A stretch of DNA of 64,000 nt, taken from the NCBI RefSeq assembly GCF_900115435.1, contig NZ_FOWK01000013.1, positions 1-64,000 of the forward strand. Reading direction: 5' to 3'. Below, in pieces: positions 1 through 64,000 of the stretch. This DNA is from Prevotella sp. tf2-5 (GTDB lineage Bacteria; Bacteroidota; Bacteroidia; Bacteroidales; Bacteroidaceae). Within the stretch, counting starts at the first letter, position 1. The number at the start of each line of letters is the position of its first letter. Under the pieces are notes generated by a model. That model saw only the letters and a list, made by a program, of their open reading frames with translations. It was not told where the DNA came from and did not search any database. Made by a program: the position numbers and the translations under genes.

Positions 1-190
1 GTAATCAATATACTAAAATATGTAAATATATTTAGTTAAAATATTATCCCCTAAAATTAACAAATAATTCACAGATTAACTTAACAACCTAGGACAGTCC
101 CCGTGTGAGCTCATCTTCCTTTACTCTTCAGCCCTCATACATCATCCCTCTCACTTCTGACATCATACATCAATTTCGGAGTCCGTAGGC

Positions 191-359
191 TTGAATAATT
201 TTTTGAGATGTGACAAAAGACCGGGGAAGCGTAGCTTCAACGGCAAGGATAAGACAGAGATACGGAACCAAGTTTACTTGAGTGCAGTATAACTGGCTTA
301 GCCTTGAGAGAGGCGACCAGCCTCGGCTTTTGTCACATCGTTAATTTTGAATAATTTCT
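191..359 (+). repeat. Family A hairpin element, copy 1
   Basis: The core (207-339, 133 bp) starts gatgtgacaaaag and ends with the exact reverse complement cttttgtcacatc, with smaller inner hairpins such as gaagc-gta-gcttc. Outer arms read ttgaataatttttt on the left and ttaattttgaataatttc on the right. Five further copies occur in this window in both orientations, always between genes. It looks like a MITE or BIME-like element; no transposase is seen nearby. Confidence 0.85.
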
Positions 360-507
360 GCCCCACAGGGGCATTCCATAAATCTGTGGTAAAATAAATC
401 TGTGGGATCTACAAGATCTGTGTGACAATTTAAGGAAAAAGGAGCCATTGGAGAAGGGGCTGAATAAATTTTTCAAGGTATAGTAACTAATTTTCAATAA
501 TATTTTG

Positions 508-515
508 TAACTTTG
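508..515 (+). promoter_or_regulatory. Bacteroidetes -7 box for upxY
   Basis: The sequence taactttg followed by c matches TAnnTTTG and lies about 22 bases before the upxY ATG. No clear -33 TTTG is seen at the standard spacing, so the box is supported by sequence and position only. Confidence 0.65.
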
Positions 516-537
516 CAGCCGAATAAGAGGAAACACG

Positions 538-1068
538 ATGGAAAACAACTGGGTAGTGATACGAACCTTCAACAGAAAAGAAATGGAGGTAGGGTCATTC
601 CTAAAGGAAAAAGGACTCACGTACTTCATACCCATGACCTACAAGGAGAAACTCGTTGGCGACGAGCAGAAACCCCGTAGAATACTAGTTCCCGTGATCC
701 ACAACTACGTGTTCCTGCAGAAAGACTGCACGGACAACGAGTTGCGTGAGATGCTCAACCAATGCCGGGTCCCCCTCCAGTTGCTCCGCAACAAGCTGGA
801 CAACCAGGTCAGTGAGATCCCCGACAAAGAGATGACCGATTTCCGCCTGCTCGCTGACCCCGACTATGCGAAGACCCCGGTGGAGTTCCTCGATGCCGAG
901 GAGGCAGAGGCAAAACCCGGTAAGGAGGTTGTGGTGTTACACGGTCAGTTTGCGGGAGTCCGTGGGAAGCTCCACCGGAGCGGCAAGAAGTTCTGGCTCA
1001 TCAAGACCGTAGGGAGCCTCAGTGTCATGCTCCGCATCTCCCGCTGGTACTGCAAGGTGATAGAATAA
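538..1068 (+). CDS. upxY: UpxY family transcription antiterminator
   Basis: This 176-residue protein has the layout of UpxY/NusG-like factors: an N-terminal NGN domain (NWVVIRTFNRKEMEVGSFL, about residues 4-22; then a basic stretch and VPVIHNYVFLQ near 55-65) and a C-terminal KOW-like part (about 125-176, containing GKEVVVLHGQFAGVRGKL). Members of this family act in cis on capsule operons of Bacteroides by keeping RNA polymerase from stopping in the leader. It is the first gene after a -7 box and lies 20 bases before the exporter gene, the usual place. No UpxZ partner is seen in the window. Confidence 0.9.
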   Translation: MENNWVVIRTFNRKEMEVGSFLKEKGLTYFIPMTYKEKLVGDEQKPRRILVPVIHNYVFLQKDCTDNELREMLNQCRVPLQLLRNKLDNQVSEIPDKEMTDFRLLADPDYAKTPVEFLDAEEAEAKPGKEVVVLHGQFAGVRGKLHRSGKKFWLIKTVGSLSVMLRISRWYCKVIE

Positions 1069-1088
1069 AATATCGAAAAAATATAATT

Positions 1089-3545
1089 ATGAGGAAATTT
1101 CTTTTTTCAATGATGCTGACCATGCTGTCGCTGGGTGCCTTCGCACAAGGCATGACCGACAGCCAGGTCGCTGACTTCATTGCCCGTGAGGCAGCGGTAG
1201 GTACCAGCCAGGCACAGATCGTGACGAAACTGATGCAGAAAGGCGTACAGATCGACCAGATCCGTCGTGTCCGTAACCGGTTTGACAATCAGAATACCGA
1301 GAGTGGTATGGAGGGTGCTACTGCTGGTGAGACAGGAGGCGCTGACCGTATGCGTCAGAACTATACAGGTGCTACCACCCAGGACTTGAATACCGCCAAG
1401 GTAGGCACCACCGGTGAGGTCTATGCCAATGCCAGTGACGAGAAGGCTCAGGTGGAGCATGACGTACAGGCAACGAGTAGTGTCACCGCCGGTACGGGTA
1501 AGAAGATCTTCGGTCATGACATTTTCAACCGTGGCGCGCTGAGCTTCGAGCCGAATATGAATATCGCCACGCCCCAGAATTACGTGTTGGGTCCTGGCGA
1601 CCAGGTGATCATCGATATCTATGGGGCTTCGCAGAAGACCCTCCAGCTGACCGTCTCCCCCGAAGGTGACATCACCGTCCCGGGCTATGGTCCCATCATG
1701 GTGGCAGGCATGTCTGTCGCTGCCGCCCAGTCGAAGATCCGCTCCACGGTGGGCTCCCGCTATAGCAGCAGTACGCTGCGCACCACCCTGGGTAACACCC
1801 GCACCATCATGGTCAACGTGATGGGTGAGGTACGCACCCCGGGAACCTATCATCTCAGTGCCTTTGCCTCCGTCTTCCATGCCCTTTATATGGCAGGCGG
1901 TATCAACGACAATGGTACCTTGCGTAACGTGAAGGTATACCGTAACGGACAGCTCGTGACGATTGTCGATATCTACGAGTATATCCTCAACGGTCGCCTG
2001 GCGGGTAACATCCGCCTGCAGGAGGGGGATGTCATCCAGGTCGGCTTATACGACTGTCTGGTGGGTGTCACGGGTAATGTGAAGCGCCCGATGTTCTACG
2101 AGATGCGCAAGAACGAGAGTGTTGCCACCCTCATCAAATATGCCGGAGGCTTCACCGGCGATGCCTATAAGAAATCCATCCGTCTGACGCGTCAGACCGG
2201 TGAGAAATATGCCGTCTATACCGTCGATGAGTTTGAGCTCAGCTCTTTCCATGTCGACGATGGTGATGCCATCGAGGTCGATGGTATCCTCAACCGTTAT
2301 GAGAACATGGTGGAGGTGAAAGGTGCCGTCTTCCGTCCCGGTCAGTATCAGTTAGGCAATGAGATCAACTCCGTCCGCTCGTTGATTGCCCATGCCGCGG
2401 GAGTCACCGAGGACGCCATGACGAATCGTGGTGTGCTCCACCGCCTGAAGGCAGACCGTAGTCTGGAGGTCATCGCCGTGGATATTAAGGGCATTATGGC
2501 GGGCACCGTTCCGGATATCCCCTTGAGAAACGAGGATGTGCTCTTCATCCCGACGGAGGCAGACCTGCGCCAGCAGCGCACCCTGACCATCACGGGAGAG
2601 GTGATGAGCCCCGGTACCTACCAGTATGCCGATAACACCACGTTGGAGGACCTCATCGTACAGGCGGGTGGCTTGACCGATCAGGCATCCACCGCACGTG
2701 TGGATATTTCCCGTCGTATCCGTGACCCGAAGGCAACCACGTCACCGAAAGAGATCTCCAAGAGCTTCACCTTCGGACTGAAGGATGGCTTTGTGGTGGA
2801 TGGCACTCCCGGCTTCCTCCTGGAGCCTTATGATGTCGTTCATGTCCGTCGGAGCCCGGGCTTCAAGACCCCTCGTAACTTCACCATCACTGGTGAGGTG
2901 GTCTATGAGGGTGCCCAGACCATGACGACGAAGAATATGCGTCTGTCGGACGCCATCAAACTGGCAGGCGGCTTGACCGACCAGGCGTATCCGAAGAATG
3001 CCCGTCTGGAGCGTGTGATGAATGAGGATGAGATCGCTCGTCGTAACTTCCTCATAGAGCAGGTACGTAAACAGGCAGGTGTCAGAGGTAGCGACTCAGT
3101 AGCGGTCAACCAGCTGGCATTGGCAAACACCTATCCCGTAGGTATCTACCTCGACAAGGCATTGGCAAACCCGGGCTGTGAGGAGGATATCGTCCTGCGG
3201 GAAGGTGACCATATTGTGGTCCCGGAGTATATCAGCACGGTGAAGGTGTCTGGTAATGTGATGTATCCGAATACCGTCTCCTATAAGCCAGGTAAGAGCT
3301 ATACCTGGTATGTCAACCAGGCAGGTGGCTTCGGCAACCATGCCAAGAAGCGTAAGACGTGGATTATCTATCCGAACGGTACGATGTCACAGGTCGGTCA
3401 TGGTGCCAAGATAGAGCCCGGTTGTGAGATTGTAGTACCGATGAAGCCGAAACCAGAGGCGGGTCTCGTCCAGCAGTGGGTAGCGATCGGACAGTCTGTG
3501 GCTAGTATGGCAGCCCTGATGGTGATCATGATCAAGCAGTTCTAG
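1089..3545 (+). CDS. Wza-like polysaccharide export protein with SLBB repeats
   Basis: An 818-residue outer-membrane polysaccharide exporter. A signal peptide is seen (MRKFLFSMMLTMLSLGAFAQG). The export domain starts near residue 163 (NYVLGPGDQVIIDIYG). Six SLBB-like units follow, each with a 'G-x-V-x-x-P-G-x-Y ... AGG' pattern (for example MGEVRTPGTYHL, VKGAVFRPGQYQL, ITGEVMSPGTYQY, VSGNVMYPNTVSY). A hydrophobic stretch ends the chain (SVASMAALMVIMIKQF). The length suits the long Bacteroidetes forms rather than E. coli Wza (about 380 residues). It sits between upxY and the chain-length gene, and codon use is strongly C-ending, unlike the AT-rich capsule genes at 36-53 kb. Confidence 0.93.
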   Translation: MRKFLFSMMLTMLSLGAFAQGMTDSQVADFIAREAAVGTSQAQIVTKLMQKGVQIDQIRRVRNRFDNQNTESGMEGATAGETGGADRMRQNYTGATTQDLNTAKVGTTGEVYANASDEKAQVEHDVQATSSVTAGTGKKIFGHDIFNRGALSFEPNMNIATPQNYVLGPGDQVIIDIYGASQKTLQLTVSPEGDITVPGYGPIMVAGMSVAAAQSKIRSTVGSRYSSSTLRTTLGNTRTIMVNVMGEVRTPGTYHLSAFASVFHALYMAGGINDNGTLRNVKVYRNGQLVTIVDIYEYILNGRLAGNIRLQEGDVIQVGLYDCLVGVTGNVKRPMFYEMRKNESVATLIKYAGGFTGDAYKKSIRLTRQTGEKYAVYTVDEFELSSFHVDDGDAIEVDGILNRYENMVEVKGAVFRPGQYQLGNEINSVRSLIAHAAGVTEDAMTNRGVLHRLKADRSLEVIAVDIKGIMAGTVPDIPLRNEDVLFIPTEADLRQQRTLTITGEVMSPGTYQYADNTTLEDLIVQAGGLTDQASTARVDISRRIRDPKATTSPKEISKSFTFGLKDGFVVDGTPGFLLEPYDVVHVRRSPGFKTPRNFTITGEVVYEGAQTMTTKNMRLSDAIKLAGGLTDQAYPKNARLERVMNEDEIARRNFLIEQVRKQAGVRGSDSVAVNQLALANTYPVGIYLDKALANPGCEEDIVLREGDHIVVPEYISTVKVSGNVMYPNTVSYKPGKSYTWYVNQAGGFGNHAKKRKTWIIYPNGTMSQVGHGAKIEPGCEIVVPMKPKPEAGLVQQWVAIGQSVASMAALMVIMIKQF

Positions 3546-3550
3546 CTTAA

Positions 3551-3668
3551 TCCTGAACCCTGAACCCTTCACCCTGTCATCGACTTTGTCGCTTCGCTCG
3601 TCGAAGAACCCTTCATCTCTAACCGCTAACCGCTAAACGGTAAACAGTAAACGGTAAACAGTAAACTA
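3551..3668. repeat. 7-bp-period repeats between wza-like and wzz-like genes
   Basis: Two word families are seen: ctgaacc/cttcacc around 3551-3575, and ctaaccg/taaacgg/taaacag around 3619-3668. Each successive word is offset by exactly 7 bases. They fill most of the 127-bp gap before the next start codon. Confidence 0.8.
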
Positions 3669-3672
3669 AAAA

Positions 3673-4761
3673 ATGGAAGAAAAACAATATATCGAACCGC
3701 AAGAAGAGGAGTCCTCCATAGACTTCGGACAAATCCTCGCCGCGCTCAAGAAGCGCAAGCGCTTATACTATAAAGTGCTGTCCATCACCTTCGTGGGGGC
3801 TTGTATCTTCACCCTCGGACTCCGTAACTACTACACCTGTGAGGTGAAACTGAGTCCGGAGTTAAGCACCAAGACCAGCAGATCCAGTGGCTTGGCATCA
3901 TTAGCTAGCCAGTTTGGTATGAACCTCGGTAGTAATATGATGGCGACGGAGGCGTTGTTCCCGACGCTCTATCCTGACTTGATGAACTCCAGCGATTTCA
4001 AGGCAAGTCTCTTCAATGTCCCCATCCATAAAAAAGACTCTACCCGTATCCTGTCTTATTACGACTATCTGGCAAAGGAGCAGAAGCCGTCTTGGTGGGG
4101 TGCCATCATCTCAGCTCCTTTCAAGGCACTGGGAGAGCTGATTGGCTCGAAGGACACCATTGACCAGCACCGGGTGAATCCCTTCATGCTGACGAAGGAG
4201 CAGGCGAAGATCGTTGAGACCATCGATAAGAAGGTGGTGTGTGATGTCGATAAGAAGACCATGGTGATCTCTATCACGGTGACGGATCAGGACCCGCTGA
4301 TCTGTGCCACGATTGCGGACACGGTCCAGCATCGCCTCCAGAACTTCATCACGGACTACCGCACGAAGAAGGCGAAAGTCGACTTGGAGTATAACCGTAA
4401 GCTCTTCAAAGAGGCGAAGGCTCGCTATGACAAGGCGCGCCAGCTCTATGCCAGCTATAGTGATGCCAACCAGGACATGATCCTCCTGTCGTATAAGACG
4501 AAACTGATCGACTTGGAGAACGAGATGCAGTTGTGTTTCAACAATTATAATGCGGTGGCGCAGCAGCTCCAGTTAGCGGAGGCGAAGGTGCAGGAGGACA
4601 CGCCTGCCTTCACCACGTTGCAGAGTGCCACGGTACCGGTGAAGAAGGCGGGTCCGTCCCGTGCGAAGATGGTCCTCATCTTCCTCTTCCTCGCTTTCCT
4701 CGCCACCACGGTCTATATCCTGCATAAGGAGAATCAGCTGAAGCCCCTCCTAGGACTATAA
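3673..4761 (+). CDS. Wzz-type chain length determinant protein
   Basis: This 362-residue inner-membrane protein has the polysaccharide co-polymerase layout: a cytoplasmic N-terminus, a membrane helix near 38-53 (LSITFVGACIFTLGL), a long periplasmic part with coiled-coil character (about 225-310), and a second helix near the end (MVLIFLFLAFLATTVYIL). There is no fused tyrosine kinase and no kinase gene in the window, so chain length is probably set without BY-kinase control from this locus. It works with the Wza-like exporter just upstream. A terminator module follows the stop codon. Confidence 0.88.
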   Translation: MEEKQYIEPQEEESSIDFGQILAALKKRKRLYYKVLSITFVGACIFTLGLRNYYTCEVKLSPELSTKTSRSSGLASLASQFGMNLGSNMMATEALFPTLYPDLMNSSDFKASLFNVPIHKKDSTRILSYYDYLAKEQKPSWWGAIISAPFKALGELIGSKDTIDQHRVNPFMLTKEQAKIVETIDKKVVCDVDKKTMVISITVTDQDPLICATIADTVQHRLQNFITDYRTKKAKVDLEYNRKLFKEAKARYDKARQLYASYSDANQDMILLSYKTKLIDLENEMQLCFNNYNAVAQQLQLAEAKVQEDTPAFTTLQSATVPVKKAGPSRAKMVLIFLFLAFLATTVYILHKENQLKPLLGL

Positions 4762-4787
4762 GACCCTCCTAAATCCCCCCGGACCCT

Positions 4788-4823
4788 CCTAAATCCCCCC
4801 TGTTTAGGGGGGACTTTTTTTTT
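4788..4823 (+). terminator. Terminator module after wzz-like gene
   Basis: The stem tcccccc / gggggga with loop tgttta is followed by c and nine T's. The upstream half of the module (gaccctcctaaatcccccc) is present twice in a row here. The same module recurs after ugd, rfbC and the amidase gene. Confidence 0.85.
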
Positions 4824-4954
4824 ATTGTCACAGATGATGATTTGACAAAAACCTGAAAAATCATGCAATAGTGCTCCTTTTATGGAATGCCCCTGCGGGG
4901 CAGTCATCGTTTCTTTGAAACGCTTCGTGAGAAGGGGTTCTCCCTTCGGTCGAA

Positions 4955-5125
4955 GAAATTATTCAAAATTAACGATGGTATGGGATGTAACTGCCTTTCG
5001 GCAGCTTCCATGGTGTTTCATGAGTCCCATCGCTCAAGCAAGCTTGGCGCTGTTCCTCCTAAAACACCATGCATCATCTCTTCCAGATGATGTTACATCC
5101 CAAACCATCTCAAAAAATTATACAA
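4955..5125 (-). repeat. Family B hairpin element, copy 1
   Basis: The core (4974-5109) starts gatggtatgggatgtaac and ends with gttacatcccaaaccatc, a long imperfect inverted repeat. Its outer arms (gaaattattcaaaattaac and ctcaaaaaattat) are the same as those of family A, so two different cores share one frame. Two further copies lie at 8.2 and 20.35 kb. Upstream, 4862-4950, are more short hairpins (gcccctgcggggc) and no gene. Confidence 0.8.
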
Positions 5126-5164
5126 TTCCTACGGACGCCCTATTCTAACCTCTCAATGCGGCAG

Positions 5165-5334
5165 CTTGAATAATTTTTTGAGATGTGACAAAAGACCGGG
5201 GAAGCGTAGCTTCAACGGCAAGGGTGAGACAGAGATACGGAACCAAGTTTACTTGAGTGCAGTATAACTGGCTTAGCCTTGAGAGAGGCGACCAGCCTCG
5301 GCTTTTGTCACATCGTTAATTTTGAATAATTTCT
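5165..5334 (+). repeat. Family A hairpin element, copy 2
   Basis: This copy is nearly identical to the one at 191-359, in the same orientation. The core is 5182-5314 with exact 13-base inverted ends. The right arm runs straight into the hairpin of the ugd promoter region. Confidence 0.85.
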
Positions 5335-5376
5335 CGCCGTAAGGCGACTCCATTAAAAAATAATTTACTAATTTTG
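5335..5376 (+). promoter_or_regulatory. ugd promoter: GNRA hairpin plus -7 box
   Basis: Hairpin cgcc-gtaa-ggcg (5335-5346) is followed 22 nt later by the -7 box taattttg (5369-5376). The same hairpin, spacing and box precede rfbC and gmd. The ATG lies 32 bases past the box. Confidence 0.7.
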
Positions 5377-5408
5377 CAGACTGAATTAGTAGTAGTTAAA
5401 CAAAAGTT

Positions 5409-6722
5409 ATGAACATAGCAATTGTAGGAACCGGTTATGTCGGTTTAGTCAGCGGCACCTGCTTCGCAGAAATGGGCGCCCATGTTACCTGTGTCGATGT
5501 CGACACCCAGAAAATCGAGAAGTTAAAGAACGGCATCATGCCCATCTACGAGCCAGGACTCGAAGAACTCGTCAAGCGTAATGCGGAAGTAGGACGCCTG
5601 AAGTTCACCACCGACCTCACCGAGGTCCTCGACGATGTCGAGGTGGTGTTCTCCGCCGTAGGCACCCCTCCCGATGAGGACGGCAGTGCCGACCTGAAAT
5701 ACGTCCTCGCCGTGGCACGCCAGTTCGGACAGCACATCAACAAATACACCATCCTCGTCACCAAGTCTACCGTTCCCGTAGGCACCGCCAAGAAGGTGAA
5801 GGCAGCCATCCAGGAGGAACTCGACAAGCGTGGCGTCAGCGTGCCCTTCGATGTCGCCAGCAACCCGGAGTTCCTGAAAGAGGGTGCCGCCATCAAGGAC
5901 TTCATGTCTCCCGACCGTGTGGTAGTAGGTACGGAGTCAGAGAAGGCTACGAAGGTGATGACCCGCTTGTACAAGCCGTTCCTGATCAACAACTTCCGTG
6001 TGATCTTCATGGATATCCCCTCTGCCGAGATGACGAAATATGCGGCGAATGCGATGCTCGCCACCCGTATCTCCTTTATGAATGATATCGCCAACCTCTG
6101 TGAGCGGGTAGGGGCGAATGTCGACAGTGTCCGTAAGGGTATCGGCACCGACTCCCGTATCGGTTCGAAGTTCCTCTATGCCGGTTGTGGCTATGGTGGC
6201 TCCTGCTTCCCCAAGGATGTGAAGGCACTGCTCCACACGGGTCTGGACAACGACTACCACATGGAGGTCATCGAGGCTGTAGAGCGTGTCAACGAGAAAC
6301 AGAAGTCCATCGTCTACGATAAGATCCTCAAGACCGCAGGTCCTGTAAAGGGAAAGACCATCGCCCTCCTGGGCCTTGCCTTCAAGCCGGAGACGGATGA
6401 CATGCGTGAGGCTCCCGCCCTCATCGTCATCGACAAGTTGTTGAAGGATGGTGCCACGGTGCGTGTCTTCGACCCCATCGCCATGGAGGAGTGTAAGCGT
6501 CGTATCGGTGACAGTGTCACGTACTGTAAGGATATGTATGACACGTGTGATGGTGCTGATGTCCTTGCGTTGATGACGGAGTGGCGTCAGTTCCGTATGC
6601 CGTCGTGGAATGTCATCCAGAAGGTGATGCGTGGCAATGTGGTCGTCGATGGTCGTAATATCTATGACCGGCACGAGCTCGAGGACCTCGGCTTCGTCTA
6701 TACTCGCATTGGTGAGAAGTAA
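5409..6722 (+). CDS. ugd: UDP-glucose 6-dehydrogenase
   Basis: This 437-residue enzyme oxidises UDP-glucose to UDP-glucuronate with two NAD+. The N-terminal Rossmann motif is IVGTGYVGLVSG (residues 4-15); the catalytic cysteine is C266 in GYGGSCFPKD; the C-terminal domain carries ALLGLAFKPETDDMREAP. Length is typical. It stands alone between its own promoter and a terminator module, so it is probably a single-gene unit supplying uronic acid to the capsule. Codon use is C-rich, like the export genes upstream. Confidence 0.95.
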   Translation: MNIAIVGTGYVGLVSGTCFAEMGAHVTCVDVDTQKIEKLKNGIMPIYEPGLEELVKRNAEVGRLKFTTDLTEVLDDVEVVFSAVGTPPDEDGSADLKYVLAVARQFGQHINKYTILVTKSTVPVGTAKKVKAAIQEELDKRGVSVPFDVASNPEFLKEGAAIKDFMSPDRVVVGTESEKATKVMTRLYKPFLINNFRVIFMDIPSAEMTKYAANAMLATRISFMNDIANLCERVGANVDSVRKGIGTDSRIGSKFLYAGCGYGGSCFPKDVKALLHTGLDNDYHMEVIEAVERVNEKQKSIVYDKILKTAGPVKGKTIALLGLAFKPETDDMREAPALIVIDKLLKDGATVRVFDPIAMEECKRRIGDSVTYCKDMYDTCDGADVLALMTEWRQFRMPSWNVIQKVMRGNVVVDGRNIYDRHELEDLGFVYTRIGEK

Positions 6723-6732
6723 AAAGACCCTC

Positions 6733-6770
6733 CTAAATCCCCCCTGTTTAGGGGGGACTTTTTGTTTTTG
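6733..6770 (+). terminator. Terminator module after ugd
   Basis: The 7-bp stem tcccccc/gggggga with loop tgttta is followed by ctttttgttttt. It starts 10 bases after the ugd stop codon and matches the modules at 4.8, 9.1 and 20.0 kb. Confidence 0.85.
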
Positions 6771-6960
6771 GGGATTCCCCAAAAGCCCCTTCCTTTTTGC
6801 AGTGGAACTGCATTCATTTCTAACCACCCCCGTCCCCTCCTTGCTAAGGAGGGGCTCCACCTCTCCTTTGTCTTTCCTCCCCTCAGGGAAGGAAAAAAGC
6901 AGGAGGTGGCATGCCACCTCCTGCTGGGTTTTGGTATCGCGGGACGACGCGATATATTTT
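6765..6960 (+). repeat. Left arm of inverted repeat pair around rfbC
   Basis: Blocks in order: ggggattccccaaaagcccc, a ttgcagt word, a 'cccgtcccctcctt...aaggaggggctccacctctcc' hairpin, ctcccctcaggga, and tatcgcgggacgacgcgata. The same blocks in the same order occur on the other strand at 9141-9377. An added hairpin here is aggaggtggcatgccacctcct. Confidence 0.75.
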
Positions 6961-7378
6961 TATTTGCTACCGCTTTGAGCGTATAGTGGTTAACTTCTTA
7001 CATCTTACTTCTTACATCTTACATCTTCCATCTTACTTCTTCCATCAGACTTTCTCGAAAACATTCCCGCACGAGGGGCCTTTAGAGTCTGTCCGATTTT
7101 CGGAATCTTCATTGAGTCTCAGGGTGCTTAGCAGCCTGAGGAACGAAATACGAGATGCCGTTGAAGCGGAGCGCGTTCTTCGAGTGATTCCGAAAATCGG
7201 ACAGACGTGCCCCGAGCTCAGGACCGTTTTCGCCCTCTCTCTTTGTTTCGTTTCTCTCTCCGGAGAGAGAAATGAAAAGGAATCCCTCCTTATGGTAAGG
7301 AGGGGACGGGGGAGGTTGAGCCTCGCAGCGCAGCTGCAAAAAAATTTTTGGTTCTTTTTCAAAAAAGAACAACCGTAC
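6961..7378. other. Gap with repeats between ugd and the ATPase remnant
   Basis: No gene is supported. Bases about 7000-7046 are 7-bp-period words (ttacatc, ttacttc, ttccatc). Further along are an inverted pair (gtccgattttcggaatc near 7088 and gattccgaaaatcggac near 7187) and the aaggaggggacgggggagg block (7294-7316) that recurs at 9.25 kb. Reading frames across this part contain only repeat-derived residues. Confidence 0.65.
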
Positions 7379-7764
7379 TTACTGAGTTACTTCCAAAAGC
7401 CATTTCCAAACAGGGAGAACCTCGATAGTGCCATGCTTGTCACTAATCGTTTCTTCCTCATCGTAAGTCAGGATCAGCCTTCTTCTACACGACAGTCGGT
7501 GAGGCAGTTTTTGTAGAGCTTCCGTTTCACGTTTCCTGGTTTCTTCATCACGTAGAGAACAACTCACCTGGATAGCCAGCTCGTCATCAGGAATGTAAAA
7601 ATCCACTTCGTAGCCGTCATGATAGAAAAACACGCGTCCATTGTCAAAGTCATGACCATAAATCCGGAACAATTGAATAGCCACAAGGTTCTCCAGAAGC
7701 ATGGTGTCCTTATTAATAAGGAACAAGCCAAGAATACCAGTGTCAATAAAGTAGTATTTACAGA
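7379..7764 (-). pseudogene. Remnant of a DUF4143 ATPase (C-terminal end only)
   Basis: On the minus strand the sequence reads YYFIDTGILGLFLINKDTMLLENLVAIQLFR and ends IEVLPVWKWLLEVTQ, the pattern of the DUF4143 part of AAA ATPases such as the intact one at 12740-14050. The ATPase core and all upstream sequence are missing; coding similarity starts abruptly around 7764. The first in-frame ATG gives 115 residues (7726). It retains the conserved 'VDFYIP ... AIQVS' nuclease-like pattern, but I treat it as a broken gene. Confidence 0.75.
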
Positions 7765-7883
7765 TACAAATTATTTAATGAATTTGCAAATTTTTGGCAG
7801 ATTTTATTTAATCCATTAAACAATTCCTCCTTTTTCGCAGATTTCTTTGCCACAGATTTTTATAAGGATTCGCACGTTGTGCG

Positions 7884-8056
7884 AAGAAATTATTCAAAAT
7901 TAACGATGTGCCAAAAATCGAGGCTGGTCGCCTCTCTCAAGGCTAAGCCAGTGCTACTGCACTCAAGTAAACTTGGTTCCGTATCTCTGTCTCACCCTTG
8001 CCGTGAAAGCTTCGCTTCCCCGGTCTTTTGGCACATCTCAAAAAATTATTCAAGCT
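7884..8056 (-). repeat. Family A hairpin element, copy 3
   Basis: The core spans 7905-8037 (133 bp). Its ends read gatgtgccaaaa and ttttggcacatc: compared with copies 1 and 2, both arms changed together (gtgac to gtgcc; gtcac to ggcac), so the stem is kept. Confidence 0.85.
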
Positions 8057-8221
8057 GCCGCACTCCCTAGTATTTTTAGATAATTCAAGCCTTTGGACTC
8101 CGGAATAAAGGATGAGTATAGGGTTTATGAAGTTTAAGAGGTTTAAGAAGTCTTATTTACCGCTAACCTCTCAAGGCTGCCTTGAAATGTACTTGGAATT
8201 AGTCTAGGGAGTGGCGTAGGC

Positions 8222-8391
8222 TTGAATAATTTTTTGAGATGGTTTGGGATGTAACATCATCGAAAAGATGATGCATGATGTTTTAGGAGGAACAGCGTAA
8301 AGCTTGCTTTAACGATGGGACTCATGAAACAGCATGGGAGCTGCCGATAAGGCAGTTACAGACCATACCATCGTTAATTTTGAATAATTTC
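8222..8391 (+). repeat. Family B hairpin element, copy 2
   Basis: The core 8238-8372 starts gatggtttgggatgtaac and ends cagaccataccatc. It carries the gatgatgcatgatgtttta arm and shares outer arms with family A. It leads directly into the rfbC promoter hairpin. Confidence 0.8.
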
Positions 8392-8392
8392 T

Positions 8393-8434
8393 CGCCGTAA
8401 GGCGACTCTATTAAATATTAATTTATTACCTTTG
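8393..8434 (+). promoter_or_regulatory. rfbC promoter: GNRA hairpin plus -7 box
   Basis: Hairpin cgcc-gtaa-ggcg (8393-8404), 22 nt, then tacctttg (8427-8434). About 40 bases are identical to the gmd promoter on the other strand at 12389-12430. The ATG at 8453 lies 18 bases past the box. Confidence 0.75.
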
Positions 8435-8452
8435 CAAAAACGAAAAAAGAAG

Positions 8453-9085
8453 ATGGAAGTAATAGAAACTGCTATACAAGGCGCCTATATCATAGAACCA
8501 CGGGTTTTCGAGGATGCCCGGGGCTATTTCTTTGAGTCCTTCTCCCAACGGGAGTTTGACGAGAAAGTATATCCCGTCACGTTCGTACAAGACAATGAGA
8601 GTATGTCACGATATGGAGTGATGCGAGGCTTGCATTTCCAGCGTCCACCCTATACCCAGAGCAAACTCATGCGTTGTGTACGAGGTGCCGTCCTTGATGT
8701 TGCGGTGGATATCCGCAAGGGCTCTCCCACCTACGGGCAGCATGTCGCCTGCCTTTTATGTGGGCGTGACGAAGAAGGAAAAAAGATTGCAGAGCAATTC
8801 GAGCAAGAATCTATAACCGCTAACCTCTCACCGCTAACCGGAAAAATTGGTCTCCAATTTTTCATTCCGAAGGGGATGGCGCATGGTTTTGCGGTGCTCT
8901 CGGACATAGCGGTATTCCAGTATAAGTGTGATGAGTTTTATCACCCGGAGGCGGATGGTGGTATCAGTATCCTTGACAAATCGTTGGGTATTGACTGGCG
9001 TATCCCTACTGCACAGGCGATCCTCTCTGACAAGGACACGAAGCATCCTCTCCTCCAGGACTTCGATTCCCCCTTCACTTTTTAA
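8453..9085 (+). CDS. rfbC: dTDP-4-dehydrorhamnose 3,5-epimerase
   Basis: This RmlC-type cupin of 210 residues epimerises dTDP-4-keto-6-deoxyglucose at C3 and C5. Family motifs are seen: PRVFEDARGYFFESF near the N-terminus, SRYGVMRGLHFQ with the catalytic histidine, and GMAHGFAVLSD. I start at ATG 8453; a TTG 21 bases earlier lies inside the -7 promoter box and is unlikely. Residues about 122-133 (ITANLSPLTGKI) come from a 7-bp-period repeat (ctaaccgctaacc...) that also fills gaps between genes, so this loop looks like an in-frame repeat insertion. rmlA, rmlB and rmlD are not in the window. Confidence 0.92.
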   Translation: MEVIETAIQGAYIIEPRVFEDARGYFFESFSQREFDEKVYPVTFVQDNESMSRYGVMRGLHFQRPPYTQSKLMRCVRGAVLDVAVDIRKGSPTYGQHVACLLCGRDEEGKKIAEQFEQESITANLSPLTGKIGLQFFIPKGMAHGFAVLSDIAVFQYKCDEFYHPEADGGISILDKSLGIDWRIPTAQAILSDKDTKHPLLQDFDSPFTF

Positions 9086-9109
9086 GTAATAGCAGACCCA
9101 CAAGACCCT

Positions 9110-9138
9110 CCTAAATCCCCCCTGTTTAGGGGGGACTT
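9110..9138 (+). terminator. Terminator-like module after rfbC
   Basis: Same tcccccc-tgttta-gggggga hairpin as at 4.8 and 6.7 kb, but the T-run is reduced to ctta followed by A's, so it may terminate less well. On the minus strand the A-run would supply T's only before, not after, the stem. Confidence 0.6.
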
Positions 9139-9140
9139 AA

Positions 9141-9377
9141 AAAATATATCGCGTCGTCCCGCGATACCAAAACCTTGGAGAAATCGCGATTTCGACTTTT
9201 CCCCCTTCCCTGAGGGGAGGGGGAGACAGGGGAGAGGTGGAGCCCCTCCTTATGGTAAGGAGGGGACGGGGGAGGTTGAGCCTCGCAGCGCAGCTGCAAA
9301 AAGGAGTCTTTGGGGGAATCCTCAAAGAAAAAATTGCAATCTCACTGCAAAGAGAAGGGGCTTTTGGGGAAGCCCCA
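9141..9377 (-). repeat. Right arm of inverted repeat pair around rfbC
   Basis: Read on the minus strand this repeats the block order of 6765-6960, ending with the hairpin tatcgcgtcgtcccgcgata at 9147-9166. It also has the block aaggaggggacgggggagg with gcagcgcagctgc that occurs near 7.3 kb. No gene is seen in 9086-9389. Confidence 0.75.
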
Positions 9378-9389
9378 AAGAATATAAAG

Positions 9390-10649
9390 TTATACTAAAC
9401 TAGCCTGATACCACTCGAAGAGCTTACGGACACCCTCTTCAATCTCCACTTTGTGCGTCCATCCCAACGAATGTAACTTAGAGACATCAATCAGTTTTCG
9501 CATGGTACCATCAGGCTTGCTGGCATCAAACTCCACTGTTCCCTCAAAACCGACAGCCTTGACAACCAGTTCCGAGAGCTCACGGATGGTCAGTTCCTTA
9601 CCCGTTCCCACATTGATATGACAGTTGCGGATCTCACCCAATGACGGGATGGCTCCACCACGACCGGCACTATGGTTACGGTCGACGGCACCATCGGTGC
9701 TGGCACCGTAATGTACGGAGGAGTATTTCTCGATGCCAATGACATCCTTAAAGTCCACATTCAGCAACACATGGACGGAGGCATCCGCCATATCCTCGCT
9801 CCACAGGAACTCACGGAGTGGCGTACCGGTGCCCCACAAGACGACTTTGTTGTCGTAGATACCGTATTTAGCTAAAACGCTGAGGGCGTTTTCTCGTTTA
9901 GAGTTTAGAGTTGAGAGTTGAGAGTCAGTTGAAAGTTTAGAGTTTAGAGAGTTATCGCTAACCGCTAACCGCTCACCGTTAACCGTTAACCCTTCACCAT
10001 TAACCCCTTCGACTGGACGTTTGTCCAAGTCGATGGAGATTTTATCCCAGTCACCGTCATGGATGAGCTTGGCAAGATAGACCTTACGCATCATGGCAGG
10101 CATCACATGGCTGTTCTCCAAATGGAAGTTGTCGTTAGGACCATACAGGTTGGTGGGCATCACGGCAATATAGTTGGTACCATACTGCAGGTTATAGCTC
10201 TCACACATCTTCAGACCTGCAATCTTCGCAATGGCATACTCCTCGTTGGTGTACTCCAGGGGAGAGGTCAACAGACAGTCCTCCTTCATGGGCTGGGGGG
10301 CATTCTTCGGGTAGATGCAAGTACTACCGAGGAACAGCAGTTTCTTCACCCCATGGGCATACGCCTCACTGATGACATTACACTGAATCTTCATGTTCAT
10401 CATGATGAAGTCAGCACGATACAGTGAGTTTGCCATGATACCACCCACAAAGGCAGCGGCAAGCACCACCGCATCCGGCTGTTCCTCATCAAAAAACTTC
10501 CTGACTGCCACCTGGTCCGTCAAGTCCAACTCCTTGTGTGAACGTCCCACGAGGTTCTCGTAACCACGGGCCTTTAAATTATTCCATATCGCCGACCCAA
10601 CGAGCCCGTTATGCCCAGCTACGTATATCTTTGAATTTTTGTCTAACAT
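9390..10649 (-). CDS. fcl: GDP-L-fucose synthase with a repeat-derived insertion
   Basis: This bifunctional epimerase/reductase turns GDP-4-keto-6-deoxymannose into GDP-L-fucose. The NADPH site (AGHNGLVGSAIW, residues 11-22) and the SDR triad (GSTCIYP ... YAIAK) are present. It is 419 residues, much longer than the usual 310-360. Residues about 212-255 (contains SLNSKLSTDSQLSTLNSK) are encoded by 7-bp-period repeats (gagttta/gagttga, ctaaccg) identical in kind to the intergenic ones, inserted without breaking the frame. It is the last gene of the minus-strand gmd group; the product would feed the GT11 fucosyltransferase at 42252. Confidence 0.93.
   Translation of the reverse strand: MLDKNSKIYVAGHNGLVGSAIWNNLKARGYENLVGRSHKELDLTDQVAVRKFFDEEQPDAVVLAAAFVGGIMANSLYRADFIMMNMKIQCNVISEAYAHGVKKLLFLGSTCIYPKNAPQPMKEDCLLTSPLEYTNEEYAIAKIAGLKMCESYNLQYGTNYIAVMPTNLYGPNDNFHLENSHVMPAMMRKVYLAKLIHDGDWDKISIDLDKRPVEGVNGEGLTVNGERLAVSDNSLNSKLSTDSQLSTLNSKRENALSVLAKYGIYDNKVVLWGTGTPLREFLWSEDMADASVHVLLNVDFKDVIGIEKYSSVHYGASTDGAVDRNHSAGRGGAIPSLGEIRNCHINVGTGKELTIRELSELVVKAVGFEGTVEFDASKPDGTMRKLIDVSKLHSLGWTHKVEIEEGVRKLFEWYQASLV
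9898..10010. repeat. 7-bp-period repeat block inside fcl
   Basis: The plus strand shows gagttta gagttga gagttga gagtcag, then ctaaccg ctaaccg, then gttaacc/cttcacc words. All are spaced by 7. Word families match those at 10.67 and 11.1 kb between genes. Confidence 0.85.
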
Positions 10650-10694
10650 AAATTCAATTAGTTTAAAGTTGAGTGTTTAGAGTTTAGAGTCAGT

Positions 10695-11063
10695 TTAATC
10701 AGTTGATGGTTTATAAGTTTTCTGAAGTCCTGACAATAGTCTTGCCACTTCTTCAATCAACTGATCCATACTGAGTCTTTCTTCTGCTGTGATGTATCCT
10801 AGTTCTTCAGCTATTTCGAACTGAGAAGAAACCTCCATCAGTGAACCATAAGACATCTCAATAAAATGAGACTTGTCTTTCACTGAGTAGCGATTTATTC
10901 CCTCAGCAATATTAGATGTTATCGAGACAGATGCCCTTCTGAGTTGATCACTCATAGCATAGCGTTCTTCTGCTGGAAACTTTTTCAGAAGTTTGTATGT
11001 GTGTTTTACCACCTCTTTTGCCTTCTGATAAGCTATCAACTTACGATAACCAAATACTTCCAT
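10695..11063 (-). CDS. Four-helix-bundle protein (23S rRNA intervening-sequence family)
   Basis: This 122-residue protein has the family pattern: YRKLIAYQKAKEVVKHTYKLLKKFP, QLRRASVSITSNIAEG, SHFIEMSYGSLMEVSSQFEIAEELGYI. Proteins of this type (TIGR02436-like) form a four-helix bundle; their role is not known, although some sit in rRNA insertions. It lies between gmd and fcl on the same strand, separated from both by 7-bp-period repeats, so it may be a passenger rather than a pathway enzyme. A second, more distant member is at 35232. Confidence 0.85.
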   Translation of the reverse strand: MEVFGYRKLIAYQKAKEVVKHTYKLLKKFPAEERYAMSDQLRRASVSITSNIAEGINRYSVKDKSHFIEMSYGSLMEVSSQFEIAEELGYITAEERLSMDQLIEEVARLLSGLQKTYKPSTD

Positions 11064-11249
11064 ACCTTTCTTTTAGTTTAAAGTTTTGAGTGTAGTGTTT
11101 AGAGTCAGTTTTTGAAGTGTAGAGTTTACCTAGTCTACTTTCCACTATCAACTACTGCGGCCTGGCCACACACTGTCTCTCAACCATCAACTTTCAACTC
11201 TAAACTTTATAGTCTGTCTCTAAACTCTCAACTATCGACTCTCAACTTT
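11064..11249. repeat. 7-bp-period repeats between gmd and the four-helix gene
   Basis: Words of the gtttaga/gttgaga family and their complement (ctctcaa, ctctaaa, tttcaac) fill this gap in two opposite orientations, so the flanks can pair with each other. The same words occur at 10665-10694. Confidence 0.75.
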
Positions 11250-12356
11250 TTATTTAACAATTCCTTTCTCCAAATACTCCGCCAAATTCGTTCTCACCTT
11301 CATCGCTGCATCCTCAGAGGCGACCTTTGCCATGTCACTCTCTACCATGAGCTTGACGAGTTCCTCGAAACTGGTCTTGTTAGGATTCCACTTCAACTTC
11401 GCCTTCGCCTTGGTGGGATCACCCCAGAGGTTAACAACGTCCGTTGGACGATAGAAGTCCTCGCTGACAGCGACAACAGTTTTGCCAATCAAGTTTTCTG
11501 GACCTTTCACAACAATACCCTTCTCTTCAAGACCTTTGCCTTTGAATTCAAGCTCGATGCCGGCATGCTTGAAGGCAAGGTCGGTGAACTCACGGACACT
11601 GTGTTGTACACCAGTGGCAATCACAAAGTCCTCAGGCTCTGGTTGCTGCAGGATCAGCCACATACACTCCACGTAATCCTTGGCATAGCCCCAGTCACGC
11701 AAAGAATCCATATTACCCAGATACAGGCAGTCCTGTTTACCTTGTGCGATACGGGCAGCGGCAAGGGTGATCTTACGAGTCACAAACGTCTCACCACGAC
11801 GCTCCGACTCGTGATTGAACAGGATTCCTGAGCAGCAATACATATTGTATGCCTCACGATATTCCTTCACGATCCAGAAACCATACTGTTTGGCTACAGC
11901 GTAGGGGCTGTAGGGGTGGAAGGGCGTGTTCTCGTTCTGAGGAACCTCCTCTACCTTACCGTAGAGCTCTGAAGTACTTGCCTGGTAGATACGACAAGTA
12001 TCGGCAAGTCCACATTGACGAACTGCCTCCAATACGCGAAGGACACCCGTAGCGTCTACATCGGCAGTGAACTCTGGGGAGTCAAAAGACACCTGTACGT
12101 GGCTTTGAGCGGCAAGATTATAAATCTCATCAGGGCGCACCTTGTTAATAATCTGTAAAAGACTCATAGAGTCGCCCATGTGTCCATAATGCAAATGGAA
12201 ATGGGGCTTACCTTCCAGATGAGCGATACGCTCACGATAGTCTGTGGAGGAACGGCGAATCATGCCGTGTACGTCATAACCTTTCTCTAAGAGAAACTCT
12301 GCCAAATAGGACCCGTCTTGTCCGGTAACACCTGTGATAAATGCTGTTTTCATCAA
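11250..12356 (-). CDS. gmd: GDP-mannose 4,6-dehydratase
   Basis: This 368-residue SDR-type dehydratase makes GDP-4-keto-6-deoxy-D-mannose from GDP-mannose. The dinucleotide motif [23 protein letters not shown] is at residues 9-31; the YxxxK pair is in [30 protein letters not shown] is typical. It heads the minus-strand group gmd - four-helix gene - fcl, whose promoter lies just upstream at 12389. Together with fcl it gives GDP-L-fucose. Confidence 0.96.
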
Positions 12357-12388
12357 TTAGAAATTTTATATATATTACTTTCAGTCTG

Positions 12389-12430
12389 CAAAGGTAATAA
12401 ATTAATATTTAATAGAGTCGCCTTACGGCG
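12389..12430 (-). promoter_or_regulatory. gmd promoter: GNRA-type hairpin plus -7 box
   Basis: On the minus strand: hairpin cgcc-gtaa-ggcg (12419-12430), 22 nt, then tacctttg (12389-12396). The ATG is 32 bases downstream. Sequence and spacing match those of rfbC almost base for base. Confidence 0.75.
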
Positions 12431-12600
12431 AGAAATTATTCAAAATTAACGATGTGCCAAAAGCCGAGGCTGGTCGCCTCTCTCAAGTCTAAGCCATAAG
12501 AGCCGATCTCAAAGCGAGCTTTGGCTCTTCTCTTCTGTCTTACCCTTGCCGTTGAAGCTTCGCTTCCCCGGTCTTTTGTCACATCTCAAAATAATCGTTT
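12431..12600 (-). repeat. Family A hairpin element, copy 4 (variant arm)
   Basis: The core is 12451-12585. The middle arm differs from copies 1-3 and instead reads cataagagccgatctcaaag / ctttggctcttctc, an alternative hairpin shared with copy 6 at 20.07 kb. The rest of the gap to 12739 has only loose arm words (attcaagctgccgcc) and 7-bp-period text. Confidence 0.8.
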
Positions 12601-12739
12601 CTTTAGTACGCTTTGCTTGCAAAGAATTATTCAAGGCTACGCCACTCTTAATATAATCAGATATTCAAGCTGCCGCCTCCTTCAGACTTCCGATATCAGC
12701 CCTCAGCCTTCTGGTCTGATTTTCTAAAGGGAGCACCAG

Positions 12740-14050
12740 TCAGTCCTTTAAACATCCAATTGGAACAACTAATACTCCATCCTCAGGACGTTTGTATGCA
12801 TAGTCTCCTACACCTGTCAATACCATCAAAAAAGAAGGCTTTTTCATCTTGGTCGTATCAATCTTATCCGAAAGAGCTTTCAGACTCTCAGCTCCTTCTT
12901 TTATCAGTTCATAACCTCCAAGCTTTATTTCTATTAAACCGTAAGAACCATTTCGTAGATGAACCACTGCGTCGCACTCCAAGTTATTCTTGTCTCTGTA
13001 GTGATAAACCTTTCCGTCCGATGCTTCTGCATAGACACGCAAATCCCTCACAGCAAGAGTTTCAAAAATAAGCCCAAAAGTATTCATGTCGTTAATCAAA
13101 TCATTGGGTCCCAAACCCAAAGCAGCAGTAGCAATTGATGGATCTGTAAAATAACGGGTATCCGAAGTCCTGATAGCTGTCTTACTCCTCAAATTAGGAT
13201 TCCATGCGACGGAATCTTCTATAACGAAAATTTCCTTAAGTGCCTTAATATAATTATACACCGTACTATCAGACAATAGTTCATCTCCGTTGTTCTTTAT
13301 GTCAGCTAATATAGTACCTGCTGTTGCTTGACTTGCCTGATTACGTGCATATGACCGCATGATACGTTTGGCGAGCTCCTCATCCCTATCCACATCATCC
13401 ACTCTTTTGATATCACTACTAACCACTGAGTCGTAATAGTCAAATGCTTGTGCCAGTGCCGCTTTCTCGCTTTTTCTTAGCACAGCCTTTGGCCATCCGC
13501 CTCGACAAGTAAGATATGCCAGTCTATCCAAATCAATATGGCTTTCAGCATCAATAGACTCTGAATTCTTAAACAATTCACCCAAACTTACCATTCCTGT
13601 TGAGTCTTCTGATTCCCATAGTGTCATCGTACGGAGTTTTAGTCGTGAAATTCGCCCTGTTCCAGTATGGTGTATCTGCTCCTCTTGTATCATATTCCCT
13701 TCTTTGTCCTTCTTCGGTTTAGGAGGAACAGCAGAGCCAGTCAGAATAAACTGCCCATCATCCTCTCGTTTATCCACCTCATTTCTCACCGCATCCCAAA
13801 ATTGGGGGACAACCTGCCACTCGTCAATAAGCCTCGGTGTATCACCGATCAATAGCTTTGTTATTTTCGTTTTTGCAAGAGCTAAATTTTGGGACAAAGT
13901 GTCAGGATCTGCCATAGACAGAACACTACCAGCTTGTTGCTTAGCTAATGTCGTCTTCCCACAGAACTTTGGTCCCTCGATTAGTACCGCCCCTGAGGCT
14001 TCCAGCTTGTCTGCAAGTATCTGATCCGCAATTCTTTTCTTATATTCCAT
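12740..14050 (-). CDS. DUF4143 AAA ATPase
   Basis: This 436-residue protein has a Walker A site (GPKFCGKTT, residues 26-34), an arginine-rich AAA region with DEWQ (about residue 76), a sensor-like FILTGSA, and a C-terminal DUF4143 part (NLECDAVVHLRNGSYGLIEIKLGG), which resembles a PD-(D/E)XK fold. Such proteins are common in Bacteroidetes and Archaea, often near toxin or mobile genes; the role is unknown. It has its own promoter on the minus strand and is intact, unlike the remnant at 7379. Transcription runs towards gmd. Confidence 0.88.
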   Translation of the reverse strand: MEYKKRIADQILADKLEASGAVLIEGPKFCGKTTLAKQQAGSVLSMADPDTLSQNLALAKTKITKLLIGDTPRLIDEWQVVPQFWDAVRNEVDKREDDGQFILTGSAVPPKPKKDKEGNMIQEEQIHHTGTGRISRLKLRTMTLWESEDSTGMVSLGELFKNSESIDAESHIDLDRLAYLTCRGGWPKAVLRKSEKAALAQAFDYYDSVVSSDIKRVDDVDRDEELAKRIMRSYARNQASQATAGTILADIKNNGDELLSDSTVYNYIKALKEIFVIEDSVAWNPNLRSKTAIRTSDTRYFTDPSIATAALGLGPNDLINDMNTFGLIFETLAVRDLRVYAEASDGKVYHYRDKNNLECDAVVHLRNGSYGLIEIKLGGYELIKEGAESLKALSDKIDTTKMKKPSFLMVLTGVGDYAYKRPEDGVLVVPIGCLKD

Positions 14051-14070
14051 ATCTTAGAACTATTTTGGGG

Positions 14071-14078
14071 CAAAGATA
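14071..14078 (-). promoter_or_regulatory. -7 box for the DUF4143 ATPase
   Basis: On the minus strand the sequence is tatctttg followed by cc, a TAnnTTTG match, 20 bases before the ATG. Confidence 0.6.
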
Positions 14079-14439
14079 CAAAATATATTTTAATCCAACA
14101 ATTTTTTTGCAATAAATGCGACAGTTGGCTGAATTTTGATGCGACAGTTGGCTGAATTTTGATGCGACAGTTGGCTGAAGTCGGAATGGGTTTTTCAGGT
14201 TTTTGTCAAATAGCTCACATCAGACCTCAGACATCAACCATCAGACATCTAATAGATCTGTGTGACTATAAAATTAACGTTGATTGTTTGAATTATTTTA
14301 ACACTGAATGTGTAAAGATTGTTAACAGGAGGGCTCTTTTTTTAGGGCTGTGCATTGCTATAGAGTTGTACAATGAAGAAAAAGAAAATAACGACCTTTA
14401 CACCCTGAATATTTTTCTACTAATTTAATTATTTCAATT
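14079..14439. other. Gap between the divergent ATPase and primase operons
   Basis: Contents are a 23-bp tandem repeat (14116-14179), 7-bp-period words (gacatca/gacctca, 14218-14252), and an AT-rich leader before the 100-residue gene. The leader has a run tctttttttagggc that could end a short transcript. A 89-residue open frame here has no coding features. Confidence 0.55.
14116..14179. repeat. 23-bp tandem repeat, 2.8 copies
   Basis: Unit begins atgcgacagttggctgaatt; copies start at 14116, 14139 and 14162, the third diverging after 17 bases. It lies just upstream of the ATPase promoter, outside any gene. Confidence 0.9.
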
Positions 14440-14742
14440 ATGAAGCAAATTAAAATCAGGAAAGAAGAAGTTGCGGAGCTCATCGCAAAGAAACTTCTTG
14501 AAAGTGTCAAAGAGGTCGAAGGACTACAGTACAAATTACGTCAAGCGTTCAGTATTCATGGAAGCCATTTCTCCCAGAAGAATGCCTTCAAATTATCCAA
14601 GAATCACTTTGCGGAGATTGTTGGAGGTGCCGCCATCAAAGACGACAAGAAGGCTTTCATGATGTTATGGATGGCTACTGGAGAGAAAATATGGGACAGG
14701 ATCAATGAGGACGAAGAAGAGTTTGAAGAGATTAAAGATTAA
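14440..14742 (+). CDS. Small hypothetical protein upstream of the VirE-like gene
   Basis: This 100-residue, highly charged, probably helical protein (MKQIKIRKEEVAELIAKKLL ... GEKIWDRINEDEEEFEEIKD) is not recognised. The last residues and the stop codon are formed by a 7-bp-period repeat (attaaag) that continues to about 14777, so the present C-terminus is repeat-derived. It precedes the VirE-like gene by 68 bases and could share its transcript. Confidence 0.6.
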   Translation: MKQIKIRKEEVAELIAKKLLESVKEVEGLQYKLRQAFSIHGSHFSQKNAFKLSKNHFAEIVGGAAIKDDKKAFMMLWMATGEKIWDRINEDEEEFEEIKD

Positions 14743-14778
14743 AGATTAAAAATTAAAGATTAAGATTTAAAGATTTAA
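14735..14778. repeat. 7-bp-period repeat (attaaag)
   Basis: Words attaaag, attaaaa, attaaga, tttaaag follow each other every 7 bases, starting inside the end of the 100-residue gene and filling the gap to the VirE-like gene. Confidence 0.8.
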
Positions 14779-14810
14779 TTAAAACCATATACTAGTAAAA
14801 ACTAACATTT

Positions 14811-17030
14811 ATGAACTATTTAAAATTTAGCCTCTTCGGTTCTCTGAAGGGAACGGAGAGTAAGGCAGTGAGTGTCGATGAGATTATCAGACTCATCAAA
14901 CATGATGACAGTGTCGCACAGAAGACGGACCTCTATCGGCAGATGGCTCAGAACGTCAGCCGTGAGACGGCAAAGAAGGAGATCAAGGAGAAGGTGATGC
15001 CCGCCTTTAGCGTGGGTGTCGTCTTTAAGAGCTATGGCAGGAAACTGGCTGATGTGGAACATGCCACGGGACTCGCCTTGTGTGATTTGGATAAGATAGA
15101 CGATGTAAGATGTAAGATGGATGATGTAAGAGCGAGGATCTGTCAGGATCCACATACGTTCTTGTGTTATCGGACAATCAGCGGGGAGGGCTTCCGTATC
15201 CTCTATCGCTTTGTGAGGGAAGGCAACCGCCATCTCAACTGTGAGGTGTATCCTGCCGCTTTTAAGAAGGGAAATGACTATTTCCAGGAGCTGACGGGGT
15301 GCGAGTACGATAAGGCTTGCCGGGATGTCGTCCGCCTCTCCGGTCTTGCCCATGATGCGGAGGTGTACTATAACCCTGACAGTGAACCGTTTGTCATCAC
15401 GGACGAGGAGTTCCTGACGGAGAGTCTGTCGAATGCTCCTTCAGAGCCTGGTAGACCTCGTAAGATGTATGAGGTAGACTCGCAGCATGCCACTCCCGAA
15501 GAGGCATGGCAACGGGTCCAGCAGATGCTGACGCAATGGGGGATGAGTTATACGCCTGGCTCCCGCCATGACTATATCTTACATGCCGCAGGACTTTTTA
15601 ACCGTTTTGGCGCCGACCAGGACGCCTTGTGTGAATGGGCTGCCCAGGAATGGGGCGACCTGTCTGAGAAAGAGCGTCGTGACGTCATCAGTTTTTGTTA
15701 CCGCAGGAAAGAGGAGCATGGTATCTGGCGACTGGCTCAGTCCTCGGGGAAGGGGCGTAAGAATGCCTTGCTGTCGACGACGGAGATCCGCTCATGGCTC
15801 TCCGAGCGCTGCCAGGTGTGTTATAATGTCGTAACGGACCAAACGATGTATAAAAGGTTCATGGTTCATGGTGAAGGGTTCAGGGTTCATGGTGAAGGGT
15901 TCAGGGTTCAGGATGAAGGGGAGTACGAACTTATTGACGAGCGGGTGGTGGAATCGATGAGGTGCCAGATGGAGGCAGATACGAGGAAGCGTGTACTGAC
16001 GAAGGATGTGCTCAGTGTACTGAACAGTGACTTCTCCGTCCTCATCCACCCTATCCGTGACTATATCCACCAACTGGCGCCATGGGACGGGAAAGACCGG
16101 GTGCATGAACTCGCCACCCATCTTGTGGCGGAGCCTGTCATCGACGGACAGTCTCCTGAGGAGGCACAGCAGGATATCGAATGGGCGCTCCATAAATGGC
16201 TCGTCGCCATGGTAGCTACCTGGATGGACGACAAACAGGCGAACCACCAGGTGTTCACCCTGATCGGTGAACAGGGCATCTATAAGTCGACCTTCTTCCG
16301 TCACCTGTTGCCCCAACCGCTCCGAGGCTACTCCTGGGAGAATGCCCATAACTCTTTTGCGGCAAAGGATGACAAGCTCGCTATTGCGGAGAACTGTCTG
16401 GTGGAGATCGAGGAGATAGAGGCGATAGAGGGGCGACAGATGGCTGAGCTGAAAGCTCTGGTGACTGCCGAGAGCATCAACGAGCGACGCCCCTACGCCT
16501 TGTTCCGTAAACTGAAGCCCCGCCTCGCCTCCTTCTGTGCCTCCGGTAATGAGCAGCGTTTCCTGACCGACCAGACGGGCAACCGCCGCTGGTTGTGTTT
16601 TAAGGTGAGTCATATCGATGACCCCAGACAGTGGAACATGGACTACGAACAGCTCTACGCCCAGTTGCGGGAGGAGTACCAGCAGGGCTTCCAGTTCTGG
16701 TTTGACAAGCAGGAGGAGAAAAAGGTAGAACGTCTCAACGAGCCCTTCCGCCTGATCAGCACGGAGGAGCAACTGATCGGTGCCCGGTTGAGGAAACCTC
16801 AACGTGGGGAGGAAGCCAAGAAAATGAATGCGTCGATGATCTCCATCTTCATTGGTGGTGGACACTTGTCGAACCAGATCTCTATTCGGAAGATCGGGAA
16901 TGTCATGCGGAAGATGGGGTTCAAATGGACGCACCGAAAAGATGGTGATTATTATTATGTCGTAGAAATTGGTTACAATGAGATACAACACTATCTATCT
17001 GATAATGAGAAACTTGGAATCCCATTTTGA
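14811..17030 (+). CDS. VirE / BT4734-type primase-helicase-like protein
   Basis: A 739-residue protein with an N-terminal BT4734/VirE_N-like part (residues about 40-200: ATGLALCDLDKI, SGEGFRILYRF), a middle linker, and a C-terminal VirE (virulence-associated E) P-loop domain with Walker A GEQGIYKST (486-494) and CASGNEQRFLTDQTGNRRW. Relatives are plasmid- or phage-type replication proteins; in Bacteroides a copy is often found in capsule loci, with unknown purpose. Two stretches are repeat-derived: about 99-110 (DDVRCKMDDVRA) and 350-373 (VHGEGFRVHGEGFRVQ). Both keep the frame. The gene starts the set with DUF4248, HU, smalltalk and amidase. Confidence 0.88.
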   Translation: MNYLKFSLFGSLKGTESKAVSVDEIIRLIKHDDSVAQKTDLYRQMAQNVSRETAKKEIKEKVMPAFSVGVVFKSYGRKLADVEHATGLALCDLDKIDDVRCKMDDVRARICQDPHTFLCYRTISGEGFRILYRFVREGNRHLNCEVYPAAFKKGNDYFQELTGCEYDKACRDVVRLSGLAHDAEVYYNPDSEPFVITDEEFLTESLSNAPSEPGRPRKMYEVDSQHATPEEAWQRVQQMLTQWGMSYTPGSRHDYILHAAGLFNRFGADQDALCEWAAQEWGDLSEKERRDVISFCYRRKEEHGIWRLAQSSGKGRKNALLSTTEIRSWLSERCQVCYNVVTDQTMYKRFMVHGEGFRVHGEGFRVQDEGEYELIDERVVESMRCQMEADTRKRVLTKDVLSVLNSDFSVLIHPIRDYIHQLAPWDGKDRVHELATHLVAEPVIDGQSPEEAQQDIEWALHKWLVAMVATWMDDKQANHQVFTLIGEQGIYKSTFFRHLLPQPLRGYSWENAHNSFAAKDDKLAIAENCLVEIEEIEAIEGRQMAELKALVTAESINERRPYALFRKLKPRLASFCASGNEQRFLTDQTGNRRWLCFKVSHIDDPRQWNMDYEQLYAQLREEYQQGFQFWFDKQEEKKVERLNEPFRLISTEEQLIGARLRKPQRGEEAKKMNASMISIFIGGGHLSNQISIRKIGNVMRKMGFKWTHRKDGDYYYVVEIGYNEIQHYLSDNEKLGIPF
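15856..15917. repeat. 7-bp-period repeat inside the VirE-like gene
   Basis: Words ggttcat, ggtgaag, ggttcag follow each other at 7-base steps and code for the repeated residues VHGEGFR. The same words occur between genes at 18120-18150. Confidence 0.9.
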
Positions 17031-17035
17031 CGAAA

Positions 17036-17151
17036 AGGTGATTTAAGTGATTGTATTTTTTGTAAATCTATATATTACTAAATTAATTATCCCCATAATT
17101 ATTTTTGCTATATATATAAATTCGTGTATTATAGAATCACTTAAATCACCT
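17036..17151. promoter_or_regulatory. 17-bp perfect inverted repeat flanking an AT-rich gap
   Basis: aggtgatttaagtgatt (17036-17052) and its exact reverse complement (17135-17151) flank 82 AT-rich bases. Each arm also contains a near-palindrome (cacttaaatcac-like). It lies between the VirE-like and DUF4248 genes and could be a paired operator or a long hairpin. A related half-site, gaggtgatta, follows at 17189. Confidence 0.6.
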
Positions 17152-17255
17152 GATGTGGCTGAAACGCCGATAAATAAAGGCTTTAAGCGAGGTGATTAAA
17201 GTCTCCAAACGAATTAATTAAATGCTTTAAATGAATTAAAAACAACTTATTAGCA

Positions 17256-17510
17256 ATGAGTAAGAAGAAGAAGGATGATGATGGATGGTTTAAAAGTAAA
17301 CTGGCGGAGTACCTGGATATCACTGTCAGGACGCTCTGGAATTATATGCAGCCGTTCAAGGAGGAGCTTGCGGCAATGGGATTAAGTCCTCGTGCAAAGA
17401 AGCTCCCTCCTCACGTCTTAAAATTCCTCAGTGAAAAACTCTGTTTCGATTATAATGTCACATCGTTATCTGTGGCAAATAAATCTGTGGGATCTACAAA
17501 ATCTGTGTGA
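17256..17510 (+). CDS. DUF4248-like small protein
   Basis: The 84-residue protein has a helix-turn-helix-like core (AEYLDITVRTLWNYMQPFKEEL). This fits the DUF4248 type found after VirE genes in Bacteroides capsule loci. The last 18 residues (NVTSLSVANKSVGSTKSV) are coded by a repeat word (tctgtgggatctacaaaatc) also seen at 400 and 19350, so the reading frame has run into repeat DNA and the natural end may have been earlier. Confidence 0.7.
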   Translation: MSKKKKDDDGWFKSKLAEYLDITVRTLWNYMQPFKEELAAMGLSPRAKKLPPHVLKFLSEKLCFDYNVTSLSVANKSVGSTKSV

Positions 17511-17571
17511 CTTTTTTTAAAAAAAATCTTGAAAAGGGGGAGAAAACGGAAAATGAGGTTTCAGAATGTTG

Positions 17572-17579
17572 TAACTTTG
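17572..17579 (+). promoter_or_regulatory. -7 box for the HU-like gene
   Basis: taactttg matches TAnnTTTG. It lies about 80 bases before the HU-like start; the leader between contains the 7-bp-period words ctaaact/cttaaac. Confidence 0.6.
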
Positions 17580-17658
17580 TAGGTGATAACGAGAGGAAGC
17601 AAGTCGCGCGGTAGCCCACTCTCATCTCTAAACTCTTAAACTTTTAAACTTTACAAAA

Positions 17659-18120
17659 ATGCCAGTACTTATCAAAACCAGAGAAAACAAGAACTCCCGA
17701 TCCTCTGCCTTCGGGAAGTTCTTCGGACGAGTCGTGACCACCCAGACCATGTCGTACAGCGCCCTGTGTAAACACATGTCGGAGCACAACAGCGTCTATG
17801 GAGAGGATGTATGCCTCGGTGTCGCCAACAAGTTACAGAACTGTATCCTGGAACAGCTGTTCGAGGGCAAGAAGGTACAGTTCGGAGACCTCGGCACCTT
17901 CTACCTCTCCGTGAAGAGCACCGGAGCTGATACGGAGGAGGACTTCAACCTCGGACTACACATCAAGGGGCTGTATCTCCGCTTCCGTCCTAACCGTCAG
18001 GACATCAACGACTTGTCGTCGAAGACGCTGAAGAAGCGTGCTGACTTCATGAATGCCAAGGATCTCATCATCAGCAAGACGAAGAAGACCACGGAGGAAC
18101 AGGAGCCGAATAATGGTTAA
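17659..18120 (+). CDS. HU/IHF-like DNA-binding protein
   Basis: This 153-residue protein has the Bacteroidetes long HU form: LCKHMSEHNSVYGEDVCLGVANKLQNCILEQLFEGKKVQFGDLGTFYLSV matches the HU helix and beta-arm region, and is followed by a basic C-terminal tail. It likely binds and bends DNA. It has its own -7 box and is a standard part of the VirE / HU / smalltalk / amidase set. Confidence 0.85.
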   Translation: MPVLIKTRENKNSRSSAFGKFFGRVVTTQTMSYSALCKHMSEHNSVYGEDVCLGVANKLQNCILEQLFEGKKVQFGDLGTFYLSVKSTGADTEEDFNLGLHIKGLYLRFRPNRQDINDLSSKTLKKRADFMNAKDLIISKTKKTTEEQEPNNG

Positions 18121-18283
18121 GGGTTCATGGTGAAGGGTGAAGGGTTTGTGTCCGGGACCAAGCGATGAGACTCCAGAGAGTGTGAAGAATCTCTTATTTC
18201 TTACCTCTACCATCACCATACCTCTCATGAACGCAGTCTGCTCAACCCCTTTTTCCTTCCTCCCTCTCGTTCTTTGAAATATT
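18121..18283. other. Repeat-bearing gap after the HU-like gene
   Basis: 7-bp-period words (gggttca, tggtgaa, gggtgaa) run from the HU stop codon to about 18150. The remainder (18150-18283) shows no gene. Confidence 0.6.
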
Positions 18284-18456
18284 GTCACACAGATCCTGTA
18301 GATCCCACGGATTTTAATGGCTGGTGATGGAACTGCTTTGCAGTTTCGTTGTGTTGTATGCGGTCTTTTGCTCGAGCAAGCTTGGCAATATCCCGCCTCC
18401 ATCCCAACACAAAACCACCTACGTGATTTTGTTCCATCTCCATCCATTCCACAGAT
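18284..18456 (+). repeat. Family C element, copy 1
   Basis: A 173-bp element, nearly identical to 18937-19109. The core (18326-18438) has inverted ends gatggaac / gttccatc and carries ctcgagcaagcttggc, an arm it shares with family B. The two copies are direct repeats flanking the GxxExxY gene. Confidence 0.85.
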
Positions 18457-18497
18457 ATATTGCTATAGATTCTTGATTTAAGTGATATAGGCGCTTG

Positions 18498-18869
18498 TCA
18501 TAGGATGACACGATGGATACCTTTCTGCATGTCGTTTGAGCTAAAATTTACCAACAGCCCCAAATTCAAATTGGTTAGCTTTAAATAGGTCTTTAGCTGT
18601 TTGTAGAATACGGTTTTGATTTCTTCTACGGCTTTTAGCTCAATGACTATCTGGTTCTCCACCAAAATATCCAAACGGAGATCTGAAGTGAGTTCTTGTC
18701 CTTTGTAGATGAGGGGGATTCTTTTCTGTCGCTCATACTGTAACCCTCTAATAGACAGTTCATAGCATAATGCCTCTTCATAGACAGACTCCAGGAGTCC
18801 TGGTCCTAAAGTGTTATAAACTTCAAAGATAGCTCCTCGTATCAGATAAGTTAGTTCGTTATGTTCCAT
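18498..18869 (-). CDS. GxxExxY protein
   Basis: The 123-residue protein shows the family signature GPGLLESVYEEAL and the core LRLDILVENQIVIELKAVEEI, a PD-(D/E)XK-like pattern (D ... E-x-K). The family (TIGR04256-type) is widespread; its function is not settled. I prefer the start at 18869 (MEHNELTYLIRGAIFEVYN), which matches family members; an ATG 21 bases upstream adds MIKTKRN. The gene lies against the direction of its neighbours and between two direct repeats, which suggests that it came in as a unit. Confidence 0.85.
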   Translation of the reverse strand: MEHNELTYLIRGAIFEVYNTLGPGLLESVYEEALCYELSIRGLQYERQKRIPLIYKGQELTSDLRLDILVENQIVIELKAVEEIKTVFYKQLKTYLKLTNLNLGLLVNFSSNDMQKGIHRVIL

Positions 18870-18936
18870 ATTTCTTTTGGTTTTAATCACCTACTAAACG
18901 CTCTCATGCTCCAAATATTGTGTTGAAATATTAAAT

Positions 18937-19109
18937 GTCACACAGATCTTGTAGATCCCACGGATTTCAATGGCTGTAGATGGAACTGCTTTGCAGTTTC
19001 GTTGTGTTGTATGCGGTCTTTTGCTCGAGCAAGCTTGGCAATATCCCGCCTCCATCCCAACACAAAACCACCTACGTGATTTTGTTCCATCTCCATCCTT
19101 TCCACAGAT
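18937..19109 (+). repeat. Family C element, copy 2
   Basis: Same length (173 bp) and orientation as 18284-18456, with a handful of substitutions. Together they bracket the GxxExxY gene. 19130-19180 then holds 7-bp-period words (ctgaagg, atgaagg, ctgatgg). Confidence 0.85.
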
Positions 19110-19200
19110 TCATTGGTGCTCCAGAATTGAGGGCTGAAGGATGAAGGCTGATGGATGATGTCGGATAGATGATGTAAGAAATCAAAAGGATAATATCAAA

Positions 19201-19333
19201 GATGTGACAAAAGACCGGGGAAGCATAGCTTCAACGGCAAGGGGAAGACAGAGATACGGAACCAAGTTTACTTGAGTGCAGTATAACTGGCTTAGCCTTG
19301 AGAGAGGCGACCAGCCTCGGCTTTTGTCACATC
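19201..19333 (+). repeat. Family A hairpin element, copy 5
   Basis: Core only (133 bp) with exact inverted ends gatgtgacaaaag / cttttgtcacatc. The right side joins a tctgtgggatctacaa word instead of the usual outer arm; the left arm is absent. The remaining gap to 19429 has no gene. Confidence 0.85.
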
Positions 19334-19429
19334 GTTATCTGTGGTAAAATAAATCTGTGGGATCTACAAAATCTGTGTGACAATTTAAAAGGGAATTGAA
19401 TAACTTATTAATAACTTAAACTGAGAAAA

Positions 19430-19531
19430 ATGAAAAAAGAGACATTAAGTAAAATCGTGAATTTCATCGTTACCGTGCTGACTGCAGCACTCAGTACCTT
19501 CTTCATGCAAAGCTGCGTGATGAACCGCTAA
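19430..19531 (+). CDS. Smalltalk protein (33 residues)
   Basis: The peptide MKKETLSKIVNFIVTVLTAA LSTFFMQSCVMNR (written here in two parts) is basic at its start, has one hydrophobic helix and a cysteine in 'QSC'. It matches the Bacteroidetes 'smalltalk' family, which is found between HU-like and amidase genes, exactly its place here. It is probably membrane-bound; whether the cysteine is a lipobox is unclear. Its stop codon lies inside a 7-bp-period repeat (ctaaccg/ctaaaca) that extends to 19556. Confidence 0.82.
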   Translation: MKKETLSKIVNFIVTVLTAALSTFFMQSCVMNR

Positions 19532-19556
19532 CCGCTAAACAATAAACAATAAACAG

Positions 19557-19967
19557 ATGCGAACAATCAATTTAATAGTGATTCATTGCAGTGCGACACG
19601 CTGCGACAAGGACTTCCCGGTAGAGGCACTGGAGGCATGCCACAGGGCACGAGGGTTCAACGGTATCGGCTACCACTACTACATCACCAAAGACGGACAA
19701 CTGCACCTCACCCGCTCTGAGGAAGTACAAGGGGCTCATGCCAAACGCTATAACAAAAACAGCATCGGGATCTGCTACGAGGGCGGGCTTGACGAGAAGG
19801 GTAAACCTGCCGACACTCGTACTCCTGCCCAGAAGCGTACGCTCCTCGCCCTGCTGAAGAGTCTGCGTGTGGACTTTCCTGATGCGGAGATCCTCGGTCA
19901 CCGTGACCTCCCCTGGGTCAAGAAGGCATGTCCCTGTTTCGATGTGACGGAGTATCAGATTCTGTAA
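19557..19967 (+). CDS. N-acetylmuramoyl-L-alanine amidase (Amidase_2 type)
   Basis: This 136-residue amidase is of the T7-lysozyme/PGRP type. Zinc ligands are seen as H10 in IVIHCSA, the histidine in ILGHRDLP and the cysteine in KKACPCFD. No signal peptide is present, so export, if any, would need another route; this is usual for the copies in Bacteroides capsule loci. It follows the smalltalk gene by 25 bases and is closed by a terminator module. Confidence 0.9.
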   Translation: MRTINLIVIHCSATRCDKDFPVEALEACHRARGFNGIGYHYYITKDGQLHLTRSEEVQGAHAKRYNKNSIGICYEGGLDEKGKPADTRTPAQKRTLLALLKSLRVDFPDAEILGHRDLPWVKKACPCFDVTEYQIL

Positions 19968-19976
19968 GGAGACCCT

Positions 19977-20015
19977 CCTAAATCCCCCCTATTTAGGGGG
20001 GACTTTTTGTTTTTT
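19977..20015 (+). terminator. Terminator module after the amidase gene
   Basis: The stem tcccccc/gggggga with loop tattta is followed by ctttttgtttttt. It is the fourth copy of the gaccctcctaaat... module. Confidence 0.85.
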
Positions 20016-20049
20016 AGTCATACGAATTTAGAATCTGACCTTTGGTCAG

Positions 20050-20220
20050 AGAAATTATTCAAAATTAACGATGTGACAAAAGCCGAGGCTAGTCGCCTCT
20101 CTCAAGTGTAAGCCATAAGAGCTGAGCTCAAAGCGAGCTTTGGCTCTTCTCTTCTGTCTTCCCCTTGCCGTTGAAGCTTCGCTTCCCCGGTCTTTTGTCA
20201 CATCTCAAAAAATTATTCAA
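20050..20220 (-). repeat. Family A hairpin element, copy 6 (variant arm)
   Basis: Core 20070-20204 (135 bp) with the same alternative middle hairpin as copy 4 (cataagagctgagctcaaag). Outer arms are intact on both sides. Confidence 0.85.
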
Positions 20221-20347
20221 GGCTACGCCACTTCCTCATCCTTCTTCCATCTTACATCATATTAGGGAGCTCGTAGGCTTGAATCATACTTGAAATTAGT
20301 CCAGGAAGGCGGCAGCATGAATAGCCTAGAATAGGGAGCCCGTAGGC
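20221..20347. other. Loose arm words between A and B elements
   Basis: Repeated fragments such as 'agggagctcgtaggcttgaat' and 'aaggctacgccact' occur here; they look like worn outer arms of earlier elements. No gene. Confidence 0.5.
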
Positions 20348-20517
20348 TTGAATAATTTTTTGAGATGGTTTGGGATGTAACATCATCGAAAAGATGATGC
20401 ATGATGTTTTAGGAGGAACAGCGTAAAGCTTGCTTTAACGATGGGACTCATGAAACAGCATGGGAGCTGCCGATAAGGCAGTTACAGCCCATACCATCGT
20501 TAATTTTGAATAATTTC
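20348..20517 (+). repeat. Family B hairpin element, copy 3
   Basis: Core 20364-20498, nearly identical to copy 2 at 8238-8372 and in the same orientation. It is followed by an AT-rich stretch leading to the non-coding RNA promoter. Confidence 0.85.
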
Positions 20518-20633
20518 TTTGCGACGCAAGGAGCAAACTCCTTTCTCTGCAAAGCGTTTCAAGAAACGATGACTTCGACCAAAAGATAAACCTCAATATT
20601 TTTACATAAAATATAAAATTTCCAGCTTTCACT

Positions 20634-20664
20634 TTTGAACTTTCAACAATTTTTCGTACCTTTG
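20634..20664 (+). promoter_or_regulatory. Promoter of ncRNA candidate, copy 1
   Basis: tttg (20634-20637), 19 bases, then tacctttg (20657-20664) gives a full -33/-7 Bacteroidetes promoter. It is one of the best matches in the window. Confidence 0.8.
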
Positions 20665-20857
20665 CCCCGTTATAGGACACAAGCCCTATTGAATCTACGG
20701 GACGCAAGTCCCTCGTGTAGAGGTGGTAACTCGTTGACCTATATCCTTTTAGGCACCATTAACCTCCCCTCACCACCATGAAAAATCCCTGGTAGTGAAG
20801 GAAGGGTAGGATGTATCCAAAGGATAAGTCATCATTCCCCTCACACCAAAACTAAAG
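20657..20857 (+). ncRNA. Structured RNA candidate, copy 1
   Basis: A 201-bp stretch starting at a good -7 box and repeated almost base for base at 34882-35082. It folds well by eye: ggac-gcaa-gtcc hairpin closed by tctac...gtaga, a long arm tcaccacca / tggtagtga, and tatccttt (about 20742) opposite aaaggata (20819). No reading frame spans both copies. The promoter and strong stems suggest a transcribed RNA or leader. A named family is not recognised; Bacteroidales-specific Rfam families should be compared. Confidence 0.6.
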
Positions 20858-20887
20858 ATTTTTATTATCGAGTAAACTAAGGGAATT

Positions 20888-21052
20888 ATGATAGTAACTA
20901 GTCAAACAGAAACAACAACGAAGAATACTAAGACTGTTTCCGCTCGTGAACGTATAATGGCTAGCACAATGTCTGTAGATGAGTATTTCGACGAGCTCAT
21001 CTCTGAGGTTCATCAGGACTATGGTTTTCTCTTCACCAAAAGTTTCGGTTAA
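20888..21052 (+). CDS. Small hypothetical protein (54 residues) downstream of the RNA candidate
   Basis: ATG to TAA gives a 54-residue protein with a Thr-rich start and the core SARERIMASTMSVDEYFDEL ... HQDYGF. The 'VDEYFDEL' pattern resembles small antitoxin-like or unnamed Bacteroidales proteins, but I cannot assign a function and no toxin gene follows. Its stop codon overlaps the hairpin aatccc-ggg-gggatt. The other RNA copy at 35 kb lacks this gene but keeps the hairpin, so the protein is a variable insert in the unit. Confidence 0.5.
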   Translation: MIVTSQTETTTKNTKTVSARERIMASTMSVDEYFDELISEVHQDYGFLFTKSFG

Positions 21053-21070
21053 TCCCGGGGGGATTATCAT
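21047..21070 (+). terminator. Conserved tail hairpin of RNA unit, copy 1
   Basis: Hairpin aatccc-ggg-gggatt (21051-21065) inside a 24-base tail, starting ggttaatccc and ending attatcat, shared exactly with 35179-35202. There is no T-run, so it may be a processing or pausing site rather than a simple terminator. Confidence 0.45.
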
Positions 21071-21379
21071 CAGATGATGCAAAATTCCTCTTACCTCTTA
21101 CTTCTTACCTCTTACCTCTTAGCTCTTACCTCTTACTTCTTACCTCTGACATCTTTAGCCTTCCTTTGGTGTTCCTTTAGTGTTCCATTGGATAGTGTAG
21201 GGATGCGTGCCGATAGAGTGCGGATAGTCGGAGGGTGATTGTCACAAAGCCGTCGCAGGCGGCAAGACAATATGAAAGTATAAAAAAATAATTGAAAAAA
21301 GTGGGCCTGAATGGCACAAAAATAGGGTTGAGGAAGTGTTAAAAAGCACATTTGCCTTCTGTATGTGCAAGAAAAGTCG
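21071..21379. other. Repeat and leader region before the SMC-like operon
   Basis: Bases 21085-21155 are 7-bp-period words (cttacct/cttactt/ctgacat). After that comes non-repetitive leader DNA to the promoter box. No gene is supported. Confidence 0.6.
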
Positions 21380-21387
21380 TACTTTTG
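21380..21387 (+). promoter_or_regulatory. -7 box for the SMC-like operon
   Basis: tacttttg followed by c matches TAnnTTTG, 24 bases before the ATG at 21411. A tttg is present 25 bases upstream, longer than the usual 19-20. Confidence 0.6.
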
Positions 21388-21410
21388 CAGATTAAAGAAT
21401 TGTTGATAAT

Positions 21411-23408
21411 ATGAGTCGTCAAATCTATTTACCAGAGCTGGTGAGTATAAACATTAAGAATTATACTCTCTATCCAAACGGCTTGGACTATACCTATGAC
21501 TTTGTCAAAGGTATAAATCTTATTTTGGGTGGAAATGGAATGGGTAAGACCACTTTTGTCAATATTATCAAATTTGGTTTGATCGGACTATACCGTAAGG
21601 CTAAAGACTTGACCAGGACATATCAAGGCCGTGCGATAGTAAAGCGTCTGCTTTATCCTTCAGACTTTTTTTCTGCCAGAAAAGATGATTCTGTCAAAGC
21701 GGTTGGAGAAGCCACAGTGACTTTACATTTTTTAATAAAAGATGCCCACTTTAGGGTTGTTCGTAGTTTGGATACCGGAACACTCTTGTATGTAACGATT
21801 AACGGAACCCCGTTGGTTGGGGAACCGCTAACAGAGGATAGGTATGAAAGACTTGAAAATATAAATTTGCAGAAGCCCTTTCTCCTTTATGCGTATGAGA
21901 CTCAGATAAGAGCGTATTCAAATCTTACTTTTGATGACTTGATTTTCTTTGTAAATGAAATCCTTTTCTTTGGTGAAAACCATAATACAGTTCTTTGGAA
22001 TGAAGGTATTGACGGAAGAACGGATGTGCAGTATGAACTATTCACTAAATATTTCAGTGAGCCAGAATTGAACGAAAGACGACAAGAAATGTCTCGTCAA
22101 GCAAGATACTATGACAGTTTGTCACGCCATAAGTCAGAAGATATGCGCGTAATAAACAACTTGCTGAAGAAATTGAAACAAAGTGACGGCGATGGTACAT
22201 CACCCCAATCTGCCACCATTGACATCATTGCTCTAAAAGGTGAAATTGAAAAACTGACAGAAGAACTATCAGCCATCAAGTCCGCGCAGAAGAAGTTGGA
22301 TGAGGATATAGCCAATCTACAAGGAGAGATTAACAGGGATAGCCTTCAGGCTTCTAAATTAGACGATGAAAAGAAACAATTGGAAAAAGAGATGAATGCC
22401 AGTCTTTGGGAAACACTACACCCGATGTACGATGTCTTTGTCAAGAATATCCAGTTGAATCACGTTTGTCCAATTTGTAATCAAGAAACAGATGCTTTGG
22501 TTGATCGTGTTAACGAAGCGACTTCAAAATGTTTTGTTTGCGGTAGCGAAATACATTTAACATCAGATGAGATTCTGACGGCAAAGTATAAGGAAGTTAT
22601 AGCTACTCATAAAAGCCTTTATCAGGGAATAGCAAATAAACAAAGGAAGATAAGGGCTATAGAAGATAGCCAACATAATCTGGATAGAGATTTCAGGGAG
22701 AAAGATCTCAGGCGTCGTAGTCTCCAGCAGCAACTTCGCGAACAAGAGTTCAAGCGTGCAGAATCAGCTGAGCCTGACAAACTGCAAGCTTTGGATGACG
22801 AGTATAATAAATATGCAAAAGAGAAGGAAGAACTCCAGAAGAAAAGTGATGAGTATAAAGTTCAGGAGTTACAGCTAACGAGTAGGATTGCAGAAGAAAT
22901 CCTTTCTAATGTTTCTCGTTTTTCATCAATATTTTCCAGTTATGCCCAACAGTTTTTAGGTGTAAGCTGCTCCCTGGAGTATAATAGCTATGATGACCGT
23001 CCCACGAGATTTTATCCTGTTATTGACGGCAAGGTGAGAAAACAAGAGGAGTCACTCTCGGAATCACAGCGTTTCTTCATTGATCACTCCTTTAGGATGA
23101 GTATATTGACTTTCTTCTATCAGTCACCGTCCTTCTATATAGTGGAGACCCCCGACAGCAGTCTTGATCTCTCATACGAGCAAAATGCGGCAGGGGTGTT
23201 TCTCCAATTTTTGAAAAAACCAAATATTGTCATCGTTACCTCCAATTTGAACAACAGTTCTTTTATTAGCCATTTGACAAAAGATGAGAGTGTTCAATTA
23301 TCGATGGTAGGTTTACTGGATATAGCCAAGCAATCTGCCATTCAAGGTGGTAATGAACGGATAAAGAATATTTACAATGAAATAAAAAACAAGATACAAT
23401 ATGAGTAA
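21411..23408 (+). CDS. SMC-like ABC ATPase with zinc ribbon
   Basis: This 665-residue protein has a Walker A at 40-48 (GGNGMGKTT), long coiled coils (about 275-330 and 390-490), and between them a zinc ribbon (CPIC ... CFVC), similar in layout to Rad50-type hooks. An ABC signature follows (SLSESQRFFIDHS) and then a Walker B/D-loop (YIVETPDSSLD). It heads a tight operon: its stop overlaps the next start by 8 bases. In layout it matches the ATPase of Lamassu (LmuB) or ABC-3C systems, which sense foreign DNA. The family match is by motif only. Confidence 0.8.
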   Translation: MSRQIYLPELVSINIKNYTLYPNGLDYTYDFVKGINLILGGNGMGKTTFVNIIKFGLIGLYRKAKDLTRTYQGRAIVKRLLYPSDFFSARKDDSVKAVGEATVTLHFLIKDAHFRVVRSLDTGTLLYVTINGTPLVGEPLTEDRYERLENINLQKPFLLYAYETQIRAYSNLTFDDLIFFVNEILFFGENHNTVLWNEGIDGRTDVQYELFTKYFSEPELNERRQEMSRQARYYDSLSRHKSEDMRVINNLLKKLKQSDGDGTSPQSATIDIIALKGEIEKLTEELSAIKSAQKKLDEDIANLQGEINRDSLQASKLDDEKKQLEKEMNASLWETLHPMYDVFVKNIQLNHVCPICNQETDALVDRVNEATSKCFVCGSEIHLTSDEILTAKYKEVIATHKSLYQGIANKQRKIRAIEDSQHNLDRDFREKDLRRRSLQQQLREQEFKRAESAEPDKLQALDDEYNKYAKEKEELQKKSDEYKVQELQLTSRIAEEILSNVSRFSSIFSSYAQQFLGVSCSLEYNSYDDRPTRFYPVIDGKVRKQEESLSESQRFFIDHSFRMSILTFFYQSPSFYIVETPDSSLDLSYEQNAAGVFLQFLKKPNIVIVTSNLNNSSFISHLTKDESVQLSMVGLLDIAKQSAIQGGNERIKNIYNEIKNKIQYE

Positions 23409-24000
23409 TCGTGAAGAACTGATGTTGGCTAATGCAGACATTATGACCATCATTGCCCATGCGCGGAAGATAGGGTGGGATACCATCAGTATCAACTCCT
23501 TGCAGAGGATAGTGTATCTGATGAAGGTTCTTTATGCTTTCAATCACGATGAAGAAAACGAGTTTGGATACTATCATTTCAGCGTGTCCTTGTTTGGTCC
23601 CTACTCCGAACTGGTTTATAGAAGTCTTATGTTTCTCTTGTCTTCTCAAAGATTACTCGGAGATAAAGACGGTGACGTATCGCTTAATTTAACCGATGGA
23701 GTAGATAGTGTGTCAGAAACAAAGATAAAGTGGATTGATACTATTCTGCTTATCCTCGGTAAGTATGGTGAAAGTAAAATATTCAGTTTCATTGTCAATG
23801 ATCCGTTGTATGAACAGTCAGTCAAGGCAAATCTCAGTACTGAGATAAATACGAGTCTGGAGAATGATACACTGAAAGTTCTGAATGACTTCAAGAAGGC
23901 CTTTGAAGAAACTTTGCATGATACATCTTCTATTAGCAAGGAAGAGTATATCAGTCTGTATTTTGACTATCTTTTCAGTCAGATTATTAACAAGAAGTGA
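23401..24000 (+). CDS. Small partner protein of the SMC-like ATPase
   Basis: A 199-residue, mostly helical protein. NSLQRIVYLMKVLYAFN followed by FGYYHFSVSLFGPYSELVYRSL recalls the small middle components of ABC-3C systems (LmuC-like). It has no catalytic motif that I can see. It overlaps the ATPase gene by 8 bases and its stop touches the next start, so the three genes are translationally coupled. I infer an adaptor role. Confidence 0.65.
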   Translation: MSNREELMLANADIMTIIAHARKIGWDTISINSLQRIVYLMKVLYAFNHDEENEFGYYHFSVSLFGPYSELVYRSLMFLLSSQRLLGDKDGDVSLNLTDGVDSVSETKIKWIDTILLILGKYGESKIFSFIVNDPLYEQSVKANLSTEINTSLENDTLKVLNDFKKAFEETLHDTSSISKEEYISLYFDYLFSQIINKK

Positions 24001-24005
24001 GTGCT

Positions 24006-25121
24006 ATGAAGTTTACAGGAAATCCAGAATTCAAGCGCTTGCTTGACGAGAAGAAGCAAGACATAGTACAGCGTACCAGCGATGGTGTGCAAGAGACAGC
24101 GCAGTTCCAGCGTTTGCGCTCATTGTTATCCGAGACGCGTAGGAAGAATGCTGAGCGAGATTACAGACTCGTCATCATTAGTAAAGCAGACGTTGCAAGC
24201 CTTTGCACGGATGCAGAAATTAAGATAGCCGAACTATTCAAAAATGCATCTTTCTTGACTAACAAAACTGTGTATGTAGATGCGGATTTGTCCATACTCA
24301 ATTTCAATAACGACCCGTTTCCAGCAGAAAATAATGAAGCACGTCGTTTTTTCGCGTCGTTATCAAACACAAAAGATGCATGGGTAGTTTTTCATGTCTC
24401 TCCAAACTCAACGATAAACTATTTTATAGATGGGAAAGACTATGGTGATGGTGTTTTTTACACTTTGGATGCACAGAATAGTTATGAAGAGCGGAAAACC
24501 ATAGAGAGCTTACAGGAAGTTTTAGACGACTATCGTATCAACCTCACACATCAAGATACATATCTCAAGTTCTTTGTTACGAAGGCAGGCTTACGTGCAC
24601 TCCATTCTCTTACAAAGTCCACAGAGAACATTGACACTTTTGTTGCGAATAACAAACATGTGTTGAACAACAAGCCAGAATATCTGTTTCAGAATGATAT
24701 TCGAAACTACATTCAACAACATATGAGGGTGGTCGTTTCTCGTGAGGTGATGCTTGAAGATCTTGACCGTTTGGATATAGAACTTACTGATGAAGATGGC
24801 AAGGATTTATATTTTATTGAGATAAAGTGGTTGGGAGAAAGCATAAATGCTCAAGGTAACGATGTGTCAACAAAGTATAATGCTACCCCTCGCATAAAAC
24901 CTGATGCTGTAAAGCAAGTAGTTGGATACATTAATGAACTGTTGATAGAAAAGAAAAACATTAAGATAGGCTACCTTGCAGTATTTGATGCCCGCAAAGA
25001 TGACTTGCCTGATAGTGGGACAGGTATCTCTGAAGAAGATCTTCCTGAAAATCTGCGCGAGCATTATCCGCGTTTTATAAAATTACAGGATTTTAGGGTA
25101 AAGAACGAAAACCCTCGTTAA
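24006..25121 (+). CDS. Putative PD-(D/E)XK nuclease, effector candidate
   Basis: This 371-residue protein is not recognised as a whole. Near its end is a PD-(D/E)XK-like core: D257 in RLDIEL and E272-x-K274 in YFIEIKWLG, with a downstream lysine/glutamine-rich helix (PDAVKQVVGYINELL). The first 240 residues have no motif I know. A GTG at 23997, overlapping the upstream stop codon, is an alternative start (adds MSA). As third gene of the SMC-like operon it sits where Lamassu/ABC-3C effectors sit; I infer a DNA nuclease triggered by the ATPase. Confidence 0.65.
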   Translation: MKFTGNPEFKRLLDEKKQDIVQRTSDGVQETAQFQRLRSLLSETRRKNAERDYRLVIISKADVASLCTDAEIKIAELFKNASFLTNKTVYVDADLSILNFNNDPFPAENNEARRFFASLSNTKDAWVVFHVSPNSTINYFIDGKDYGDGVFYTLDAQNSYEERKTIESLQEVLDDYRINLTHQDTYLKFFVTKAGLRALHSLTKSTENIDTFVANNKHVLNNKPEYLFQNDIRNYIQQHMRVVVSREVMLEDLDRLDIELTDEDGKDLYFIEIKWLGESINAQGNDVSTKYNATPRIKPDAVKQVVGYINELLIEKKNIKIGYLAVFDARKDDLPDSGTGISEEDLPENLREHYPRFIKLQDFRVKNENPR

Positions 25122-25130
25122 ACGGTTCTT

Positions 25131-26423
25131 ATGAGAGAATATCCATTCATAGATTGCACTGAAAGGTACGACTCCATTATGGTGTTTGGCAAGAACAAGG
25201 ATGTTCTTGTGCATCGTTGGTATCCTTTTGTTGAGGGATATTCCAAAGAGTTTATTGAGGATATTCTGCAGGAGCTACCTTTCACTCCCCAGTGTGCAAT
25301 GGAGCCATTCTGTGGTAGTGGAACCACGCCGGTCGAGTTGCAGAACCATAACATCCGCTGCTATAGTTTTGAGGTGAGCCCCTTTATGTATCTTCTTGCC
25401 AAGGTGAAGCTTGAGCGGACTTATGATGAGGTAACATTAGTTAAGTATAGAAATAGTGTGGCCGACACTTTGAAGAATCCGATACAGTATATTCGCAGGG
25501 AGGAAGCTATACCCTTTGGAGATACCGTAGTGCATAAAGACGGGAAGAAGAAGTGGAACTTTCACGATTCTTCACTTGATGGAATACTTGATATTCGCTA
25601 TGCGATACGCACAAAGGTTGATGACGAAAGGTATAAAAAACTATTTTCGATAGCTCTGGCCTCAATCATTCTTCAAGCCAGCAATATGTTCCGTAATGGC
25701 AAATGCCTTTCATATAAAAAGGGCTGGGAGAATAGAATAATAAGCCGTAATGAGATTCATAAGCTCTTCTTGAATCAACTGGATACGGTGATTTCTGAGG
25801 ATGTTAAGATACTGTCATCACAGAGTGCTAAGGTTTGCAACGCAGATATATGCTATTTTGGAGATGTACGCAAGTCTATTGAGAATGTAGATGACGACAC
25901 TCTTGATTTGATAATCACCTCGCCGCCATATTTGAATTCTCGCGACTATACAGACATCTATATGCTGGAGCTGAAAGTTTTGGAGTTGGTGAACAGCCAC
26001 GAAGATTTGCAAAAGCTTCGCAAAAGCACCCTCCGCTCTCACGTGCAGGTCAAGTATGAAGAAGTGAAGCCGATAGATAATGCCAGATTGATAAACTGCC
26101 TGTCTGATATGAAGAAGTCAGATGCCAAAAGCTGGAATTCAGATATTCTCAATATGATATGCGGCTATTTTGAGGATATGCAACAGCTATTTTCTGCATT
26201 TTCCCAAAAAATGCGCAAGGGTGGTGTTATTTATTTCAATGTGGCAAATTCCGCATACTTTGGAGTAGAAGTGCCTGTTGATATGATTATTTCTGATATA
26301 GCAGAGGACTGTGGAATGAAAGTGCGTGAGATTAGGAAGGCCCGTGACATTAAGACAAGTCCTCAGCAGAGCAAGTCACTTGGTAAAAAGCTTCATGAGA
26401 GCGTAATAGTGATAGACAAGTAA
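25131..26423 (+). CDS. DNA methyltransferase (N4-cytosine or N6-adenine type)
   Basis: This 430-residue protein carries SAM-binding motif I PFCGSGTT (59-66) and catalytic motif IV TSPPY (263-267). The SPPY form fits an exocyclic amino group methylase. Motif I precedes IV with about 200 residues between, which likely holds the target recognition part. It starts 9 bases after the nuclease candidate. It could protect host DNA from that nuclease, making a modification-linked system, or be a stray epigenetic enzyme. No specificity can be read from sequence. Confidence 0.85.
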   Translation: MREYPFIDCTERYDSIMVFGKNKDVLVHRWYPFVEGYSKEFIEDILQELPFTPQCAMEPFCGSGTTPVELQNHNIRCYSFEVSPFMYLLAKVKLERTYDEVTLVKYRNSVADTLKNPIQYIRREEAIPFGDTVVHKDGKKKWNFHDSSLDGILDIRYAIRTKVDDERYKKLFSIALASIILQASNMFRNGKCLSYKKGWENRIISRNEIHKLFLNQLDTVISEDVKILSSQSAKVCNADICYFGDVRKSIENVDDDTLDLIITSPPYLNSRDYTDIYMLELKVLELVNSHEDLQKLRKSTLRSHVQVKYEEVKPIDNARLINCLSDMKKSDAKSWNSDILNMICGYFEDMQQLFSAFSQKMRKGGVIYFNVANSAYFGVEVPVDMIISDIAEDCGMKVREIRKARDIKTSPQQSKSLGKKLHESVIVIDK

Positions 26424-26488
26424 TAGTGTGATAGATAGAATACCAGTCGCTGGTAGATTGCGGGTTCCTTAATGCCAACCACGGCTCT

Positions 26489-26701
26489 ATGGAAGTCAAG
26501 TTTGACACAATGCTTCCTTTGCGGGATAAAGAGCTTCATGTGAAGATTAAGGACAGGCCTTATCACATGAATGTCATCATACTGACAGATACGGGTATGC
26601 AAATCAGCAAGCTGATAAGCGTTGAGGCGGATGCCGTGTTTGCAGAGAAACTTGTGGAACAGATAAACAAGAGTGAAGTTGCGACGGCTACTGTAAAATG
26701 A
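26489..26701 (+). CDS. Small hypothetical protein between methylase and OLD-like gene
   Basis: 70 residues, alternating beta-like pattern (MEVKFDTMLPLRDKELHVKI ... ATATVK). Not recognised. The frame is open for another 54 bases upstream (YQSLVDCGFLNANHGS) without a start codon, so this may be the end of a larger gene that lost its beginning. Confidence 0.4.
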   Translation: MEVKFDTMLPLRDKELHVKIKDRPYHMNVIILTDTGMQISKLISVEADAVFAEKLVEQINKSEVATATVK

Positions 26702-26792
26702 GCCAAGAAGCCGCTTCAGTCACATTTGCGGGACAAGCCTGAAAAAGACTTGTGTCATTGTTTGATGACTAATAATCAAAAGGAGAGGATAT

Positions 26793-28265
26793 ATGGATAC
26801 AATTAAAATGCATATCAGTCACGTCAAGTGTATTGATGACTTGACGTTTGAGATACCAGTCGAGAAGGGACTATATGCCATCACTGGAAAGAATGGATCA
26901 GGCAAGAGCACAATAGCTACATGCGCCGCCAGTTTGTTTTTTCAGATGAAGATGCAGTTGTATTTTGGAGCTACAGAACCTAATGCTTCTATTACCTTTG
27001 AGAAGGACGGAGCATTCCGTTCTTGGACCTATGATGGTTCCAAGTGGATCCAGTCTCAGACCGGCGATATGAATATTAAAGGATTCTACGAAGGTAGTTT
27101 GATTTTTGGCAATAGGTTCAAGGATACTTCTATGCCTAAAGTTCAGAAGGCTATGAATGTAGATACCAATACCCTTGTTGTTGCAGATGACTTCATTCGC
27201 AAGAACTTGGGCCTGATTCTACAAGGAAACGAGGAGTATTATGAGAAATTATATCATTTGCCGAGAAACAAGCAGTCGGAATTTGATGGATATGTTTTCT
27301 ACTATGAGAAGAATGGGCGCCGCATCAGCCAGTTTCATATGTCAACTGGCGAAAACCTGCTGATTAGCGTACTGAATTCAATTAATCTTCGAAATAATGA
27401 CCGTGCGAGTTTGTCAAAGCCCTGTGTGCTGTTTCTTGACGAAATAGAACTTGCGCTGCATCCATCATCCTTGAAGCGACTCCTTAACTTCTTGGAGGAT
27501 ATGTCAAACAAATATAACTATGCTATTTACTTCTCTACACATTCCATAGAGTTGATAGGAGCCATCAAGCCCGAAAATATATTCTATGTAGAAAGGCATT
27601 CCGACAATAGTATAGAGATACTCAATCCCTGCTATCCCGCATACGCAACAAGAATATTGTATGACCATTCAGGTTTTGACAATGTAATCCTTGTCGAAGA
27701 CGACCTTGCCGCCTCTTTTATCAAGTGCATCCTACGCGATGAAAACCTTCAGCGGAACAGAATGATACACGTACTGCCTTGTGGCGGTTATACCAATGTG
27801 TTGAAGCTTGCTGACGAAGTGGTCAAGTTCAACATTCTTGGAAAACGTTCTTCTGTAAGCGTAGTGTTAGATGGCGACTGTAAGAAAGAGGCCAACCGTT
27901 TTATTCAGAAGAATAACATAAGAAACAACCTTCCCATATCTTTTCTGCCTATTGAAAGTCTGGAAAAGTATCTGCATAACAAGTTGTATGTTAATGTTGA
28001 CCACGGCCTTTACAGATATCTGACCGACTACGTTTTCCAAGTAAAAAGCATAGACGCGATTATTCTTGGATATGAGGCTCAGGGCGCACAAAAGAATGAT
28101 GAAGACGGCAAGAATTTCTGGTGGCATATTGAGAAGGAGCTCAAAGAGCGACGCACAAGCCGCGAAGAACTGATTAATATCATTGTAGGTTATGTCAGAG
28201 ACAATAATACTACTGAATATGGTAAGATAAGAGATTTCTTAAAAGACACATATAGACAAAGATAG
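26793..28265 (+). CDS. OLD-type AAA/TOPRIM nuclease
   Basis: This 490-residue protein joins an ABC/AAA ATPase (Walker A GKNGSGKST 32-40; Walker B CVLFLDEIEL, about 211-220; H-loop FSTHS) to a C-terminal TOPRIM domain (E302 in LVEDD; D360-G-D362 in VVLDGDC). This is the overcoming-lysogenization-defect layout, seen in anti-phage proteins such as GajA and retron effectors. No GajB-like helicase or reverse transcriptase follows. A good AAAAGGAGAGG ribosome site precedes the ATG. Its end runs directly into a fragment of a four-helix-bundle gene. Confidence 0.82.
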   Translation: MDTIKMHISHVKCIDDLTFEIPVEKGLYAITGKNGSGKSTIATCAASLFFQMKMQLYFGATEPNASITFEKDGAFRSWTYDGSKWIQSQTGDMNIKGFYEGSLIFGNRFKDTSMPKVQKAMNVDTNTLVVADDFIRKNLGLILQGNEEYYEKLYHLPRNKQSEFDGYVFYYEKNGRRISQFHMSTGENLLISVLNSINLRNNDRASLSKPCVLFLDEIELALHPSSLKRLLNFLEDMSNKYNYAIYFSTHSIELIGAIKPENIFYVERHSDNSIEILNPCYPAYATRILYDHSGFDNVILVEDDLAASFIKCILRDENLQRNRMIHVLPCGGYTNVLKLADEVVKFNILGKRSSVSVVLDGDCKKEANRFIQKNNIRNNLPISFLPIESLEKYLHNKLYVNVDHGLYRYLTDYVFQVKSIDAIILGYEAQGAQKNDEDGKNFWWHIEKELKERRTSREELINIIVGYVRDNNTTEYGKIRDFLKDTYRQR

Positions 28266-28275
28266 CAACTATTAC

Positions 28276-28516
28276 AGCATCGGAGCCAACAACGCCGAGG
28301 CAACAAATGCTGTTAGTAAAACAGACTATCGTGCAAAATCTTTTATTGCTCTTAAAGAAGCTCGTGAGTCAATTGTACTGGATTGAATTACTTCATCGTA
28401 ACAAATACATAGACGATAAGCAATATCAGAGCATTTATAACGATGCAGAAGAACTAGTAAAGTTGCTTGTTCATCGCTGCAAAAAGATTGATGAGCAACT
28501 TTGTGAGGATAAATAA
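28276..28516 (+). pseudogene. Frameshifted fragment of a four-helix-bundle gene
   Basis: The frame SIGANNAEATNAVSKTDYRAK SFIALKEARES is the middle of the protein coded at 35232-35708. After 'gagtcaattgtactgg' an extra base shifts the frame; the rest (YWIELLHRNKYIDDKQYQSI ...) continues in the next frame to the TAA at 28514. The 5' third is missing. Identity to the 35 kb gene rises from moderate in the first half to about 90% or more in the second half and into the repeats after the stop, which hints at gene conversion. Confidence 0.8.
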
Positions 28517-28599
28517 CAACATCAGACATCATACATCATCCATCTGACATCTTACGTTCGATACAGCCAGTCAGAACAAAAAAGAAAATAAATAATACA

Positions 28600-28983
28600 A
28601 TGCAAACAGTACAACAACAATATATAGCAAATTGGCATGATAGCTTTGTGAGCTATATTAGGCAATATGAGGCACTCATTGTTGCACTGATTGCGTTGCC
28701 AGAAGTGCCAGATGAAGATAAGCAGGTGCTTGACAGATTGAAGCTGATGCTTCATTGCAAGGATGCACAGAACGTAGAAAAGGATTTGGCTGAAGGTACG
28801 GTATCAAAGAGTACTCTTGATAAGATAGAGAAACTGAATAAGGATATTGCAGATGTTGCAGTGGAACAGCTAAAGACTGATGCTGTGGTAAAGGAGTTCT
28901 TAAAGAGATTGACTCATCTTAAGTTAGAACAAGATAAGAAAGCAGAAGAACTGAGGCTGAGGGCACTGAACATTAGTATTTAG
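28600..28983 (+). CDS. Hypothetical helical protein
   Basis: 127 residues, largely helical and charged (LIALPEVPDEDKQVLDRLKL ... HLKLEQDKKAEELRLRALNI). Not recognised, with no signal peptide or membrane segment. It follows 7-bp-period repeats (acatcag/acatcat, 28518-28555). The 165 bases after it hold the closed frame GDCVEDVHWCYFDDMDSLEY, which looks like the end of another lost gene. Confidence 0.5.
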   Translation: MQTVQQQYIANWHDSFVSYIRQYEALIVALIALPEVPDEDKQVLDRLKLMLHCKDAQNVEKDLAEGTVSKSTLDKIEKLNKDIADVAVEQLKTDAVVKEFLKRLTHLKLEQDKKAEELRLRALNISI

Positions 28984-29157
28984 TTCGAAGCGTACGGAAG
29001 AACCTTACGGAAAACAGCAGGGGACTGTGTAGAGGATGTACACTGGTGCTACTTTGATGACATGGATAGTCTGGAGTATACGATGCAATGAATTTATGAG
29101 GCGATACAAGAAACATGATGTAAATGCTGAGATATCAATTAAAGAGTTTTGTTGAAT

Positions 29158-29958
29158 ATGTTATCAAGTTTATTGAAGCCGCTATTTGAGAGGGTAAAGA
29201 CAGTGAACAGAGCACTATCATCAACGACTCAATCTCTCAAAAGTGCTATTGATAAATATAACACTTCAATTAACGACCCTTATAATTTCCTGGATATTAA
29301 CAATAATATCAGGATGCATGAGGAATTAATTAGATTTGAGGATAATCGTTTGATAGGGAGAAGAAGACAGACTGCAATCCTTCTTACGATATTTGGCATA
29401 TTGTTTGTCTATTTTCCTCAGATTGTAACTTTCATATTTCAAAGACAGAATGAATGGTGGGTATTGTCAATATTTTCCTTGTATTTTATTGGAATAATTG
29501 CATCCGTTATATGTTTCATACTCCATATTTGGCCGGCAAATATACCACAGCAAATATCCCCATCAATATTCTTTAACGAAGATTTGAATAATTATAAAGA
29601 TGAAGGCTTAGATGACGAAGAAGCGAATATAGGAGTAAAACACTCTTACCTAAGAAATTTGGAGAAATCTCTCGAACTATTGCAGAATGCAAACAAATGG
29701 AAAGGATTTTGGCATTTTTGGTGCATTATCTGTTTAAGCGTAACTTTCGTTTTTTATTTTGCAAGCTCTACGATAGTAATCGCGTCAAATAAGATAGATA
29801 ATAGAGAAATAATCAATAAAACAAAAAACAATATGGGAGAAGAGAAAAAAAAGAAGTTTGATCCTTCAAAAACACATGACGTACCTCCACAGGTAATAAG
29901 AGAGGGTAAAGAGATAAAGTTTATCAATACAAGCAAAAAAGACAGTACAAAGAAGTAA
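29158..29958 (+). CDS. Hypothetical membrane protein
   Basis: 266 residues with three predicted membrane helices: ILLTIFGILFVYFPQIVTFIF, WVLSIFSLYFIGIIASVICF and WCIICLSVTFVFYFASST. The N-terminus has helical repeats, and the C-terminus is a highly charged tail (GEEKKKKFDPSKTHDVPP). Not recognised. The ATG at 29158 is preferred to a TTG at 29149. Eight bases separate it from the next gene; it is the first of four genes that look co-transcribed (to 32301). Confidence 0.6.
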   Translation: MLSSLLKPLFERVKTVNRALSSTTQSLKSAIDKYNTSINDPYNFLDINNNIRMHEELIRFEDNRLIGRRRQTAILLTIFGILFVYFPQIVTFIFQRQNEWWVLSIFSLYFIGIIASVICFILHIWPANIPQQISPSIFFNEDLNNYKDEGLDDEEANIGVKHSYLRNLEKSLELLQNANKWKGFWHFWCIICLSVTFVFYFASSTIVIASNKIDNREIINKTKNNMGEEKKKKFDPSKTHDVPPQVIREGKEIKFINTSKKDSTKK

Positions 29959-29966
29959 TACAAAAC

Positions 29967-30947
29967 ATGGCTGGTGGATTTGATAAACAGCAGATGAAGA
30001 CGTTGCAGGGCATTACTAAGAATGTTCATACAATGAGGCATCATTGCCAGGTTGACGGTTGCGAAGAGGCTGCTATCAATTCACATCTGTTGCAGCGCAA
30101 TGGTATTTTAAACAATATAGCTGAGAATAACCATCTGATAGAGGCACGCCCTACTGATTTCTTTAAGTGGAATGCTATTGATTGTCCAATAGAATTTAGA
30201 CAAGTTGGAATAAACCAAGCTATTTCACTCTCTGTGTTTTGCGACAAACACGATACGGAACTCTTTAAGAAAATAGAGCAAGGCAATCTTGATTTTGGTG
30301 ATTATGAGACTCAGTTACTTTTAAGCTATCGTGTGGTTTGTGCAGAAATAGTCAAGAAAGAACAAAATATTGAGATAACCAAGAGGATACAAAGAGCAAA
30401 TACACTAAACTTTCCTGCGGAAATGCTCAATACAGAACTGAAAGGATACCAATTGGGTTTACGTGATTTGAATGAATATAGGAAACTCATTGAATCAGAG
30501 TTGAATGCACCAACTTCAAAGTTCCATTTTCGTCGCTATAGCTATTCTAAGATAGCGGTAGCCGCTTCTGCTACATTTTCTTATGAGGTAGATGCAGGCA
30601 CATCCAGAGGCATAGAGAAATCTTTTGAAGGTAAGGTATGGGATACCGGTTTTATTCATGTGATACCAACTGGCACATCATTAGAAATAGTCGTTGGTTA
30701 TCATGAGGATCATACAAATGATTATCTCGTTAGATATATCGATTCTTGGGCAAACCTTGACGATGTCGCTTTGAAAATGCAACTAACTGATTTGTTTGCA
30801 GCACGTATTGAAGGATGGGTAATGTCACCAAGTTTATTTAAATCACTATCCAATGGCGCAAAGGATAAGTTTATGAGATACTTTTCTGATAATGCCGCCA
30901 ATTACAATATGCTTCAGCGACCAGATTTTAGTCTGTTTGATAAGTAG
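29967..30947 (+). CDS. Hypothetical protein with zinc/HNH-like N-terminus
   Basis: 326 residues. Near the start, RHHCQVDGCEEAAINSHLLQRNGIL and later LSVFCDKHDTELFKKIE give the pattern C-x4-C ... SH ... C-x2-HD-x-ELF. I have seen this pattern in unnamed proteins with a treble-clef or HNH-like start, but I cannot name the family. The middle is helical, and the C-terminal half carries beta strands (WDTGFIHVIPTGTSLEIVVG). Second gene of the unknown operon. Confidence 0.6.
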   Translation: MAGGFDKQQMKTLQGITKNVHTMRHHCQVDGCEEAAINSHLLQRNGILNNIAENNHLIEARPTDFFKWNAIDCPIEFRQVGINQAISLSVFCDKHDTELFKKIEQGNLDFGDYETQLLLSYRVVCAEIVKKEQNIEITKRIQRANTLNFPAEMLNTELKGYQLGLRDLNEYRKLIESELNAPTSKFHFRRYSYSKIAVAASATFSYEVDAGTSRGIEKSFEGKVWDTGFIHVIPTGTSLEIVVGYHEDHTNDYLVRYIDSWANLDDVALKMQLTDLFAARIEGWVMSPSLFKSLSNGAKDKFMRYFSDNAANYNMLQRPDFSLFDK

Positions 30948-30971
30948 TATGACAACAATTAAGATATTGAT

Positions 30972-31682
30972 ATGAGTTTGGCAAATAATCTTGACTCGAA
31001 GGTCATAGGCAACAGAAAAATCATTATTGAGACACGTTTTGATCCTATAGTGTCTATGCTTGATAAACGTGGACAAATCGTGGATACTGTCTTGTCATCT
31101 GGCCTTATCAATACCCCTCATTGGGAAGTTGGCCCTTCTGAGGTAAACCTTAGAGATTGTGAGAATAGGGACGATGCTCGTAACTTTGTATCTGTTCGAT
31201 TCAATAGGATTAATATCATGTCATTACAAATAGACTCAATAGAATCCTATTTTGACAGGTTTTCAAAGTTGTATGAAAAGATTACCGGTGTTATTGGTAC
31301 AGGGGTTGTTAGGCGTATTGGCTGTCGTGTAATGGGTTCATATTATACAAAGTCTTCCTCCTACGATACAATATTATCTAATTTCCTGAAACTATTCCCG
31401 GAAAGATTGCAGTTGTCGAAGTTTCCTGCCAATGATTTACTTTTCAATTTGACCTACACAGGAGGTATGTATCAGATTGGACCTTTAAATACAGTTGATC
31501 CGTTCTATGAAAGAGAGTTCAATAATTCTTTTTGCAAGAAACATGTAGGTGTTGCCATTGATACGGATAACTATATTACAAATGATGAAAAGCCGATAGA
31601 CAAGGTATCACTCATCAAAGATATTTATACGCTCTCACTTTCTGTAGAGAAAGACTTATATACAATGCTGTCGGAATTATAA
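30972..31682 (+). CDS. TIGR04255-like hypothetical protein
   Basis: 236 residues. The order of features (VRFNRINIMS, SYFDRFSKLYEKI, VVRRIGCRVMG, then a strand-rich C-terminal half) resembles the TIGR04255 group, a patchily spread family of unknown role. The match is loose. It lies 25 bases after the zinc-like gene and 1 base before the next, so it is probably translated together with its neighbours. Confidence 0.5.
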   Translation: MSLANNLDSKVIGNRKIIIETRFDPIVSMLDKRGQIVDTVLSSGLINTPHWEVGPSEVNLRDCENRDDARNFVSVRFNRINIMSLQIDSIESYFDRFSKLYEKITGVIGTGVVRRIGCRVMGSYYTKSSSYDTILSNFLKLFPERLQLSKFPANDLLFNLTYTGGMYQIGPLNTVDPFYEREFNNSFCKKHVGVAIDTDNYITNDEKPIDKVSLIKDIYTLSLSVEKDLYTMLSEL

Positions 31683-31683
31683 G

Positions 31684-32301
31684 ATGAGCCATAACAGAAA
31701 TAGAGATAGGGGTGGAGGACGCCCAACACCTCCTAAACAACAAGTATATAGAGATGAGTACAATCTTGAGGATAATTTCAAGAAAGTACGGCAATATGCT
31801 AAGAACTCAAATCGTCCAAAGAGAGACGTTACTGAACAAGAAGACAATTTGGATGACCGCAGCAGGATAATAAATTCATCACAAAGTACGATGAATGGTC
31901 CTACTGAATCCGATTCTTGGAACAAATATACTCATTTAGATGACAAAATTACCGATTTCCAGAATCAAAATGAAGATGCTCATGTTCAGATACGGAAAGA
32001 CTTGGGTGATAAGATAAACGATGAGGTTAAAGATTTACGTAGTGAAATAAAAAGCAAACTATCCACAGCGTGGTTTGTTAGAGCCATCGCGGTGTTAGCC
32101 GCCATAGTATCACTGTTCTTCATTCTTTCTTATAGTAAGGTACTTGGAACCCAAGATAAACATACAGAAGAAATCCAAGAAACCAAGTTGCAAATCAAGG
32201 ATGTTGAATCTGAAGTGAAAGAAGTTAAGAAAGATATCAACTCAATTAATGAAGATCTTAAGAATACTTCCAAAGGAGGAAATAAAAGAATTGTGAAATA
32301 G
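31684..32301 (+). CDS. Single-pass membrane protein with coiled coil
   Basis: 205 residues: a basic, Pro/Gly-rich start (MSHNRNRDRGGGRPTPPKQQ), a disordered linker, a membrane helix near 127-146 (AIAVLAAIVSLFFILSYSKV), and a coiled coil (EIQETKLQIKDVESEVKEVK). It starts 1 base after the previous stop. Not recognised; it may anchor or gate something at the membrane. Confidence 0.6.
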   Translation: MSHNRNRDRGGGRPTPPKQQVYRDEYNLEDNFKKVRQYAKNSNRPKRDVTEQEDNLDDRSRIINSSQSTMNGPTESDSWNKYTHLDDKITDFQNQNEDAHVQIRKDLGDKINDEVKDLRSEIKSKLSTAWFVRAIAVLAAIVSLFFILSYSKVLGTQDKHTEEIQETKLQIKDVESEVKEVKKDINSINEDLKNTSKGGNKRIVK

Positions 32302-32377
32302 TTGATGGAGTTGAAGGCATGGTTACAGGCTTTTGGAGATGCGATGCAATAAAAGATGCGACTATTAATGCTATCCT

Positions 32378-32436
32378 GCGTGAGTTCGTGATGAGCAAAG
32401 TTTCTTGTGATGAGATGAGCAATATGGATATGATAG
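32378..32436 (+). repeat. 59-bp direct repeat, left copy
   Basis: Starts gcgtgagttcgtgatgagca; matches 34575-34633 at 57 of 59 bases. It codes for REFVMSKVSCDEMSNMDMI in one frame, probably the C-terminal end of a lost gene. The two copies bracket the 690-residue secreted protein. Confidence 0.85.
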
Positions 32437-32494
32437 CCTATGACAGTATTGTCCCTTGTCATTACTTGTCGTTATAAATGACTTACATGAGTTT

Positions 32495-34567
32495 ATGAAG
32501 AAATTACTTTTTTCCGCCCTGCTTTTTCTTGTGCCATTAATGACACAAGCACAGGATGACAACCTCAATACAAAAGAGATTCAATTACCTGGTGTAGACA
32601 AACTCAAAAAGTCTGTATCAAAGGACGAATTACCGATGATAGAAAAATTGGTAATTCAAGGCGAGGAATTGTCAGATAATGATTATAAAGTCATCTCCAA
32701 AATGTCTAATTTGAAAGTTTTGGATATCTCTGAAGTGTCTCGACCTATTGATATTGATGGTAATCCTTTAGTAGGTAGATCATATGAAGGTCCTATTTAT
32801 AGGTTTAACATACAAAATCAACCAATATATAATGTTCCAAAACTTATCATCGATTCACGAGCGTTTTGTATAAAAGAGAATTATGAACCAATCAGGCAAA
32901 CTGAATGTGAATATGAGATAAATAAAATAATCAACGATAAAATTATTTATTTGGAGGTGGCAGGTAGTGTATTCCCTAATATAAGGTCGCTTACAGTAAA
33001 AAATGGGTTTGATATTAAGTTGCCTTTTACACCACCTTCCATGTTATATGTCACAAAGATTGGTACATGGCAAATCTATATTTCAGAAGGTTCCACTATA
33101 GAATTCCAGCATACAAAAGAGCCTATTCCGTCAGTACAAACGATTGAAGATGTCTTAAATGCAGATGCAAATCCTTATAGCCAACAGCTTACAGCAACAA
33201 GCTATATTAATGAGCCATTGTCTATCGACAATAGCTGTGAAGGGTATGATGGAACCTATTTAAATACTCACTACACAAACGATTTGGATGATTATATCGC
33301 CAAATATTCCTATTTTTCTAGAAATATAGTAGGAGATACGTTGTTTACAAACGGTGGTATCTATGAAAATGATTTTAGGGATAAAGACGTTTATAAGATC
33401 GATCTTCAAGAAAAAAAAATAATAGGGCTTGGTCATGGTGCTAATGTAACTATACCGCGAGGTCATTATGTTGTGACGGCAGTTTTATTCGGTGATGATC
33501 TTCGAAAGGAGATGAAGTCTTTTCTTAATAATGGCTATAAGATAGATGAGTTTGAATACACAAGAAATGAACAACTTGATATTTTGCAGATGTTGGGTGA
33601 AAAATATGCCCCACAATCAGAGATAAAAGAAAAAATTGCCGAAGCAAAAATAAATAAAGAAAAATTTAATTTTACAATATCGTCTGATTATGGTTTAAGA
33701 ATTGAGAGCATAGATAATACAAGTACTTACTATCTTTCAGTTAATTCATATGAATATTTTGCATCAGATCTAATTCCGACATCTTTTGTACCAATCAAGT
33801 ATGTTGATTATATCAAAAAGGAATTATTAAACAAGACTGTCATGATGTCATACAGAACAGATTTCATATTTGATGTTAGTAGTACTTATAAAAAATTAAA
33901 GGATGCCATAACTGGCGCAACTGTTTTCCAGCAAGACACACTTTTCTATTGTTCCGATGTTGTAATCAACAAAACAAATGATGTATGTTGTATTTTGGAA
34001 GGTAAGAATACAGGTAAATTTGCTGTTAAGGTAACAAACAAATATGATGATTTGAACAATTCTCGGGGTATTTCTTTATATAAAAGAGAAAGCCCAATGA
34101 AAAAGTCTATTTGGCATAGATATTATACGACAGAAGATGTTTTAGATAGCAGGCTTGCATGGATTAAACTATTTGCTGTAAGGGGTGAAACCTATAATAC
34201 ATACATAGATCGCTATATTGTTAAAGTGGATGATTTAGAAAAGAGCGTTAAGGATACAGAGCACATAAATTCCCTAAAAGCGATGAAGAAATTCCAGGAA
34301 CAAAAGGACTATCAGGATAATATTGCAAAGCGTGAAGCACAGAACAAACAAGATATGATAGAGAAGTATGGTAAGGACAAAGGGAGTCTCATTGCCAAAC
34401 ATACTATAACACTAGGGATGACACCTGAGATGTGCAAGGATGCATGGGGACGACCTCTATCAGTTTCCAACATGATAGATTCATCAGGTCAATATACGGA
34501 ATGGAAATATAATTTTAAGACTGTTATCTTTTTTAAAGATGGCAAAGTTGTAAGGATATTAAATTAA
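32495..34567 (+). CDS. Secreted protein of unknown function with SmpA/BamE-like C-terminus
   Basis: 690 residues from ATG 32495, chosen because it gives a clean signal peptide (MKKLLFSALLFLVPLMTQAQ). The N-terminal part has leucine-rich, BspA-like text (IEKLVIQGEELSDNDYKVIS, SNLKVLDISEVS). The long middle is not recognised. The last 50 residues (LGMTPEMCKDAWGRP ... VIFFKDGKVVRI) resemble the SmpA/OmlA (BamE-like) fold, which often senses or binds envelope partners. The gene is AT-rich and flanked by 59-bp direct repeats, so it may be a movable cassette. Confidence 0.7.
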   Translation: MKKLLFSALLFLVPLMTQAQDDNLNTKEIQLPGVDKLKKSVSKDELPMIEKLVIQGEELSDNDYKVISKMSNLKVLDISEVSRPIDIDGNPLVGRSYEGPIYRFNIQNQPIYNVPKLIIDSRAFCIKENYEPIRQTECEYEINKIINDKIIYLEVAGSVFPNIRSLTVKNGFDIKLPFTPPSMLYVTKIGTWQIYISEGSTIEFQHTKEPIPSVQTIEDVLNADANPYSQQLTATSYINEPLSIDNSCEGYDGTYLNTHYTNDLDDYIAKYSYFSRNIVGDTLFTNGGIYENDFRDKDVYKIDLQEKKIIGLGHGANVTIPRGHYVVTAVLFGDDLRKEMKSFLNNGYKIDEFEYTRNEQLDILQMLGEKYAPQSEIKEKIAEAKINKEKFNFTISSDYGLRIESIDNTSTYYLSVNSYEYFASDLIPTSFVPIKYVDYIKKELLNKTVMMSYRTDFIFDVSSTYKKLKDAITGATVFQQDTLFYCSDVVINKTNDVCCILEGKNTGKFAVKVTNKYDDLNNSRGISLYKRESPMKKSIWHRYYTTEDVLDSRLAWIKLFAVRGETYNTYIDRYIVKVDDLEKSVKDTEHINSLKAMKKFQEQKDYQDNIAKREAQNKQDMIEKYGKDKGSLIAKHTITLGMTPEMCKDAWGRPLSVSNMIDSSGQYTEWKYNFKTVIFFKDGKVVRILN

Positions 34568-34574
34568 ATATTTG

Positions 34575-34633
34575 GCGTGAGTTCGTGATGAGCAAAGTCT
34601 CTTGTGATGAAATGAGCAATATGGATATGATAG
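34575..34633 (+). repeat. 59-bp direct repeat, right copy
   Basis: Right-hand partner of 32378-32436. Here the frame continues VELLRPQME and a stop codon, which could be the original end of the lost gene. Confidence 0.85.
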
Positions 34634-34860
34634 TAGAACTTCTTCGTCCGCAGATGGAATAACATAATACATCCTACATCAGACCTCTTACTTCTTACAT
34701 CGTAAGTTGCTTTCTGGTTTGCGCAATTCCTTTATGAAACAGCTCTAACCTCTAATCGCTAACCCCTAATCGGAAAAGAAGCACTAACCGCTAACCTCTA
34801 ACCGATTTAAAAAAACATATTCGTGTACACAAAATAAGAACAAAAATTAGTAAAATACTT
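34634..34860. other. Repeat-filled gap before RNA copy 2
   Basis: 7-bp-period words fill much of this: tacatca/gacctct/tacttct (34669-34705) and ctaacct/ctaatcg/ctaaccg (34743-34805). No gene. Confidence 0.7.
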
Positions 34861-34889
34861 GAAAATCCGCTAAAAAAATTGTACCTTTG
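34859..34889 (+). promoter_or_regulatory. Promoter of ncRNA candidate, copy 2
   Basis: ttg (34859-34861), 20 bases, then tacctttg (34882-34889). The upstream DNA differs from copy 1, but the -7 box and a -33 TTG are both kept. Confidence 0.75.
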
Positions 34890-35082
34890 CCCCGTTATAG
34901 GACACAAGCCCTATTGAATCTACGGGACGCAAGTCCCTCGTGTAGAGGTGGTAACTCGTTGACCTATATCCTTTTAGGACCCATTAACATCCCCTCACCA
35001 CCATGAAAAATCCCTGGTAGTGAAGGAAGGGCAAGATGTATCCAAAGGATAAGTCCACATTCCCCTCACACCAAAACTAAAG
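34882..35082 (+). ncRNA. Structured RNA candidate, copy 2
   Basis: Exactly 201 bases like copy 1 at 20657-20857, with only scattered differences, none of which breaks the hairpin ggac-gcaa-gtcc or the tcaccacca/tggtagtga arm. Homology begins at the promoter box and stops after aaaactaaag in both copies, which marks the unit. Here the 54-residue gene is absent and about 100 bases separate the RNA from the tail hairpin. It precedes the capsule assembly operon. Confidence 0.6.
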
Positions 35083-35178
35083 TGCATGGATGTTGCATTC
35101 ATTTGTCAGGAGCCTGACCCCTGTCATACTCAAAGTAATAACATCATTCATCTCCCCTTAATGAACGCCTCCGAAATT

Positions 35179-35202
35179 GGTTAATCCCGGGGGGATTATC
35201 AT
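35179..35202 (+). terminator. Conserved tail hairpin of RNA unit, copy 2
   Basis: Identical 24-base tail to 21047-21070, with hairpin aatccc-ggg-gggatt at 35183-35197. Confidence 0.45.
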
Positions 35203-35231
35203 CTCACCTCTAACATCTTCCATCTAACCTC

Positions 35232-35708
35232 ATGAGCGAAGTTAGCGAAGCTATACAAGCGAAATGCCTCGCCTTCAGCGACAGAATCATAAGGTTGAAT
35301 GACTACCTTCTGGAGCAAGCTGCCAGCAAGAGGTATGATGGCGGAAGTCAGAGGGCTGACAGACGCAATAAAACTCAGACATCCTACGTCAGACATCAGA
35401 CATCACGAGTTCCCGTACACCTTCAATCGGTGGCGGCTTTAGCCAACCAACTATTAAGGTCGGGAACGAGTATAGGAGCTAATAATGCTGAAGCTACCAA
35501 TGCAGTAAGTAAAACGGATTACCGAGCGAAGTCATATATAGCACTGAAAGAGGCAAGAGAATCATTATACTGGATAGAACTTCTTCATCGCAACAAATAC
35601 ATTGACGATAAGCAATATCAGAGCATTTATAACGATGCAGAAGAACTTGTAAAGTTACTTGTTCATCGCTGTAAAAAGATTGATGGGCAACTTCGTGAAG
35701 ATAAATAA
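35232..35708 (+). CDS. Four-helix-bundle protein with repeat-derived loop
   Basis: 158 residues. SVAALANQLLRSGTSIGANNAEA and SYIALKEARESLYWIELLHR are typical of the four-helix-bundle (23S intervening-sequence) family. Residues about 48-58 (KTQTSYVRHQT) are coded by 7-bp-period words (cagacat/cctacgt), an in-frame insertion between helices. A truncated, frameshifted copy is at 28276. It stands between the RNA element and the capsule operon. Confidence 0.78.
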   Translation: MSEVSEAIQAKCLAFSDRIIRLNDYLLEQAASKRYDGGSQRADRRNKTQTSYVRHQTSRVPVHLQSVAALANQLLRSGTSIGANNAEATNAVSKTDYRAKSYIALKEARESLYWIELLHRNKYIDDKQYQSIYNDAEELVKLLVHRCKKIDGQLREDK

Positions 35709-36063
35709 CAACATCAGACATCATACATCAGACTTCAGACATCTTCTCGGGCTCCGGGCGGGTCTCTCTCGTAAGTTAAGTTAAATTTTTCTGCCCTCCC
35801 GTCCCGTTTTAAATACATCTACATCTTACATCATACATCGGACATCATACATCTTCATCCCTGTCCGCCCCGTTTTAAATAACATCATACATCTAACATC
35901 TAACATCATACATCAGACATCTTCATCCCTGTCCGTCCCGTTTAAAATAACACTTACATCTTACATCTGACCTCTTACTTCTTACATTGTAAGTTGGTCT
36001 CTCATAAAACGAAAAGGTTCAATAACAGCGGGCCTGTCCCCTTTTAAACAACAATTGAATGTC
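35709..36063. repeat. Higher-order array of 7-bp-period and cccgtccc units
   Basis: Blocks of 7-bp words (acatcat, acatcag, acatctt) alternate three times with a spacer 'ctgtccg(c/t)cccgtttaaaat', making a larger unit of about 75-85 bases. The last part holds ttacatc/ttacttc words and gggcctgtcccctttt just before the small membrane gene. No coding region. Confidence 0.75.
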
Positions 36064-36282
36064 ATGGAATTGATTAATCAAAACAATATTATAATTACTG
36101 CAAAAAAGAAGTATTTTCTTGTAGTATTATATTCTCTTGTTGCATTATTTGGCTTCGTATCATCATATTGGACGACAAATTTCGTGTGGATGTTGTTAAT
36201 CGTTATACCTGCAATAATCAGTCTTATACTTGCAATATATTGGCTCCGCTTCGGTAGTAATTTGAATAGAAAAGATGTTTGA
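36064..36282 (+). CDS. Small two-helix membrane protein
   Basis: 72 residues from ATG 36064 (a TTG at 36055 is possible). Two membrane helices: FLVVLYSLVALFGFVSSYW and VWMLLIVIPAIISLILAIYW. Not recognised. It overlaps the next gene by 8 bases, so it begins the capsule assembly operon. Confidence 0.6.
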   Translation: MELINQNNIIITAKKKYFLVVLYSLVALFGFVSSYWTTNFVWMLLIVIPAIISLILAIYWLRFGSNLNRKDV

Positions 36283-37345
36283 CAGAAATATCAATCTAAA
36301 TTTCCTAAGCTTTTGTCTAAAAGAGAATCCATCGGATGTACCAAATGTGACTGGCATGGACTGGCATGGACTTTATCGGTTCTGTCAGGAACAGGCGATT
36401 GAGGGCATAGTGCTTGCGGGAATAGACCGGTTGAGTAAGAGTAGGAAGATAGACATACCACAGGAGTTGCTCTTTGAGTGGATTGGCCAGGTTAATATGA
36501 TAGAGAGTCAGAATAAGTTGGTGAACCAGCGAGTGAAGGAGTTGACGGAGTATCTGAAAAAACAAGGAAGAGAATCCTGTATACTGAAGGGGCAAGGCAA
36601 TTCTTTGATGTATCCCAACCCAACAATGCGGAAACCCGGAGATATTGATGTCTGGTTAAAAGGAACAAAGAAAGAGGTTGCGGCATTTGTCCATCAGCGG
36701 TTTCCTGATATGAATGTACAGTATCATCACATGGACTATCCTATTTTTAATGATGTAGAAGTGGAGGTACATTATTATCCATCTTTCTGTTATAACAAGT
36801 GGCACAACTATAGATTACAGCAGTTTTTTAGAAAGACCAGCGAGACACAATTCAACAATATTAATTGCGATGGCTATGCTGTACCGTCGAATGCATTTAA
36901 TCTTGTGTTCCAGCTATCCCACATGATGCGCCATTTTTTTACACAGGGTATAGGTTTGCGCCATGCTATAGACTATTATTACCTGTTAAAGCAGGAGATT
37001 TCGGACACAGATAAGCAGGAGGCTGTAAGCATAATGAAGCGCTGTGGAATGTATAATTTCTTCTGCGCAGTGTTATGGATAGAAAAAGAGACACTAGGAC
37101 TGGATAAGAATTCAGATATAGCAAAAACAAATGAAAAAGCAGGAAAGATGGTATTAAAGGAGATGTTGAAGGGTGGAAACTTTGGCCTTCAAAACAACAG
37201 ATGTCACAATAATATTATTATCTCTTATGCTCATGAAATACTTTATAGAATGAAATTTATAATTGAGTTCCCATCAGAGCCGATATCTCGCCCTTTCGCA
37301 TTAGTGTGGGATTATGTTAAGAAACATTTGATAGTAGAAAAATGA
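36275..37345 (+). CDS. Nucleotidyltransferase family protein (NTP_transf_5 type)
   Basis: 356 residues with the family signature CILKGQGNSLMYPNP and RKPGDIDVWL, the minimal nucleotidyltransferase G-D-I-D site (about residues 107-128). Proteins of this type are common in Bacteroidetes capsule and O-antigen loci; their substrate is not known. From here to about 53.8 kb the DNA is AT-rich compared with region 1. Confidence 0.85.
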   Translation: MFDRNINLNFLSFCLKENPSDVPNVTGMDWHGLYRFCQEQAIEGIVLAGIDRLSKSRKIDIPQELLFEWIGQVNMIESQNKLVNQRVKELTEYLKKQGRESCILKGQGNSLMYPNPTMRKPGDIDVWLKGTKKEVAAFVHQRFPDMNVQYHHMDYPIFNDVEVEVHYYPSFCYNKWHNYRLQQFFRKTSETQFNNINCDGYAVPSNAFNLVFQLSHMMRHFFTQGIGLRHAIDYYYLLKQEISDTDKQEAVSIMKRCGMYNFFCAVLWIEKETLGLDKNSDIAKTNEKAGKMVLKEMLKGGNFGLQNNRCHNNIIISYAHEILYRMKFIIEFPSEPISRPFALVWDYVKKHLIVEK

Positions 37346-37371
37346 AAAACTCTTATTTTATTTGATCGTAC

Positions 37372-38865
37372 ATGAGAACATTTATTATAAGCATCCTGTT
37401 TGTTGTTTGTGGTGTATTAGGCTTTTTATGCCAGATGCTATACGCCAATTATTTCGGCTCCGGCAAAGAGATGGATATTTATTTCTCTTTACTATCGATA
37501 CCCGCTATAATTACAGGCGCTACAGGAACCATATTCTCATCATTGTTCTTTCCCACTTTCGCGCGTTTCGAGAAGTCAAAACTGGATGATTATATTTACA
37601 AAGTAAAAATATATGTTTCACGAATAGCTTTAATTATATCTATTGTAGGATTTGGGATTACTTATTTGAATTTGAGTAATATCATAGATACTGATGCGTC
37701 AGATTATTATAACCTAGCCCTCCTTTTGTCATCCTTATTTTGGCTAAATGGTTATATTTCTATAGTAAATGGCTATTTGGCATCTGTGCAGAATTATTTC
37801 AGGAATTTCCTGATAGTCTCATCTACACAGTTACTTGTTTATGTATTTATTATCCTGTCCGTCGTCTTATTACATGATGTACTTGGAGTAAGGTCAATAG
37901 CTGCTGGCATGGTATGTTCAGCAATTGTCTCCCTGATAATAAATAGATACTACGGGAACTTATTTCATAAATCAAATGCAAACGTGAAAATAGAAAGTAC
38001 AAAGCTCATCTCAAGAGTCTGTATGATAATTATTTCTTTTCTTCCATTCCATGCATTTGCATCGATAGCTTATTTATGGGCAGGGAGATTAGAATATGTA
38101 GGAGGCATTTCCTTGTTGGGTTATTCTCATAGTTTTGGCGGCTTCTTGTCAACAGCAGCAAGTATGGGGATGGCGACGGTCGCTTTCCCAGATATGGCTA
38201 GAAACCTTGCTTCTACTGATTCGGAAATTGTTCATAAAGGTTTGATTAGCTTTAGGGGACAATTAGAGGTCGTATTTATCTTTGCTTCATTCGTAGCGGT
38301 ATTTGCATCGTTGTTTGCGCATCCAATTATCGAAATACTATTTATGAGAGGTGAATTCACAGGAGAGTCAGTGAACAACCTTTCGGCAGTGCTACCTTTT
38401 TATTTCATTGATGGAGTATTAATTTCAATTATGAACATTACGCGTAATGTTTTTTACTCTTTGGAAAAACAAAAGATATTTGCAATCATAAGTGCTGTGG
38501 TAACAATAATGTTCCTGGGATGTTCTGTTATTATAGCAAATAATGTTGATTATGTTGGAGTAGGAGTTTTTGAAGCATTAGCTATGGCAATTTTTGTGCT
38601 ATTGTCGCTTGGTCATATAAATTCATACAATAGTATTTTCTCAATACGATATATAATTAATTTAATGGGGCAAATATGTATATTGATAGCTGCGGCTTTT
38701 GTTTCATTCTATGTGTATAATCTGACGTTAGCAATGCAAATAAACAATCTGCTCTCTTTGGTTGTAGCGGGGCTTGTTTATGTTGCTATAGTTGATATAA
38801 TACTTTCAAAAGTATTTAAAAGTGCAGTGTTCTGTGCTGTTAATAAAAAGGTATTTCGTTCTTAA
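37372..38865 (+). CDS. MurJ/Wzx-type lipid-linked oligosaccharide flippase
   Basis: 497 residues with about 13-14 hydrophobic helices. The start (FFC-free MQMLYANYFGSG-like; actual text GFLCQMLYANYFGSGKEMDIYF) and FSSLFFPTFARF, PFHAFASIAYLW, LFMRGEFTGESV match the MVF (MurJ-like) branch of MOP flippases. It would turn the lipid-linked repeat unit across the inner membrane. It is followed after 15 bases by the polymerase gene. Confidence 0.88.
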   Translation: MRTFIISILFVVCGVLGFLCQMLYANYFGSGKEMDIYFSLLSIPAIITGATGTIFSSLFFPTFARFEKSKLDDYIYKVKIYVSRIALIISIVGFGITYLNLSNIIDTDASDYYNLALLLSSLFWLNGYISIVNGYLASVQNYFRNFLIVSSTQLLVYVFIILSVVLLHDVLGVRSIAAGMVCSAIVSLIINRYYGNLFHKSNANVKIESTKLISRVCMIIISFLPFHAFASIAYLWAGRLEYVGGISLLGYSHSFGGFLSTAASMGMATVAFPDMARNLASTDSEIVHKGLISFRGQLEVVFIFASFVAVFASLFAHPIIEILFMRGEFTGESVNNLSAVLPFYFIDGVLISIMNITRNVFYSLEKQKIFAIISAVVTIMFLGCSVIIANNVDYVGVGVFEALAMAIFVLLSLGHINSYNSIFSIRYIINLMGQICILIAAAFVSFYVYNLTLAMQINNLLSLVVAGLVYVAIVDIILSKVFKSAVFCAVNKKVFRS

Positions 38866-38880
38866 AATCATTGAAAGAAA

Positions 38881-40137
38881 ATGATGATGTATAGTGATAC
38901 GCTTGATGCTGTTTTGATATTTTTACAGGCATTGTTATGGGGGGGCGCAATTTATATTATCTGGGCAAAAAACAGATTGTTCGGTCTATTTTGTATGGTT
39001 TTGTACCTATATTTACTACCAACAGAAATAACATACCGTTTCTTTCATCATTTTGCCGATGATTATTGGGGACGAGATGTCTGGTATGATTTTTATGGAT
39101 TTGTTAGTCTATCATTATTATCATTGTTTTTATTCTTCAGTTTTAGTAAAAGTAAGAATAGAGTGTACAATGTTGTTTACAAGAAAAAAAGTAGCAATAA
39201 GTGGATAGGATATGGCATTGTTATCCTTTTTAGTATTATTTCATCTTATTATTTGTTTACAAATATTAATCTTATTACGTATCATAGTTTGGTAGAAAAT
39301 GGGTCAGAAGGCTATGAACTTAATTCTATCACCATAACTGATACACTAGTTAAAAGTCTTCCAGCTTTTGTTATACTACCTTTACTAACATTAGAGAAGA
39401 AAAGTATTTTGATAAAATTATTTGCTATATACAACATTATGCTTTTCTTTTCTTATGCTTTTATTACAGGAAATAGATCAGATATGCTTGGTTTTTTTAT
39501 GATCTTGGCTCTTTTATGGCTATATGGTAGGGAACTTAAATTAAAACAAATTTTAATTGTTGGTGTATCTGCATTATTATTTATATATATAGCGACTCAA
39601 ATGTCATCCTTAAGAGGCATTGAAGATGGAGGAAGTTTGGCCGAAACTCTGCTGAAACAAGACTATATGGCCCCTGCATATAACATAATTGGAGTTCAAG
39701 CTAAGAATATTGTTGCACCTTATGCTGTTGTATCTTCACAGATTTTGAAAATGTTTCCTTCAATGGGAGGAGAATGGCTTTATATAACAATATCCCCAAA
39801 AATATTTGGAGTAGAGTTTACTGCTTCTCAGAGTGCTGGCTTTCATCCTTTTACAGAAGGTTATCTTTTTGCAGGTTTTTTTGGTTTTTTGTATAATGGT
39901 ATAATAATAGGCGCATTATTGAAGCTTTGGAATAGATTTATGCAAACGAATAATAAATTGTTTAATCGTTTTATGTTCGCACTTATGGGGTGTTTGTTTT
40001 TTGCACTAATCAGAGCGCAGTCTATTAATTTCATAAGATTTATATTTTTTGAGTTCTTACCTGTTTCTTTTATTTATGCACAACTGAACAATGTAAGCAT
40101 ACATTATCTAGGGTTTTTCCAAACACGAAAAAAATAA
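38881..40137 (+). CDS. Wzy-like capsule repeat polymerase
   Basis: 418 residues, about 11 membrane helices with a larger periplasmic loop near residues 245-330 (QMSSLRGIEDGGSLAETLLK ... GVEFTASQSAGFHPFTEGYLF). Such sequences are poorly conserved; the call rests on the layout and on the position between a flippase and glycosyltransferases. A second ATG three bases downstream is equally possible. Confidence 0.75.
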   Translation: MMMYSDTLDAVLIFLQALLWGGAIYIIWAKNRLFGLFCMVLYLYLLPTEITYRFFHHFADDYWGRDVWYDFYGFVSLSLLSLFLFFSFSKSKNRVYNVVYKKKSSNKWIGYGIVILFSIISSYYLFTNINLITYHSLVENGSEGYELNSITITDTLVKSLPAFVILPLLTLEKKSILIKLFAIYNIMLFFSYAFITGNRSDMLGFFMILALLWLYGRELKLKQILIVGVSALLFIYIATQMSSLRGIEDGGSLAETLLKQDYMAPAYNIIGVQAKNIVAPYAVVSSQILKMFPSMGGEWLYITISPKIFGVEFTASQSAGFHPFTEGYLFAGFFGFLYNGIIIGALLKLWNRFMQTNNKLFNRFMFALMGCLFFALIRAQSINFIRFIFFEFLPVSFIYAQLNNVSIHYLGFFQTRKK

Positions 40138-40201
40138 AAATATAGGAAACCTATTGTCCTCCAGCAATCTTAGTATGTTAAGGATTTAGTATAGTCGATT
40201 T

Positions 40202-41233
40202 ATGTCAAAGGTACGTATTAAAAGTATTGACTTTCTCAAAGGAATTACAATTATATTAGTGGTGTGGGGGCATGCCATACAGACAATTAATCCATTACCA
40301 GGAGATAATACTATATTTAATTTGATTTATAGTTTCCACATACCTCTTTTTATGTTTTTAAGTGGTTTTGTGTCCTATAAGTTAAGAAATACATTAGATG
40401 ATATAAAAAAGAGGGCATATCAGTTGTTAATGCCATTTTTTGTGTACCCTCTAATAGCAGGCATATTGCTTCATGGAAATTTTTCTATATTACGCTGGGT
40501 GGAAATAATAGAAACGCCAGATAGTGGATTGTGGTTCCTGTACGTCCTGTTCTATATAACTTCTTTTTTCATAATTATAAACGTAATAAATTCGAAATCT
40601 GGTGGTGGCAAAAAGAGATTACACATTCTATATATCATAGGCTCAATAGCAGTGTTTATAATGTTCTCAGCAATTGCTATATATTTAAGGAAAGTTACAG
40701 GAGGTCGAGTGGATTACGGAACTTCATTGTTCGCCAGGCATACCATTTATTTTTTGCTCGGAATGATGTCAAGAGCATATATAGATAAGATAAAAAATCT
40801 CCTTCTAAGAACATGGTATATTTACATTCCTTTTTGGTTTGTATTAGCTTTATTTTGGAGAATGGGAAACAGTCCTTCATTTATCAATAATCCAAACATC
40901 GCTATAAATATGTTATACTATTATGTAACAGGAGTGATGGGTATTGTTATGATGTTTTCTATTTGCTTGAGATTTGTAACACAAGAATCTAATAATATAA
41001 TGGTTGGAGTTGTTACATATATAGGAACAATCACTTTGGGAATATATGCAATTTACATATCTATCGTAATGCGAGTAGTTTGTGAGTATTTTGAATCATG
41101 GAATATCAATTATTCATTGACAGTATTATTGTCTTTTATATGCTCAATGTTAATATGCGTTCTATTAATAAAGATCATTGAAAAGTTGAATGTATTACCA
41201 CAGCTTTTACTGGGCAAAGTAAGATACAAATAA
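40202..41233 (+). CDS. Acyltransferase family 3 membrane protein
   Basis: 343 residues with about 10 membrane helices and the family start SIDFLKGITIILVVWGHAIQ (the histidine is the expected catalytic one), followed by FHIPLFMFLSGF. These enzymes move acetyl or larger acyl groups from CoA to sugars across the membrane. Given the acyl module downstream, this is a candidate to transfer its product, but that is inference. Confidence 0.85.
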   Translation: MSKVRIKSIDFLKGITIILVVWGHAIQTINPLPGDNTIFNLIYSFHIPLFMFLSGFVSYKLRNTLDDIKKRAYQLLMPFFVYPLIAGILLHGNFSILRWVEIIETPDSGLWFLYVLFYITSFFIIINVINSKSGGGKKRLHILYIIGSIAVFIMFSAIAIYLRKVTGGRVDYGTSLFARHTIYFLLGMMSRAYIDKIKNLLLRTWYIYIPFWFVLALFWRMGNSPSFINNPNIAINMLYYYVTGVMGIVMMFSICLRFVTQESNNIMVGVVTYIGTITLGIYAIYISIVMRVVCEYFESWNINYSLTVLLSFICSMLICVLLIKIIEKLNVLPQLLLGKVRYK

Positions 41234-41235
41234 GT

Positions 41236-42234
41236 ATGAAGAAACTATTATTTCTTGCAAACATACAACACGGAGAATCACCAACAGGTGGGGGCGTACA
41301 AACGAGAAATCAATATATGCTCAGGTGGTTTCAACAAAGATATGATACCAAATTCTATGATACCTGGCAGAAAAGCGCATTTACGTCATTGATCTCAAGT
41401 ATCCTCTTGACATTATTTTATCATAATAGATTAATAGTAGTAAGTTATGGGATACGAGGAGCAAAAGCTTTAGCCAGCGTATTTAAATTTTTTCATATTG
41501 ATAGAAATATTTTGTTGTTTGTTCCAGGGGGTGATGTTCTTAAGTATGTGTCAGGAAGAGATATTAAAACATTATCTTTTTACAATATGATTTTTGTGCA
41601 AGGAAACTATTTGAAAGAAGCATTAAATCAATGTGGTTTTACAAATATATATTATTGCCCAAACTTTAAAAAAATTGATTATTATCCAATTCATAAAGTG
41701 AAAACTGGGAATATAAGGTTTGTTTATGTTGGCAGATTGCTAAAAGAAAAGGGAATTGATGTTATGCTTGAAGCATTCAAGAAAATTGAGAATGCGGACT
41801 GTAGCCTTACAATTTATGGTAAAGAAACGGAACGTTATAATAGGGATTATTTTTCGTCATTAGATTGTACTAACTTGTTTTTTAAAGGTTATTTGGATCT
41901 AAAACAAAAGGAAGGATATGACGAATTAGCAAGTTACGATGTGTTGGTATTTCCAACATATTATGAGGGTGAAGGCTTTCCTGGAACGTTAGTAGATGCC
42001 TTGATATGTGGTCTGCCTGTAATAGCAACAGATTTTAATGCAAACACAGAAATAATCTCTGATAAGCAATCTGGCATAATTGTACCCGCCAATGATCCGG
42101 AAATCCTTAATAATGCGATGCTCGCGGTTATAAATGGTGAAGAGGACTTACATGATATGTCAGATTGTAGTAGACGAGAAGCTGCGAAGTATGATATAGA
42201 TAGTGTATTGGACCCAATTTTCTGTAATTTGTAA
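41236..42234 (+). CDS. GT4 family glycosyltransferase
   Basis: 332 residues with GT-B fold features: IRFVYVGRLLKEKGIDVMLEAF at the C-domain start, FPTYYEGEGFPGTLVDALICGLPVIATDF with the E-x7-E pair. Donor and acceptor are unknown. It starts 2 bases after the acyltransferase stop. Confidence 0.88.
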   Translation: MKKLLFLANIQHGESPTGGGVQTRNQYMLRWFQQRYDTKFYDTWQKSAFTSLISSILLTLFYHNRLIVVSYGIRGAKALASVFKFFHIDRNILLFVPGGDVLKYVSGRDIKTLSFYNMIFVQGNYLKEALNQCGFTNIYYCPNFKKIDYYPIHKVKTGNIRFVYVGRLLKEKGIDVMLEAFKKIENADCSLTIYGKETERYNRDYFSSLDCTNLFFKGYLDLKQKEGYDELASYDVLVFPTYYEGEGFPGTLVDALICGLPVIATDFNANTEIISDKQSGIIVPANDPEILNNAMLAVINGEEDLHDMSDCSRREAAKYDIDSVLDPIFCNL

Positions 42235-42251
42235 GAAAGTATATAATTGAA

Positions 42252-43133
42252 ATGAAGATAGTAAATATTATAGGTGGTCTTGGGAATCAGATGCTCCAGT
42301 ATGCATACGCCATTAGGTGGAAAGCAATGAACCCAGAAGAGGAAGTGCTACTTGACTTGGGACATTTTCATGGGTATGGTCTCCACAATGGATATGAGTT
42401 GGATAGAATATTTGGTCAAAAACTGCCGACTGCGAAATGGTGGCAGATACTACGAGTGACATGGTATTTACCTTGGTACAAACCGTCCAGATTGCTGAGA
42501 CGCATCATGCCCCGCCGAAAAACGGAATGCATAGAGAAACCTTGGTTTGAATACAAAGAAATATATAATAATTGGGAGGGCAATGGGTATTTTGAGGGAT
42601 ATTGGCATTATCCAGAGCTTCATAGACCCTTTATGGATAAGATAAGGAGCGCATTTACATTCCCTCCGTTTGAAGACGAAGAAAACAGACGAATAGCACA
42701 CCAGATTAGTTCGGTAGACTCAATAACTTTGCATATAAGAAGAGGTGATTACGTAGATGCTCCACCCTTCAAGGATATATGTACAGACTTGTTTTATTGG
42801 AGAGCTATATCAAAGGCAATTAATTTTTGTGAGAATCCGATATTTTTTATATTTAGTAATGACATAGAATATTGTAAAAAACTATTCTTGGACTATCAGG
42901 ACAAATACCAGATAATTTATGTAGATCATAATCATGGTGGTAATAGCTTTCGTGATATGCAATTGATGACCTTGGCCAAGGTTAATATTATTGCAAACTC
43001 TTCGTTTTCATGGTGGGGAGCTTGGCTGAATGAGAGAGAGGGACACCAGACTATAACTCCTACGCCGTGGGTGAATTATACTGATTCACTAGACATGATA
43101 CCAAAGGAATGGATTAAAATTTCAGGAAGATGA
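42252..43133 (+). CDS. Alpha-1,2-fucosyltransferase (GT11)
   Basis: 293 residues with the GT11 N-terminal motif GGLGNQMLQYAYA and the central LHIRRGDYV motif (about 160-168). It should transfer fucose from GDP-L-fucose, which gmd and fcl at 9.4-12.4 kb would supply, linking the two halves of the locus. Its stop overlaps the next ATG (43130). Confidence 0.92.
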   Translation: MKIVNIIGGLGNQMLQYAYAIRWKAMNPEEEVLLDLGHFHGYGLHNGYELDRIFGQKLPTAKWWQILRVTWYLPWYKPSRLLRRIMPRRKTECIEKPWFEYKEIYNNWEGNGYFEGYWHYPELHRPFMDKIRSAFTFPPFEDEENRRIAHQISSVDSITLHIRRGDYVDAPPFKDICTDLFYWRAISKAINFCENPIFFIFSNDIEYCKKLFLDYQDKYQIIYVDHNHGGNSFRDMQLMTLAKVNIIANSSFSWWGAWLNEREGHQTITPTPWVNYTDSLDMIPKEWIKISGR

Positions 43134-44023
43134 AATATCGTACTTTTTCTTTTGTTGATAAAATATACGCGGCATTCGCTCCAAAGGCAGAAGGTTTGGA
43201 TGTAGATACGAAGCGCATTGTAGATCTCATAAAGGACAATGAGCCTTGTATGATATCCCGTTTTGGTTCTACTGAACTACAAACATTATGGTATTCTCGC
43301 TTTTTCCCGATGTCACTACCATTGAAGTCGCGAACTTATTATAATATACAAACTGCATCAGGCTTTTTCCCTGTGACTCACGAGAATCTTAAACGCTTCT
43401 ATAAGGAGTATAAGGAAGATGTGAAGGAAATGGACATGCTGGTAAGTTGGCGTGTTGAGGAATTGTTTTTTAAAGACTGGATAGGTGAGAAGCAGATGAT
43501 AAGGAAAACATCAATGGACACGTTTTATTCACAGGAACAGCCTTGGACAGCAGCTCTTGAAGGACAGCGTGTGTTAGTTGTTCATCCTTTCGCTGAGACA
43601 GTTGAGAAACAGTATAATGAATCGAGAGATAGATTGTTTGCAAATCCATTAGTATTACCTGAATTTGCGAGCCTCCAAACTGTAAAAGCTGTTCAGTCGA
43701 TTGCTGGAGAGAAGGTGCAGTATGCAGATTGGTTTGAAGCACTCGATTATATGAAGTCAGAAATAAACAAAAAAGATTATGATATAGCTTTGATAGGTTG
43801 TGGCGCATATGGACTGCCACTGGCAGCCCATGTAAAACGTATGGGCAAGAAAGCTGTACATATGGGAGGCATATTACAGTTTTTGTTCGGAATCAAAAGT
43901 GTTCGGTATGAAGAACTTGAAGAAACGAAAAATTATATAAATCATTTTTTTGTATATCCTAGTGACAAAGATAAACCCAAGAATGCGTCATTAGTAGAAG
44001 GCGGATGCTACTGGGGGAAATAA
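43130..44023 (+). CDS. GT-D fold glycosyltransferase (DUF1792 type)
   Basis: 297 residues. CMISRFGSTELQTL, the DxE-like region QPWTAALEGQRVLVVHPFA, and ALIGCGAYGLPLAAHVKRMGKKAVHMGG fit the GT-D group first described in streptococcal Fap1 glycosylation (GalT1/DUF1792). Acceptor unknown. It overlaps the fucosyltransferase by 4 bases. Confidence 0.82.
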   Translation: MKYRTFSFVDKIYAAFAPKAEGLDVDTKRIVDLIKDNEPCMISRFGSTELQTLWYSRFFPMSLPLKSRTYYNIQTASGFFPVTHENLKRFYKEYKEDVKEMDMLVSWRVEELFFKDWIGEKQMIRKTSMDTFYSQEQPWTAALEGQRVLVVHPFAETVEKQYNESRDRLFANPLVLPEFASLQTVKAVQSIAGEKVQYADWFEALDYMKSEINKKDYDIALIGCGAYGLPLAAHVKRMGKKAVHMGGILQFLFGIKSVRYEELEETKNYINHFFVYPSDKDKPKNASLVEGGCYWGK

Positions 44024-44034
44024 TATAGTTTATT

Positions 44035-44679
44035 ATGAGTGAAATAAGATTTAGATTGGCAAAGCCAAGCGATGCAAAACAAATTGCGAATGTGCATTAT
44101 CATGTGCGTGACAAGTATGGCGAAGGTTTTTTTGCTCACGTCAATAAGAGTTTTTTAAAACAATATTATAAGATGGTCTTAAATGACCCGTGGCAGATAG
44201 TTGTATGTGCTGAGTTGAATGGCAAGATTCTCGGTTTTAGTAGTGGCTCGATGGATACGGCCATGGAGTTCAAGACATTTCGTCGCAACAAATGGAAATT
44301 CATATGGCCATTGTTTACAACAGCACTGGCAAACCCTAAAATAATCAAAGCAGCATTAGACCGGTTTAAATCAACAGGAGAAGGAAGCACCAAGAAATTT
44401 ATCAATTCTAGTGGTGCAAGAAATGAATTCTGGGCATGGCTGCCTGGAAGGGACGATTCATATATGTCAATCTATACACAAGACCTGATGCTTTTTTTTA
44501 TGAAGATGTTTGGCATAAAGGAAGTATATGGCGAAATGGATACTATCAATAAGAAGGTTGTGAAAATGCAATTGAAGAATGGTTCAAAACCGCTTGAAAC
44601 ATTTATAATGCCTGATGGCCGAGAGCGGATGAGTTGCGTTCTGTACCTTGATGAGTATAAATTTAAATTTCCAAAATAA
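44035..44679 (+). CDS. GNAT-type acetyltransferase
   Basis: 214 residues with GNAT features: IRFRLAKPSDAKQIANVHYH at the start, QIVVCAELNGKILGFSSGS as the beta4 region, and a C-terminal part that would close the fold; the usual Q/RxxGxG site is weak, partly replaced by MAFKTFRRN-like basic residues. It may acylate an amino sugar. It is the last gene before the acyl module, 8 bases away. Confidence 0.7.
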   Translation: MSEIRFRLAKPSDAKQIANVHYHVRDKYGEGFFAHVNKSFLKQYYKMVLNDPWQIVVCAELNGKILGFSSGSMDTAMEFKTFRRNKWKFIWPLFTTALANPKIIKAALDRFKSTGEGSTKKFINSSGARNEFWAWLPGRDDSYMSIYTQDLMLFFMKMFGIKEVYGEMDTINKKVVKMQLKNGSKPLETFIMPDGRERMSCVLYLDEYKFKFPK

Positions 44680-44687
44680 TAATAAGA

Positions 44688-45626
44688 ATGAAAGCTTTTT
44701 TGTTTCCTGGCCAAGGTAGCCAGAAAGAACACATGGGAAAGGATCTCTATGACACTTTCCCAAAGGCAAAAGCCATTTTCGAACAGGCCAATGACGTGTT
44801 AGGAGAACGATTCTCAGATACACTTTTTAATGCGACAGAAGACCTACTGATGGATACCCGCTATACGCAGATGGGTATATTTATCTACGAAGTCGCCCTT
44901 GCACTGGGGCAGGAAGAGGTAAAACCAGACTGTGTTGCAGGACACTCACTTGGCGAATATGCAGCATTGGTTGTATCAGGTGTCTTAACCTTTGAAGAAA
45001 CACTTCCGTTTATCAAGAAGCGTGGAGAAGTTTTTTACGAGGCATTCCAGAAACATCCAAGTGCTATGGGGGCTATCATTGGTGTTCCTGATGAGCAAGT
45101 ACTAGATGTACTGAAGCAAGTGGGTGACGAAGATGGTGAAAACCTCTATATTGCAAATTACAACGGGCCAGGCCAATTGGTGATTACTGGCGCACGTGCC
45201 AGCATTAAGAAAGCATGTAAGAAACTGAAGGAGATGGGAGCCAAACGGGCTTTAGTGCTCCCAATGAAAGGAGTTGGACACTCTCCTAATTCTGCAGAAG
45301 AGGGGGAAATATTAGGCGTTGAGTTGAAGAATCTTAATTTTAAAGATGCTCAGATACCCATTTATCAGGATGCTGATGGCGAACCACATACCAATGCACA
45401 AGAAATATTGGATAATCAGATCAAACTGATGACCTATCCTGTACAGTGGACTAAGTTGACAAACCGAATGGATGAGGATGGTGTGAAAGAATTTTATGAG
45501 TGTGGAACAGACGATACACTTCAGAAGATAGTAAAGCGTATGAAGCCAGATTCAGTAGTAACTTCACTCCTTCATATTCCAACATACGAAGGTAAGATAC
45601 ATGATTTTTCAGTTGTAAAAGAATAG
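44688..45626 (+). CDS. Malonyl-CoA:ACP transacylase (FabD-like)
   Basis: 312 residues with FPGQGSQ at the start and the nucleophile S87 in AGHSLGEYAAL; the catalytic histidine is in GVGHSPNS. It would load malonyl groups onto the carrier protein coded next. This is a second, locus-specific copy by inference, as cells have a housekeeping fabD elsewhere. It starts the acyl module. Confidence 0.9.
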   Translation: MKAFLFPGQGSQKEHMGKDLYDTFPKAKAIFEQANDVLGERFSDTLFNATEDLLMDTRYTQMGIFIYEVALALGQEEVKPDCVAGHSLGEYAALVVSGVLTFEETLPFIKKRGEVFYEAFQKHPSAMGAIIGVPDEQVLDVLKQVGDEDGENLYIANYNGPGQLVITGARASIKKACKKLKEMGAKRALVLPMKGVGHSPNSAEEGEILGVELKNLNFKDAQIPIYQDADGEPHTNAQEILDNQIKLMTYPVQWTKLTNRMDEDGVKEFYECGTDDTLQKIVKRMKPDSVVTSLLHIPTYEGKIHDFSVVKE

Positions 45627-45670
45627 AGATATTAGTACTATTGTAATTAACATTTTAAACGTTTAAAATT

Positions 45671-45898
45671 ATGACATTAGATGAATTTGTAGAGGCATTT
45701 GCCGCAGAGTTTGACGAGACACCTGAGGATCAGTTCAAGGCTGATACATTGTTCAAAGAACTGGACGAATGGAGTTCATTAACAGCTCTCTCCATTATCT
45801 CAATGGTTGATGAGGCCTACGACAAGCAGATAACGGGTGCAGATATCCGTAGCTGCGCAACTATCAAGGAACTGTATAATCTTGTAGAAAGCAAGTAA
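45671..45898 (+). CDS. Acyl carrier protein 1
   Basis: 75 residues, acidic, four-helix layout. The phosphopantetheine serine is S36 in DEWSSLTAL, where the common D-S-L is W-S-S-L-like, a known variant in secondary-metabolism carriers. It lies between FabD and the first SDR. Confidence 0.85.
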   Translation: MTLDEFVEAFAAEFDETPEDQFKADTLFKELDEWSSLTALSIISMVDEAYDKQITGADIRSCATIKELYNLVESK

Positions 45899-45899
45899 A

Positions 45900-46649
45900 A
45901 TGTACAATCCCTTTTCTTTATGCGGGAAGACGATTCTGGTAACGGGAGCGTCTTCCGGCATTGGTCAATCGACAGCGATTGAGTGTTCAAAGATGGGCGC
46001 TTCAGTCATAATTACGGGCAGAAACGAACAACGACTGAAAGAAACATTTCTTCAGTTGGAAGAAGGCAGCCACCAGATGATAGCTGCTGATATATCAAAA
46101 TTTGAAGAAATAAAAAAGTTATCGGATGAGTGTCCTCCTTTGGATGGTATTTCTCATAATGCAGGAATAGGTAAAGTATTGCCAGTGAAATTCATTAAGC
46201 CGTCCGACCTTGATGATATACTAACAACAAATACAGAGGCTCCAATTCTACTTACGCAGACTCTTTTAAAAAAGAAGAAAATCAAAAAAGACGCCTCTAT
46301 TGTGTTTACATCCTCCCTTTGTGGCGTATATTGTGTGCATTATGGTGAATCTGTGTATGCTGCTTCGAAAGGAGCGCTAAGTGGTTTTGCAAAAGGAGCT
46401 GCTTTAGAACTGGCAGCACAAGGAATCCGCGTAAATTGCATCAATCCGAGTATTATACAAACGCCCCTTTTTAATACAATTAGTGTGTTAGATGAAGAAG
46501 AGCGAGAAACAAAACTAAAGAACTATCCAATTAAGCGACTCGGACTGCCAACAGATACAGCATGGGCAATTATTTATTTTTTGTCAGAAGCATCAGCGTG
46601 GGTAACAGGAAATAATCTTAAAATTGATGGAGGCTATACACTGATATGA
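45900..46649 (+). CDS. SDR oxidoreductase, FabG-like, intact
   Basis: 249 residues with TGASSGIG (15-22), catalytic S139, Y153 and K157 (YAASK), and the C-terminal GNNLKIDGGYTLI. It probably reduces a 3-oxoacyl group or a related ketone. Its stop overlaps the next ATG by 4 bases. The next gene is its paralogue. Confidence 0.88.
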   Translation: MYNPFSLCGKTILVTGASSGIGQSTAIECSKMGASVIITGRNEQRLKETFLQLEEGSHQMIAADISKFEEIKKLSDECPPLDGISHNAGIGKVLPVKFIKPSDLDDILTTNTEAPILLTQTLLKKKKIKKDASIVFTSSLCGVYCVHYGESVYAASKGALSGFAKGAALELAAQGIRVNCINPSIIQTPLFNTISVLDEEERETKLKNYPIKRLGLPTDTAWAIIYFLSEASAWVTGNNLKIDGGYTLI

Positions 46650-47332
46650 AGAATTATAATCCGTTTACACTGGAAAACAAGTCTGTACTTGTAATAGGTC
46701 AAACCTATGAGATAGGACAGATAGTGGCTGCTTCCTGCGAAAAAGCAGGGGCTGATTTGATAGACGGCCCAATTGCTTATGATGAAGATGGCCTTATAGA
46801 ATTTGTAAATAAATGTCCATCAGTAGATGGCCTTGTTATTGTCGCAGGAGCAAACAAAACAATTTTGTCTCAATTCGTAACAGAAAGCGAAATTGTTGAC
46901 TTTTTTAATAAAAATGTTATACATGGCGTAATGTTATGTAAGAAGTTGCAAAAAAAGAAAAAAATATCAAAAGGAGCATCGGTCGTTTTTGTATCAACTC
47001 TTGCTGGTATTGATAATGTTCATTACGGAGACATCGTAAATGCAATATGCGGAAGTGCGATAAGCGGGTTAAGTAAGAGCTTAGCTTTAGAATATGGTCA
47101 GAAAAATATCCGTGTTAATCATATACGCTATGGAGTCATAGCTACACAAGAAATGACAGCCAACGCTCTACTTAGTGATGAGGAGCTCAAAGAAAAGCAA
47201 TCATATTTTCCTTTAAAGAGGTTTGGCAAGCCCTCTGAAATAGCAAATTCTGTATTGTTTTTCTTGTCGGATGCATCTACTTGGATAACAGGCGCTGATA
47301 TTAGGATAGATGGAGGCTATTCTCTAATATAA
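46646..47332 (+). CDS. SDR paralogue lacking catalytic residues (pseudoenzyme)
   Basis: 228 residues, clearly the same fold as the upstream SDR (shared NVHYGD, IRVNHIR, ITGADIRIDGGYSLI). The cofactor motif TGxxxGxG has become IGQTYEIGQ, and the catalytic Y-x-x-x-K is N132-x-x-x-G136. Helix text is kept and the reading frame is open, so this looks like a kept structural partner rather than a decaying gene. It may pair with the active SDR. Confidence 0.85.
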   Translation: MKNYNPFTLENKSVLVIGQTYEIGQIVAASCEKAGADLIDGPIAYDEDGLIEFVNKCPSVDGLVIVAGANKTILSQFVTESEIVDFFNKNVIHGVMLCKKLQKKKKISKGASVVFVSTLAGIDNVHYGDIVNAICGSAISGLSKSLALEYGQKNIRVNHIRYGVIATQEMTANALLSDEELKEKQSYFPLKRFGKPSEIANSVLFFLSDASTWITGADIRIDGGYSLI

Positions 47333-47358
47333 TGAGATAAATAAAATTTTATATTTAT

Positions 47359-48420
47359 ATGGCATTTATAAAAATAGACAAAGTAGCAGTTCGCGGTATG
47401 GCAGCGTGCGTACCAGAACATATAGAAGAGAACATTGACTTACCCTTCTTTAAAGATGGAGAAGCTGAGCGTGTTATAGCTCAAACGGGAATAGAAAGAA
47501 AACATACCGTTGGAGAAGGAGATTTTACGACAGCAGATCTGTGTGAAAAAGCATGCAATGAACTCATTGAGAAACTAGGTTGGGAAAGAGACAGCATTGA
47601 TGCAATAGTGTTTGTTTGCTCAGTAGGTGACTATATATTACCACCTTCTTCGTGCTTGCTTCAAGACAGGCTTGGCTTGTCGGAGTCCTGTTTAGCTATA
47701 GACATCAAACAGGGTTGTCCCGGCTGGGTAATAGGGATGAGTACAGCGACAGCCCTAGTTGCCACGGGCTCCATTAAGCGAGCAATCTTGATGAATGGAG
47801 ATTTGAATTCTCTTTTGAATTCCAGAAGAGATAAGGAAACTGCGCCAATTTTTGGAGATGCAGGAGCAGCAACGGCTTTGGAATATGATGAAAATGCCCC
47901 CACTATGTATTTCTACCACGGAACAAGAGGTAAAGACTTTAAATTTGCATATATTCCAGAGGGCGGGCATCGTAATAAGCTAACACCAGAATCTTTGGAA
48001 TATAAGGAAATCAGACCAAATGTTTTAAGAAGAGGTATCGATACGATTATGGATGGTATGGGAGTATTTGCATTCGGATTAAATGTAGGTCCCAAACTGA
48101 TTAAATGTCCTTGTGAACATTACGGTCTGAATATGGACGAAGTTGATTTCTTTGTTTTCCATCAGGCAAACAAATATTTGATTGACAAAATAAGAAAGAA
48201 ATTAAAGATAGAACCAGAAAGAGTTCCTTATTGTATTAAGGATTTTGGAAATACTGGTAACTGTTGTGTTCCACTAACCCTGGTGTCGCAATGTAATGAG
48301 GAGATGAATAACAAGAAGTTGAAAATAATGGGCTGTGCTTTTGGTGTAGGAATGGCATGGTCTAGTGTTTATTTCGAGACAGATAAAATCGTTTGTCCAC
48401 AATTATTATTATACAAATAA
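47359..48420 (+). CDS. 3-oxoacyl-ACP synthase III-like enzyme
   Basis: 353 residues, KASIII (FabH) type, with the catalytic triad C120 (IKQGCPGW), H268 (FVFHQANKY) and N298 (DFGNTGNCC). It would condense an acyl-CoA starter with malonyl-ACP. It is the only condensing enzyme in the module, so at most one extension is expected unless it borrows housekeeping FabF. Confidence 0.9.
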   Translation: MAFIKIDKVAVRGMAACVPEHIEENIDLPFFKDGEAERVIAQTGIERKHTVGEGDFTTADLCEKACNELIEKLGWERDSIDAIVFVCSVGDYILPPSSCLLQDRLGLSESCLAIDIKQGCPGWVIGMSTATALVATGSIKRAILMNGDLNSLLNSRRDKETAPIFGDAGAATALEYDENAPTMYFYHGTRGKDFKFAYIPEGGHRNKLTPESLEYKEIRPNVLRRGIDTIMDGMGVFAFGLNVGPKLIKCPCEHYGLNMDEVDFFVFHQANKYLIDKIRKKLKIEPERVPYCIKDFGNTGNCCVPLTLVSQCNEEMNNKKLKIMGCAFGVGMAWSSVYFETDKIVCPQLLLYK

Positions 48421-48431
48421 AATTTTATATT

Positions 48432-48668
48432 ATGACAAATTTAGAGAAGTACACAAACGTGTTTGTAGAAAATCTGCAGGTAACGGCAGATCAGTGTAAA
48501 GGCCTTCAGTACCAGGGAGTAGAACTTTGGGACTCTGTTGGTCACATGACTTTAGTTGCAGCTCTTGAGGATGCATTTGATATTATGCTTGAGACCGATG
48601 ATATTGTTGATCTGTCATCGTTTGAAAAAGGAATGGAAATCCTCAAGAAATATGATGTTGAATTCTGA
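48432..48668 (+). CDS. Acyl carrier protein 2
   Basis: 78 residues from ATG 48432; an upstream in-frame start would overlap the KASIII gene. The carrier serine is S35 in LWDSVGHM. It is more unusual than carrier 1 and is likely dedicated to a second intermediate. Its stop overlaps the dehydratase start by 1 base. Confidence 0.85.
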   Translation: MTNLEKYTNVFVENLQVTADQCKGLQYQGVELWDSVGHMTLVAALEDAFDIMLETDDIVDLSSFEKGMEILKKYDVEF

Positions 48669-49138
48669 TGGACGAGCTAGTATTAGATTACAATGACATA
48701 TTGAGGGTACAGGTAAACAGGAACCCTTATTTGATGATAGATAAGGCCACGAAAGTGATTCCAGGTAAATTGGCATGTGGCTATAAAAATCTATCATTTA
48801 ATGAGTGGTTCTTTCCTGTCCATTTCCCGGGAAACCCCTGTATGCCAGGTTTTTTACAGGCTGAGGCGTTAACACAAATGTGCGCTCTAACTATATTTAC
48901 CTTAGAAGGAAATGAAGGAAAGATCGCTTTGCTTCTCTCATGTGAAAAACTTCGATTGTTTAACATGGTTCGACCTGGGGATAAATTAGATTTAGAAACA
49001 GAACTTATCTCTTATCGCCATGGCATTGCAAAAGGAAAGGGAAGAGCAACTGTTGACGGGAAATTAGTATGCTCTTGTGAGATGACTTTTACATTGTCAG
49101 ATTCTGAAGAGCGGAAATCGCTAACACCTAAAGTTTAA
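48668..49138 (+). CDS. 3-hydroxyacyl-ACP dehydratase (FabZ/FabA-like)
   Basis: 156 residues, hot-dog fold. VHFPGNPCMPGFLQAEALTQ carries the catalytic H52 and E65. It would remove water from a 3-hydroxyacyl-ACP made by KASIII and an SDR. No enoyl reductase is coded nearby, so the product may stay unsaturated. Confidence 0.88.
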   Translation: MDELVLDYNDILRVQVNRNPYLMIDKATKVIPGKLACGYKNLSFNEWFFPVHFPGNPCMPGFLQAEALTQMCALTIFTLEGNEGKIALLLSCEKLRLFNMVRPGDKLDLETELISYRHGIAKGKGRATVDGKLVCSCEMTFTLSDSEERKSLTPKV

Positions 49139-49142
49139 TCAT

Positions 49143-49889
49143 ATGAATACAAACCAAGGAAAAACGGTCTTGATTACCGGATGTAACAGAGGCATTGGTT
49201 TAGCTTTTCTGGATGCCTTTGCTGAATCAGGGGCAACGGTATTGGCTTGTGTTAGATCTAAGGATGGAGAATTTGTCCATCATTGTGATGAACTTTCTAA
49301 AAAGACTGGAACAGAAATAGTTGTTTTTACTGCAGATCTTTCTTCTGAAGATAGTATTAAAGCATTCATATCAGAGTTATACAAAACCAAACGTAAAGTT
49401 GATGTTCTTATCAATAATGCTGGTGTTGTAACTAAAGGGATTCTGCAAATGACGACATTACAGTCTATTAAGGATGTTTTCCAAATTAATTTCTTTGCAC
49501 AAGTTCAGATTACACAAGGAGTAGCCAAGTTGATGATGCGTCAGAAATCGGGCGTAATTATCAATATGGCTTCGATTGGTGGTATTGATGCCTATCCTGC
49601 TTATACCAGTTATGGATGTAGTAAGGCAGCTGTGATTTATTTTACCAAGACAATGGCCCAGGAACTCGCTCCTTATGGAATACGGGTGAACGCTATTGCT
49701 CCGAGTATGGTTAAAACCCGTATGCAAGAACAGATGGGCGAGGAAGCGAATGAGGAAATCATGCGCAGAACCGCCTTAAAGCGTAATGCCGAGCCTGATG
49801 AGATAGCAAAGTTGGCTTTGTTCTTAGCATCTGATGATTCATCATTTATCACTGGTCAAGTATATAGAATTGATGGAGGGCTGAATTAA
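49143..49889 (+). CDS. SDR oxidoreductase, FabG-like (third)
   Basis: 248 residues with ITGCNRGIG, NNAGVV, and the Y-x-x-x-K pair in YTSYGCSKAAV; SFITGQVYRIDGGLN at the end. All catalytic residues are present. It is closer to standard FabG than the pair at 45.9-47.3 kb. Its stop codon overlaps the transketolase start. Confidence 0.88.
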   Translation: MNTNQGKTVLITGCNRGIGLAFLDAFAESGATVLACVRSKDGEFVHHCDELSKKTGTEIVVFTADLSSEDSIKAFISELYKTKRKVDVLINNAGVVTKGILQMTTLQSIKDVFQINFFAQVQITQGVAKLMMRQKSGVIINMASIGGIDAYPAYTSYGCSKAAVIYFTKTMAQELAPYGIRVNAIAPSMVKTRMQEQMGEEANEEIMRRTALKRNAEPDEIAKLALFLASDDSSFITGQVYRIDGGLN

Positions 49890-50704
49890 TGGATAGTAAC
49901 AAGATTAAACAATTAGCTCTTGATTTAAGAAAAGAAATTATAGAGTCTTCTTATGCAACCGGAAGAATTGGTGTTCACTATGGCCCTGCTCTTTCACTGG
50001 CTGATTATTTGGCTGTACTTTATGGTGGCGCAATGAACGTTGCCCCCAATAAGACAACTGATGAAAACAGAGATCGCTTTGTGTTGAGTAAAGGACATGC
50101 ATATACTGCACTATATTCTGTTTTAAGTCTTTGTGGTTTTATTCCGGAGGGTGAATACCGTTCCAATTTTATGACTGATGGAGGTCGCTACCCCGCACAT
50201 CCTATTAAGCAGCTGGATAGAGGAATAGAAAGTTCAACTGGTAGTCTTGGGATGGGGTTGTCCTTTGCAGTTGGTAAGGCACTGAATGCAAAAAGAAAAG
50301 GTTTATCATACACCACATACGTGGCCATGGGTGATGGCGAATGCAACGAAGGTAGCACTTTCGAGGCCTTTGTGTCAGCTGCTCAGTTTGGTCTAGATAA
50401 CCTTGTGATATTTATAGATCATAACGGTTTGCAGCAGGACGGCACAACGAAGGAAATTATGAATATTCCTTTTGCTAATATGTTGAACGCCATTGGTTGC
50501 AATGCTGTTGAGATTGATGGTAATGATGTTGATGCAATCATTGCTGCTCTCGAATCTAGAAAAAAAGATGGTAAACCATTTGTCATTGTTGGCAAAACCA
50601 CCAAGGGTAAGGGCATCTCTTTCATGGAAGGTGAGAACAAATGGCATCATGCTACATTGAGTGAAGAAGATTATCAAACAGCTATTAATGAATTAAACGC
50701 ATAA
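49889..50704 (+). CDS. Transketolase, N-terminal subunit
   Basis: 271 residues with the thiamine diphosphate motif GDGECNEGS ... N (about 149-177) and HPIKQLDRGIESSTGSLGMG. With the next gene it makes a split transketolase-like enzyme. Such pairs in sugar loci move a two-carbon ketol unit or carry out related acyloin chemistry. Confidence 0.9.
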   Translation: MDSNKIKQLALDLRKEIIESSYATGRIGVHYGPALSLADYLAVLYGGAMNVAPNKTTDENRDRFVLSKGHAYTALYSVLSLCGFIPEGEYRSNFMTDGGRYPAHPIKQLDRGIESSTGSLGMGLSFAVGKALNAKRKGLSYTTYVAMGDGECNEGSTFEAFVSAAQFGLDNLVIFIDHNGLQQDGTTKEIMNIPFANMLNAIGCNAVEIDGNDVDAIIAALESRKKDGKPFVIVGKTTKGKGISFMEGENKWHHATLSEEDYQTAINELNA

Positions 50705-50709
50705 TTAAC

Positions 50710-51678
50710 ATGGATTACAATAGATTACAAATGAGAACGTGGTCCATGCTTGGAAAGCGTGGAACTTTTGGAACTGTTTTTTCTGAATTTGCTGAAGGAA
50801 GACAGAACACCATAGCGATGTCGGCTGATTTTACTAGATCCTCTGGGCTCGAGCGATTTAGTAAAGCTCACCCTGAACAGTTTATCAATGTTGGTATTGC
50901 TGAGCAGAATCTTCTTGGCGTCGCATCTGGTCTTGCCAGCGAGGGAAATAATGTTTTTGTGACATCATTTGCGGCTTTTATTGCGACCCGTTGCTATGAG
51001 CAGGTGAAAATTCACTGCGGATACATGAAGCATAATATCAAAGTTATTGGGCTGGCTTCAGGTTTTGGCGTTCAACAACAGGGCAATACCCATTATGGTC
51101 TTGATGACCTCTGTCTGATGCGTTCTATTCCAGGTTTGACCATTTTATCACCTGCTGATTCTACTGAAGTTGTAAAGGCCACAAAAGCCTTGATGGATTA
51201 TGAAGGTCCAGTTTATCTGCGCCTGTGCGGTGAAGCTGGTGATCCGATGGTGTATAAAGAGGATTATGACTTCCAGATAGGTAAAGCCATTACACTACGT
51301 GAAGGTGCAGATGTGACTATTGTTGCTACAGGAACAATGGTATATCAGTCACTTCAAGCAGCTAAGGCACTCGCGGAAGAAGGCATTGAGTGTACCGTTG
51401 TTAATATGCACACCATTAAGCCTCTCGATAAGGATGCTATTGATAAGTATTGTCACGATTGCAAATTGGTGGTAACTGCTGAGGAAGGCTTTATTAGTGG
51501 TGGATTAGGTGCCGCTGTGGCAGAGGAAATTGTTCAGAGCGGCAAGCGTATCCCCCCGATGCAGATAATTGGATTGACTGAATTTCCGCACGCAGGCAGT
51601 TATAAGTATATGCTTGACCAGACAGGTTTGGATGCTGCTCATATTGCTGCCAGAATCAAAGAAGCATTGAAAGCTTAA
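50710..51678 (+). CDS. Transketolase, C-terminal subunit
   Basis: 322 residues: pyrimidine-binding part with FINVGIAEQNLLGVASGLAS (the glutamate activates thiamine diphosphate) and the C-terminal domain (VVTAEEGFISGGLGAAVAEE). It starts 5 bases after the N-subunit. The pair has DXS/pyruvate-dehydrogenase-E1-like organisation in two chains. Confidence 0.9.
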   Translation: MDYNRLQMRTWSMLGKRGTFGTVFSEFAEGRQNTIAMSADFTRSSGLERFSKAHPEQFINVGIAEQNLLGVASGLASEGNNVFVTSFAAFIATRCYEQVKIHCGYMKHNIKVIGLASGFGVQQQGNTHYGLDDLCLMRSIPGLTILSPADSTEVVKATKALMDYEGPVYLRLCGEAGDPMVYKEDYDFQIGKAITLREGADVTIVATGTMVYQSLQAAKALAEEGIECTVVNMHTIKPLDKDAIDKYCHDCKLVVTAEEGFISGGLGAAVAEEIVQSGKRIPPMQIIGLTEFPHAGSYKYMLDQTGLDAAHIAARIKEALKA

Positions 51679-51682
51679 CTTA

Positions 51683-52381
51683 ATGGATCTGTTCTCATTC
51701 GAGATTAACGGACATCATGTATTGGCCTACAGGAGCGTATATGCCCCTGTTAGGTCCAATATGTTTACATTATTATCTAGAAATGCTGCGGTGGTTTTTG
51801 ATCCGAATGAGGATGAGGAACTGTTACAATTATTTAAAGATAAAGGAACAGAAAAAGTACACATTCTATTGACGCACGGCCATTATGACCACATTAGCGG
51901 AGTAGAATGGTTAAAAGAACATACGGGGGCGTCTGTCTTTTGTCAGGCTATGTGTGCAGACAGACTAGCCAACAGTAAGCGTCCCTTATCACGTTTGGTA
52001 GCTATGGTGTTAGCTGTAGAAGATATGAAAGATGGCGGACGCCGATACCAAGATTTTAAAGGCTCCTATAAGCCATTTACAATCAAAGCAGATATAACTT
52101 TCGACAAAGAGGCAGATATTAAAGTAGGAGAGTTTGAGTTTCATGTAACTTCAACTCCAGGACATAGCGAAGGTAGTTCTTGTTATCAGCTCTTTGATAA
52201 AATGGTTTTCACTGGTGATACGCTATTGAAAGAATATCCTGTGATATTAAAGTTCCCTGGTGGTAATAAGAAAGACTACGAGAGTAAAGCACTCCCTTTT
52301 TTACAGAGTTTGCCTAAGGACTGTATCATTATGCCAGGACATGGGGAACCATTTATTTTGAAAGAAACGAAAAACATTTGA
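51683..52381 (+). CDS. MBL-fold hydrolase 1
   Basis: 232 residues with the metal site THGHYDH (about 64-70), TPGHSEGSSC, FTGDTLL and PGHGEP. Glyoxalase II-like. In this setting a thioesterase role on a carrier-bound acyl group is likely, but unproven. The downstream gene begins right at its stop. Confidence 0.85.
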   Translation: MDLFSFEINGHHVLAYRSVYAPVRSNMFTLLSRNAAVVFDPNEDEELLQLFKDKGTEKVHILLTHGHYDHISGVEWLKEHTGASVFCQAMCADRLANSKRPLSRLVAMVLAVEDMKDGGRRYQDFKGSYKPFTIKADITFDKEADIKVGEFEFHVTSTPGHSEGSSCYQLFDKMVFTGDTLLKEYPVILKFPGGNKKDYESKALPFLQSLPKDCIIMPGHGEPFILKETKNI

Positions 52382-52383
52382 AT

Positions 52384-53784
52384 ATGATGTTTGACTTAAA
52401 TAAGTTTGCAAGTAACATTGCAGTTGAAACCGAGCATGGTAAGACATTAACCTACGCTCAATTAGAGAAAGATGCAAAGACAATAGCTGAGGTGATGAAA
52501 CCTCGAAAATTCACCTTTTGCCTTTGTGAGAACACGCTAGGTAGTTTTGTTGGCTATGTGGCGTTTATGACGCATAATATTCCAACAGTATTGCTGGATG
52601 GCAGTAAGGATATGGACATTGTACTGAGCCTCGCTAAACATTATATGCCTGAGTATATATGGATACCGACGAAGAGAGTTGATGAATTAGGTCATGGTGT
52701 CCCTGTCATAACCTACGAAGATTATACGCTTATTAATTGGGCTGATACGAACTATGACATCCAACCAGACTTACTGTTATGTCTGACAACATCAGGAACA
52801 ACAGGAAGTCCCAAACTTGTTAAACTTACAGAGAAAAATCTGAGAAGTAATGCCGAGTCGATTGCAGAGTATCTGAAGATAACGGAGAAGGAACGAGCAA
52901 TTACATCCCTTCCGATGTACTATAGCTTTGGCATGTCGGTCATCAATAGCCATTTGATAAAAGGTGCGACTTTGTTGCTTACTGATAAGGCTGTAATACA
53001 AAGAGAGTTCTTAAACTTTTTGAAAGAAGGTAAGGCCACTTCTATAGCAGGTGTACCTTATACTTACGAGATGCTAAGAAGACTTAGATTCTTGAAAATG
53101 GATTTGCCAGAATTGAAAACCATGATACAGGCAGGAGGAAAGCTCAATGCGAATATCGTAAAGGAATATGTGGAATCAGCACAGGCTTCAGGTAAGGAGT
53201 TTATAGTTATGTATGGCCAGACTGAGGCAGCACCTCGTATGAGTTATCTGCCATTTGATAAGGCCTTGGAGAAATATGCCAGCATTGGTATTGCTATTCC
53301 TGGAGGTAAACTTTCTGTTCGTGATGTGAATGATCAGGAGATTACAACCCCTGATACCGATGGAGAATTGATTTATGAAGGTCCGAATGTATGCATGGGC
53401 TATGCCGAGTGCATAGAGGACTTGGCCAAGGGAGATGAAAACCATGGCGTTCTACATACTGGCGATGTTGCCAGATTTGATAATGATGGCTATTTCTATA
53501 TCACAGGTCGAATGAAGCGGTTTGTGAAGGTATGGGGTAACCGCTGTAATTTGGATGCTACAGAACAGTTAGTGAAAGCAATTACCACCAGTTGCGCTTG
53601 TGTTGGTGTAGATGACAAGATTACAGTTTTTGTCACAGAGAGCGGATTGGAAGATAAAATCAAAGAATATCTCGTTGATAAAACAGGACTGAATATTAGA
53701 GCTTTTGATGTGAAGGTGGTGGATGAAATACCTACGCTACCTTCAGGAAAGCTAGATTATCAAACAATGCAAAAAATGATTTAA
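52384..53784 (+). CDS. AMP-binding acyl ligase
   Basis: 466 residues of the ANL superfamily: P-loop LTTSGTTGSPK (about 134-144), YGQTEAAPRM, HTGDVARFDNDGYFYITGR, and the C-terminal lysine in LPSGKLDYQ. It would activate a free acid as acyl-AMP and load CoA or a carrier protein. I start at ATG 52384; a TTG at 52378 overlaps the previous gene. Confidence 0.88.
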   Translation: MMFDLNKFASNIAVETEHGKTLTYAQLEKDAKTIAEVMKPRKFTFCLCENTLGSFVGYVAFMTHNIPTVLLDGSKDMDIVLSLAKHYMPEYIWIPTKRVDELGHGVPVITYEDYTLINWADTNYDIQPDLLLCLTTSGTTGSPKLVKLTEKNLRSNAESIAEYLKITEKERAITSLPMYYSFGMSVINSHLIKGATLLLTDKAVIQREFLNFLKEGKATSIAGVPYTYEMLRRLRFLKMDLPELKTMIQAGGKLNANIVKEYVESAQASGKEFIVMYGQTEAAPRMSYLPFDKALEKYASIGIAIPGGKLSVRDVNDQEITTPDTDGELIYEGPNVCMGYAECIEDLAKGDENHGVLHTGDVARFDNDGYFYITGRMKRFVKVWGNRCNLDATEQLVKAITTSCACVGVDDKITVFVTESGLEDKIKEYLVDKTGLNIRAFDVKVVDEIPTLPSGKLDYQTMQKMI

Positions 53785-53787
53785 GAT

Positions 53788-56055
53788 ATGACACTAGAAG
53801 AATTATTGAATGTTGCCCCATACTCGATGGGCAAAGAAGAGAAACATGCAGTTCTGGATGAGTATTTGGTTAATCTTACCAAGTACCACTATGAGCATAG
53901 TGAGGAGTATCGCAAGATGCTGGATGGTACAGGCTTCGACATCAACAAAGTACAGCATTATGAAGACCTTCCGTACTTGCCGGTAAGCCTTTTCAAGGAT
54001 CTTACATTAAGGAGTGTGGCAGAGGATGAGGTCATCAAGACCATGACTTCCTCTGGAACTACTGGTCAGAAGACTTCCAAAATCTATCTGGACCGTGAGA
54101 CCTCTGCCAACCAGACCAAGACGCTCACCAAGATTGTGACCTCACTGTTGGGTAACAAACGTGTGCCCATGATTATCCTGGACTCCAGCAATGTGGTGAA
54201 GGATAGAAATATGTTCTCTGCCCGAGGAGCCGGTATCCTTGGTTTCTCTATGTTTGGCAGCAAGCGTATGTATGCGTTGGATGAGAATATGGAACTGGAT
54301 ATCGAGGGAATGAAAGCCTTTTTGGAGGAACACAAAGATGAGACCATCTTCCTCTTTGGTTTTACCTTCATGATCTGGCAGCACTTCTATAAGAAGTTGT
54401 TGGAAAGCGGATACAAACCTGACCTTTCCAAGGGTGTGTTGATTCACGGTGGAGGTTGGAAGAAACTGGTGGCAGAATCTGTCTCAACTGCTCAGTTCAA
54501 ACAGTGCCTAAACGATGTCTGTGGTATTAAGGTGGAGAATGTTCACGACTACTACGGTATGGTGGAACAGACCGGTACAATCTATATTGAGTGTGAATGT
54601 GGTCACCTGCATGCTTCCAACTTCTCTGATATCATTATTCGTAACCCCAAGGACTTCAGTGTGGCCAAGAATGGTGAAACGGGAATCATTGAAGTGGTGA
54701 GCGTATTGCCTAAGAGCTATCCAGGCCATGTACTTTTGACCGAGGATGAAGGAGTTGTTCTAGGTGAGGATGATTGCCCTTGCGGACGTAAAGGCAAATA
54801 TTTCCATATTCACGGACGTATTAAGAATGCTGAGATCCGTGGATGCTCTGATACCTATGCCGCCAAGTTCGGTAAACTGAGCGGGCTGGAGTTCGTGATA
54901 GGTGATGACAAGACCATTGAGCAGATGCCATCTGTGCCTGCATTGCCTCCGTTTGCAGAACCTGTTATTTCGTTCTTTAATGACCTTTCTAAATTAGTGA
55001 TGCAGAGGGGACGTCAGTATTCCGATGTGATGACATTCGGATTCTGGTGCCGTAAGGGTGCTTTGATGAAAGAGAAGGAGCATTATCACGATATTGAACG
55101 CAGGTTGGGTCGTGGTATTGTGTTCCATAGCACCCCGAGTAACGTGCCTGTGAACTGTGCATTCAGTTTTGCCGCTGGTTTGCTGGCTGGTAATGCCAAC
55201 ATTGTACGTTTGCCGGCTAAGGACTTTCCGCAAGTACAGATTATCAGTGATTGTGTGCGTGAACTGCTGGAAACCACTCATAAGGATATGGCTCCGTACA
55301 TCTGCTTTGTGAAGTATCCGCCTATCAAGGAGATTACCGACCTGTTCTCCGGCATGTGCCAGAGTCGTGTGGTTTGGGGTGGTGATGCAACCATTGCTGA
55401 AATTCGTCAGAGCCCTATACAGCCCAGAGCTAACGAAGTGAACTTTGCAGACCGTTACAGCTTCTCAGTATTGAATGCAGACGCATTCCTGTCTGCAGAT
55501 GATCAAGATAAGGTGGTTCAGAACTTCTATAATGATACTTATTTCTCGGATCAGAATGCTTGTACTGCACCTCGAATCATTGTGTGGGTAGGGGAGAAGA
55601 AGACTGAGGCCAAGGAACTCTTCTGGAAGAAGGTGGTTGCATATGCTCAGGAGCATTACAATATTGCTCCTGTGCAGACCATAGGTAAGATCAATGCCTT
55701 GTATAAGGCTGCTGCTAATCTGAAGTTGGGTAAAGTGACTGTTGAACAGCCGTTGCTTACTCGCATCCAGGTTGATACATTAGCACCCGTACTAATGGAT
55801 TACCGTTTCAATAGTGGTTTCTTCTATGAGTATGATGCCAAGTCATTAACTGACCTGCTGCCTATTGCAACAATCAAGAGCCAGACAGTTACGTACTATG
55901 GTTTGACTCGTGAGGAGATTATTAAGTTTGTGAACGAAGACCATCCACAGGGCGTGGATAGATTTGTGCCCCTGGGTGAATCCATGAATTTCACTTTGGT
56001 ATGGGATGGATATGATTTAATTACGACACTCTCTAGAATCGTGAATATATTATAG
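53788..56055 (+). CDS. LuxE-LuxC fusion: acyl-protein synthetase plus acyl reductase
   Basis: 755 residues in two parts. Residues 1 to about 365 are LuxE/PaaK-like (TSSGTTGQKTSK near 87-98; a Cys-rich turn CECGHLH ... CPCG). From about 380 the text is LuxC-like (GIVFHSTPSNVPVNCAFSF, AGNANIVRLPAKDFPQ) with the likely nucleophile C592 in QNACTAPR. LuxE activates the acid and LuxC reduces it to an aldehyde with NADPH; in luminous bacteria they are separate proteins. Codon use is more G+C-rich than in the genes before it, suggesting a separate origin. Confidence 0.9.
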   Translation: MTLEELLNVAPYSMGKEEKHAVLDEYLVNLTKYHYEHSEEYRKMLDGTGFDINKVQHYEDLPYLPVSLFKDLTLRSVAEDEVIKTMTSSGTTGQKTSKIYLDRETSANQTKTLTKIVTSLLGNKRVPMIILDSSNVVKDRNMFSARGAGILGFSMFGSKRMYALDENMELDIEGMKAFLEEHKDETIFLFGFTFMIWQHFYKKLLESGYKPDLSKGVLIHGGGWKKLVAESVSTAQFKQCLNDVCGIKVENVHDYYGMVEQTGTIYIECECGHLHASNFSDIIIRNPKDFSVAKNGETGIIEVVSVLPKSYPGHVLLTEDEGVVLGEDDCPCGRKGKYFHIHGRIKNAEIRGCSDTYAAKFGKLSGLEFVIGDDKTIEQMPSVPALPPFAEPVISFFNDLSKLVMQRGRQYSDVMTFGFWCRKGALMKEKEHYHDIERRLGRGIVFHSTPSNVPVNCAFSFAAGLLAGNANIVRLPAKDFPQVQIISDCVRELLETTHKDMAPYICFVKYPPIKEITDLFSGMCQSRVVWGGDATIAEIRQSPIQPRANEVNFADRYSFSVLNADAFLSADDQDKVVQNFYNDTYFSDQNACTAPRIIVWVGEKKTEAKELFWKKVVAYAQEHYNIAPVQTIGKINALYKAAANLKLGKVTVEQPLLTRIQVDTLAPVLMDYRFNSGFFYEYDAKSLTDLLPIATIKSQTVTYYGLTREEIIKFVNEDHPQGVDRFVPLGESMNFTLVWDGYDLITTLSRIVNIL

Positions 56056-56092
56056 AAAGTAATCAATACTCGGGTTCACGGCATCTTAGAAT

Positions 56093-56725
56093 ATGTTACG
56101 GGTAGTGCGCTTTGTTAATGAACTTATGACTTCTAATTGCTATGTGGTATTTGATGATCAAACAAAAGGTTGTGTGATTATAGACCCAGGTAGTGAGAAG
56201 TCGGAAAGAGAAATCGCATTTGTAAATACTAATCATCTGAAGTTAGATTATATTGTTATTACGCATGAACATACAGATCATAACTGGGGGGTAAACGCAT
56301 TAATGAGTGAATTTCCAAATGCGCAGTTAATCAGTTCGGAGATATGCAGACAAAGGGCGAAGAAGACAAATAAGATGTATTTTTTGCTCTACTATGACGA
56401 CCCCGACTATCGGTATGTGCTGAATGAACCAGACATCGTGATTAAAGATGATATGAGTCACATCACGTGGAATAATCAGAACGTGACATTTATAATGACG
56501 CCAGGACATAGCTTTGGTTCCATGTGTATCAAGATAGGTGACATGCTTTTTACTGGAGATACCATTATGCCTTATAAGCCATATTTTAACGGCAGGGACA
56601 GTAACCTAGACGACTGGGAGACTTCAGTTGAGAAGATTGGGATGATGCTACCTGAAGACACAATCGTATATCCTGGACATGGAGAGAAACTGTCATTGAG
56701 TGAGTGGCTGGAACAATATAGGTAA
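56093..56725 (+). CDS. MBL-fold hydrolase 2
   Basis: 210 residues with THEHTDHNWG (about 57-66), TPGHSFGSMC, FTGDTIMP and YPGHGEKL, a full metal-site set. It is a second glyoxalase II-like enzyme, distinct from the one at 51683. It closes the acyl module, 37 bases after the LuxE-LuxC gene. Confidence 0.85.
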   Translation: MLRVVRFVNELMTSNCYVVFDDQTKGCVIIDPGSEKSEREIAFVNTNHLKLDYIVITHEHTDHNWGVNALMSEFPNAQLISSEICRQRAKKTNKMYFLLYYDDPDYRYVLNEPDIVIKDDMSHITWNNQNVTFIMTPGHSFGSMCIKIGDMLFTGDTIMPYKPYFNGRDSNLDDWETSVEKIGMMLPEDTIVYPGHGEKLSLSEWLEQYR

Positions 56726-56805
56726 GGGTACGTAATTTTAAGAAACGGCTAAATTGAAGATAGAATACTTTGTATAATGAGATAATTAAAGCTTCTTGAT
56801 ACAAC

Positions 56806-57357
56806 GTGGAAGAGTCAATTAAAACGTATCTTCAGTCTCTACAGCGAGAAATACCTTCATGTGTCTTTGAGGGTTTATTGTCGATGTTGGTGTTAGGTGG
56901 AGTAATCGCACTCATAATCAAAGGTTTTAAGAGAGGATACAGATATTTATTAGAAATACTTTTAGTTGAATATGTGTTCTTGATTTATTGCTCTACTGTC
57001 TTTTTCAGAACAACAAATGAATTCCATAAATATAACTTTTCACCATTCTGGAGTTATGCTGTGTCATCGGATGGCTGTATTTTCACTCCGGATAAGTTTA
57101 TGAATATACTGATATTTATTCCTGTTGGATTACTTATTGGAATTACTTTTCGTTCGGTCAATTGGTGGAAAGCAATGATAGCCGGAATTGTGATATCATC
57201 AGGAATAGAGCTTTTACAGTTATTACTGAGAAGAGGGATGTCTGAGCTTGACGATGTGTTTCATAATACGATAGGGTGTCTGATAGGGTGTGGATTAGCA
57301 AGCGTGATATTGAGATTCGTTAATATAAAGAATAAGTGTTATGGGAGTGAACGATAG
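56806..57357 (+). CDS. VanZ-like membrane protein
   Basis: 183 residues, four or five membrane helices, with the VanZ-type text FMNILIFIPVGLLIGITF and IELLQLLLRRGMSELDDVFHNTIG. The start is GTG (56806), the first usable codon that keeps the first helix. VanZ proteins often end polysaccharide operons; their role is unclear. Confidence 0.85.
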   Translation: MEESIKTYLQSLQREIPSCVFEGLLSMLVLGGVIALIIKGFKRGYRYLLEILLVEYVFLIYCSTVFFRTTNEFHKYNFSPFWSYAVSSDGCIFTPDKFMNILIFIPVGLLIGITFRSVNWWKAMIAGIVISSGIELLQLLLRRGMSELDDVFHNTIGCLIGCGLASVILRFVNIKNKCYGSER

Positions 57358-57661
57358 AGAAGTTTTAGACTACTGAAAGTTCACATAGATAACAAAGAAA
57401 GCACAGATGGTTCACGATAACGCTGACCTTAACCTTGGTCGGGGCCACACAGGGATCGCTCTGAGTGAACATGGATTGCTATAAAAGCATGACAATACGC
57501 CATCATGGGAGAGTTCTTATATAAGATTACGTAGGAAGTGGCGTTAAAACAAAGCCACCAGTAAGGGTGTCAACTAACTGGTGGCAAAGTAAAGAGAATA
57601 ATAAGAATAATCGCCTCAACCCTCGTAGCTATGGTGCAAGCATAGCTATGAGGTGGCGGGA
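57358..57661. other. Gap between the VanZ-like gene and the convergent small gene
   Basis: Two strong hairpins are present: gccaccagt/actggtggc (57554-57585), followed on the minus strand by tttgtttt, and a 13-bp stem cctcgtagctatg/catagctatgagg (57621-57653). The first fits a terminator for the minus-strand gene. The rest has no gene. Confidence 0.6.
57545..57585 (-). terminator. Terminator for the minus-strand HNH-like gene
   Basis: On the minus strand the 9-bp stem gccaccagt/actggtggc is followed by tttgttttaac. It lies 77 bases after the stop codon of the gene at 57662-57940. Confidence 0.65.
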
Positions 57662-57940
57662 TTAGCGGGACTCGGCATGAACCAACTCGGTGTCAACGTA
57701 GAATTCGTCAGTACGCTGGTTACAGCCTCTGCAAAGCGGAGTAATATAGTGACTGTCGTCGTTGGCACCAACCTTCTTGACATGTGCGCCAACAAGATTG
57801 TCTCTACCTTTGACTGTACAGTCAGTAGCTCCACAATGATCAGCAGTTTTGCCAGTCTTGCCTTCCCAAAACTCCAGCCAAGTGTCGTAGCCCTTAGGCT
57901 GCTTGTCTGAAGTGTTGTTTAAGTTCTTAACTTTTACCAT
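57662..57940 (-). CDS. Small zinc/HNH-like protein
   Basis: 92 residues: DHCGATDC and LVGAHVKKVGANDDSHYITPLCRGCNQRTDEFYVDTELV. The C-x4-C ... AHV ... PLC-x2-CN pattern is that of a small treble-clef protein widespread in Bacteroidales, of unknown function. An HNH-type nuclease is possible but the second histidine is not obvious. It runs against the capsule operon and has its own terminator. Confidence 0.75.
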   Translation of the reverse strand: MVKVKNLNNTSDKQPKGYDTWLEFWEGKTGKTADHCGATDCTVKGRDNLVGAHVKKVGANDDSHYITPLCRGCNQRTDEFYVDTELVHAESR

Positions 57941-58410
57941 TGCTTCAATCTTTAGTTAATAAATTGGCTTCAACCAGAGAGCGTGGCCTAATTCATCGCA
58001 CAGAGAAATAGGAACTTGCCAGCGGTGTTATCGTTATGCTGAGAACGGGAGTGCTTTTCATTATGTCCTCCGTAGGTGGTTGTGGCAAACGGTGTGCCAA
58101 ATAGTTAATCCAGCTCAATTAATGTAAGAAATTGCAAAATTGTCGGTGCTATGGCAAACGAATGTTCAATTTGTGTCAAAATGGCATGAGGATTGGGAAT
58201 GACAGTAAATAAAACCTATACCCAAACATGAACAGTCGATTACAATGGTTATTTAAGCGGGGGAACGGGGGGACAGGTACCTGTTTCACAAATAATAGGA
58301 GTCAGCATTAATCAATAGTTGAGCAATGCCAAGGCGAGCGAGAAAGCATCAGGAACTGACGATGGCTGATGTTTGAAGGTTGATGGAAGATATAAAAGCT
58401 AAGGAGTAAG
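57941..58410. other. Gap with palindrome upstream of the wbuC-like gene
   Basis: No gene is supported. A 12-base perfect palindrome (acaggtacctgt, 58273-58284) sits after a G-run (cgggggaacggggggac), and the stretch 58020-58110 repeats gccagcggtg / gcaaacggtg words. A good aaggag ribosome site precedes 58411. Confidence 0.55.
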
Positions 58411-58815
58411 ATGAAACTCATAGATAAACAATTGATAGATGACGTAAGTATGCAGGCAAAACAGTCTGATAGGTTGAGGATGAATCACAACTTTCATCAA
58501 AGTCTTGATGAGAAGTGCCATCGCTTCCTGAATGCAGTTGAGCCAGGAACCAAGGTTGAGATTCATCGTCATCCGACGAAAGACGAGTCGTTTGTGCTAC
58601 TTCGTGGTAGAGTGAAGGTAACCACCTACCATGATGATGGTACAGTGATAAAGAGTGTAGTGCTCTGTCCAGAGGAAGGACTCTATGGGGTGGACATACC
58701 CAAGAATGTCTGGCATAATGTGGAATGCTTGGAGTCAGGAAGCGTGTTCTTTGAATGTAAGGAAGGTCCGTTTGTGCCGCATGAGGAAGAAGGCGTGATG
58801 CGCCTTCAACGATAA
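58411..58815 (+). CDS. WbuC-type cupin
   Basis: 134 residues with the small cupin core VEIHRHPTKDESFVLLRGRVKV and GVDIPKNVWHNVECLESGS; histidines at the first motif and in VWHNV would bind metal. WbuC-like proteins are found at the edges of O-antigen and capsule loci; function unknown. The preceding aaggag is a stronger ribosome site than is usual for Bacteroidetes. Confidence 0.85.
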   Translation: MKLIDKQLIDDVSMQAKQSDRLRMNHNFHQSLDEKCHRFLNAVEPGTKVEIHRHPTKDESFVLLRGRVKVTTYHDDGTVIKSVVLCPEEGLYGVDIPKNVWHNVECLESGSVFFECKEGPFVPHEEEGVMRLQR

Positions 58816-58870
58816 CGATCAGGTCACACAGATAATACGGAAAGCACAGAAATAGAGAGACTGAATAGAC

Positions 58871-59500
58871 ATGAATATATTTGAGATACAACAGTCCAAG
58901 CAGGACAAAGAGTTCGTGATGAAAAACGGCTCTTTGGAGTTTGAGGTGTTTGCAGATATTCTGAAAACAGCGGAGGACATTCCTTATATCGGATCCCTGT
59001 TCAAATTGGGCAAGGTGGCGGTTAACTACATGGACTATAGATTCGTGAGGAAGTTGCACTTCTTTCTTGAACAGTCGGAGAGTGTGGAGCCAGAAAAGAA
59101 AGAGAAGTTTCTGAATAGTCTCTCTCTAGATGATAATAAAAGGATAAACAGCTATCTTACACAGTTGCTTTATTCATCGGAAGAGGATGGTAAGGCAATG
59201 TTGATGGGAAAGATATACCGTAGTAGGTTGATGGAGGAGATAGACAACGATATGATGTTACGGCTATGTTCTATAGTTAACAAGGCTTTCTTGCCGGATC
59301 TTGAGCACCTGCGCGAATATGTTGAAGACAACAGTAGTTATGATTATGTCAGAGATAATTTGAACTCGCTTGGCTTATTACGTAACTTAGGAGGTACATA
59401 TCAGAAAGAAAATGGCGAATGGGCTGGTGTAGGATTTGGTCCTGCAATACACCGATTAAATGATGTCGGCAATGAATTGCTGAGAATAATGTTAACGTAG
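58871..59500 (+). CDS. Hypothetical protein
   Basis: 209 residues, mostly helical (FEVFADILKTAEDIPYIGSL FKLGKVAVNYMDYRFVRKLH ... NDVGNELLRIMLT). A short hydrophobic segment near 38-50 could touch the membrane. Not recognised. It lies between wbuC and the tRNA-like element and may belong with the second defence-like island. Confidence 0.55.
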   Translation: MNIFEIQQSKQDKEFVMKNGSLEFEVFADILKTAEDIPYIGSLFKLGKVAVNYMDYRFVRKLHFFLEQSESVEPEKKEKFLNSLSLDDNKRINSYLTQLLYSSEEDGKAMLMGKIYRSRLMEEIDNDMMLRLCSIVNKAFLPDLEHLREYVEDNSSYDYVRDNLNSLGLLRNLGGTYQKENGEWAGVGFGPAIHRLNDVGNELLRIMLT

Positions 59501-59590
59501 GGGGGCTTGAGTTTTAATTTGATATGAACACCCTTAGGTTGTAGGGCTCAATATCGTCAATATTAACAGTTTACAAAATGAATAATTATA

Positions 59591-59685
59591 AGGGTTAACG
59601 GTCTTGATGGTCAGGCGCGTACCTTGAGAGCATTCATGAAATGCCATGAAAGTACGAGATGTGGGTTCGATTCCCACTTGACCCT
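59591..59685 (+). other. tRNA-like element
   Basis: The 3' part is textbook: a T arm gtggg-ttcgatt-cccac (59661-59677) followed by ttgaccc, which pairs with gggttaa at 59592-59598 (one G-U). The centre is wrong for a normal tRNA: about 62 bases contain a hairpin gcatt-catga-aatgc and a cgtac...gtacg pair rather than clean D and anticodon arms. It may be a degraded long-arm (leucine-type) tRNA, or an att-like relic left by an integrated element. The next gene starts 11 bases later. Confidence 0.4.
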
Positions 59686-59695
59686 CTGATAAAAT

Positions 59696-60562
59696 ATGGG
59701 ATTAGTATTAAAAAAGAGTTTGGCATATAGCCTGTTAAAGAAAAGAATTGGCCAGGCCAATCATTTTTTGATTACCATTCTTGTTGGACTCGACGAAGTC
59801 AGTAAAGGAAATGCAAAGAAATCGGCTACACTTGATGCGAAATGGGACCCAAAAGATGTGAAGGTTTCTGCGTCGAGGAGTAGAACATATGCTTTGAATT
59901 CGTCGCTTGCGTGGATAGTTGACAATTTTGATTCATACGTGCAGAATTGCAAGCGCAAACCAAGTTTTATCGAAAACAATGAGCTGCGAAGAGCCTTGGA
60001 TAGTGCAGATCGCCGGGTAAATGAGAAATTTGAAGTGTTATACAATAGATACAAGGCTACTGGCGATTTGAAGTTGTATGGGGCATTGATAGCATTGGGT
60101 ATTCAATGGAGAAATGTAACTACACATTCTGGAGGTGACAATGTGCTAGATAATGAATATGAAGGTATATTGCAAGAGAATAAAGATTGGTATACAAACA
60201 ATTTCTGCCACTTGGATGTGGATAAAGCACAGGATAGTTTTAATAAACGAAAAAATCCGTCGTTGAAAGAGGTGGCCTCTATAATTAAATCTGTATTACG
60301 TTTCGTAGAAATTGTAGATAAAGAACTAATAAAGGAAATTGATGTCGAGAGATATGTTAAGGATTTACTAGATAAACATTACCCCAAGGAGAGTAAAGAA
60401 AGGAGATTGTTTGCAAATCAAACCAGAGAGCATCAGTTATCAAAAATAAAACAATTATTGCTGAATAGTGGATTTGTGTATGAAGAAGGTGACGGTCTCC
60501 TGGTGGACAATGAATTTCTGACGAAGTACATGGGTGATATAAAATGTCAAGTCAGTGTATAG
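59696..60562 (+). CDS. HEPN-like protein
   Basis: 288 residues, mostly helical. The motif R139-N-V-T-T-H144 (IQWRNVTTHSGGDN) has the R-x4-H spacing of HEPN RNases, with the usual polar residue after R. The C-terminal third is helical with a possible small winged-helix end (IKQLLLNSGFVYEEGDGLLV). It precedes the AIPR gene by 47 bases. The call rests on one motif and on the context. Confidence 0.55.
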   Translation: MGLVLKKSLAYSLLKKRIGQANHFLITILVGLDEVSKGNAKKSATLDAKWDPKDVKVSASRSRTYALNSSLAWIVDNFDSYVQNCKRKPSFIENNELRRALDSADRRVNEKFEVLYNRYKATGDLKLYGALIALGIQWRNVTTHSGGDNVLDNEYEGILQENKDWYTNNFCHLDVDKAQDSFNKRKNPSLKEVASIIKSVLRFVEIVDKELIKEIDVERYVKDLLDKHYPKESKERRLFANQTREHQLSKIKQLLLNSGFVYEEGDGLLVDNEFLTKYMGDIKCQVSV

Positions 60563-60609
60563 ATGGCGAGATCAAAAGATAAATTGAGAAACCTATTAAA
60601 ACTATTTAT

Positions 60610-62355
60610 ATGACTAAGTACGAAATACTCACAAATATACTTGCTGGGATTATCAGCGAAGCACCAGAAAAGTATTCTAAACTTTATGAGAAGGATACGA
60701 CCAAGACAGAACAGTATTACAACTCTCTGTCACGAGCGTTTATTCATCTTTTCTTGAAGGTGCGTTTTGATTTGACCGATTTTGAAGAACGCGAACATTT
60801 TATTACTGATGGCGGCAATGATGGTGGTATTGATGGCTACTATATAGATTCTGAACACAAGGAAATATTCCTTTTCCAATCAAAGTTCCGCGCGAACGAA
60901 AATAATTTCCATGACAAGGAAATTTCTATGAAGGAACTTCTTTCAATGGATATTGAACGTATTCTTAGTGGAGAGACTAAGGATGAGAAAGGAATTGATT
61001 ATCGCGGAAAGATATATCAATTGCAGCGAGAAATTAGTGAAATACCCGACATCCCTCGTTATACATATAGGGTAATCATCTTTGCAAATCTTAAAGAGGT
61101 GTCGGATACGGAACTCAAGCGGTTGACTGGGGGCTACAAGGTAGAAGTGATAGATTACCAGAAATGCTATTCTGATTTTGTCTTTCCTATAATATCTGGA
61201 ACTTATTATAGTAAGTCGGATTTGATGATTCAGATTGATTTGAGTAACAAAATGGCTAGTAAAATTAGCTATACGGTAGATACTTCCATTGGCGACTGTG
61301 ATATTACTGTGCTGTTTGTGCCAACTGTTGAGGTGGGACGTTTTATGTCGAAGTATAAGAATTCTATATTGAAGTTTAATCCTCGTAGCTATCTAGGGTT
61401 TAAGGCTCAAGACGTCAATCGCCAGATAGCAGATTCTGTGATCCAAAAGAAAACGAATGAATTCGCGCTTTTCAATAATGGTATCACACTTCTTTCTGAA
61501 GAGACTTTCATCAATGAGCATGTAGCAAACAAAGGAGTTGCCAAGCTTATTGTAAAGAACCCTCAAATCATCAATGGTGGTCAGACTTCTTTCACATTGA
61601 GCCGTTTGTATGAAGATAACAGCGACAAGAGTATCTTTGACAAAAAGGAAGTGCTTCTGAAGGTCATTACTCTACCACCGGATGCCACGGACAAAGAAAA
61701 ACTAATAGAAGAAATTTCTAATGCAACGAATCATCAGACACCAGTTGGTCCGTCTGACCGCCTGTCTAACATGGATGAACAGGTATACCTACAACAATGT
61801 CTTTATGATCGTTTTGGAGTGTTGTATGAGCGTAAACGTGGAGAATATTCTGATGGTATCGCAAAAGGATACATCCGAGAAGATGACATCATAGATCGTA
61901 GTCTTTTCATTAAGATTTACTACACTCTACAGAATAAGGTTTCCAGTTCAAAGGCAAAGAAATTGTTTGTTACTCATAAATGGACGCGTGAAGCCATAGA
62001 TGATGATAAAAGAATAATGGCCACGATATTCGGTTGTAAAAGCTATAAGAAATTATTCTCGCTTTCTAAAGCTAACAATTCTGACTTGGATATGCTGGCA
62101 AAGGTAAAGGCCATGGTGCTTCTTTTCCAACCTGAGAATATTTCAGATTTCGATGATGCCATTAGTAGATATGCTCCTCATGTTATTTTTTCATGGCCTT
62201 CTTTCTTGGAGCAAAATTCAGATAAAGTATATCAAAAGACCACGGTGATAGATATGAATAAAGAAGTGAGAGTTGTTTATAAGCGTGTTCGAGCAAAGAT
62301 GCGCTCATGGATTAACTCTGTGGAGTTTGAAAAGAGTGCGCGTAGCTTTTTTTAA
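60610..62355 (+). CDS. AIPR protein with nuclease-like N-terminus
   Basis: 581 residues. The central and C-terminal parts match the AIPR (abortive infection phage resistance) family: FALFNNGITLLSE, KNPQIINGGQTSFTLSRLYE. The N-terminal part has a PD-(D/E)XK-like pattern: G-G-I-D75-G-YYID followed by LF-Q90-S-K92-F. This combination suggests a phage-triggered nuclease. It is second in a likely operon with the HEPN-like gene and the PHP-ATPase. Confidence 0.82.
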   Translation: MTKYEILTNILAGIISEAPEKYSKLYEKDTTKTEQYYNSLSRAFIHLFLKVRFDLTDFEEREHFITDGGNDGGIDGYYIDSEHKEIFLFQSKFRANENNFHDKEISMKELLSMDIERILSGETKDEKGIDYRGKIYQLQREISEIPDIPRYTYRVIIFANLKEVSDTELKRLTGGYKVEVIDYQKCYSDFVFPIISGTYYSKSDLMIQIDLSNKMASKISYTVDTSIGDCDITVLFVPTVEVGRFMSKYKNSILKFNPRSYLGFKAQDVNRQIADSVIQKKTNEFALFNNGITLLSEETFINEHVANKGVAKLIVKNPQIINGGQTSFTLSRLYEDNSDKSIFDKKEVLLKVITLPPDATDKEKLIEEISNATNHQTPVGPSDRLSNMDEQVYLQQCLYDRFGVLYERKRGEYSDGIAKGYIREDDIIDRSLFIKIYYTLQNKVSSSKAKKLFVTHKWTREAIDDDKRIMATIFGCKSYKKLFSLSKANNSDLDMLAKVKAMVLLFQPENISDFDDAISRYAPHVIFSWPSFLEQNSDKVYQKTTVIDMNKEVRVVYKRVRAKMRSWINSVEFEKSARSFF

Positions 62356-62421
62356 CTATGATAGAGATTCATTTTTGAACTTGAAAAATGTTCGTGCCAT
62401 ATTATATTGCCTATGAAATAA

Positions 62422-64000
62422 TGCGATTTACATATACATACAATTAAGGGTGTTTCTGACAGGGAATTTGTGTTCAGTATGAATGTCCTTAAGGAATATG
62501 TAGAAAAGATGCATATAGACGTTATAGCCATTACAAACCATGATTTGTTTGACTATAATAATTATATGGTAATTCAAAGAGAACTGCCTGATACTATTGT
62601 ATTACCTGGAATAGAAGTAGATTTGGAAAAAGGACATATCTTGGTTATTGCAGATAACAAAGATGATGTAATTTACGAATTCATTTCAAAGTGTGATGCT
62701 GTTAAGGAGATGATAAGAACAGAGCACGATAGTATTCCATTAGACGATTTCTGCCAAATATTTGGAGATTTGAATAATTATCTGTTGATTCCTCACTATG
62801 ATAAAACCCCTTCTTTAACCCAACCAGTATTAGATCAATTGAGTGACTATATCCAAGCAGGGGAGGTGACTAGTATCAAAAAGTTTCTTTCGATGCAAAA
62901 AAGTCCTGAGGAGAGGCTAACACCGGTATTGTTTAGTGACTTTAGATGTGAAGAAATGGTCGAAGGAGCACCGCTGCCAGTAAGGCAAACCTTTCTTGAT
63001 ATAAATGAAGTGAGTGTAGGCGCATTGAAGTTGTGTTTGCAAGATAAAAACAAGGCAACTCTTTCTGAGAAAGATGGAAATAAATTGTTTCAAGTTTTTG
63101 ACGATGGTCAGATGTTGTCAACAGGTTTAAATATTATGTATGGTAAAAGATCTACAGGCAAGAGCTTTACCATGGATAAAATATACGAAATCTATGGCGA
63201 AAGAGCTAAATACATTGAACAATTTGACTTGTTAAATAAAGGCCAGGAGTATGGCAAAGAACAATTTGTAAGCGACCAGAAAATACGGTTGGAAAGCAAG
63301 GTGGCTGAGTATTTTAAGCCTTTTAAAGATATTGTCGACAAGATAATTCTGTTACCTTCATCACATAGCGATGAAACAGAAGTGGAAAACTATCTGAATG
63401 CTTTGATGAAGAAAGCGGAGATGGAGAATCAGAATGATATATACTCGAATACCAAGTTATATGAAGAAACGAGTTTTGGACTTAGTGCGAATGATGATCT
63501 TAAAAAACTGATTGAAGCTGTTAAACTGTTGTTGGAATCTGGCTCTTATAGAGAACTTATTGACAAACATCTAGATAAAAACTCATTAACACTATTACTC
63601 AAGGAACTTGTAGACTTGTACAGGGAAAGAAGTTATGAGAACGTATTGAAACAATTAACTAATAGTATTATGTCGGCAGTAAAAGCCGATTTGACGCTAT
63701 ATTCTGCAATTCCTCCCGTTCCTGACATTGATTTGTATTCAATTGTTTTAAGAGGTGAGCAACGGAAATGCTTTGAAAAGATTGCAAATAGCGTAAAAAG
63801 CAATGGTGACATTTATTCGGAAAATAAGGGGCGTTTTACTATTAAGGTTTGCAAACGGCCTTATCTTAATGCTTCAGATATAAAAAAAGGCATTGGTACT
63901 AGTACACCTCTCTCTGGGATATATTCGTATTATCAGAGGCCAATAGTGTATTTGGAAAAACTAAAAGAGTATGGAGTGGAGAGCTCCTCAATACATAAAG
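62422..64000 (+). CDS. PHP-domain ATPase, partial, with disrupted start
   Basis: An open frame runs from 62422 past the window end (over 525 residues). It begins CDLHIHTIKG and continues VIAITNHDLFD and LPGIEVDLEKGHILV, the first motifs of a PHP phosphoesterase. Further on is a Walker A (YGKRSTGKSFTM, near residue 240). This recalls TrlF-type PHP-ATPases. No start codon lies upstream of DLHIHT: the codons before read ATG AAA TAA (62413-62421). A three-base duplication (aataat) would explain it; without it the start would be M-K-C-D-L-H-I-H-T. The next usable start (GTG 62470 or ATG 62479) removes the motif. Confidence 0.75.

Follow-up and report, generated by a model that had tools for sequence, protein, structure and literature searches.

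We analysed a window of 64,000 nucleotides from Prevotella sp. tf2-5 (contig NZ_FOWK01000013.1, positions 1 to 64,000). According to open reading frames and Pfam and NCBIfam matches, positions 44688-56725 contain 14 genes, all on the plus strand and with intergenic gaps of −4 to 44 bases (Table 1). These encode a FabD-like protein, two carrier proteins (ACP1 and ACP2), a KASIII, a FabZ, SDRs, an AMP ligase, a LuxE-LuxC fusion, a split transketolase (TK) and two metallo-hydrolases (MBL1 and MBL2), which confirms the inventory of an earlier note on this DNA, along with its description of a single strand with tiny gaps after the glycosyltransferases. Gap measurement showed that the glycosyltransferases run into the module without a break. 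The Wzy match in the upstream block fell below its cut-off. The note had called the region a capsule operon: the genes are those of a Wzx/Wzy-type polysaccharide locus, and the capsule identity was unsupported. String matching found the checked motifs intact in 13 of the 14 module genes, SDR2 being the exception. Judged by sequence, the 14 genes look like one biosynthetic module. Three cassettes make up this mosaic module: the first comprises FabD-ACP1-SDR1-SDR2-KASIII-FabZ; the second, ACP2, the AMP ligase, LuxE-LuxC and the MBL hydrolases; and the third, the FabG-like SDR with the split TK.

Table 1. Genes of the module and its upstream neighbours (percentages are identities to proteins of comparison loci, which carry L numbers).
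Feature	Position	Strand	Evidence
Polysaccharide genes: NTP_transf_5, MurJ/Wzx-like, Wzy-like, acyltransferase 3, GT4, GT11, GT-D-like	36275..44023	+	Pfam, NCBIfam
Candidate acyltransferase ("GNAT" by eye only)	44035..44679	+	no Pfam/NCBIfam match
FabD-like malonyl-CoA:ACP transacylase	44688..45626	+	PF00698 1.6e-28; GHSLG; 52% to L074 FabD
ACP1 carrier protein (WSSL)	45671..45898	+	PF00550 1.1e-4, over cut-off; 55% to L033 ACP1
SDR1, ketoreductase-type SDR	45900..46649	+	PF13561 3.1e-45; glycine motif and YAASK
SDR2, degenerate SDR paralogue, 228 aa	46646..47332	+	PF13561 1.3e-28 over C-terminal part
KASIII, sole condensing enzyme of module	47359..48420	+	PF08541/PF08545; QGCPG, FHQAN, GNTGN
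ACP2 carrier protein (WDSV)	48432..48668	+	weak NCBIfam ACP matches; 69% to L052 ACP2 beside related AMP ligase
FabZ-like 3-hydroxyacyl-ACP dehydratase	48668..49138	+	PF07977 4.2e-22; NF000582 over cut-off; HFPG
FabG-like SDR, reductase accompanying TK pair	49143..49889	+	PF13561 6.5e-62; Y-x3-K
Transketolase N-terminal subunit	49889..50704	+	PF00456 1.1e-41; PDB 6yak 1.1e-51; GDG
Transketolase C-terminal subunit	50710..51678	+	PF02779/PF02780; PDB 6yaj 2.7e-62
MBL1 metallo-hydrolase, candidate thioesterase	51683..52381	+	PF00753 2e-17; HGHYDH; 61% in L052, 36% in L200
AMP ligase, candidate acyl-ACP ligase	52384..53784	+	PF00501 3e-40; catalytic Lys; ORF from TTG 52378
LuxE-LuxC fusion, candidate acid-to-aldehyde reductase	53788..56055	+	PF04443 2.6e-60, PF05893 2.2e-24; Cys motifs
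MBL2 metallo-hydrolase, candidate thioesterase	56093..56725	+	PF00753 5.5e-24; 30% to hydrolase after LuxEC in L033

As the earlier note had stated, KASIII is the only condensing enzyme of the 14 genes and no match to a FabI/FabK/FabV-type enoyl-ACP reductase was detected among them by Pfam or NCBIfam (for the SDRs, among the best 25 NCBIfam matches). The 14 genes thus appear to lack the enoyl-ACP reductase of a complete type II fatty acid synthase. The SDR1 motif is Y-x3-K, where that of FabI would be Y-x6-K, and its Pfam model, adh_short_C2, is a generic SDR model. SDR2 has lost both the full glycine motif and the Tyr/Lys pair according to string matching and is possibly a non-catalytic partner of SDR1. 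Two scores fell below their cut-offs, those of the FabD-like protein against TIGR00128 (245.5 bits; cut-off 260.9) and of KASIII against NF006829 (192 bits; cut-off 249); the C/H/N triad of KASIII is present. Here and below, the checked motifs named as catalytic in the FabD, KASIII, FabZ, SDR, ligase, LuxE, LuxC, MBL and TK proteins are those that we take to be so. Among the loci examined, the KASIII arm and the TK/LuxE-LuxC core occur together only in the window. As the arm is absent from all other examined loci with TK and LuxE/LuxC, the chemistry of the latter proteins does not rely on it. Relatives of FabZ accompany LuxE/LuxC in L052, L073, L148, L155/L200 and Rhizobium. The proposal of an unsaturated or hydroxylated acyl unit of about C4 was a guess that the data do not support.

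In the second cassette, ACP2 starts at an ATG at about 48432, inside an ORF of 48393-48668, and the attachment serines of both carrier proteins are present by string match, as is the HxHxDH motif of the MBL hydrolases. The LuxE part of the fusion matched the LuxE structure 7xc6 (1.9e-16). Both acid reductase domains, PF04443 and PF05893, scored over their cut-offs, and the LuxE and LuxC cysteines, presumably the acyl-accepting residues, are invariant across the five fusions aligned.

The third cassette encodes a transketolase according to the TPP motif GDG, GIAEQNL and the His motifs, all found by alignment in paired N- and C-terminal halves. The best PDB match to both halves was the split alpha/beta TK of Carboxydothermus hydrogenoformans (6yaj/6yak; accessible text of PMC7661550); the split state is ordinary and provides no argument for novelty. 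Whereas the C. hydrogenoformans enzyme retains GEDGASHQ, the window TK reads QQQGNTHY. More specifically, QQQG replaces GEDG in the acceptor site of the C-half, the catalytic His is retained and the preceding His is Ala, such that the GEDG..H-type acceptor/phosphate site of pentose-phosphate TKs is absent. The GEDG Asp was missing in all 14 module TKs aligned. An evolved series of the E. coli TK that includes D469T shifts acceptors away from phosphorylated aldehydes (PMC5073344, in the part available). As a marker of module TKs, loss of this Asp was rejected because it is also missing in L082, L189 and nine of ten 'cat' TKs ('cat', for catabolic, and 'prim', for primary, are guesses from surrounding ORF lengths). 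The TPP motif reads GDA, not GDG, in 11 module N-halves. In the tree, 27 module TKs from Bacteroidota, Bacillota and Rhizobium plasmids formed one clade (SH-aLRT 97). This tree used 12 of the 28 extracted 'prim' C-halves and another used 14; L094 yielded none.

To place these genes in a wider context, we compared 28 loci anchored on the AMP ligase, relatives of which occurred at 39-63% identity in 26 of them. The sample keeps the weak matches L075 and L079, counts the identical loci L040/L066 and L041/L064 once, and corresponds to 27 contigs as L060 and L065 lie ∼15 kb apart on one contig. The TK pair was present in 13 loci, each of which also contained ACP2 and a FabG-like SDR, with a FabG match in 13/13. 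In 11 of the 13, all from Bacteroidota and spanning stretches of 14-21 kb, TK occurred without LuxE/LuxC; nine of these had KASIII. The proposition that TK always requires LuxEC was therefore rejected: the acceptor of TK may be other than an aldehyde from LuxEC, and the two are not tied to each other outside one subgroup.

In the order of genome G543, searched with LuxE/LuxC and TK as independent anchors, LuxE/LuxC was found in 17 of 295 genomes and the module TK (at least 395 bits; next score 344.7) in 13 of the 295, all within the 17 (Fisher 1.5e-19, the species being non-independent); nine of the 13 contributed rows to the search model. TK was missing from four of the 17 and lay on a separate contig in two more. 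Genes for FabG, both TK halves, LuxE and LuxC are contiguous in L147, L158 and L161, and the three Rhizobium plasmids examined all carry TK, ACP, AMP ligase, LuxE, LuxC, SDR and FabZ. In L052 (LuxE 93%, LuxC 87%; ∼90% overall) and L073, an ALS-type TPP enzyme and NeuB stand in TK's place. Recurrence in three phyla indicates that the association of TK with LuxE/LuxC is beyond chance. At E≤1e-75, a phylum-level search was dominated by common split TKs and gave matches in 191 of 395 genomes; only the window's own genome exceeded 304 bits, indicating that the module TK is rare at this level. A single-protein LuxEC search of a family sample gave matches in 31 of 151 genomes, most of them weak and covering part of LuxE; G077, G121 and G005 were examined further.

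Parts of the module resemble known systems. In luminous bacteria, LuxE and LuxC of the LuxCDE fatty acid reductase form an aldehyde. The window shares LuxE and LuxC, and a hydrolase may do the work of LuxD; unlike LuxCDE, its LuxE and LuxC are fused, MBL proteins stand for LuxD, carrier proteins are present and the module genes include no luciferase. The tetronate set of Vibrio cholerae O1 presumably comprises an ACP, an AMP ligase (WbeL), a LuxE/LuxC-type protein and an alcohol-forming dehydrogenase and, to our knowledge, includes neither TK nor a KASIII arm. By annotated role, the window has components of this kind, with an SDR as reductase. In the available text of PMC3441752, which cites Morona 1995 for the tetronate pathway, VC0248-VC0252 give rise to an N-acyl substituent of an amino sugar in the O-antigen, and WbeL has 471 aa. 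Flagellin glycosylation islands of Aeromonas group II and enterobacteria share with the window an ACP, 3-oxoacyl-ACP reductase, AMP synthetase, luxE and luxC (excerpts of PMC7874193 and PMC4875605); in a word search, 'transketolase' was absent from the main text of both papers, and 'tkt' from that of PMC4875605.

The closest published gene lists include those of Dickeya flagellar clusters, which name LuxC, LuxE, an AMP ligase, two TK genes, FabG and an ACP (accessible parts of PMC7575072 and PMC4522980), a set that the window has in full. One of these papers suggests modification of the flagellin glycan, no sugar or lipid being shown in those parts. The likeness was drawn from gene lists, not sequences. 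The Dickeya island has an aminotransferase and a maltose O-acetyltransferase whereas the window has Wzx/Wzy, and FabD, KASIII, FabZ and MBL, all in the window, are absent from the lists seen. The core recurs in unrelated bacteria and was previously listed in print; its joining to the KASIII arm is peculiar to the window among the loci examined. The listing of the core in part contradicts the novelty claimed in the earlier note, as does the occurrence of the unit outside polysaccharide loci, in L149/L150 and on the Rhizobium plasmids. A literature search covering mostly freely accessible journals found no publication on the full set in a capsule or O-antigen locus.

Tentatively, and just short of calling it probable, we propose that these genes work together as an assembly line dedicated to a polyol-like, hydroxylated acyl group, which would be attached to one of the sugars in the surface polysaccharide. 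From gene content, we infer the substrate, step order, ACP2 tethering, chain length and attachment point as follows. The AMP ligase would charge ACP2 with an acid. An MBL hydrolase, acting as the thioesterase LuxD does, would supply LuxE-LuxC, which would convert a carboxylate to an aldehyde. The split TK would remove a two-carbon ketol unit from a ketose phosphate and transfer it to this aldehyde, and the FabG-like SDR would then reduce the newly made ketone. The FabD/ACP1/KASIII/SDR1-SDR2/FabZ arm would prime or extend the chain by malonyl condensation, and the candidate GNAT or acyltransferase 3 would transfer the acyl group to the glycan. Speaking for this model are the gene set with its conserved motifs, the dedicated TK clade, the recurrent linkage of TK, SDR, ACP, AMP ligase and LuxE/LuxC, the swap in the TK slot, the missing GEDG Asp and the acyltransferases near related units. 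Counting against it are the TK loci without LuxE/LuxC, the LuxE/LuxC genomes in which TK is missing or on a separate contig, the GDA reading of 11 N-halves, the non-specific loss of the Asp, the joining of KASIII arm and core in no other examined locus, the lack of a clear PglD/NeuD-type acyltransferase or aminotransferase in the window, and the contribution of nine of the 13 TK genomes to their own search model. The earlier suggestion of LuxE-LuxC as a putative aldehyde maker and TK as a putative ketol transferase fits the confinement of all 13 module-TK genomes to the 17 with LuxE/LuxC and the swap in the TK slot beside ∼90%-identical LuxE-LuxC. A stricter version appears doubtful: the core would be a carrier-protein-bound polyol synthase, in which a tethered acid becomes an aldehyde, gains C2 from a ketose through the dedicated TK and is reduced at the ketone, with malonyl extension by KASIII possible. 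If true, this would combine the way in which polyketide chains are built with that of carbohydrates, TK, the ALS-type TPP enzyme and NeuB being interchangeable in one C-C ligase slot.

Alternatively, the product could be an unusual sugar: LuxE-LuxC would reduce a hydroxy or sugar acid and TK would add two carbons to yield a ketose monosaccharide, the FAS arm separately making a simple hydroxyacyl substituent. We consider this somewhat unlikely. TK products are ketoses, and genes for a glucose-1-phosphate cytidylyltransferase, a C-methyltransferase and a 4,6-dehydratase-type protein come after the unit in L156, while PseB lies close to it in L154. Moreover, L147 and L161 each have two LuxE-LuxC sets, one with TK and a separate one with ACP2 and the AMP ligase. 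By contrast, the presence of ACP2 with TK and the AMP ligase in 13/13 TK loci, in a sample anchored on the ligase, argues for a carrier-bound acyl chain, and the window module contains no nucleotidyltransferase for a new sugar.

It is unlikely that the product is a plain hydroxyacyl group, made by FabD/ACP1/KASIII/SDR1 as a short chain like the R-groups of Flavobacterium psychrophilum, with LuxEC, TK and others as an accreted cassette that adds little or yields a different decoration. In the part of PMC6519341 available, wfpC-wfpG (two KAS, an ACP, a reductase and a PglD-like transferase) are predicted to provide the NMR-detected 3,5-dihydroxyhexanoyl group on Qui2NAc4N; LuxEC, TK and AMP ligase, which the window has, are unmentioned there. 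An ACP, a KAS and a ketoreductase are present in the window, with a candidate GNAT and no PglD-like gene among those scanned. Degeneracy of SDR2 favours the plain hydroxyacyl reading, as do two Parabacteroides distasonis records (L203, L204) that contain ACP1-SDR1-KASIII, ligase and ACP2 without TK or LuxEC. However, the 13 other genes retain the checked motifs and tight spacing, so selection appears to hold the whole set.

A small-molecule or lipid product that is not limited to the polysaccharide, from a mobile pathway located here by accident, is improbable. In its favour, the L149/L150 unit is flanked directly by LonC-like and M16 peptidase genes (Pfam on L149 only) and the Rhizobium plasmid clusters have one glycosyltransferase and lie beside a siderophore receptor. 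Against it, glycan genes near the cassette (L033, L040, L041, L147, L154, L156 and L203-L205) are usual where neighbours were tested and the window module directly follows glycosyltransferases.

With respect to the favoured acyl decoration, the TK clade spans three phyla and keeps company with an acyl ligase, carrier proteins and, in many cases, LuxE/LuxC, which suggests that an uncharacterised route to glycan substituents is widespread. The predicted aldehyde and ketol chemistry, possibly on a carrier, could explain the unassigned 'fatty acid' genes of flagellin and O-antigen islands.

Of the two upstream genes proposed for attachment, acyltransferase 3 was borne out by Pfam/NCBIfam. The predicted structure of the 'GNAT' had a pLDDT of 39.8 and gave no usable model, and no homologue was found among the comparison loci. 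Scanning the window revealed no clear PglD/NeuD-type acyltransferase or aminotransferase. Elsewhere, a NeuD/VioB family acyltransferase lies near the unit in L076 (over the cut-off) and L206 (just below it), and a family in L149/L150, L155 and L161 has a tandem-GNAT-like fold in predicted structures.

The earlier note's description of the module holds in its essentials: all 14 named genes are real, lie on one strand and are tightly spaced, −4 to 44 bases apart. Genes upstream of them encode a Wzx-like protein, an acyltransferase 3, a GT4, a GT11 and a GT-D-like protein; a Wzy match fell under the cut-off. As had been proposed, the module has a single condensing enzyme, and its 14 genes gave no match to a FabI-type enoyl reductase. 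According to string matching, 13 of the 14 proteins kept the catalytic or attachment motifs that we looked for. By the same method, SDR2, directly after SDR1, is a degenerate paralogue, both its glycine motif and its Tyr/Lys pair being gone, and probably a non-catalytic partner of SDR1. Because the related loci L064, L071 and L074 keep two intact SDRs at this position, SDR1 and SDR2 may form a heteromer in which SDR2 is a dead subunit.

Coordinates of features in the window and in comparison loci
Feature	Source	Position	Strand	Content
Possible defence island	Window, upstream of module	21411-28265		SMC/LmuB-like ATPase; two genes without matches; type II-like methyltransferase; ATPase-Toprim-like protein (padloc 2.3e-44)
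14-gene module	Window	44688-56725	+	
SDR2	Window	46646-47332	+	
AIPR-domain protein	Window, downstream of module	60610-62355		AbiU match, 2.7e-26
LuxE-LuxC	L052	11448-13715		
Second split transketolase	Window genome (L050), G000:C15	4314-6223		
Fused transketolase	L159	5681-7651		Single 656-aa ORF

An AMP-ligase alignment, searched against contigs of 84,980 species, yielded 28 loci, 26 at 39–63% identity and two weak; the scan requires one of two short peptide patterns first, so the list is non-exhaustive. Annotation by comparison with window proteins, within the stretches examined, placed the split transketolase (TK) pair in 13 of these loci, KASIII in 10 and LuxE plus LuxC (LuxEC) in nine. 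TK occurred with KASIII in nine of the 28 and with LuxEC in two (L054 and L076); KASIII and LuxEC were found together in none of the 28 stretches. A FabG-like SDR and ACP2, the second carrier protein, were present in 13 of 13 TK loci. L074 shares FabD-ACP1-KASIII-SDR-SDR-FabG-TK-ACP2-ligase with the window and has no LuxEC. L033, from a genome of the window's family (G121), carries ACP1-SDR1-KASIII-SDR-ACP-ligase-LuxEC-MBL without TK, its ligase and LuxC being distantly like their window counterparts. The neighbourhood search suggested in the earlier note recovered recurring combinations of TK, LuxEC, ligase and ACP, and, among the loci examined, the full set joining these to the KASIII arm in the window only.

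Because this first sample hangs on the ligase, LuxEC and TK were used as further anchors. A LuxE-LuxC query matched 17 of 295 genomes (E ≤ 1e-90) in the order of G543, the Lachnospiraceae genome of L054, itself counted among the 17. In the same 295 genomes, a query of 12 LuxEC-linked TKs split the scores in two: 13 genomes reach 395 bits or more, and every other score stays at or below 344.7. All 13 fall within the 17 (Fisher 1.5e-19, a descriptive figure, as the genomes are related and nine of the 13 gave rows to the search model); TK is missing from four. The TK lies inside the examined LuxEC neighbourhood in 11 of the 17 and on a separate contig in two more. FabG-TKN-TKC-LuxE-LuxC, in which TKN and TKC are the TK halves, is contiguous in L147, L158 and L161. 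L158 (G876:C14) holds two copies in opposite orientation that match in length and identity; the contig is mirror-like, possibly an assembly artefact. L155/L200 has two TK pairs plus FabZ, MBL1, ACP2 and ligase.

Elsewhere, LuxEC matched two of 58 genomes in the order of Ruminiclostridium hungatei and two of 229 in the class of Chromobacterium, one in each case being the query genome. In G1116 (L164/L198), the TK pair lies ∼7 kb off and outside the module TK clade described below. Plasmid records with LuxEC relatives numbered 35, including 10 from Rhizobium; all three Rhizobium records examined contain TKN-TKC, ACP, AMP ligase, LuxE, LuxC, SDR and FabZ. Deinococcus, Ponticoccus and Nonomuraea have an ACP-SDR-ligase-LuxE-LuxC set, with no TK within the stretch examined. 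L160, L162 and L163 carry ACP2-LuxE-LuxC-AMP ligase without TK; the surroundings of L160, the one scanned, include an HpaB-like flavoprotein and an enoyl-CoA hydratase and resemble acyl-CoA metabolism.

The earlier note had placed the set in a capsule operon. In the comparison, the unit was also met away from polysaccharide loci: G675 and G736 (L149/L150) have it directly flanked by LonC-like protease and M16 peptidase genes, in Rhizobium it adjoins a siderophore receptor, and in Dickeya, according to published excerpts, it sits in a flagellar region (PMC7575072, PMC4522980). Because of these occurrences, the unit looks like a general pathway recruited by polysaccharide loci rather than a capsule-only invention. 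The Dickeya cluster is listed with LuxC, LuxE, AMP ligase, two TK genes, FabG and ACP. In the excerpts, one Dickeya paper judges that the cluster is unlikely to belong to flagellar biogenesis, and another suggests that it serves to modify the flagellin glycan with a 'liposugar'. By gene content, the V. cholerae O1 tetronate genes VC0248-VC0252 (PMC3441752) and, in Aeromonas group II islands, a set of ACP, reductase, ligase, luxE and luxC (PMC7874193) are five-gene relatives. F. psychrophilum wfpC-wfpG, predicted to make an NMR-seen 3,5-dihydroxyhexanoyl group (PMC6519341, in extract), are by description likely relatives of the KASIII arm. The available portions of these papers give no TK-LuxEC mechanism, and no paper listed by our literature search describes the full set within a capsule locus or an O-antigen locus.

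In L052, from an uncultured Bacteroidales MAG, LuxE and LuxC are 93% and 87% identical to those of the window (90% overall), and MBL1, ligase and ACP2 61%, 63% and 69%; that LuxE-LuxC is far closer than its neighbours is a possible sign of recent recombination. Where the window has FabG-TKN-TKC, L052 carries a TPP enzyme of the acetolactate-synthase type together with a synthase of the NeuB family. The same arrangement, with FabZ, occurs in L073 (Chromobacterium alkanivorans) and L148, and both solutions are present in G845, a LuxEC genome with TK on a separate contig. Because TK, the TPP enzyme and NeuB are all C-C ligases acting on carbonyl acceptors, the simplest reading of these gene arrangements is that LuxE-LuxC would be a shared aldehyde source for these enzymes. 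Normal flagellin modification in Shewanella oneidensis depends on sfmA, which has a NeuB domain, on the TPP enzyme sfmB and on the 3-oxoacyl-ACP reductase sfmC, and LuxE is absent from the sfm operon as described in the available text (PMC3765264); the NeuB/TPP pair can therefore also function without LuxEC.

In a PDB comparison, the best solved relative of the window TK was a split Carboxydothermus enzyme. In a quick-search tree of 67 C-halves, with several long branches, the 27 TKs labelled module by gene context (Bacteroidota, Bacillota and Rhizobium) form a single clade (SH-aLRT 97). Outside it fall 12 split TKs common in the phylum, 17 found in the order of G543 and a further 10 that include the window genome's second split TK; the TKs of L189 and L198 branch just outside. 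The L159 ORF matches both TKN and TKC, indicating that the subunits can be fused. The TPP motif reads GDA, not GDG, in 11 N-halves, a count agreeing, by number alone, with the 11 Bacteroidota module TKs.

The acceptor-site motif is GEDG..H in ordinary TKs versus QQQG..H in the window TKC. The GEDG Asp is absent from 14 of 14 module TKs aligned and from further ones checked. In an evolved E. coli TK series including D469T, acceptors shift from phosphorylated to non-phosphorylated, aliphatic and aromatic aldehydes (PMC5073344, in excerpt). Judged from the motif, the usual sugar phosphate is an unlikely acceptor of the module TKs. The Asp loss says no more than this, because it is shared by L082, L189 and nine of 10 split TKs whose label, catabolic, was guessed from surrounding ORF lengths.

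We favour a route from a carrier-loaded acid through an aldehyde and a ketol to a reduced acyl group attached to an acceptor. The ligase would load the acid onto ACP2, a hydrolase and LuxE-LuxC would yield the aldehyde, TK would join a ketol to it, and an SDR would then reduce the TK product; the KASIII arm would prime or extend the chain, and an acyltransferase would attach the finished group. In the main rival explanation, the TK product is a lengthened sugar and not an acyl group. The acyltransferases neighbouring related units are consistent with an acyl group being passed to an amine or a hydroxyl. In L076 the unit adjoins a NeuD/VioB-family acyltransferase that scores 178 bits against a cut-off of 160.8; the one in L206 reaches 153, below that cut-off, and L033 has a PglD-like one. 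L149/L150, L155 and L161 share a protein family without a Pfam match, whose predicted model (pLDDT 72) resembles structures of tandem-GNAT proteins and N-myristoyltransferases (164 PDB matches, E ≤ 0.001; TM-scores 0.35–0.55 in the best 50 of the 164); a homologue also occurs in L072, a locus lacking both TK and LuxEC. In the window itself the candidate for this step, the upstream GNAT of the earlier note, is weak, having been assigned by eye only. A possible defence island also lies upstream of the module.
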